DNA of 27,496 nt from a virus. The translations under genes were made by a program, and so were the position numbers. The stretch is from positions 1 to 27,496 of IMG/VR virus record IMGVR_UViG_3300042389_000480, one strand, 5' to 3'. Position 1 is the stretch's first letter; every line of letters begins with the position of its first letter. The notes under the pieces were generated by a model. That model searched no databases, was not told where the DNA came from, and saw only the letters and a program-made list of their open reading frames with translations. Positions 1 to 27,496 of this stretch are shown here, in pieces.

Positions 1-66
1 GATGGTGCGCCCGATCAACTCAACCTTGTCGCTGGTCATGCCAGCCTTCACGATTTCAGACTTCAT
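1..66 (-). CDS. RecT/Bet-like single-strand annealing protein (N-terminal fragment)
   Basis: Only the first 22 codons are present; the gene runs off the left edge. The ATG at 66 overlaps the end of the upstream exonuclease gene by 11 bases and is preceded by GGGAG about seven bases away, the same arrangement as at the exonuclease start. The readable peptide ends with DKVELIGRTI. Bet/RecT-type annealing proteins often start with a stretch of the form 'Q-V-E-L-I-x-R-T-I' before the conserved 'KGATDDEL' segment, which would lie just outside. Such proteins anneal single strands produced by a partner 5'-3' exonuclease, and the adjacent gene is exactly such an exonuclease. The family call rests on a short match plus gene context. 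Another ssDNA-binding or recombination protein is possible. Confidence 0.55.
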   Translation of the reverse strand, partial: MKSEIVKAGMTSDKVELIGRTI

Positions 67-919
67 TGAACTCTCCCAAGTTCTGTGCGATGCGAGCAGC
101 AGCCCACGCTGGGATGCCGATCTCGGTAACACCTTCGTAACCACGCGGACCCTCCGCAAGATAAGCCTTGTACTGCGCGACGAGTTCCAGCATCCGGGGG
201 CGGAACGCCTCCGCGATCTCGTCGCTGAACCGATAGACGGCGGTCGCATACGGCGCGGTCTTCTCGACCACCACGAACACGAAGTGCTGCGCCGGAACGC
301 CGCACGCTCGCGCCATCTCCAAGTAGAACGCGCATTGCACGCCGTACCCGAAGTTCCAGATCGTGCGCTCAAACTCCGACTTCGATGCGCTCGACGCGGT
401 GGTCTTCACATCGACGATGATGCGCTCGCCGTTGACCTCGACCAGCCTGTCGAAGCGCGACTTGGCACGCACGCCAGCGATCTCCGCAAACAGCGAGACC
501 TCGGCGCTGCCGTTCAGGTCGGACACCACCATGCGTGCGTCCGGGTTGGCGGCAATCGCAGCAGCCATCGCCGACACCTCCTCGGCTTGGTCGGCGGTCA
601 GCACGGTCTTGCTGCCGACCGAGGCAACGAACGACTCGTAGGTCGCCTTGCCTTCCTTGGTGCGGCGGTCAACGGCAGGGGCCACCACAAAGTCACGCAA
701 ATACAGGTGAGGTGTCAGCACCTTGCAATGCAGGGCGCGACCGACGGCAAGCGCCGGGGAATCAGACGGGTTCGCGATGCTGTGAGCCAGATGCAACGAG
801 GTGCTGCGATCAAGAATCCGCAGCCGCGAAGCAGACATGGCATCGAATGAGTGATAGATTGAATCAGGCAGATCCCGCTCGATGTGGGGAAGCGCCGGGG
901 GTGTGAATCGTTCAAGCAT
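56..919 (-). CDS. PD-(D/E)XK exonuclease, RecE/Exo VIII C-terminal type
   Basis: This 287-aa protein is probably a 5'-3' dsDNA exonuclease that resects ends for phage recombination. The nuclease core is readable: RFD with Asp157, then IVDVKTT with Asp170 and Lys172 (the D-x-K of the fold), then Q195-x3-Tyr199 in VQCAFY, the QxxxY motif of RecB/Exo VIII-like nucleases. Glu140 and Glu145 lie in the strand before the core. The N-terminal part (YHSFDAMSASRLRIL, then ALAVGRALH) matches the helical start of the RecE-like family. The ATG at 919 is chosen because GGGAG sits about six bases upstream; an in-frame TTG at 970 would add 17 unlikely residues and lies in the upstream gene's stop region. It follows the ribbon-helix-helix gene after a hairpin and overlaps the annealing-protein gene, forming an exonuclease/annealase pair. 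The family is well supported; strand polarity is inferred from the family. Confidence 0.88.
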   Translation of the reverse strand: MLERFTPPALPHIERDLPDSIYHSFDAMSASRLRILDRSTSLHLAHSIANPSDSPALAVGRALHCKVLTPHLYLRDFVVAPAVDRRTKEGKATYESFVASVGSKTVLTADQAEEVSAMAAAIAANPDARMVVSDLNGSAEVSLFAEIAGVRAKSRFDRLVEVNGERIIVDVKTTASSASKSEFERTIWNFGYGVQCAFYLEMARACGVPAQHFVFVVVEKTAPYATAVYRFSDEIAEAFRPRMLELVAQYKAYLAEGPRGYEGVTEIGIPAWAAARIAQNLGEFNEV

Positions 920-934
920 TGGTCTCTCCCAAAC

Positions 935-961
935 CGCCGTGTGGTCTTCGGACCCACGGCG
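935..961 (-). terminator. Strong hairpin between the RHH gene and the exonuclease gene
   Basis: An inverted repeat starts five bases after the ribbon-helix-helix stop codon. It has an 11-bp stem (7 bp, one bulged base, then 4 bp) closed by a four-base loop that reads CGAA in the minus-strand transcript and TTCG on the plus strand. The minus-strand side is followed by GTTTGGG, so there is no uridine run and it is a poor intrinsic terminator in that direction. On the plus strand it is followed by TTTCTT, which is better suited to stopping antisense transcription. In the minus-strand message it could attenuate or protect the mRNA ahead of the exonuclease ribosome-binding site. The structure is certain as sequence; its role is inferred. 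Confidence 0.5.
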
Positions 962-966
962 TTTCT

Positions 967-1155
967 TCAAACGTAGGGGCGTTCAGACTCTTCCGCTGGC
1001 TGCGGCAGTTCGTGCGCGTACCGATCCAGCAGCAGATCGATCAGCGCACATTGGGTCCAGCGACCAGCCTCCGCGTAGCGCTCAATGCGGCGCTTCGTGG
1101 CGGCTTTGATCGTCAGCGTGGCGTGTCGCCGTGGCTTCTGGGTGTCAGTTTCCAT
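967..1155 (-). CDS. Small ribbon-helix-helix (Arc/CopG-type) DNA-binding protein
   Basis: This 62-aa basic protein has a short charged N-terminus, then RRHATLTIKAATKRRIERYAEAGRWTQCALIDLLLDRYAHEL. That is a single strand with alternating residues (ATLTIKA) followed by two helices, the pattern of ribbon-helix-helix repressors that bind DNA as dimers through the beta ribbon. The start at 1155 has an excellent Shine-Dalgarno (GAAAGGAG, about six bases upstream); the longer in-frame reading to 1215 is rejected because it would run over this signal. It is the first gene after a promoter whose -10 overlaps a short palindrome, and it precedes the recombination genes, so autoregulation of this operon is a reasonable inference. 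The target site is unproven. Confidence 0.78.
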   Translation of the reverse strand: METDTQKPRRHATLTIKAATKRRIERYAEAGRWTQCALIDLLLDRYAHELPQPAEESERPYV

Positions 1156-1170
1156 GTGTCTCTCCTTTCT

Positions 1171-1185
1171 GCGGCTTCGTGCCGC
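1171..1185 (-). other. Small 5'-UTR hairpin ahead of the RHH ribosome-binding site
   Basis: The minus-strand transcript reads GCGGC, a five-base loop, then GCCGC, immediately followed by the AGAAAGGAG ribosome-binding site. With the promoter at 1192-1220 the predicted start of transcription is near 1185, so this hairpin would sit at the very 5' end of the message. That position could protect the mRNA from 5'-end-dependent decay. The transcription start is inferred from promoter spacing only. Confidence 0.35.
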
Positions 1186-1191
1186 ACACAC

Positions 1192-1220
1192 ATGGTAACC
1201 ATCCCACACCCACATTGCAA
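1192..1220 (-). promoter_or_regulatory. Sigma70-like promoter with palindrome over the -10 element
   Basis: On the minus strand there is TTGCAA (4 of 6 to TTGACA) at 1220-1215, a 17-base spacer, and TACCAT (4 of 6 to TATAAT) at 1197-1192. The -10 lies inside the palindrome ATGGT-A-ACCAT at 1192-1202, which could be an operator for the ribbon-helix-helix protein encoded just downstream. The site fills the 67-base gap between the stop of the giant gene (1223) and the next start codon (1155), the largest non-coding gap in the window. Spacing is ideal but the element matches are moderate. Confidence 0.5.
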
Positions 1221-1222
1221 CA

Positions 1223-4200
1223 CTACTGCTGCAATTGTTTCTCGCGACGCTCCTGCGCCAGCCTGATGCGTTCCCGAGCAGCCAGCACGTTCAACCGCTG
1301 GCGCTGCTTCGGCGTAAGTTCGCCAGCCTTATCCAACTTTCGGTAGTACTCCAGCAACTTGCGGTCGCTCGGCTTGGCCTTCGCGGCCACGCCCGTGACG
1401 GTGGATACAGGCGCAACCACAGGAACACCAGCCAGTTGCAGCGTCGTTTCTGACAGGCTTGGCAAGTCTCCCTGCGCGAGATACTTGGAAGTGTCTCCGA
1501 GGAAACGGATTACGAGCGGCTCCAGCACATCGTCGGCACGCTCGGGACTTCCAATAGCGCCATCGACAATTGCACCCCCGGCCATGCCGAGGTAGCCAAA
1601 CACCGCCGATGCCGCGTCGCCAGCGACCCGTGACGGCAGATACCCCATTTCCTGTTCCATCGCCATGCGACGGATCATGTCCTCGTCCTCTTCGTCGCCG
1701 CCGCCTCCGAGCGCGTTGGCGATGGCGATGCCAGCCGCCGTCCACAGCGGATTGACCGCAGCGGCCAGAGCGATGTTGCTCGACACCCCTGCTGCCGTCT
1801 TGGCAATCAACGCAGGATCGCGGCTTGCGACGGCACGGCGAATCTGGTTGTAGCCCTTGAGCGGGTCGCTGCTGAACGGGAACATCAGCCGACCGATGCC
1901 CTGCGAGAACTTCTGCTGGGCAGCAAAGACCGTGTCATCGAGCGGGTCGCTAACGTTCTGCGTCTTGCGGAATGCCTGTTCGGCCATCTTTGCCGCACCG
2001 ACATCAAGTTCCGCATTGGTCATCGACGGGTTTCGTGCGGCGAGATCGGCACGCATACCGATGAACGCGGCCAGCATGATCTGCCTGTCGATCATGCGAA
2101 GCATTCCGTCAGCGCTCTTCAGAACCCGGCTGATCGGCAGCACGCCTTCGCGTAGATCACGCACCGAACGAGCGAACTTGCCCGCCGCCACGCTTTCCCC
2201 GACCGAGGCGAGAGAACGAGCCGACGATGCCAGCGACGCTGCCCACCTGTCGCGTGCCGTGTTCGGGTCTCCAAGCACGTTCGCGAAGATGCCGACTTGG
2301 CTGCGACGGTGTCGGTCATAGAAGTACCCGTTGATAGATTCGACGGCCCGAGCCATGTCCCGGCGCTGCGCCGGGGTCATCGTCGCCATCCGAGCAACGC
2401 CCTTCGACCACGCCCCAACTGGCATTTCGCTCGCGAGCCGGAACGCACCGCCCAACTGCCGAAGCCAAGTCTTGGGGTTGAGGGTGATGAGAGCGCCGCT
2501 CACGTTGGCATTCAGCCCCTCGATGAATCCGCCCTGCGGCTTTCCAGACAGGCCAACGCCATTCAGAACCAACTTCCTGATCGCGTCGTTGCCGCCCTCT
2601 CCCATCGTCGCCTCGATTCCGCTGCGGACGCGAGCGGACTTCAGGACAGACATCGCATACCGAAGCGGGAGAGACAGATGAATCAGCCGCAACGACTCGT
2701 CGAGGTGGCTGTCCATCGTCCGCATCATGCCGCCGACAACCATCGTGGACTTCGCGGCGACGCGCTGCTGGAGGAACCCGGCGTTCGACAGCATGGTGTT
2801 CATCACCATGTTCGGCTGCATATTCGGGTCGATTGTCTGCCCAGCAATCTCGTCGCCGAGTCGCTGGCGCGGGAAGTACCCCGGAACGATGTCAGGCTGG
2901 CGACCGTGAATCTGGAAGTGAATGTCGAAGGCGCGAGGCTGGATCTCCTGCTCCAAGATCGCCTTCATCTCGTCAATCAATCTGCGCTGCCCATCGGTCA
3001 GGCTGGTTCTGATGTCCGCGAATTCCCGCCGCGTCATGTAGATCGGCGTGGCATTGCGGTCGGTCGAGAACACGATTGGCGCTCCGAGCGTTCCGGTCGG
3101 ATCCGAATCGTCGGTCAGCAGGGCCACCGTCTGATCATCCATCGCAGCCAGATGCAGCATCTGGTCAACGGTGATCGTCATCGGATTTCCGCCAAGGCTG
3201 ACCGTCACGGTCTCGGCAGACGATTCGCCGTACAACCCAGCGGCATTCGTCGCATATCCGTCATAGCCCGAATACCCGGCTGACCGAAGCGCCGCGTCGA
3301 TTCGCTCGTCGATGCGCTTGCGGTCGAGCGTCATGTTGCCCTTTGCCTCGGCGAACCCGGCCCACATCTTCCCGAGTACACCGCCAGCCCCGCCCTCGAT
3401 GGCTTGCATCAGGGTGTAGATGTCGGAGTTGCCGATGGTTGACAGGATGTCGCGGATGATGTTTCTCCTCGGAGCCATCGAGGAGATGCGGCCACGCTCG
3501 ACCTTGGGCAATGATGCAAGCGACGATCCAAGCGCGGACGCATCCGCAGCCGCTTCGTCCGCTCTGGCATCGCGTGCATCCCTGTATTCCGCACGCTCGA
3601 CATCGAATCGCTGCATGGCCGATTCCAGAAGAGCCTGTGCGCTTGCGGTTCGGGCGGCAATGTCTGCCGTATCCGTGAACGGGAGCATCCGCTTTCGTCC
3701 TGCGGCGAGCATCGATCTCGCGGATGACAGCGCCGACAACAGGTCAGACCGCGTTTCCGCACGCAGCCCGACCTTTCTCACGCGCTTGTCCATCCTGTTG
3801 ATCGCGGCCACCGTTTCGATGGCTTCCGCCATCGCAAGATCCTGAACGACACGGCGGGCGATCTTGTTGATTCCGGCGGCGGTCTTCATCGTCGCAACGG
3901 CATTGACATACTTGCCTCGCAACTTGATCGGAAGCGTCGCGATGACCTCGACAGCGGCCTTCCGCAGATCGGTCATGCGTGCCTTGGCTTCTTCGATCCC
4001 TTCCTTTCGACCGACGGCACGGCCCTTGTACAGACCCTTGATCCACGCCTTCAGGATCTGCGACTGCGCCTTCTCCGCAGCCTTCTTGCGTCCTGCACGC
4101 TCATACTTACGCATGACCTTGATGCGGTTGCGAAGTTCGTCGTTCGTTTCCGCTGCGGCTTCGATGTCGAGCATCAGGCCAGCGACGCGGTCTCGGAACG

Positions 4201-7200
4201 CAGCACGCATCTTCATGCGCTTTGCCAGCGCCTCGACACGCTGCTTGTTCCGTTCCTCGCGCACAAGCCGTTCAGCCTCGCGCTTTGCGGCACGCCGCTC
4301 TGCCTTCTGACCTCGGACCTCACCGGACAGAAGACCTTCGCGGCGACCCATGCCGTATGCAAAACGAACACGGCGTTCGGACTTTCCTTCCGCAACGCGG
4401 CGGCGAGCCGACAGCGTGGTCACCGTGACTGCATACGATGGCGTGTATGGCTGACCGCGCTTGTCCTCAAACGAGACATTCGTAAACCCACGGTTGTAAA
4501 GAACGCGAACAAACTGTCCTGATTCGTCAATTTGCTTCTGTGACGAAATTGCAACCATGCGCTTCGCCATTTCTGCGAAGTCCTTGATTGCCGCAGCCTT
4601 GGTCTTTCCGAACTTCTTCCCATCAAGCGTTGTCGTACTTCCCCAAGACGGGAAAACCGTCGGCGTGTACATCGGGCCGTAATCAACAGAGTTGGTGCTG
4701 AAGCCATCTGACATTCCGCCGATGACAGTCCACTCACCATCGTCGAATGCAACCCTCAAATCAACAGCGATGTCGTTCTTGTCGAACAAGACAACCTTCG
4801 CTGGCTGATCTCTGTTTCCGACAGGCGTGATGCCGTCGAGAGTCACACCCGGCAACTTGAATGTCAGAATGAAAGTGCCATCTTCACGCTTCAGCACATT
4901 GGTCAAACCACCAACAACCGGGAAGCCTTCAAGCGTCAACGCCTTCTGTTTCGGAGCAGTAGTTTCTCCGGGTACTGCGGCTCGTCGCGGAGCCTGACCG
5001 ATGGCTGCAACGATGTCTGTCCGAGCCATCTCCTCGGTCAGATTCATCAAGTCATCGAGCATCGACATCGGCACGGTGTCATCAATGCCGAGGAACCGAC
5101 GAAGCGCCTGCATCAGGCGGCTGAACATCGACCCAACGCCTCGTCCCTTGCTCGGAATAGCGCGAAGAATGTTCTGGAACTTTGGGCTGTTGATCGCTTC
5201 TGCGACAAACTCATCCAGATTCCCAAAGGCGTACAACCCACCAGCGTCTGCCATTGCATCGCCGCTGTTACTCTTGTTGACCAGACCACCGCCGTCGTAA
5301 TTTCTTCGTTCCGTAAATCCATCCAGCGGTATCTGGCTTCCGTTTGCGCGGCGAACGGAGAATCTCGGATTTGCTCCACTCAAATCCGTTGTCATTACAA
5401 CTCTGTTGAGTTCATCAAGCAGTACTGGTTCTCTGTTTGTAAGTTTGTTCTTTGTCTGCTCAAGAACCTGTTGATTTTGCGCTCCACGGCGTGAAAGCAC
5501 ATAATCGATACCGTTCTTTGTCAACACCAATTCAACTTGCGGAACACCATCAATACTGGTGGCTCGGATTGACAAGTCGCCAGAACCATCAAACGTAATT
5601 CCGCCAAACGATGACCTTCCCTTCGTCATCAGGTTGTACTGATGCGGGTTTGCCTTCGCTGCCTCCAAGAAACAATCAACCAATTCCTTGAACGCCGGGT
5701 CAACATCTGGGTCGGTCGAATACCTTTCAAGATTCTCGATGTACTTGATTCCAGACACATTCGACAACTGCCAACGCTTGGCAACCTTCATTCCGAGGTC
5801 GCTGTAGCGCTGATGCCCAGACTCCTTCACCTTCTTGTCGGTGTACTTATCGACATAACTGGCGATGCGAAGCGATGTTGCGGCGTGCATCATTTCATGC
5901 GCGAACACCAGACCGCCGTCATTTCGCTTTGTGATTGTCCCGCTGGTTCCATCACCACTCTGCATCGACACCGGAAGTTGATTGTCTTGCAACTCAATGC
6001 TGCCGCGATTGCCATCTCGGTAACTTGACCAGTTGGCACGAACGCGCTTGTAGGTATCAACGCGCACGCTTTCGGACAGGTCGAGTACGCGACCGAATTC
6101 CTTGTCCTCCGATGTGCGATCCTTGACCCTGTGCAACCCAACGGTTGCCTTTACGACATCCTGAAGCGCGACAAGGATGTCGGCGAACTTCGCGCCTTCG
6201 GCGACGAATGCTTCTGTGATTTCCTTGGTGGTGTCGCCGCGAAGGCGAGCCGACAGGACGCTCCCGACGCGACCTTCTTCCCAAGTCCACGACGGCATCA
6301 GCCCAACCTTCTGATCAGCGAAGATCGTGTCTTCAACCTTCGCGTCGCGGTTCTTCTCGCCGAACGGGCCGAAGTTCAGCCAACTGTTCTGGCCGCGAGT
6401 CTCCGAGGTCATCGCCCCGATAGCCGCTCCGGTGAACAGGCGCACATGGGCTTGCCATGCGTTCTCCTCGCCACGCGCCCGGAAGCCAGCGCCCTCAAGG
6501 CTGTGGCCCATCGCGTCGTGGACGGCGCGGAACAGGTCATTGGCGGTCACCCGCTTGAGTGGACCGCCGGGGCGACCGAATGCCCATTGCAGCCCGGTGT
6601 CAACGAGCAAGGGGTTGTTGCTGACATCGAGGTCCGTCGCACCGCTGCCGAACCCGCTCTCCGTCGGGAACACCGCCATGCGCCTGTTCGCACGCAGATC
6701 GCGCACGGCGTTGTACGGGTTGCCGAATCCACCCGGCTGGTCGGCGTATGGGTCATTGTCCAGATCGACGAAGTAGAACTCGTAGCCAGCCTCAACCAGC
6801 GCGTCATACTGCGCGGAGGTCTGCTCGATGAGTTGCCTGTACGCCTCGGCGACCGCAGGGTTCTGCGGATCGTGGGCCATCTTGTCGTATGCGTCGGCGA
6901 TGCGCCGCGCACGCTCGATGTCTACATCTGCGTACTCGGATTGACGCTTGAGTTCGATCCCTCGGGAAGCGGCATAGCGCTCGGCGACGGCGACGATGAC
7001 CGGGTCGGGGCCAGTGAACCCTCGGATGACAGGCGCTCCTGCAAGCGCATCAAGCGCTCCAGCCGAAGGCTGTTCCACTCGGTCGCGAGGCGCTCCTCCT
7101 CGTCGGGCAGCAAGGGTTGACCACCCGTATCGGGCATCGAACCGCTGGTTGACGGATTGGATACGGGAACGAAGATCTCTGACCCCTCCGAGTAGATCGG

Positions 7201-10200
7201 GCTTGAGGGACTCGATTTGCGCCAAGTAACTTTCGCCATTTGGATTCTCGCTCCAATCGTTGCCGATGTAGTTGCCTTCGGATCGGAAGGATTCAAGTTC
7301 AACAGTACCACCACCGAAGTCCTTGGGCAACTGCTCGATGACCTCTTTCAGCCCATCGTGGAACTTCTTGTTCGGAATGTCCGTGAAGTTCAACACGCGA
7401 GCGCCATCATTCCGATAGCCCGGTGCAAGTTCCGTGGTGTTGAACTTCTTCTGTAGCGCTGCGTAAAGCGCCGTCATCTCCGCTCGATTCAGCGGACGTT
7501 GCGTGTAAATCTGCACGCCGTTGTGGCGGATCTTCGCATCGTCCCAGATTGGGGCGTGATAAACGACGGAGTCCTGCTCCATCACGAAGCCGCGCACAAG
7601 TGCGGCAAGGTTGAGCAACTGCTTCGCTTCCGGCGTGAAGGTTCGCTTCGCGCCAGCGCCCTTCAACGGGACCGGGACGAACGTCTGCGCTCCAGCGCCG
7701 ATCTTGCCCATCCATGCGCTGAACCCGGTGATCGTGGTTCCCTGCGGCAACCCAACGAGGTCGGCGATGACATCGCGCCCGTTGACGTACAGGACATCCA
7801 TGATCTCCTTGAGATATTCAAACTGTTGCTGAATTGGAGCGCTGTGAATTCCCGGAAGCGAACGCCCCGTGGCGGTGCTTGGGGTCGCTTCCCAAGACAT
7901 CTGAACCATGCGGTCATTGATAGCGTTGCTGAAGTCGTACTTGCTGGCCGCGATGTCTTCCTGACGAAGCGTGTGCATCATGCCCATCTTGTGGGCAAGT
8001 CGGAAGTGGTCGTACTCGCGACCCTTCTTGATGCGATACACCTCGGTCTGCTTGCCCGTCTTCTCGTCGATCTTCGTGACCATCTCGCCGATGCCGCGAC
8101 GCAGTTCTCTCTTCTTGAGGTCGGCGCGAATCGGATCGATGCGGCCCTTCATCGCGGTCCAGATCGCCGCCTGAACCTGATGCGGCTTCCATCCGAGTTC
8201 TTCGGCAAGCCGACGAATCTCGTTCTCCGCAAAGACATACTTCGGTCCCTGATCGAGCGCCTTGTCTCCGTAGTCGAAGGCAAGAGCCATCCACATATCC
8301 ATCGTCGCCACGCCCGGATCGAGTTTGGACGGATCGATCTCGACCATCAGGTTCTGGTAGAACGAGTTCGTCTTGATGCCGCTCCAAGCCTTGCCGTTGA
8401 CAAGAAGATCAGTCGCCTTCTCGTCTGCCTTGGAGAATCCTGCGTTGATCGGAACGCCAGCCTTCCATTGGTAGTAGGCGGTCAGCGCCATCGAAGTGTT
8501 CGCCGGAACCGTGGCGTTCGGCGAGTAAATGGCGATGAGCGAAACGATCTTCTCCGCTTCGTCAATGTCTCCGTTGGCTGCGGCAAGAATTGCCTTGCTG
8601 GAGTTCTCGTACCACATCCGGCCAGCCTCGCCCTCCGTCGCGAGTTGCCTCAACTTGGCACGCAACTTCTGCAACTTGACAGGAGACTTGCCGACCCACT
8701 TCGGCGCTCCTACGAATCGACCCGACTTCTTCTCTCGCTTCTGCTCGACCGTTGCGGCGGGGCCACGCGCACGCGCCCACAGGACCGCATAGTCCTTGCC
8801 GAACTGCGAGGTCATTTCGGCTCGCAGTTCTTCGCCGATCTTGCGGTCTTCCGGCGACAACGCAGCCGGGTCGCGCTCCATCTGCTCCGCGATGGGATAC
8901 AGCCGCTTGCCTTCCGCCCACTTCTTGTCGGTCTTGCGAAGGGCGTTCACGGCGAGGTTGACCATCGCCTTGAAGTCAGGAGTCTTGGCGGCAGCAGCCT
9001 CTGCCGGGGTCATGCCGCTCGCCGTCACCGCCGCAGCCGAAGCCGACGGCGGGACGGGAGCAGCCGTCGGCGCTGCCGCAGCGGCAGCAGGGGCAGCAGC
9101 CGGGGTTGGCTTGGCCGGGGCCGCAGGAGCCGTCGGCGGCTGTTCCAGCATTTGCTGGCCGCGAAGCACGCCCTTCGCCTCCTCGATCCGCTGGCCGAAT
9201 TCCGTAAGCGCCACTTGCCGAGTTCCGCGCTTGGCTGGTCGCGGCTGGCGCTGCTTTGCTGCTTCCAGCAACATCGAGCGAACCCGCAACGCCGTCGTTG
9301 CCTGACGGCCACGCAGGCCCATCTTCACGATCAACTGCCCAAGGAAACCCGGAGCCTTTCCGGTTCGGAACAATTCCCGAACCCCATCTTCCATCACTCG
9401 CGCCTGTCCCTCGGCTTCAAGCAAAGTGCGCCCAGCACGCTGCTCGATCATCTCGCCTTGCCGCATGGGCATGGTCTGGACACCAGCGACCTGTTGAGCC
9501 ATTGACGCGGCGGCACTCTGGGCAAGCCTGTCATCCTTACGAAGTTTGTTGTTGAAGTATTCAACGCCAGCCTCAACGACGCTTTGCTCGTCGAACGCAT
9601 TCCGAAGCGCCATGTACAGGTCGGTATCAGTCGCCTGCACGATGTGCATCACTTCGTGGTGCGCGAACACAAGCGCATCGATCATCTGCTCATTCGTCAT
9701 TCCCGACTTCAGAAACACCGTGTTCGGCGCGGACGGGCTGTAAAACGCAGGATCCGCGTCAGGATCGGTGGAGTCAAAGAACGAGATGTCGTAACCAAGC
9801 GCCTTGATCTGCTCTTCAGCCGCACGATCAGAGGCCGTCTGCGCCATCGAAGGTGTCAACTTGAGTTCCGACAGAACTTCAGTGGTGTTCTTCTCGATGA
9901 CCGGGGCGTTGCGGGCGTTGAATGCAGAAATCGTGATGACCCGCGTTCTTGCCGACAGCAACTCCGCAGCGAGCGTCGCCTGATTCGCGACAGCATTGTC
10001 GAGAGCGGACTTCGCAGCATCGACATTCTTCTGTGCTTCAGCCGTCTTTGCCGCATCGTTCTTCTTCGCGACAGCCTGCAACTTCTTCTGCGACTGCTCA
10101 AGCGCAGCGGCAGCGTCGTTGACCAGCCTCGCCCCGACCTGTCGGTCGGCATTTGCTTGGTGATATGCTGACGAAGCGGACTGCAATTCGACTTCCCGCT

Positions 10201-11353
10201 GCTGCGGGGTCATCGCCTTGAGCGCGTCAACCGTCGCACGCGGCATCGAATCCCAGAAATTCGGGTCGGAGAACGCGCCATTGGACTGCCGAACAGCGTC
10301 GGAAATTCTCTGACGCATCACCTTGGCTTGCGAAGCCTCGCTGGCCGCGATGAAAGGGTGTGCGCCCGCACCGCCGAAACCACCGTAGAACGCATCGGTC
10401 AAAGCCTCGGTGATCGCAGTTCCGAATTCCGGCGCTTCCTCGCCTTGCAACCTCCGTGTCGCGCTGTATGCAAGCGATGCTGCGCCTTCCTCTGCCGCCT
10501 CCGATCCATATGCAAGACCAAGTCCCGTCGAGAACTTCATCGCCGGGTTCATGTTCTTCATCGCCTTGACCGCCTCGCGGCCCCACACGGTCTTCGCGAT
10601 CTTGACAGCGGCCTTTGCGCCAACCCATTCCGTCGCAGCCTCGATCACACCACCCTTGACGGCGGCGATGTACTTGCCGCTCGGTCGGTAGATCCCGTCC
10701 TTGCTGGTCAACTTGCCTTCGACAAATGCGTTGTCGTACTCGTTCGCAGCACCACCAGCGCCTTGGAAGAAGAACGCAGGAGCGGCAATCTGGGGCGCTA
10801 CGACCGCAAGTCCGATGTTCGCAACGCCGTTCGTGACGGCAGCGGCGACCTTGTCCGTGAACGTGTCCGACACGACGGCAGAGGTCGTAGCCATGCCACG
10901 GGCAAATCCCTCGACCTGACCAAGTGGATCGATGCGATCAGGCGTGACCATCTCCAAAGTCGTGGCAGCACCACGGACGGTCGCGGCGGTCATGCCGGAA
11001 AGCGTTCGACCGACAGTATCCCTGACCCCACCAGCCTGCTGGCGCTCGATGTCACGCGACACGAACACTTGCTCTAGCAACTGCGCTTCACCCGGAGTAC
11101 CAAAGATCTTGGCATAGACGGAAGCAAGCGCCTCTCCGAAGCGCTGCGCCCCGAACGGAGTCAGGCCAGCAGACGCAACGCGGCCAGCAAATTCGCCAGC
11201 CTCTTCCGCCGCTCCAGCGCCCGGAAGTTGCTCTTGCCTTTGCTCTCGACCGATTTCAGACGCGATGTCTTGATACCGCGAAACACCGAAGTTCGGGTAT
11301 TCCTTCTTGATGTCAAGCGACTTCGCAAGGTCGAGATACTTGCTGTCAGCCAT
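1223..11353 (-). CDS. Giant multidomain internal virion (ejection/polyvalent) protein, 3376 aa
   Basis: Probably a DNA-ejection protein packaged in the virion. Approximate layout: 1-350 Ala/Gly-rich with hydrophobic stretches (about 165-205); 390-470 coiled coil; metallopeptidase-like domain with H566-E-V-M-H570; Pro/Ala linker 735-775; phage domain 900-1070 around W914; domain with H1612-D-A-M-G-H1617 and E1651-TRGQNSW; second metallopeptidase with H1819-E-M-M-H1823 and a downstream DEFVAEA near 2046; basic coiled coil 2315-2450; C-terminal 3150-3376 with hydrophobic segments and a charged tail. The ATG at 11353 follows the previous stop by 10 bases with GGA at spacing about six; longer in-frame starts overlap the upstream gene. 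No lysozyme or transglycosylase domain was recognised. T7 gp16, the analogue by position, is 1318 aa, so this is unusually long. Reading frame certain; role inferred from position and from polyvalent-protein architecture. Confidence 0.85.
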   Translation of the reverse strand: MADSKYLDLAKSLDIKKEYPNFGVSRYQDIASEIGREQRQEQLPGAGAAEEAGEFAGRVASAGLTPFGAQRFGEALASVYAKIFGTPGEAQLLEQVFVSRDIERQQAGGVRDTVGRTLSGMTAATVRGAATTLEMVTPDRIDPLGQVEGFARGMATTSAVVSDTFTDKVAAAVTNGVANIGLAVVAPQIAAPAFFFQGAGGAANEYDNAFVEGKLTSKDGIYRPSGKYIAAVKGGVIEAATEWVGAKAAVKIAKTVWGREAVKAMKNMNPAMKFSTGLGLAYGSEAAEEGAASLAYSATRRLQGEEAPEFGTAITEALTDAFYGGFGGAGAHPFIAASEASQAKVMRQRISDAVRQSNGAFSDPNFWDSMPRATVDALKAMTPQQREVELQSASSAYHQANADRQVGARLVNDAAAALEQSQKKLQAVAKKNDAAKTAEAQKNVDAAKSALDNAVANQATLAAELLSARTRVITISAFNARNAPVIEKNTTEVLSELKLTPSMAQTASDRAAEEQIKALGYDISFFDSTDPDADPAFYSPSAPNTVFLKSGMTNEQMIDALVFAHHEVMHIVQATDTDLYMALRNAFDEQSVVEAGVEYFNNKLRKDDRLAQSAAASMAQQVAGVQTMPMRQGEMIEQRAGRTLLEAEGQARVMEDGVRELFRTGKAPGFLGQLIVKMGLRGRQATTALRVRSMLLEAAKQRQPRPAKRGTRQVALTEFGQRIEEAKGVLRGQQMLEQPPTAPAAPAKPTPAAAPAAAAAAPTAAPVPPSASAAAVTASGMTPAEAAAAKTPDFKAMVNLAVNALRKTDKKWAEGKRLYPIAEQMERDPAALSPEDRKIGEELRAEMTSQFGKDYAVLWARARGPAATVEQKREKKSGRFVGAPKWVGKSPVKLQKLRAKLRQLATEGEAGRMWYENSSKAILAAANGDIDEAEKIVSLIAIYSPNATVPANTSMALTAYYQWKAGVPINAGFSKADEKATDLLVNGKAWSGIKTNSFYQNLMVEIDPSKLDPGVATMDMWMALAFDYGDKALDQGPKYVFAENEIRRLAEELGWKPHQVQAAIWTAMKGRIDPIRADLKKRELRRGIGEMVTKIDEKTGKQTEVYRIKKGREYDHFRLAHKMGMMHTLRQEDIAASKYDFSNAINDRMVQMSWEATPSTATGRSLPGIHSAPIQQQFEYLKEIMDVLYVNGRDVIADLVGLPQGTTITGFSAWMGKIGAGAQTFVPVPLKGAGAKRTFTPEAKQLLNLAALVRGFVMEQDSVVYHAPIWDDAKIRHNGVQIYTQRPLNRAEMTALYAALQKKFNTTELAPGYRNDGARVLNFTDIPNKKFHDGLKEVIEQLPKDFGGGTVELESFRSEGNYIGNDWSENPNGESYLAQIESLKPDLLGGVRDLRSRIQSVNQRFDARYGWSTLAARRGGAPRDRVEQPSAGALDALAGAPVIRGFTGPDPVIVAVAERYAASRGIELKRQSEYADVDIERARRIADAYDKMAHDPQNPAVAEAYRQLIEQTSAQYDALVEAGYEFYFVDLDNDPYADQPGGFGNPYNAVRDLRANRRMAVFPTESGFGSGATDLDVSNNPLLVDTGLQWAFGRPGGPLKRVTANDLFRAVHDAMGHSLEGAGFRARGEENAWQAHVRLFTGAAIGAMTSETRGQNSWLNFGPFGEKNRDAKVEDTIFADQKVGLMPSWTWEEGRVGSVLSARLRGDTTKEITEAFVAEGAKFADILVALQDVVKATVGLHRVKDRTSEDKEFGRVLDLSESVRVDTYKRVRANWSSYRDGNRGSIELQDNQLPVSMQSGDGTSGTITKRNDGGLVFAHEMMHAATSLRIASYVDKYTDKKVKESGHQRYSDLGMKVAKRWQLSNVSGIKYIENLERYSTDPDVDPAFKELVDCFLEAAKANPHQYNLMTKGRSSFGGITFDGSGDLSIRATSIDGVPQVELVLTKNGIDYVLSRRGAQNQQVLEQTKNKLTNREPVLLDELNRVVMTTDLSGANPRFSVRRANGSQIPLDGFTERRNYDGGGLVNKSNSGDAMADAGGLYAFGNLDEFVAEAINSPKFQNILRAIPSKGRGVGSMFSRLMQALRRFLGIDDTVPMSMLDDLMNLTEEMARTDIVAAIGQAPRRAAVPGETTAPKQKALTLEGFPVVGGLTNVLKREDGTFILTFKLPGVTLDGITPVGNRDQPAKVVLFDKNDIAVDLRVAFDDGEWTVIGGMSDGFSTNSVDYGPMYTPTVFPSWGSTTTLDGKKFGKTKAAAIKDFAEMAKRMVAISSQKQIDESGQFVRVLYNRGFTNVSFEDKRGQPYTPSYAVTVTTLSARRRVAEGKSERRVRFAYGMGRREGLLSGEVRGQKAERRAAKREAERLVREERNKQRVEALAKRMKMRAAFRDRVAGLMLDIEAAAETNDELRNRIKVMRKYERAGRKKAAEKAQSQILKAWIKGLYKGRAVGRKEGIEEAKARMTDLRKAAVEVIATLPIKLRGKYVNAVATMKTAAGINKIARRVVQDLAMAEAIETVAAINRMDKRVRKVGLRAETRSDLLSALSSARSMLAAGRKRMLPFTDTADIAARTASAQALLESAMQRFDVERAEYRDARDARADEAAADASALGSSLASLPKVERGRISSMAPRRNIIRDILSTIGNSDIYTLMQAIEGGAGGVLGKMWAGFAEAKGNMTLDRKRIDERIDAALRSAGYSGYDGYATNAAGLYGESSAETVTVSLGGNPMTITVDQMLHLAAMDDQTVALLTDDSDPTGTLGAPIVFSTDRNATPIYMTRREFADIRTSLTDGQRRLIDEMKAILEQEIQPRAFDIHFQIHGRQPDIVPGYFPRQRLGDEIAGQTIDPNMQPNMVMNTMLSNAGFLQQRVAAKSTMVVGGMMRTMDSHLDESLRLIHLSLPLRYAMSVLKSARVRSGIEATMGEGGNDAIRKLVLNGVGLSGKPQGGFIEGLNANVSGALITLNPKTWLRQLGGAFRLASEMPVGAWSKGVARMATMTPAQRRDMARAVESINGYFYDRHRRSQVGIFANVLGDPNTARDRWAASLASSARSLASVGESVAAGKFARSVRDLREGVLPISRVLKSADGMLRMIDRQIMLAAFIGMRADLAARNPSMTNAELDVGAAKMAEQAFRKTQNVSDPLDDTVFAAQQKFSQGIGRLMFPFSSDPLKGYNQIRRAVASRDPALIAKTAAGVSSNIALAAAVNPLWTAAGIAIANALGGGGDEEDEDMIRRMAMEQEMGYLPSRVAGDAASAVFGYLGMAGGAIVDGAIGSPERADDVLEPLVIRFLGDTSKYLAQGDLPSLSETTLQLAGVPVVAPVSTVTGVAAKAKPSDRKLLEYYRKLDKAGELTPKQRQRLNVLAARERIRLAQERREKQLQQ

Positions 11354-11363
11354 GTTGTGTCCG

Positions 11364-12809
11364 TTACCTATTGGAAAGATCGAAGATGACCTGTGCAGCA
11401 CGCCGGATCGCAGCCTTCTGTTCCGGCGTGTAAATCGTCGATGCCTCAAGCCTTGCTGGATCTGAAGCAAGTTCCATGATGCGCCTCATCGCGGTCCTGT
11501 CATCTTCGGTCGAATTGACCTTGACATAACCGATTGCCTCCGCGATGGCCGCGTCTGGATTCTCCGACTGCTCCTGTGGCCGTGGTTCATCTTCCTGCGG
11601 CGCGGTTCCATATCGAACCGCATCACGGGCGGAAGCGGCCTCGTTTGCCATCTGCTGGCGCTGAATCGAAACCGGAACCGTTCTGGTCGGAGGAGGTGTC
11701 ACCTTGCTCGCAAGACCCTGCGAGTTGTTCGCGATGTCCAGCGCATCGATGATCGCCGACAGGCCGACCTCATCGGTAGCGACAACCTGATCCCAGCCAA
11801 GCCTCTGGCTGACCATGTTGAAGTTGTTGAGGAAGTTCGTGACCTCTGCGAGGTTGTACTGCCCGTCCTGACCACGGCGCGGCAGCGTCGCTGGCTGCGG
11901 AAGCGGGGTCATCATCGGCTTGGTCATCGCATGGAACAGGTTGACAAGCGGAAGCGGACCAGCGTTCTGCGAGGCAAGGCTGTCGATCAGCGTCGCTGTG
12001 CTGGGGATCTCGTATTCCGACGGCTTGCGGCGAAGCGACCGAATGTTCTCGATCATCGGCGCTGCATACGGCTGGTCTTCATATGCCTTCATCGCAGAAT
12101 CGAACGCACGTTCGCCCTGCTCATACTCGTCCTGTTCCATCTTGATCGCCTGCTGCGCGAACTTGACGGGAACGGGCTTGCCGCGCCACACGACCGTTTC
12201 CGCGTCTTGCTTCATCTGCTGGCGCTGAAACTCGCCGAGTTGCTGCATCGCCAACTGCGGATCCATCTGGTACATGGCTGCGAGATAGCCACCGATGTCC
12301 GGGTCGTTGGTCGCGGTGATCTGCTTTGCCATCGAGTTGAAATACGGCTTGAACGCCTCCCGCTTCGCGACCATGTCTCGTTCGCGGTTCAATTCCATGC
12401 GAGCCTTCGACCTGAACTCCATCGCCCCAAGCCACTGTGGAGTGGTCAGGCGAATCACTTGACGTTGATTGTCCTCGTCGAGAAACGACACCGCTGGAGT
12501 GCCGTCGGCAAGAGCGCCGAAATCGAGCATCTCTAGACCTTCATAATCGCCGTTCTCGATTCCGTTCACCGCTGCTGCGAACGATGGCTGTCGAACATTC
12601 GCCGGATTGCCGATGTACTGCGACTTGTCCTTGTCCGCGTACTTGATCAGGTCTCGGAACTCGACAGGCAGATCCTCTTCGCGAACGCCCTGCTCGTACT
12701 GCGCCTCCAAGGTCATCGGCCTCATGTTCTGAAACGACGTACCCGGCTTCACTTCCATCGTCGTAACGGCGTTTGGAAATCGAGATTGCGGAGTCTGGAA
12801 CTGGCTCAT
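11364..12809 (-). CDS. Probable internal virion protein, 481 aa
   Basis: This 481-aa soluble, Gln/Met-rich protein has no recognised catalytic motif. The middle third (about 130-260) is predicted from composition to be mostly helical with many charged residues, followed by a Pro-rich stretch (MTPLPQPATLPRR) and an acidic low-complexity segment near 405-425, then a helical C-terminus. Its ATG overlaps the stop of the upstream gene as ATGA at 12809-12806, indicating coupled translation, and the giant ejection-protein gene starts 10 bases after its stop. By position it corresponds to the middle internal core protein (gp15-like) of T7-type phages, but I see no direct sequence resemblance. The assignment rests on gene order, so it could be another virion-associated protein. 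Confidence 0.6.
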   Translation of the reverse strand: MSQFQTPQSRFPNAVTTMEVKPGTSFQNMRPMTLEAQYEQGVREEDLPVEFRDLIKYADKDKSQYIGNPANVRQPSFAAAVNGIENGDYEGLEMLDFGALADGTPAVSFLDEDNQRQVIRLTTPQWLGAMEFRSKARMELNRERDMVAKREAFKPYFNSMAKQITATNDPDIGGYLAAMYQMDPQLAMQQLGEFQRQQMKQDAETVVWRGKPVPVKFAQQAIKMEQDEYEQGERAFDSAMKAYEDQPYAAPMIENIRSLRRKPSEYEIPSTATLIDSLASQNAGPLPLVNLFHAMTKPMMTPLPQPATLPRRGQDGQYNLAEVTNFLNNFNMVSQRLGWDQVVATDEVGLSAIIDALDIANNSQGLASKVTPPPTRTVPVSIQRQQMANEAASARDAVRYGTAPQEDEPRPQEQSENPDAAIAEAIGYVKVNSTEDDRTAMRRIMELASDPARLEASTIYTPEQKAAIRRAAQVIFDLSNR

Positions 12810-13330
12810 CGCTGGCCTCCGACACCGTTGCGGATGCCGAACATGATGCGGGCGGCTTCCGACGAGGCGAGACCCTGCTGGGCGATGAACATCTTCCCGG
12901 CAGGGTTGAGTTCAGACACCCCGATGGTCAGTTCCCCGCGATCCTCGCGTACCTCCTTGTCCTTCTGCGTTCCCTTCTTGATCCCACGGAACGAGTCGAG
13001 CAGTTCCTGTTCTCGCTTGCGATCCTCGTCCAACTTCGCCTGATACTCCTCCATCCGCAGCATCTGGCTCATCCGCTCGCGGTCAACACCCATCTGGGTT
13101 TGCGCTGCTTCCGCACCGATGGCGGATCCGCCGAGAAGGCTCATGCCAGCACCCTTGAACGGATTGCGGAGATCGGTATTGGCAAGACCCTGCCCGATGC
13201 CCTGCGCCATGCCCTGACCCGCGTACATGAAGAACCTTCCGAGGTTGCCGAGGTACGTCTGGTCGCGCTTGGCGTTGACCGCCTGCTGACCCATGATCCC
13301 GGCACGCGCCATGATTCCTTCTAGTGCCAT
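12806..13330 (-). CDS. Small probable internal virion protein, 174 aa
   Basis: This 174-aa protein begins MALEGIMARAG and has a Gly/Met-rich first half (FFMYAGQGMAQGIGQGLA) that looks weakly membrane-active, a strongly charged helical middle (RMEEYQAKLDEDRKREQELLDSF), and a C-terminal part ending MFGIRNGVGGQR. The ATG at 13330 has AAGGA seven bases upstream and lies 10 bases after the previous stop; an earlier in-frame start would overlap that gene. It ends in an ATGA overlap with the 481-aa gene. Gene order places it among the ejection proteins. I do not recognise a family. Confidence 0.55.
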   Translation of the reverse strand: MALEGIMARAGIMGQQAVNAKRDQTYLGNLGRFFMYAGQGMAQGIGQGLANTDLRNPFKGAGMSLLGGSAIGAEAAQTQMGVDRERMSQMLRMEEYQAKLDEDRKREQELLDSFRGIKKGTQKDKEVREDRGELTIGVSELNPAGKMFIAQQGLASSEAARIMFGIRNGVGGQR

Positions 13331-13340
13331 GTGGTGTTCC

Positions 13341-14327
13341 TTATCCAAGTCCTGCGGAGAATCCTCGTCCCGCAAGGTAGGGTTGGTACATATTCATCAG
13401 ACCTGACGCGATTCCGGTGGTTGCGCCACCGACGATTGCAGCCGCCGTTTGATAGCCGCTTCCTGCGTATTGCGCCTGCGCTTCCTTTCCGCCGAGAACA
13501 CGGGCAACGCGCTCTCGCTCCAGATTCATCTGGGCGTTCAGGAAGTCCGCGCTGATGCCAAGACGCTGACGGGCAACATCCTCGCGCTGCGCGAACTCGG
13601 TTCCAAGCAGTTGCTGCCGCATCGCCAAACCGCCGCCGACACGGGCTTGCTGCATCTGGGTCAGGTTCGCAAGGCGCTGCTGCTCCAGCGAAGACGTACC
13701 GCTGACCAGTGCCTGCTCGATTCCCGCCAACTGGCTGGCGTATTGCTCCTCGACAACGCCCTTCTGGAGCGCCCCCTGCGACTCTTCGGCTGCAAGAACG
13801 CCCTGACCAAACGTCGTTCCGGCCAGCCCGGTGAACGCCTGCGCCTGCGACATTCTCGCAAGGTTGCGTGAAGTTGCCTGTTCGATGGCCGCAAGCGTAT
13901 TGGTTCGGCCAACCCCGGCAATGCGCTTGACCTCACCCATTCCCTCTCGGAACTGCGAGGTGATGCCCTGCGCCTGCTGGTTGTAGGCGGTTTCCAGTTC
14001 CTTGAACCGGGTATCGAAGTCGCCGATCAACTGCTCGTATCCGCCCTTGTACTGCGACAGGTTGGAAGTCCTGTTCTCAAGGAACGACTTCAGGATCTTG
14101 TCCTGCTGTTCCTGCTGGTACTTGCCGAGATCCTGATACTGCCCACCAGCCCATTCGGTCATGGTTCGGAATGCACGCTGCTTGGAGTCAGCCGCTTGCT
14201 TGGCAAGAATGCCAGAGGCAATCGAGCCAACGCCCATTGCCACTCCTCCAACAGCGAGACCCGTGCCGATTGCGGCTGCTGCGGTCGCTCCGATTCCGAT
14301 TGCTGCTCCTGCTCCGATGAATGACAT
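13341..14327 (-). CDS. Gly/Ala-rich coiled-coil internal virion protein (gp14-like), 328 aa
   Basis: The N-terminal 45 residues are a long Gly/Ala-rich hydrophobic segment (MSFIGAGAAIGIGATAAAAI onward), able to form a membrane hairpin. They are followed by about 230 residues of Gln/Glu/Ala-rich sequence with coiled-coil character, and a short hydrophobic Gly-rich C-terminus. This layout is typical of phage internal virion proteins of the T7 gp14 type, which leave the capsid first and form a pore in the host outer membrane. The ATG at 14327 is separated from the upstream stop by one base and has GGAG seven bases upstream. The following genes are a small protein, a 481-aa protein and the giant, matching a gp14-gp15-gp16 order. 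The assignment is by composition and order rather than by specific motif. Confidence 0.68.
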   Translation of the reverse strand: MSFIGAGAAIGIGATAAAAIGTGLAVGGVAMGVGSIASGILAKQAADSKQRAFRTMTEWAGGQYQDLGKYQQEQQDKILKSFLENRTSNLSQYKGGYEQLIGDFDTRFKELETAYNQQAQGITSQFREGMGEVKRIAGVGRTNTLAAIEQATSRNLARMSQAQAFTGLAGTTFGQGVLAAEESQGALQKGVVEEQYASQLAGIEQALVSGTSSLEQQRLANLTQMQQARVGGGLAMRQQLLGTEFAQREDVARQRLGISADFLNAQMNLERERVARVLGGKEAQAQYAGSGYQTAAAIVGGATTGIASGLMNMYQPYLAGRGFSAGLG

Positions 14328-14328
14328 A

Positions 14329-15144
14329 TCAGTTCTCCGTGTCGATGGCGTAGGCGACCAGACCACTGATCCTGTAATCGACCGTGATCTCCTCGCCGTT
14401 CTCGATCTTTCGCGTCGCGATCATGTCCGCATGATCATCGATCCCTGTCTGGACGAACTTCGCATTCGGATCGTGCGAGTGGTTAGTGAACCGACCAGCA
14501 ATGCACCTCTTGCCGTTCCGTCGAGCCGGGGCAATGATTTCTCCGTCGGCGATGGTTCTGTTGGCGAACACACCAATGCCATGAATCGGCGACATACCCA
14601 TCGTCATGTTCCTGACACAGGCATCGGTCTCCACAAGATCATCGGTTTTCCTCATGTGGGAATCGATGAATCCGAGCGGAAGACCGAACTGACGCACGAA
14701 ATTGTTGTAATCAGAACGAGCCTTGCTTGCCCAATCGAACTCGATGCCATTTCGGCGAGTCTGCAAGATCGCAGATTCGTCGGTCATGGCATCCTCGGCA
14801 TCTTCGACCGTCTTCGCGTCGGTGTGAATGATCGTTGTCCAGTAGGTATCTCCGTGCGCGTACCCGACGCGCTTGTACCCCTTGGACGCTGGAAGCACAT
14901 GAAAGCCGATGAGTCGCTGCATCCCGTTGTCCGTGGTGACGGTGATGTCGCCGCTTACGACGCACACGTTGTCCAACTTGGTCAGCGTTCCGGTCACTGC
15001 CGTGCCAGCCGGAATGAAGATCGTCCGTGCATACATCGACCCATGCATCAGGCTTGATGTCTGCATATCGACTTGCGGCATCGCCATCAGCGCGGCCTCA
15101 AACCGACGAATACGGTCGATCTCAATCTGTGTTTCAGGAGACAT
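14329..15144 (-). CDS. Cupin-SET domain fusion protein, 271 aa
   Basis: Two domains can be read. Residues about 38-112 form a cupin-like beta barrel (ARTIFIPAGTAVTG, VCVVSGDITV, then KRVGYAHGDTYWTTIIHTD), a fold often seen in small phage proteins beside tail genes. Residues about 180-260 are a SET domain: HGIGVFA at 188-194 (the GxG start motif), RFTNHSHDPNA at 218-228 (RFxNHSxxPN, which binds S-adenosylmethionine and forms the pseudoknot), and GEEITVDYR at 250-258 (ExxxDY with the catalytic-region tyrosine). SET proteins transfer methyl groups to lysine. The usual Cys after NHS is His here and no post-SET cysteines are visible. The ATG at 15144 has a strong AGGAGGA nine bases upstream and overlaps the tail gene by 11 bases. 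Activity and substrate are unknown; a virion protein could be the target. Confidence 0.8.
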   Translation of the reverse strand: MSPETQIEIDRIRRFEAALMAMPQVDMQTSSLMHGSMYARTIFIPAGTAVTGTLTKLDNVCVVSGDITVTTDNGMQRLIGFHVLPASKGYKRVGYAHGDTYWTTIIHTDAKTVEDAEDAMTDESAILQTRRNGIEFDWASKARSDYNNFVRQFGLPLGFIDSHMRKTDDLVETDACVRNMTMGMSPIHGIGVFANRTIADGEIIAPARRNGKRCIAGRFTNHSHDPNAKFVQTGIDDHADMIATRKIENGEEITVDYRISGLVAYAIDTEN

Positions 15145-17269
15145 CGACAACGGTCCTCCTCGGCCCGACAGGTGCAAGGCTGGCTCCGATGCGTTCAAGG
15201 GCGAACGGATACCCGCTCGATGACAACCGCAGGAAGATCGCATTGGCCCGGACCCGGCACTTCATCCGGTTGTTCTCGCCCTCCACAAGGTTCCCGAGGT
15301 TGGTGACGGTCGATGATTCAAACGCGGTCGCCGCGACATTAGCCGTCACATTGGACAACGTCGCGATGATCGTTCCGCTTTCATCCGTGACCACATACCT
15401 GTATTCGCCGACCGCAGGATCCTCGGCGTACTCGCCGTTGACTTGCTGCTGGACGAACACTGGCCTGCCACCGTCCTGAAATCGAATGCCCCACCGATCA
15501 AATCCGCCGAACGTGTCTCGGACCAATTCGTATCGGCTGTCAGAATCCTCGTACACACGGGAAAGCGGCTTGACGAACGTGTCTTGCGTCGTGTATGTCC
15601 CGACAGTCGTTCTCGCGTACTGGCCGTCGAGATATCCGACGATGGTCGGGCTTGCGCCGCCACCGTCATAGGTTGGCGATTGCGGGTCGGGGCTTCCGTC
15701 CGGGTTCGTCAATCCAGCATTGCCGCCATCGGCAAGAATGGAAAGCACATCAGACACGAATACGCTGTTGATGCTTTCGGCAATTGCCTCTTGTGCCGTT
15801 TCAGCAGAAAGCAACGAAGCCGTCGGATTCGGCGCATTTCCCTTGACTGCCTCGTCTGGAAGGTATTGGTCGGCCCCAAGTTCGATCTGCACCTCGTTGC
15901 AGAACGCAAGTCCGGGCTGGCTTGAAACCATCGGACCGATGCTCACCCGAGTTTCAATTCTCTGGGCAATGGCCTCTCCGGTCGAGATCGTGCTTGTATA
16001 CCCAGCAGCGGGATATCCGTCGATTCCAGCGATGATCTTTTGGTCGAAGAATCCGATCTGACCATTGAGAGAACCAAACAAAGCGACCTGATTTCGACCG
16101 TCGGTCGTGAGCATCTGACAAGTCGAGTACGCCCCACGGAACGTCGGGTCGTACATCTTGTACGGGAAGAACCCGTCAGTCTGGTCCGAGTAGAACAGGT
16201 GCGTGCTGCTGTCAGGCTGGTCGGTTCGCGTAAGGAAGATCCAGAGACCGCGACGCTCGACATCGTAAGACAGCGTGCAATCGATGTCTTCCCATTTCGT
16301 GGCGTTGAAGAAAGAGTCGAGTTTGTTCAGCGACACCAACTGACCACGGTCAATGTTGAAGTCGTTCGGTGTCAACCGATACAAGCCATCCTGCGCCATG
16401 ACATACACGGTCTTCTCCGGTCCATTGCACCATGCGCGTGGACCGACAATTCCGACCGTCCTGCTCATCTGCTGGATCGTTGCATTGCCGAACACGGGAT
16501 CCGCCGTCAGCATCGACATGGATCGCCGTCCAGCAAAGATGATCGCCCCCTGCCCGAACGGAATCAGAGCGACAATCTCGTCGCCGGGAACGCCCCATAT
16601 TCCAGTATTTCCGGCAATGGCTTCGTCTGCCCCAGTTGCGCCAGACCAATCGTCCGGGTCATTGATGTCAGACATCCACCAGATGTTCTCTTTCTGACGA
16701 ACCCCGGCAAGAACGAGGCGAGTGCCGAACAAGGCAATGATGGTCGCGGTATAAGCGACCCCACCCACTGTGTTCGTGACATTGTCTTCTGGACCGTGCG
16801 AAGCGTGTTCCCACGCAGACCACACCGGGGGGCTGGCGAACAGGTCTACCCTTCGGTAGTTGAGGCCATCGACGAAGTAGCAATACTGACCGCGCTGCAC
16901 CGCCTCGACGCGACCGCTTGTCTGCAAGGCCGCACCGAGCGAACCAGTAGTGACTTGCGCGACTTGCGTAGGCGATGTGTCGCCCGGATCAAGAAAGTAG
17001 ATCTTCCCTGCATTGACGATGAAGACACGGTCCTTGATGACAGGAGGCGATCCGTTGAACGCCGATGTCCTGACCAGACACTGCACCGCACCGCTCGCAA
17101 ACTTGTACGCACGATTGAAACCGGGTCTCGTTCCAAGACGCACCTTGCGTCGGAACGGATCCATCGGAATCATGTTCAGGATGTCGTGCGTGTACCCCTC
17201 CGGTACACCGCTGTACACGGTGTCCGTAATCCAACCACGAAGGGGAATGATCGCTTGTGTATACGGCAT
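15134..17269 (-). CDS. Large beta-rich tail protein, probable tail nozzle (tubular protein B-like), 711 aa
   Basis: The protein starts MPYTQAIIPLRGWITDTVYS and soon reaches VRLGTRPGFNRAYKF. This resembles the beginning of podovirus tail-tube/nozzle proteins, where a G-R-x-x-x-R-x-G type segment introduces a beta-propeller-like body. Repeated short blades follow, for example YCYFVDGLNYRRVDLF, RLVLAGVRQKENIWWMSDI, QGAIIFAGRRSMSML, and TVYVMAQDGLYRLTP. The C-terminal 200 residues contain further beta strands. The start at 17269 shares bases with the stop of the fibre gene (TAATG), so translation is coupled; a longer reading to 17350 is rejected because it lies inside the fibre gene. In podoviruses the adaptor and nozzle genes are usually adjacent. 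Here eight genes separate them. Structural role likely, exact nozzle identity inferred. Confidence 0.65.
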   Translation of the reverse strand: MPYTQAIIPLRGWITDTVYSGVPEGYTHDILNMIPMDPFRRKVRLGTRPGFNRAYKFASGAVQCLVRTSAFNGSPPVIKDRVFIVNAGKIYFLDPGDTSPTQVAQVTTGSLGAALQTSGRVEAVQRGQYCYFVDGLNYRRVDLFASPPVWSAWEHASHGPEDNVTNTVGGVAYTATIIALFGTRLVLAGVRQKENIWWMSDINDPDDWSGATGADEAIAGNTGIWGVPGDEIVALIPFGQGAIIFAGRRSMSMLTADPVFGNATIQQMSRTVGIVGPRAWCNGPEKTVYVMAQDGLYRLTPNDFNIDRGQLVSLNKLDSFFNATKWEDIDCTLSYDVERRGLWIFLTRTDQPDSSTHLFYSDQTDGFFPYKMYDPTFRGAYSTCQMLTTDGRNQVALFGSLNGQIGFFDQKIIAGIDGYPAAGYTSTISTGEAIAQRIETRVSIGPMVSSQPGLAFCNEVQIELGADQYLPDEAVKGNAPNPTASLLSAETAQEAIAESINSVFVSDVLSILADGGNAGLTNPDGSPDPQSPTYDGGGASPTIVGYLDGQYARTTVGTYTTQDTFVKPLSRVYEDSDSRYELVRDTFGGFDRWGIRFQDGGRPVFVQQQVNGEYAEDPAVGEYRYVVTDESGTIIATLSNVTANVAATAFESSTVTNLGNLVEGENNRMKCRVRANAIFLRLSSSGYPFALERIGASLAPVGPRRTVVDVS

Positions 17270-18528
17270 TATGAAATTCGCGTCCACAAAGTGACCGTAC
17301 CAGTTGGCGAATTTGAATCCGTTGCTTGAACAAACCCAAGTGATCTCCACACGGATCCTGCACCCCCGAGCAGTGAGCCAGAACCAAATGCAGTAGACGT
17401 ATAAAAAATCTGGTTATTTATTGCAATTAGTTTTGCAGTACCCGTATTGGTTGATGCTGGCTGTGTAAGTGTCCCTCCACCCGCCACAGGCGATGCAGCA
17501 TTTTGATATTCGCCAGAAAGTACAAAACTGCCAACGCCCGCATATGTCTGCATACTTGCAGCCGAAGGAACTCCAAGCGTCGTTCTCTGCGCCGTCGCAT
17601 CTGCATCATCAAGCAGCGCACGACCCGCTGCGGTGCAAGTGATTTCTTCAATGTCCCCAGCGCCTGCGCTGCTGCGTCCAAGTACACGATCCGTGGCTGT
17701 GACATTCTGAATCTTCGCATACGTCACTGCATCATTAGCGATTCCAGCCGTCGCAATCGTTCCGAATCCAACTGCTGTTCCGCTACGACGCAGTACTTCT
17801 GCATCGTTTGCGGCATTGATTTCAGCAAAGTCCCCAGCACTGTTTGCGGAGCGACCAATGACGGACAGTCCCGCCGCAGCACTGTTCTGAATCTTCGTAA
17901 ACGTAACGGCATCGTCAGCGATCTTTACCGTGGTAACCGCCACATCACGGATGTGGTTAGTCGTGACGGCGCGGTTCGCATCGGTTGAAGCATCGTCAGC
18001 CAACTTTGCAGCCGTAACTGCATCATCAGCAATCTTCACCGTCGTGATCTCGCCGTCCGAGATGTGCGCCGTGCTAGACCAGTTCGTCCACGCCGTTCCG
18101 TTCCAGAGCCTGACCCACTGACGAAGATCGGAACCGCTGCTGCTGTACTGCGTCAGCAACTGCTGGACATGGGTCGTGAGCGACGGATATGCGTGGGTCG
18201 TGACGATCAGGGTGGAGACCGAGTCGGCATCGACCGTCGATCCGAAGTCGGTCGGCACGTTCGTGAACGTCGATCCGCCGGGAGTTATGCTGTTCAGCCG
18301 ATACCGACCCATCACGCGATAGCGGGTGCTGTTCAGGTCGAGATCGACGGCAGGATTCACGGACACGTTCGGGAACTGGTAGTACGCAAGGTTCTGCCAC
18401 TGCGTCGCTCCGTCGCCGATCTTCAGGTTCCCGGTGTCGGTCTCATAGCCGAACTCACCAGACGCAAGCACGGTGGTGCTTCCCCAGTTCGCGGCAAGGT
18501 CTCGTCGGATTTGGATCTTGACTGACAT
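17269..18528 (-). CDS. Tail fibre with tropism-determinant-like N-terminus, 419 aa
   Basis: Residues 1-51 (KIQIRRDLAANW, VLASGEFGYETDTGNLKIGDGATQWQNL) match the small beta domain found at the N-terminus of Mtd-like and other phage receptor-binding proteins, which attaches the fibre to the tail. Residues about 155-320 are low-complexity repeats with recurring KIADDAVT and KIQN...GRS.SAGD..EI units, typical of a trimeric triangular beta stalk. The C-terminal 90 residues are a different, less repetitive domain that may contact the receptor. The ATG at 18528 shares bases with the lipoprotein stop (TAATG) and has AGGAG eight bases upstream. Bases 17401-17460, coding for the C-terminal domain, contain 20 G+C in 60 (33%), far below the surroundings. 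Fibre identity is well supported; receptor is unknown. Confidence 0.8.
   Translation of the reverse strand: MSVKIQIRRDLAANWGSTTVLASGEFGYETDTGNLKIGDGATQWQNLAYYQFPNVSVNPAVDLDLNSTRYRVMGRYRLNSITPGGSTFTNVPTDFGSTVDADSVSTLIVTTHAYPSLTTHVQQLLTQYSSSGSDLRQWVRLWNGTAWTNWSSTAHISDGEITTVKIADDAVTAAKLADDASTDANRAVTTNHIRDVAVTTVKIADDAVTFTKIQNSAAAGLSVIGRSANSAGDFAEINAANDAEVLRRSGTAVGFGTIATAGIANDAVTYAKIQNVTATDRVLGRSSAGAGDIEEITCTAAGRALLDDADATAQRTTLGVPSAASMQTYAGVGSFVLSGEYQNAASPVAGGGTLTQPASTNTGTAKLIAINNQIFYTSTAFGSGSLLGGAGSVWRSLGFVQATDSNSPTGTVTLWTRIS
17690..18050 (-). repeat. Degenerate tandem coding repeats in the fibre stalk
   Basis: The stalk contains repeated peptides: TTVKIADDAVTAAKLADDA, TTVKIADDAVTFTKIQNSAA and NDAVTYAKIQNVTA, and two copies of a block KIQN...(V)(I/L)GRS-SAGD-EI about 60 residues apart. 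At DNA level the shared core is GCATCATCAGC or GCATCGTCAGC on the plus strand, recurring several times. Such repeats make stalk length changeable by recombination. Boundaries are approximate. Confidence 0.55.
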
Positions 18529-18755
18529 TAGTTCTTCTCCTCGACGTAGGACGGCGGCACGCAGTACCAGCCTTCCTGAATCCGCACCTCGTTGTCACCC
18601 AACTGCCACCCGTCAGCCGTCTTGACGTACACCCGGCCCCGAACGTCCGGTCCCATCCTGATCGGGCTTGACTCGCTCACCAGAACCGTGCGAGTGCATC
18701 CACTCGCGAATGCGAGACCCAGCACGACGAAGCACATGATGATGAACATGAGCAT
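18528..18755 (-). CDS. Small lipoprotein, possible outer-membrane spanin-like protein, 75 aa
   Basis: From the ATG at 18755 the protein reads MLMFIIMCFVVLGLAFASGC, a hydrophobic signal ending in a lipobox-like ASG-Cys20, so it is probably lipidated and held in the outer membrane. The mature part is short (TRTVLVSESSPIRMGPDVRG, then VYVKTADGWQLGDNEVRIQEGWYCVPP), a pattern I associate with small phage proteins next to holin genes. AAGG lies about five bases before the ATG. Weak points are the absence of a positive charge at the N-terminus and an alternative ATG at 18833, with GAGG five bases upstream, that would give 101 residues with an unusual Cys-rich leader. Spanin function is inferred from lysis context only. 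Confidence 0.6.
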   Translation of the reverse strand: MLMFIIMCFVVLGLAFASGCTRTVLVSESSPIRMGPDVRGRVYVKTADGWQLGDNEVRIQEGWYCVPPSYVEEKN

Positions 18756-18837
18756 CAACGCCTTCGCCTCGCTTGGGAAGGACGCTGGTCGCCCATTGCA
18801 GCAGGGACATGAAGAGCGCTCGCAGGAAGTCATGCAC
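18613..18837 (-). CDS. Candidate small ORF overlapping the lipoprotein gene, 74 aa
   Basis: A GTG at 18837, three bases after the holin-like stop, opens a frame reading MHDFLRALFMSLLQWATSVLPKRGEGVD, an amphipathic start that would suit a membrane-associated peptide. Its second half lies out of frame inside the lipoprotein gene and reads like a shadow of it (His/Arg/Gly-rich). The 85 bases between the holin-like stop (18841) and the lipoprotein ATG (18755) are otherwise unassigned, so at least the first part may be real. Nested lysis genes are known for spanin pairs. The evidence is the position and N-terminal composition alone; the start codon is poor because the best upstream GAGG is only one base away. 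Confidence 0.25.
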   Translation of the reverse strand: MHDFLRALFMSLLQWATSVLPKRGEGVDAHVHHHVLRRAGSRIREWMHSHGSGERVKPDQDGTGRSGPGVRQDG

Positions 18838-18840
18838 GCC

Positions 18841-19035
18841 TCAAGCCTTCTTGTTGTCCTTGGCGAAGATCAGGCCGATGCCAGCCATGATCGCGGCGAT
18901 GAGCGCAGCGAAGTCAGGCTTGGTGGTCGGATCCGCATCGGTCAGGGCGGTCAGCGCAGCGCCGCCAGCGACCATGATCGCGGCGATTCCAGCGCCAGTG
19001 GTCTTCCAAGACGAGTTCTTGATCATGTCGGTCAT
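18841..19035 (-). CDS. Holin-like membrane protein, 64 aa
   Basis: Two hydrophobic helices (about residues 12-31 and 43-58) are separated by a short polar loop, DADPTTKPD, and followed by a charged tail, AKDNKKA. Small proteins of this layout, often with an N-terminal NSSWKTT-type segment and a DPxTxPD loop, occur widely in phages and are usually placed among holins or holin-associated proteins. The ATG at 19035 overlaps the upstream stop as ATGA and has AAAGGA seven bases before it. Its neighbours are a TM/coiled-coil protein and a lipoprotein, consistent with a lysis cassette. Holin activity cannot be read from the sequence. Confidence 0.6.
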   Translation of the reverse strand: MTDMIKNSSWKTTGAGIAAIMVAGGAALTALTDADPTTKPDFAALIAAIMAGIGLIFAKDNKKA

Positions 19036-19238
19036 CGGTCGTTCCTTTCGAGTTTCGCCTCGATCTTGTCGAGGCGCTTGCTCACGCTTTCCTGATTCGT
19101 CGCGACTTGCATGAGCAGGCGGTCGTGGTTGATGTACGCCGGGATGAGCATCCCAAGGAGCGTGATCACGATTGCGACAATCGCGATCCAGTTGGCGGTG
19201 GACAGGCTCACCTTGATGTTCGTGTTTTCGATTGTCAT
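19032..19238 (-). CDS. Single-TM coiled-coil protein, lysis-cassette candidate, 68 aa
   Basis: The protein has a polar N-terminus, one strong membrane segment (about residues 17-35, WIAIVAIVITLLGMLIPAYI) and a C-terminal coiled coil (about 42-66, ending KRLDKIEAKLERNDR). A TM followed by a periplasmic coiled coil is the layout of inner-membrane spanins, though this one is very short; a holin accessory role is equally possible. The ATG at 19238 follows the previous stop by five bases. The longer reading to 19319 is an out-of-family extension over the upstream gene. It overlaps the holin-like gene by four bases (ATGA). Confidence 0.55.
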   Translation of the reverse strand: MTIENTNIKVSLSTANWIAIVAIVITLLGMLIPAYINHDRLLMQVATNQESVSKRLDKIEAKLERNDR

Positions 19239-19243
19239 GGCTT

Positions 19244-19477
19244 TCAGACTTCCTGCTCTGTGATGATGTTGAACTGCTGTTTCTGCGCGTCGGTCAAGCC
19301 GTTGCAGATGAGAACCCAATTGCCAGCGTATTGGTCTTCCTCTCCTTCAGAATCGCTCACGGACGCTGGCCCGATCTTGCTGAACAACGAAGATCCGCTC
19401 CTGCGAAACGCGCCAGAACTGACGCACGCCTCCGCGAACGAGTCGAAATCCGGGGATGAAATGATGTACTTCGTCAT
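19244..19477 (-). CDS. Small hypothetical protein, 77 aa
   Basis: I do not recognise this protein. It begins MTKYIISSPDFDSFAEACVSSGAFRR, has an acidic Ser/Glu-rich middle (SVSDSEGEEDQ), and ends with GNWVLICNGLTDAQKQQFNIITEQEV. The ATG at 19477 overlaps the stop of the lectin fibre as ATGA, which fixes the start. It lies between fibre and lysis genes, so a fibre-assembly role or an early member of the lysis cassette are both possible. Confidence 0.55.
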   Translation of the reverse strand: MTKYIISSPDFDSFAEACVSSGAFRRSGSSLFSKIGPASVSDSEGEEDQYAGNWVLICNGLTDAQKQQFNIITEQEV

Positions 19478-20712
19478 TCCGCATAACCATTCCACAAGGC
19501 GCGAAGTTCCCCGATTTGAAGAACCCGTTCCCACAGTCCGATCTTGCGAATGTAATGCTGGGCTCGGTCTCCGGTAACAGAGTTTCCAAGATGACTTACC
19601 GTTATTGGGAATCCCATCACATATGGACCGATCAATTCATCGTTGATCATCACGAACAATTCTTGCGTTGCCCGTGTGTACAGAATCGAGATCCTGCAAA
19701 CAGCGTCATTGAGAATCGTCGGGTAATCAATCTCATCGCCGTAAAAGTCCGATCCAGTAAGCCATATGTCGTTGTTGGACACACTAATAAACAGTTCTCC
19801 AGCAAACGACTGATTCAGTTCGCAAGTTACTGCTACAGAGGTTGTCCCTCCACCGCGACGCGGAAACACTTCGTGGTAGATCGTCGCTTCCTCTCTTGGT
19901 GTCACATCATCGGGCAGAAATTCTGGCAGGCTGTATGACACGGAAGAATTGTTCAGGGTTGCACTGCCAGCAGTTGACGTATTGATAAGCACTTCTGCCG
20001 TATCTATCGCAGCAGACGAGGCTTCGTAGTCAGCAGCCCACAGGTCAATTGACGTTCCTGAATCTGGAAGACGAATCCCAAGCGTCGGTGTTGCTTGAGT
20101 AGCAGTCAGGCCAAACTGCGTCCACCTTGGCGTGACGTTGAATGTCGCAACCGTGGAGAAGTTGTTGAGAGTCAGGTGCATCGGTACATCTGCGGAAGTC
20201 GCCGACTTCGCAAATACGAAGAACCTTCGGGTTGTGCTTATGCCTGTTCTTGCCTGCGTCACCGATGCGTTGTTTGCCGTGGCTGTGACTCGCGTAGCCG
20301 AAGTGGCGGTATTCGGACTTGCGACCGAACTAACCGTCATGTTCGTTCTTGTCCAAGACGAGCCACCGAAGTTGTTGCTTCCAAACGCAAGATTTCTGGA
20401 TGCGCTCGGAACACGCAAGCCAAGTATCGAAGCGTTATCAAAGTCAAACTTGTAGGCAACCTCGCCGTTCAGAACGCTGGTTCGGTCGTTTGCTGGAACA
20501 TATGGGCCAGTTCCGTTCGATATCGATTGCAAGCCGTATTCGTACCCCAACCCGTTCAATTCACGGGCAGTCGCTGAAATTCTCCTTACCCGGTTGTCTT
20601 TCGTGAAGTCGGCATACGCAAGCGCTCCGAACGGCAACTGAACGTCAGGGACACGCTGGACATAGTCCCGCAAGTCGAGCGACGCAAGAGAATTGATTCT
20701 CCTGATTTTCAC
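19474..20712 (-). CDS. Tail fibre/spike with carbohydrate-binding and lectin-like domains, 412 aa
   Basis: After a short N-terminal part (KIRRINSLASLDLRDYV), residues about 105-240 form a beta-sandwich of the type seen in phage head/tail spike fibres: NLAFGSNNFGGSSWTRTNMTV, then FVFAKS, RWTQFGLTA, and IDLWAADYE. Residues about 265-412 resemble a LamG/concanavalin-type lectin (IYHEVFP, LFISVSNNDIWLTG, ELFVMINDELIGPYV, and the terminal KIGLWERVLQIGELRALWNGY). Both suggest glycan binding at the cell surface. The start is taken as GTG at 20712, which overlaps the upstream stop as GTGA; the 34 residues further upstream lie in another gene. No strong Shine-Dalgarno is visible, so translation probably depends on coupling. 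This gene is lower in G+C than the head genes. Confidence 0.72.
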   Translation of the reverse strand: MKIRRINSLASLDLRDYVQRVPDVQLPFGALAYADFTKDNRVRRISATARELNGLGYEYGLQSISNGTGPYVPANDRTSVLNGEVAYKFDFDNASILGLRVPSASRNLAFGSNNFGGSSWTRTNMTVSSVASPNTATSATRVTATANNASVTQARTGISTTRRFFVFAKSATSADVPMHLTLNNFSTVATFNVTPRWTQFGLTATQATPTLGIRLPDSGTSIDLWAADYEASSAAIDTAEVLINTSTAGSATLNNSSVSYSLPEFLPDDVTPREEATIYHEVFPRRGGGTTSVAVTCELNQSFAGELFISVSNNDIWLTGSDFYGDEIDYPTILNDAVCRISILYTRATQELFVMINDELIGPYVMGFPITVSHLGNSVTGDRAQHYIRKIGLWERVLQIGELRALWNGYAE

Positions 20713-21326
20713 AGAGAATGCCAAATCACGTTTGCGACGTTGGTCCCGGTGTAACTGGTGCAGAAGAATCGAACATCGACGAATTGGCATCCGAGCGTGT
20801 CGATCACAACACACGCACCGCCATGATCTTCGGTTGGCGCATTGAAGATCTTGCCGTCACCAAACGTCTTGACGATTGTTGACATCAATCCCCATGCAGC
20901 ATTCACTTGATCTGTGTTTGACCACGGAGTCCAACCACTTGCCGCCCTCGTCATGTCTGCCGCAAACAGCATGGTCGGCCAATAAAGCCTCCCTGATGCC
21001 GAAGGATTTCCAGCAGCAGTCAAACTTTGATCACGGGACCAACCATACACGCGCATCTTCAGTCCGGTGATCGTGTTTCCTCCTCCATCGCGATTGGCAC
21101 ATGGGATCAACTTCATCAGCGAAAATCCCTCGGTTTGCCACACAATTCGACCAGCGGCAAAATTCGACGCTGGTGCAGTCGCACTTCCGACACCACTTGG
21201 GGTGATAGTCACCTCTTCTGTCGCCAACACAGAAGCGCAGTTGAATGAGAATCGCGGGATTCTGGTCGGGGTGACAATGTGCGACGAGACTGCGATGCCG
21301 GGGATGGGTTGCTTGCGAGTTGTCAT
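20709..21326 (-). CDS. Unknown protein of the fibre cluster, 205 aa
   Basis: I recognise no family. The sequence is beta-rich with many Thr, Gly and Trp residues (IVTPTRIPRFSFNCASV, SGVGSATAPASNFAAGRIVWQTEGFSLMKLI, LKMRVYGWSRDQ, ending DVRFFCTSYTGTNVANVIWHSL), which suits a small virion protein or fibre-tip domain. The ATG at 21326 lies three bases after the collagen-like fibre stop and the gene ends in a GTGA overlap with the lectin fibre. Its place between two fibre genes suggests a fibre component or adaptor. Confidence 0.6.
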   Translation of the reverse strand: MTTRKQPIPGIAVSSHIVTPTRIPRFSFNCASVLATEEVTITPSGVGSATAPASNFAAGRIVWQTEGFSLMKLIPCANRDGGGNTITGLKMRVYGWSRDQSLTAAGNPSASGRLYWPTMLFAADMTRAASGWTPWSNTDQVNAAWGLMSTIVKTFGDGKIFNAPTEDHGGACVVIDTLGCQFVDVRFFCTSYTGTNVANVIWHSL

Positions 21327-21329
21327 GGA

Positions 21330-22127
21330 TTACCAATTCTGAAGCGGAATGCGCTTCCAAGTGTTTTGCGCGATGCACACATAGAAACTTGAAACATCCC
21401 AACCGATGTCGCCGGGTTCGCCAACGGAACTCGACGATGCCGGGGCATTCTGGTCAACGATGCGAATCGACCGCACCCGAAGCCCGGAATTCATCTGGAT
21501 GAACTCTCGGATGATCGAGATCGCATCAGCGCCATTGACATGGATCGTGAGCCTGCTGTCGGTGCTGATCACGTTCTCGTTGATGACCATGCCGTCAACA
21601 ACGAGTGACCCGACATCGATTGATTCCATGACCAACTGGCCGGGAAGAACGTCGGATGCGTAGTGTTTGTGGACAGACGCGGCTCGCTGGCTGATCGCGG
21701 ATTCAAGACCGTCAATCTGCGAGATGGGATGCGTGTGTGCCGCTGCCGCTCTGGTTGCCAGCGCTTCCTCCATGCCGACGATGGACATCGCATCATGGGT
21801 ATGGGCCGCTGGCGCAGCGCGAATCGACTGCGGTGTCACATCGCGCCATTCGGTCGCGAAGTCCTCGCCGTTCGACTTGGCAAGGAATTGACCTGACGAT
21901 CCGCCCGGAGCAACACCGGGTCCGGTCGCTCCGTCAGCGCCGTTGCGCCCGTCCTGACCATTCATGCCGTTGCCGCCGCCGATGGCGACAAGACCCCAAT
22001 TGGGTGAACTGACGGACGGCTGCTCGCCCTTGGTCATGCGACGAGCGGCGAACGAACTGTTGCCGAACAGCACCACATCGTTCGGGCTGTACAGCAGATC
22101 AGGGTTGTATTGTCCCTTGTAGTTCAT
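21330..22127 (-). CDS. Collagen-like tail fibre with three HxH motifs, 265 aa
   Basis: Residues 1-45 (YNPDLLYSPNDVVLFGNSSFAARRMTKGEQP) resemble a small chitin/carbohydrate-binding module of the type common in phage fibres. Residues about 50-71 are collagen-like Gly-x-y triplets (NGMNGQDGRNGADGATGPG), which trimerise. HTH at 109-111, HTH at 131-133 and HKH at 153-155 are spaced exactly 22 residues apart inside a repeat with I-x-G-x-E-x-A. In T4 gp37, HxH motifs of a trimer bind iron along the fibre axis. The C-terminal 100 residues are a beta-rich end domain. The ATG at 22127 lies two bases after the adaptor stop; a TTG at 22133 is also possible. Fibre role is well supported. Confidence 0.78.
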   Translation of the reverse strand: MNYKGQYNPDLLYSPNDVVLFGNSSFAARRMTKGEQPSVSSPNWGLVAIGGGNGMNGQDGRNGADGATGPGVAPGGSSGQFLAKSNGEDFATEWRDVTPQSIRAAPAAHTHDAMSIVGMEEALATRAAAAHTHPISQIDGLESAISQRAASVHKHYASDVLPGQLVMESIDVGSLVVDGMVINENVISTDSRLTIHVNGADAISIIREFIQMNSGLRVRSIRIVDQNAPASSSSVGEPGDIGWDVSSFYVCIAQNTWKRIPLQNW

Positions 22128-22129
22128 GG

Positions 22130-22870
22130 TCAACTCGGGTTCTGGACATAGCCGTAGTCAGGGCGGGTCCAGTTGATGGAGACAGGGCTGCGCGACGGGC
22201 GAATGCGCCCCAGATCGCGCTGAAGAAGACCGTCCTTGGTCGAAGCCGTGGCAAGCAGCGGCCCGCCATCGATCTCGACCAGACGAGCAGACAGCCCCTC
22301 GTCTTCATACGCCTGCGCGAATGCGCGGCAGTAGGCGATGAACAGGGCATCGCAGTACTTCGGAATCGGGATCTCCCACGAATCAGCAGCGCCGTCGGCA
22401 ATGTTGACCCATCCAGCCCGGTAGCGAATGGCGATAGCGTCGGCAACCGCTCCCGTCGGGGTCGGGTAGATGTCCAGACGAACGGCAGGAAGCGCCGCGC
22501 CGTCGCTCGGCGGGGTGCGAGTGAAGACTGCATGGGTCACGCCCGGACCCGTCATGGTCAGCCCAAGTTGCCGCAACTGCTCCATGTGGTCGGGCGTGAC
22601 CATCTCGATCAGATAGCCGAGCGACTCCAGCGAGATGATCGACAGGAGTTCCTCCGCGTCCGACGGCAGGGCGATGTAGTTCTGGTTGGCGACCAGCGAC
22701 AGGTACTTACTGGTGCGCTCCCGAAACCGCCAAGGTCGCGAGTACAGGTACTGCCCAGCCTGATTCACGATCTCGGCAAGGCGAGCATTGCGCGTCTGCC
22801 CCGGCGCGAGCGACGGGTATCCGCCGACGGCAAGGACAGCATGGTTCTTGGCTTCAGCGAAGGTCGGCAT
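22130..22870 (-). CDS. Head-tail adaptor (tail tubular protein A-like), 246 aa
   Basis: The protein begins MPTFAEAKNHAVLAVGG and is helical at first (LAEIVNQAGQYLYSRPWRF), then beta-rich with LSLVANQNYIALPSDAEELL, where a Y/F-IALPSD type strand and a later LDIYPTPTGA strand are typical of phage adaptor (gp4/gp11-like) proteins. These sit between portal and nozzle. I take the ATG at 22870; an in-frame TTG at 22900 lies inside a hairpin and would add ten residues of Gly/Pro. Upstream is that hairpin (22877-22904), so start-site access may depend on its folding. It follows the head genes and precedes the fibre cluster. Confidence 0.68.
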   Translation of the reverse strand: MPTFAEAKNHAVLAVGGYPSLAPGQTRNARLAEIVNQAGQYLYSRPWRFRERTSKYLSLVANQNYIALPSDAEELLSIISLESLGYLIEMVTPDHMEQLRQLGLTMTGPGVTHAVFTRTPPSDGAALPAVRLDIYPTPTGAVADAIAIRYRAGWVNIADGAADSWEIPIPKYCDALFIAYCRAFAQAYEDEGLSARLVEIDGGPLLATASTKDGLLQRDLGRIRPSRSPVSINWTRPDYGYVQNPS

Positions 22871-22876
22871 GGAAAT

Positions 22877-22904
22877 CCGCTTGGGGGGTTTCCCCCCCAA
22901 GCGG
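22877..22904 (-). terminator. Perfect 12-bp hairpin with GAAA loop, upstream of the adaptor gene
   Basis: The transcript reads CCGCTTGGGGGG, GAAA, then CCCCCCAAGCGG: a perfect 12-bp stem closed by a GNRA tetraloop. It lies between the decoration-like stop (22920) and the adaptor ATG (22870). No uridine run follows, so it is unlikely to be an efficient intrinsic terminator. It may act as an mRNA-stabilising 3' end, an RNase processing site, or a leaky terminator that lowers expression downstream of the capsid genes. The stem ends six bases before the ATG, so it may also limit translation. Confidence 0.5.
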
Positions 22905-22919
22905 TGATGGTTGAGTCAA

Positions 22920-23423
22920 TCAGACGAAGGTCGAAGTCCAGAAGCCGCCGTTCAGGAGAACCTGAATCTGCCCGGTTCCAGACGCAAGTTCCTCAAGGGC
23001 AACTGCGCCGATGTTGGTTCCGGTCGCGGACGCGGTCGCGGGGTCGAACTGACCAGCGGTGTCCGAAACGAGCAGACGGGTTCCACGCGAAACGGCGCTG
23101 GTCGCAACGACCTTCGCCTTGCAAGTGCCGCCAATCTGCACATCGACAATCGTGCCGACGTTACCCGTGCCTTCCGTGCCAAGACCAACGACCACGCCGA
23201 GGAAGCCGTTGTGCAGCGCCTGATCGCCTTCAGCAGGGCGAACATTGGAGAACGGACCCGCCTCCAACTGCGCGATGGTGGTTGCGGGGTAGGTGTACGA
23301 GGCGTGCGCGTGCGAGGTCACGACCACATCGCCGACGGCGACGGTCGCGCTCTGCACGAACATCTTGAACACGTTGCCATGCGGCTGGAAGCCGATGGGA
23401 CCAGAGGTGGGAGCGAAGATCAT
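22920..23423 (-). CDS. Head decoration-like protein, 167 aa
   Basis: A 167-aa, almost cysteine-free, beta-rich protein with many Gly, Thr, Val and Ala residues (SATVAVGDVVVTSHAHASYTY, then IVDVQIGGTCKAKVVA, and SRGTRLLVSDTAGQF). The pattern 'GDVV' then 'RGTRLLVSDTAGQ' fits small capsid-stabilising or head-associated proteins encoded right after the major capsid gene. The ATG at 23423 has GAAAGGA nine bases upstream. It is bracketed by two GAAA-loop hairpins (23454-23477 and 22877-22904), as if its message were a separate, protected segment. The function is inferred from position and composition; a capsid accessory or fibre protein would also fit. Confidence 0.55.
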   Translation of the reverse strand: MIFAPTSGPIGFQPHGNVFKMFVQSATVAVGDVVVTSHAHASYTYPATTIAQLEAGPFSNVRPAEGDQALHNGFLGVVVGLGTEGTGNVGTIVDVQIGGTCKAKVVATSAVSRGTRLLVSDTAGQFDPATASATGTNIGAVALEELASGTGQIQVLLNGGFWTSTFV

Positions 23424-23453
23424 TGAGATCAGTCCTTTCTTTGTGTGATGTCA

Positions 23454-23477
23454 GGGGTGGCTGTTTCCAGCCACCCC
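23454..23477 (-). terminator. Perfect 10-bp hairpin with GAAA loop, after the capsid gene
   Basis: The transcript reads GGGGTGGCTG, GAAA, then CAGCCACCCC: a perfect 10-bp stem with the same tetraloop as the hairpin at 22877-22904. It starts nine bases after the capsid stop codon and ends 30 bases before the decoration ATG at 23423. There is no uridine run. Its place just after the most highly expressed gene suggests a role in protecting the capsid mRNA or in partial termination. Confidence 0.5.
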
Positions 23478-23486
23478 CGAGATTCA

Positions 23487-24812
23487 TCAGGAGATCGCGA
23501 GCGGGGCAACGATGCCGTGGCGCTGGCGGGAGTTGCAGAACAGGTTCCACCAGCAGTCCACCACCTGAACATAGGTGAAGGGCTGGTTGGGGTGCTTCAT
23601 CACTTCGTGCTTCGTGAAGAAGCGGCGGGAGTGGTAGATCGGGGTCAGGTAGTTGCCGTTGACCCAGTAGTAGCGAGCGCCCGGATCAATGACGAGCGGA
23701 TCAGTCTCCGTTGCGCCAGCGGTCTGGCTTGCGGCGACGATGTTGGTGTCGAAGGCGGTGCGCTGCGTCGTTCCGCTCGACAGGCGGGGGAAGATCGCCG
23801 CCGTGTCGAGGTTGGAGCAGTACATCAGTTCGATTCCGCTGAAGGTCGGGTTCGTGTACGCAGCGTCCTGATACGACACCAGCGTGTCGTTCGACGAACG
23901 AAGCGCCTGCTTGTACTGGTTGATGCCGAGCCGCGAGCAGAGGATCATCTGGCGGTTGAGCGTCGGCTTCTCAAAGTACTCCTGCTTCGTGCTGGGCGGG
24001 ACGAACTCGCACTTGAGGAACATCTCGTCGAACGCCGTGATCAGGCCACCGATGGTGGCGCTGAAGGTCTGACCGTTGACGCGGCAGTTCTCGATGTTCG
24101 AGAACTGGGCCATCGCGAGGTTCGGGCCAGACGAACCCGGAGTCGGGTCGTAGTACGAAATCTGGTTCGTCCAACGATCCTCGCCAGCGACATCGGAGTT
24201 CGTCGCGTTGTTGGCGAGTTGCATGACCGTAGACCAGCCGAGCGGCAGACCGCCACGAACGCCGAAAGCGTTGTTGAAGTCAGGGGTCTCGTTGATGAAG
24301 CACGGGAGCGAGTACGGCAACTTGCCGCCAGCGGCCTCCATCTCCGACGAGTTGCCGAACGGAGAGGCCCACAGGTCGTTCTCAAACCCGTTGAGCAGCG
24401 AAGTCCACATCCGCTGCTCCTTCTGGCGCTTGAGGCGCTTGTACTGCGCCTTCACATAGTCGCGGCCCGAGCCTTCGCCCGAGTTCAGTTCGATCTCATG
24501 GTCGGTCCACGCCATGTGATCGAGGCTGAAGCGCCACGGACACTTGATCGTGTCAAGCACCTGATTGTTGCGCCAGTTGAAGGTGTCGTTCGGGAGGTAG
24601 TGGTCGTAGGTCGATGCATCATCGAACATGATGACATCGCGGATCTCGTTGCCGCCCTGAACGGTTGCTTCGCTCGTCTTGTCCTTGAGGAGGCGAGAGA
24701 AGGCGTAGGTGTTCTTGACGGCCTCGTTGATGACTGCATCCGCGCTGGTCAGGTAGGTGGGACCAGTAGCGGCCATGAAGTCATTGAAGGTCTGGATAGG
24801 GGTTCCGGCCAT
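23487..24812 (-). CDS. Major capsid protein, 441 aa
   Basis: The protein has the length and position of a podovirus-type major capsid protein, following the scaffold-like gene by seven bases. Supporting stretches are MAGTPIQTFNDFMAATGPTY at the start, then FRSDHMAWTDHEI-like FSLDHMAWTDHEI, the helix YVKAQYKRLKRQKEQRMWTSLL, and a C-terminal RYYWVNGNYLTPIYHSRRFFTKHEV, a style seen in HK97-fold phage capsids. No protease site or maturation signal is obvious. The ATG at 24812 has only a weak Shine-Dalgarno, so coupling to the scaffold gene may help. The HK97-fold assignment is from family knowledge, but capsid identity is well supported by order and composition. Confidence 0.82.
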   Translation of the reverse strand: MAGTPIQTFNDFMAATGPTYLTSADAVINEAVKNTYAFSRLLKDKTSEATVQGGNEIRDVIMFDDASTYDHYLPNDTFNWRNNQVLDTIKCPWRFSLDHMAWTDHEIELNSGEGSGRDYVKAQYKRLKRQKEQRMWTSLLNGFENDLWASPFGNSSEMEAAGGKLPYSLPCFINETPDFNNAFGVRGGLPLGWSTVMQLANNATNSDVAGEDRWTNQISYYDPTPGSSGPNLAMAQFSNIENCRVNGQTFSATIGGLITAFDEMFLKCEFVPPSTKQEYFEKPTLNRQMILCSRLGINQYKQALRSSNDTLVSYQDAAYTNPTFSGIELMYCSNLDTAAIFPRLSSGTTQRTAFDTNIVAASQTAGATETDPLVIDPGARYYWVNGNYLTPIYHSRRFFTKHEVMKHPNQPFTYVQVVDCWWNLFCNSRQRHGIVAPLAIS

Positions 24813-24819
24813 TGTGCGC

Positions 24820-25728
24820 TCACTTTCTGATCAGCCGCATGGCTTCGTCGCGAGACTTCCCAGACAGCAGGGCATCGAGGATCGCGTCCTCCGCATCGAC
24901 AGGGGTGCGGGGGCGTTCCGTCCGCGAAACGGTCTTCGCGGCGGTCGGCTGACCAGCAACCTTCTTTCGATCCGGCTTGGCGACCGACTTCCCTGCAAGG
25001 CTGGCGTAAGCCTCCTCGGCGAGGTGCATGACGGTTCGGTAGGTTCCGGGGTTCGCCGCACCGAGCCGATTCATCTCTGCGACCACCGCCTCGCGGTCGG
25101 GGGCATTGGCCCCGTACTGCGAGCGGAAGTACGCATCCGCCGAATCGACCTGTGCAAGCAACGATTGCTCCGCAGCAGCGGACTGCTGCTTGCGAAGTTC
25201 GGCGAGTTCCGCACGCATCGCCTTGAGCGGCTTTGCGGCATCGTCGCCGAGCAGTTCCTCGATCTCCGCGAACGGGTCTTCCTGCTCGGTCTCCTTCCCC
25301 TCTGCGGCGGGTTCGATGTCAACATCGTCCTCCGAATCGGAATCGGTTTCCGGCGGCTCCTGCTTCGCGCCAGACTTCAACTGCTTCTCAAGATCAGCCA
25401 TCTTCTTCCCGTATCCATCGACATCCTTCTGCCGCTTGGATGCCTTGTCGGCCCAAGCGCGAAGGGTGTCCTCGGAAATGGAAGCGATGACCTCTTCCGG
25501 CACGCCGTCGCGCTTCAGCACGGCTGCGTACCGATCTCGTTCCGGGCTTGCCGAAACGGTCTTCGGCTCCTCGCGTTCCGGTGCTTCGACGGGTTCGTCG
25601 GCATCGGCGAAGAGCCTGTCGAGGACATCATCGTCAGCGTCGCGCCGACTCGATGCCGCTACGGGCGTTGCGATATCCTCGGTCGTTTCGACCTCGGTGT
25701 CCTCGTTCTGGATTTCGGGTTCACTCAT
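24820..25728 (-). CDS. Scaffold-like protein, 302 aa
   Basis: A strongly acidic protein with Glu/Asp-rich segments at both ends of its first half (EDTEVETTEDIATP, ADADEPVEAPEREEP, then DSDSEDDVDIEPAAEGKETEQED), coiled-coil helices (KMADLEKQLKSG; MRAELAELRKQQSAAAEQS), and a basic C-terminus (RKKVAGQPTAAKTVSRTERPRTPV). A basic tail that binds the capsid protein is typical of scaffolds. It lies directly before the capsid gene. The ATG at 25728 has TAGGA five bases upstream and follows the previous stop by six bases. No protease motif is visible, so it is a scaffold only. Confidence 0.75.
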   Translation of the reverse strand: MSEPEIQNEDTEVETTEDIATPVAASSRRDADDDVLDRLFADADEPVEAPEREEPKTVSASPERDRYAAVLKRDGVPEEVIASISEDTLRAWADKASKRQKDVDGYGKKMADLEKQLKSGAKQEPPETDSDSEDDVDIEPAAEGKETEQEDPFAEIEELLGDDAAKPLKAMRAELAELRKQQSAAAEQSLLAQVDSADAYFRSQYGANAPDREAVVAEMNRLGAANPGTYRTVMHLAEEAYASLAGKSVAKPDRKKVAGQPTAAKTVSRTERPRTPVDAEDAILDALLSGKSRDEAMRLIRK

Positions 25729-25734
25729 GGTGTC

Positions 25735-26031
25735 CTATTCCTTCTCGTACCCGTGCTGTGCCATGACATTGCGCTCATGGCGGCGCGACTCGATGATGGG
25801 CTTCCCATGTGCGGTGGTCTTGCACCCGGCCAAACGGCGCGGGAGCGAACTGCTCACATAGGGGTATTGCGACCTGTTGGTGGCCGGATCGACTTGGAAG
25901 TCTGATACGACGCGGACGAGTCGCCTCCCATCAACCTCGACGGTTGCTCCAATCGGGGGAGCGTCCTTCATCGCGAACACCAGTTCGCAGGACTTTCCCG
26001 TGGACTCGTCGATGAAAGCGTAACTTGGCAT
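25735..26031 (-). CDS. FmdB-like small protein without zinc-ribbon cysteines, 98 aa
   Basis: The pattern MPSYAFIDESTGKSCELVFAMKDAPPIGATVEVDGRRLVRVVSD follows the FmdB family layout (MPxYxY, E-x-F-x-M-x-D-A-P, then a short loop and R-x-V), but the four cysteines that normally hold zinc are missing: only Cys15 remains in this half. The C-terminal half (YVSSSLPRRLAGCKTTAHGKPIIESRRHERNVMAQHGYEKE) is a small basic motif seen in phage versions between portal and scaffold genes. The ATG at 26031 is two bases after the portal stop; a longer in-frame reading to 26202 lies inside the portal gene. Its role is unknown. Confidence 0.7.
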   Translation of the reverse strand: MPSYAFIDESTGKSCELVFAMKDAPPIGATVEVDGRRLVRVVSDFQVDPATNRSQYPYVSSSLPRRLAGCKTTAHGKPIIESRRHERNVMAQHGYEKE

Positions 26032-26033
26032 TG

Positions 26034-27496
26034 TCACTTCGCCTTGTTTCGTGCAAGGATTTGTGCGAGGGGGTTCTCTCCAGCGCCCTGTGGTGATTGC
26101 CCTGCACCTTGCTGCATCTGCATCACACGGGCTTGGTCGATCAGGTCTCCGAGGTTCGGGATGTTCATCGCATCGCCGACCATCGACATCACCTCGCGCC
26201 ACTTGACATGGGGGGCAGCGAGGACTTGCTGCGACAGCGTGCCGATGAGTTGCAGCATCTCCAACGAGCGCTTCTGAAGAATCATGTCGCTGACGCGCTC
26301 CATGCTCATCGCCTCGATGTCGAGGTCGAGGTCATCGAACGCACCGACCATCGCGTTGGCGCTGAACATCGGTTCAGGCTCGCCGACAATAGGAACGCCG
26401 TCCTCGCCGAGCGGGAACACCACCTTGCGGTCGTGGAACAGGAACCACGCGACGTTCCGCATGGACTCGTTCACGCACTCCTGAAACTGGCGCTTCAGGT
26501 GCGCCATCCGCATCCCCGATGCGCTTTCCGCAACGCTGACTTCGGTAGCGGTCGGCTGGCCCGTGATGTTCCCTCGCATCGCGTCGTGGATGCCTGACAC
26601 CCGGTCCAGCCTGTCCTGCGCCATCGCCGAGTACTGCACCTGTTGAGGAGTGATGCCGCCGATCTCGATGGGAACCACCTGTGTCGGATCAATGCCGTCA
26701 GCCAGCACCACATAGAGATCGTCCTTGTCCCTGATGTCCTGCGCCAACTTCGCGTTCCGGCTGTCCACCGCGATCAGCCGCTTGTACGCGCTGGCGCTGT
26801 AGCGCATCGACCGAAGGTGGTGGTTGACATCGTCCATCTGCGGGACGAGCGCCATGATCGGCGACAGCGGGTACGGATCGTCGGGGACCGTGTACACGCC
26901 GAACACCGTGTACGGACCCGTGCGCGGGCCGTAGTACGGGCGCGGCTTGCGGGCGAACCCGGCATCGGACTTCTTGCCGTCCGCGCTCTGCCCCTTGATC
27001 ATCGTGTAGATCGTTCCGCTGAACACCTGTGCGCCAAGCGCCTCGTCGATCTCCTCGATGTCCTCGTCCCGCACTTCCGGCACGAACACCTCGTACACCA
27101 CAAGTTCCTGTCGGTCGGGGATCTCGCGCTTGCCCGAGTAGCCCTCGCGCACCTCGTCCACGCCGCTGTTGTCGGCGACGCGGTTGATGATCTCGCTGTC
27201 CCACCCGTCCTCGCGCTCTGCTTGCTCCAGCAGATCATCGCGGTCGATCACCCAGCAATGACCCATGTACCGAGCATCCTCGGTGTTGGTCGCAGCCGGG
27301 TCCATGAAGAACCGATCCGGGCTGATGCGGTACAGGCGCGGAAGGAACGGCTCGCCGCCGTCGATCTCACGGTAGCCCTTGCGCGGCTCGTTCACGACCA
27401 TGCCGACCCCGTAGGCCAGCAACATATCGGTGGCGATGCGCTCCAGCGTGTTCCGCACCTTCGTCATCTTGCACCAACGGTTGATGCCGACCTGAA
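26034..27496 (-). CDS. Portal protein (N-terminus missing at window edge)
   Basis: The readable 487 codons are open to the right edge with no stop, so the true start lies outside; the internal Met at 27467 is not the start. Features of podovirus portals include LYRISPDRFFMDPAATNTEDARYMGHCWVIDRDDL (a structured wing segment with the conserved R-x-x-W-x-DPx style), a long helix region around VSGIHDAMRGNITGQPTATEVSVAESASGMRMAHLKRQFQ, and a Gln/Met-rich C-terminus ending ILARNKAK. It is the first head gene in the transcript. Family identity is good, but I cannot say which portal subfamily it belongs to. Confidence 0.82.
   Translation of the reverse strand, partial: QVGINRWCKMTKVRNTLERIATDMLLAYGVGMVVNEPRKGYREIDGGEPFLPRLYRISPDRFFMDPAATNTEDARYMGHCWVIDRDDLLEQAEREDGWDSEIINRVADNSGVDEVREGYSGKREIPDRQELVVYEVFVPEVRDEDIEEIDEALGAQVFSGTIYTMIKGQSADGKKSDAGFARKPRPYYGPRTGPYTVFGVYTVPDDPYPLSPIMALVPQMDDVNHHLRSMRYSASAYKRLIAVDSRNAKLAQDIRDKDDLYVVLADGIDPTQVVPIEIGGITPQQVQYSAMAQDRLDRVSGIHDAMRGNITGQPTATEVSVAESASGMRMAHLKRQFQECVNESMRNVAWFLFHDRKVVFPLGEDGVPIVGEPEPMFSANAMVGAFDDLDLDIEAMSMERVSDMILQKRSLEMLQLIGTLSQQVLAAPHVKWREVMSMVGDAMNIPNLGDLIDQARVMQMQQGAGQSPQGAGENPLAQILARNKAK

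Follow-up and report, generated by a model that had tools for sequence, protein, structure and literature searches.

A single open reading frame in the stretch of viral DNA studied here (27 496 bases in all, referred to as the window) raises the question of what a protein of such a size does, and of why several seemingly unrelated domains have been joined in it. The frame, the giant polyvalent protein gene P0001, runs from 1223 to 11353 on the minus strand and is open for 3376 codons. A first-pass annotation made from the window had proposed a 3376-residue protein, with no strand given, that is injected with the phage DNA and delivers several activities at once. The open frame was borne out, and it is a real gene, since homologues of 2700–3500 aa in independent contigs align over most of its length at 97, 81, 62, 48% identity and less; 17 relatives from IMG/VR were compared using BLAST and a table of modules. 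The motifs that had been listed were all found in place (HExxH at residues 566–570 and 1819–1823, HDxxGH at 1612–1617), and they are not due to chance because shuffled copies of the protein yield almost none (mean 0.010 HExxH and 0.002 HDxxGH). The annotation was in this way partly confirmed as an observation, with the frame, the motifs and the Pro/Ala linker standing and the membrane segments and the likeness of neighbours to gp14 and gp15 proving weaker. As an interpretation it was partly supported: several activities at the gp16 position fit, and the list of domains has been corrected. In our view the gene product is likely to be the final and largest of a podovirus's ejection proteins, and to be polyvalent, with a constant chassis and swappable cargo fenced by separator peptides that are probable cut sites. 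The layout of chassis and slot, the separators and the exchange within a bounded slot were not seen by the earlier reader, and they are the main feature of the giant protein.

In the order of transcription, the giant gene follows those for a portal, a scaffold-like protein, a capsid protein, tail proteins, an Mtd-like tail fibre and proteins of 738, 304, 341, 189 and 481 aa; it lies amid virion genes, with the portal, capsid and tail genes co-directional. From the 738-aa gene through the giant gene, the order is kept in relatives. This block, in which the following genes are all on the minus strand, starts with a tail-nozzle-like 738-aa protein (15134–17350), which is kept upstream in relatives and has no Pfam match, and goes on to a 341-aa protein with a Gly/Ala-rich hydrophobic N-terminus at the gp14 position (13341–14366), a Gly/Ala-rich 189-aa protein (12806–13375) and, at the gp15 position, a 481-aa protein (11364–12809). 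The two neighbours with a T7 counterpart by position, at gp14 and gp15, match no Pfam or PHROG family, so that only position and gene order remain of their reported gp14-like and gp15-like nature. The 304-aa protein (14329–15243) combines a tail-fibre-adhesin-like N-terminal part with a SET domain (PF00856, E 1.8e-11), a protein-methyltransferase-type domain that is unusual in a phage late gene, and it is also present in the relatives L002, L003 and L016. In podovirus ctQRb9, a 3209-aa protein is found at the same place as the giant protein, after a lysozyme-bearing protein at the gp15 position. Searches of Pfam, PHROGs and NCBIfam with the giant protein and its neighbours were negative for lysozyme, as had been noted, and the N-terminal transglycosylase of gp16-type ejection proteins is not universal in podoviruses (PMC8954989). 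The membrane segments that had been described correspond to hydrophobic stretches that are only moderate, the best 19-residue hydropathy windows being residues 177–195 (1.64) and 3194–3212 (1.72). Gene order supports, by position only, the reading of the product as a putative ejection protein. The similar size and position, the hydrophobic N-terminal stretch and the presence of an HExxH domain also recall an N4-like virion RNA polymerase; this identity is highly improbable, with no RNA polymerase match in Pfam or PHROG and with the best-modelled regions giving other folds.

Three parts of the protein are constant among the 17 relatives when compared by BLAST: residues 1–740 (25–100% identity), 862–1411 (45–100%) and 2319–3376 (29–98%). 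The domains and separators whose DNA coordinates are given below all lie on the minus strand. The N-terminal chassis (residues 1–479; 9917–11353) is 25–97% identical in relatives and has a hydrophobic stretch by hydropathy at about 169–198. It is followed by a zincin-like region defined by alignment (residues 480–740; 9134–9916), with the first HExxH at 566–570 (DNA 9644–9658) and a conserved Glu (EGxA) in LLEAEGQA at 646–648; the AF2 model of this region is of low confidence. A metallopeptidase-like site had been proposed here, and its motif stands, but it is not a constant protease because three relatives (L004, L007 and L009) lack the first His, reading EExxH with Glu in its place. L031 and L033 have no HExxH anywhere in the giant open reading frame. 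The Pro/Ala-rich linker seen earlier occupies residues ~741–790 (8972–9133), and the C-terminal chassis residues 2319–3376 (1226–4399). A link of this last part to LPD38 was looked for and none was found; L017 carries LPD38 on the same core as the window protein.

The central constant part contains the most conserved region of the giant protein, which is 71–98% identical in relatives. This is a DUF7178 domain (residues 892–1074; 8132–8680): the phage domain previously noticed around W914 is Pfam DUF7178 (E 8e-13), and W914 is invariant. It was modelled by AF2 together with the rest of residues 480–1411. The suggested Foldseek check of predicted structures, carried out on this model and on that of the HDxxGH-bearing (HD) module described below, returned no significant PDB match. 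VIA-align paired DUF7178 with OGG1 (Z 4–4.6) and, across 178 residues, with the archaeal AGOG glycosylase (Z 5.8). K994 and D1019 do not vary across six diverse sequences, among them solo proteins of actinophages at 23–27% identity, one of which is annotated as an N-glycosylase/DNA lyase; by their pattern, we take these two positions to be equivalent to the catalytic Lys and Asp of the HhH-GPD superfamily. A comparison with Nth/MutY by hhalign, using a profile of low diversity, was not significant, and for this reason an HhH-GPD-like DNA-glycosylase fold is regarded as probable and not proven. The neighbouring alpha/beta domain (residues 1089–1411; 7121–8089) has ferredoxin-like repeats and was modelled with a pLDDT of mostly 80–96. 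VIA-align matched it to RND porter domains (Z 9.1) and to phage SAM lyase (6znb; Z 6.5 over 122/125 residues), which is a known anti-restriction enzyme fold. The likeness to SAM lyase is a weak lead only, as the fold is a common one and the RND porter domains outscore the lyase.

Residues ~1412–2313 vary between relatives while the chassis stays conserved. In the window protein this part holds two modules, so that the HDxxGH site and the second HExxH site of the first-pass annotation, real as motifs, both turn out to lie in exchangeable cargo. The HD module (residues 1430–1699; 6257–7066), bearing HDxxGH at 1612–1617, is a phage-only unit of 270 aa that at least 308 viral contigs contain. Its identity is 64–95% between phages with little else in common, with invariant His, Glu, Arg and Asn residues, and its AF2 model has a pLDDT of 89. 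No PDB relative was retrieved by Foldseek or by sequence-profile search; there are 21 viral structural relatives, none with a tested function among the matches listed. On the chassis family of the window, the module is also carried by L005 and L031. More widely, this region (phrog_3170) is strongly conserved as a domain of giant polyvalent proteins (open reading frames of ~1500–5000 aa in L019 and L039–L118), and related domains are also found in smaller mycobacteriophage proteins. The HDxxGH motif with a Glu two helices on is reminiscent of the way in which aromatic amino acid hydroxylases hold their iron, and hhalign aligned eight columns; an assignment to these enzymes was rejected because the motif alone aligns. 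In the Foldseek list, 1ltu/1ltv stand at E >4.

The second cargo module (residues 1705–2313; 4415–6241) contains HExxH at 1819–1823 (DNA 5885–5899) and a conserved FGNLxEFxAE near 2043–2052. Its relatives are L016 and L119 only: both motifs are kept in the window and L016, and HExxH is kept in L119, which is without the core and the HD module yet has this module and the C-terminal chassis. A first tblastn scan with the module alone gave no match, and modelling of the two cargo modules together was abandoned because the mixed alignment misplaced L016. No match was obtained from a PDB sequence search with the profiles of HD, DUF7178, the second HExxH module and the C-terminal part, from a search of an anti-defence library, or, for domains of the published polyvalent network in the window protein, from Pfam at E 10.

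The closest comparison is with L002, which matches the window at 95.8% and 98.0% DNA identity on the two sides of the cargo, and in which the second HExxH module is replaced by other modules, ART-PolyVal among them (Pfam). Of the 10 relatives scanned with Pfam, 8 have ART-PolyVal in their cargo slot, with at least one such domain in L002, L003, L004, L005, L009, L015 and L017. Alignment showed residues 1412–2313 to behave as a cargo slot that holds one to several predicted modules and differs even between near-identical phages. Over bases 1–21521, the window and L002 have two main non-alignable patches, the cargo (4418–6243) and the tip of the tail fibre (17270–17993), and therefore the putatively injected cargo appears to change like the receptor-binding tip. 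The latter patch is the C-terminal half of an Mtd_N-type tail fibre gene, and varies alongside the cargo between the two phages. With ART-PolyVal and, in one case, LPD38 carried by relatives on the same chassis, the giant protein probably belongs, as judged from sequence, to the phage polyvalent proteins. Several predicted activities in one protein at the gp16 position, and relatives with ART-PolyVal, both agree with the published concept of polyvalent proteins that enter with the DNA. It is unlikely that the protein is instead a large structural or ejection scaffold in which HExxH and HDxxGH are relics devoid of enzyme activity. The loss of the first His from HExxH-1 in three relatives and the lack of a PDB fold match for the HD module are in keeping with a scaffold, and against it stand the identity and invariant residues of the HD module across unrelated phages, the invariance of K994 and D1019 in distant solo proteins and the ART-PolyVal domains in sister cargo.

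Every cargo module of the window protein is bounded by a short peptide: LAARR (1414), LSARL (1700) or LSARR (2314). In full, separator 1 is TLAARRGG (residues 1413–1420; 7094–7117), separator 2 is VLSARLRG (1699–1706; 6236–6259) and separator 3 is TLSARRRV (2313–2320; 4394–4417). A separator-like VLWARARG precedes the core (857–864; 8762–8785), with equivalents in relatives that read VLFARSAK, LFARARR and, in L017, DIRYSLPPG. There are five separator peptides in L002 and four in L003, and a module common to these two relatives starts and stops at separators. Across 10 family members, the separator pattern occurs 20 times in cargo versus 1.7 expected, and 8 times outside it versus 8.8 expected; the strict LSARR pattern was tuned on the same family as was counted, and a general claim therefore rests on the counts of RYSPGR, a codon test, an unbiased scan and a permutation of HD-module flanks. 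The strict motif is also missing at some junctions, with variants such as SYARQ in L009. Among unrelated giant proteins, fetched via the HD module, PDIRYS, PDIRRS and NILYAR were found 15–40 residues after ART modules, and RYSPGR is present in 3–6 copies each in L063, L067, L077 and L078 versus 0.01–0.03 expected. When 90 giant open reading frames were scanned without bias for four-residue repeats, five proteins exceeded the shuffled range, four through separators (GYSI in L107; RYSPGR in L077, L067 and L078) and the fifth through an ART start that is repeated. HD-module flanks are more alike within than between proteins (permutation p 0.00015; some of the top pairs are plain local repeats). 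Further candidates were noted in L107, L110, L089, L104, L068 and L087 (GYSI, PMFSNRA, LQSR, MMSxR, FNQS and IDFSD), of which GYSI alone was significant in the unbiased scan.

Whether the separators matter as peptide or as DNA was addressed by their codons and breakpoints. The DNA homology between the window and L002 breaks off inside separator 2 and resumes at separator 3, again inside the peptide, and the window, L002 and L003 share CTGTCGGCTCGCC at the separator breakpoints. Codon identity between copies is above expectation in L002 (0.41 versus 0.24) and L067 (0.46 versus 0.27), which, for the window's family, fits recent exchange at separator joints. An exonuclease VIII-like PD-(D/E)XK protein is encoded beside the giant gene (56–970, minus strand), with RecT next to it in L002. 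In that relative, the nuclease and then RecT adjoin the giant gene at 21081–22451, a possible engine of module exchange. These features would all be expected if the separators were DNA recombination joints only, at which RecE/RecT-type annealing swaps modules and the peptide has no role. We regard this as rather improbable: L077 and L063 retain the peptide (identity 0.89–1.0, with 0.89 in L077) while codons differ about as codon usage predicts (codon identity 0.28 versus 0.25 expected in L077, 0.33 versus 0.26 in L063). Because copies keep the peptide with different codons, selection appears to act on the peptide, as it would for a processing site. A peptide role short of cleavage, as flexible or recognition linkers that aid threading, refolding or docking, carries a similarly modest probability. 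The giant protein must pass a narrow tail, and the domains of the N4 vRNAP are joined by long linkers, the polymerase being thought to unfold in ejection (PMC12633501); on the other hand, a linker would not call for a short sequence-specific peptide that is almost the same throughout one protein and differs from lineage to lineage.

Under the preferred reading of an ejection protein with fenced cargo, the giant protein would be packed in the head and would thread out last, through a channel of the smaller proteins at the gp14 and gp15 positions. Its hydrophobic ends may stay with the membrane as an anchor, and the core and cargo would enter the cytoplasm with the first DNA, where cargo modules could act on host or phage targets or on the incoming DNA before phage transcription. 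Cleavage of the chain to release the modules probably takes place at the separators, and module exchange is probably aided by the short DNA homology at separators together with the neighbouring exonuclease VIII/RecT pair. Cutting by the HExxH-1 zincin itself would not be general, because separators persist in L004, L007, L009, L031 and L033, none of which has an intact HExxH-1; another protease, or none, has to be considered. A broader and more tentative proposal, which we put at appreciably less than an even chance, is that giant polyvalent proteins are punctuated polyproteins with a lineage-specific peptide code (LSARR, RYSPGR, GYSI, IRRSxER) read by a protease. Were this so, a phage or host protease would free the effectors during packaging or after injection, and cargo cassettes would be exchanged between the marks as fast as receptor-binding tips. 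Polyvalent proteins are thought to be processed into units, and a repeated separator makes the place of cutting directly testable. With such separators, thousands of giant phage proteins can also be divided into modules even where no domain is known. The cargo slot points to the place at which phages may vary the effectors that they inject, and the HD module and the DUF7178 core represent widespread or strongly conserved putative early-infection domains.

Polyvalent proteins, their ART-PolyVal and zincin domains, their domain mosaicism and the concept of injection with DNA have been described, together with a proposed zincin cutting into units (Iyer et al. 2017; PMC5512222), and mosaicism of ejection proteins was also already known (PMC8954989). 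The window protein shares with the phage-type polyvalent proteins (PMC5512222) a large multidomain build, a place near late genes, zincin motifs, mosaicism and relatives with ART-PolyVal and LPD38, and it joins disparate predicted activities in two HExxH modules, a DUF7178 with a glycosylase-like fold and the HD module. Its family differs from them in having a constant chassis, one bounded slot, lineage-specific separators and a constant DUF7178, and in that self-processing by a zincin is not general. Linkers and glycosylases are not mentioned in the main text of PMC5512222, and the open-access literature yielded no report of a constant chassis that bears a single bounded slot, of separators that are repeated and specific to a lineage, or of a glycosylase-like DUF7178. 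Actinophage DUF7178/N-glycosylase-DNA lyase proteins are of the same Pfam family and have the same invariant Lys and Asp; they are solo proteins of ~195 aa, whereas the domain in the window is fused into a predicted ejection protein. Like T7 gp16, the giant protein is by position the product of the last and largest gene of an ejection block, but it is 2.5 times larger, and a transglycosylase domain was not found (Pfam, PHROG, NCBIfam); the likeness to T7 gp14/15/16 is one of gene order and size, without a family match of the neighbours. With N4 gp50 (PMC12633501) it shares a size of ~3500 aa, a putative role as an ejection protein, a hydrophobic N-terminal region, an HExxH domain and modules joined by linkers, and it differs in that no RNA polymerase was found and its cargo is variable. 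Among giant ejection proteins the N4 vRNAP is the best studied, and its packaging without being cut (PMC5512222) counts against the preferred reading. Polymorphic toxin systems (PMC3482391) likewise have a constant carrier whose effector domains are exchanged in a cassette-like manner. Unlike these toxins, the window protein has an internal slot in place of a variable C-terminal tip, and several modules in series with separators between them, and delivery by the virion would be a feature of its own.
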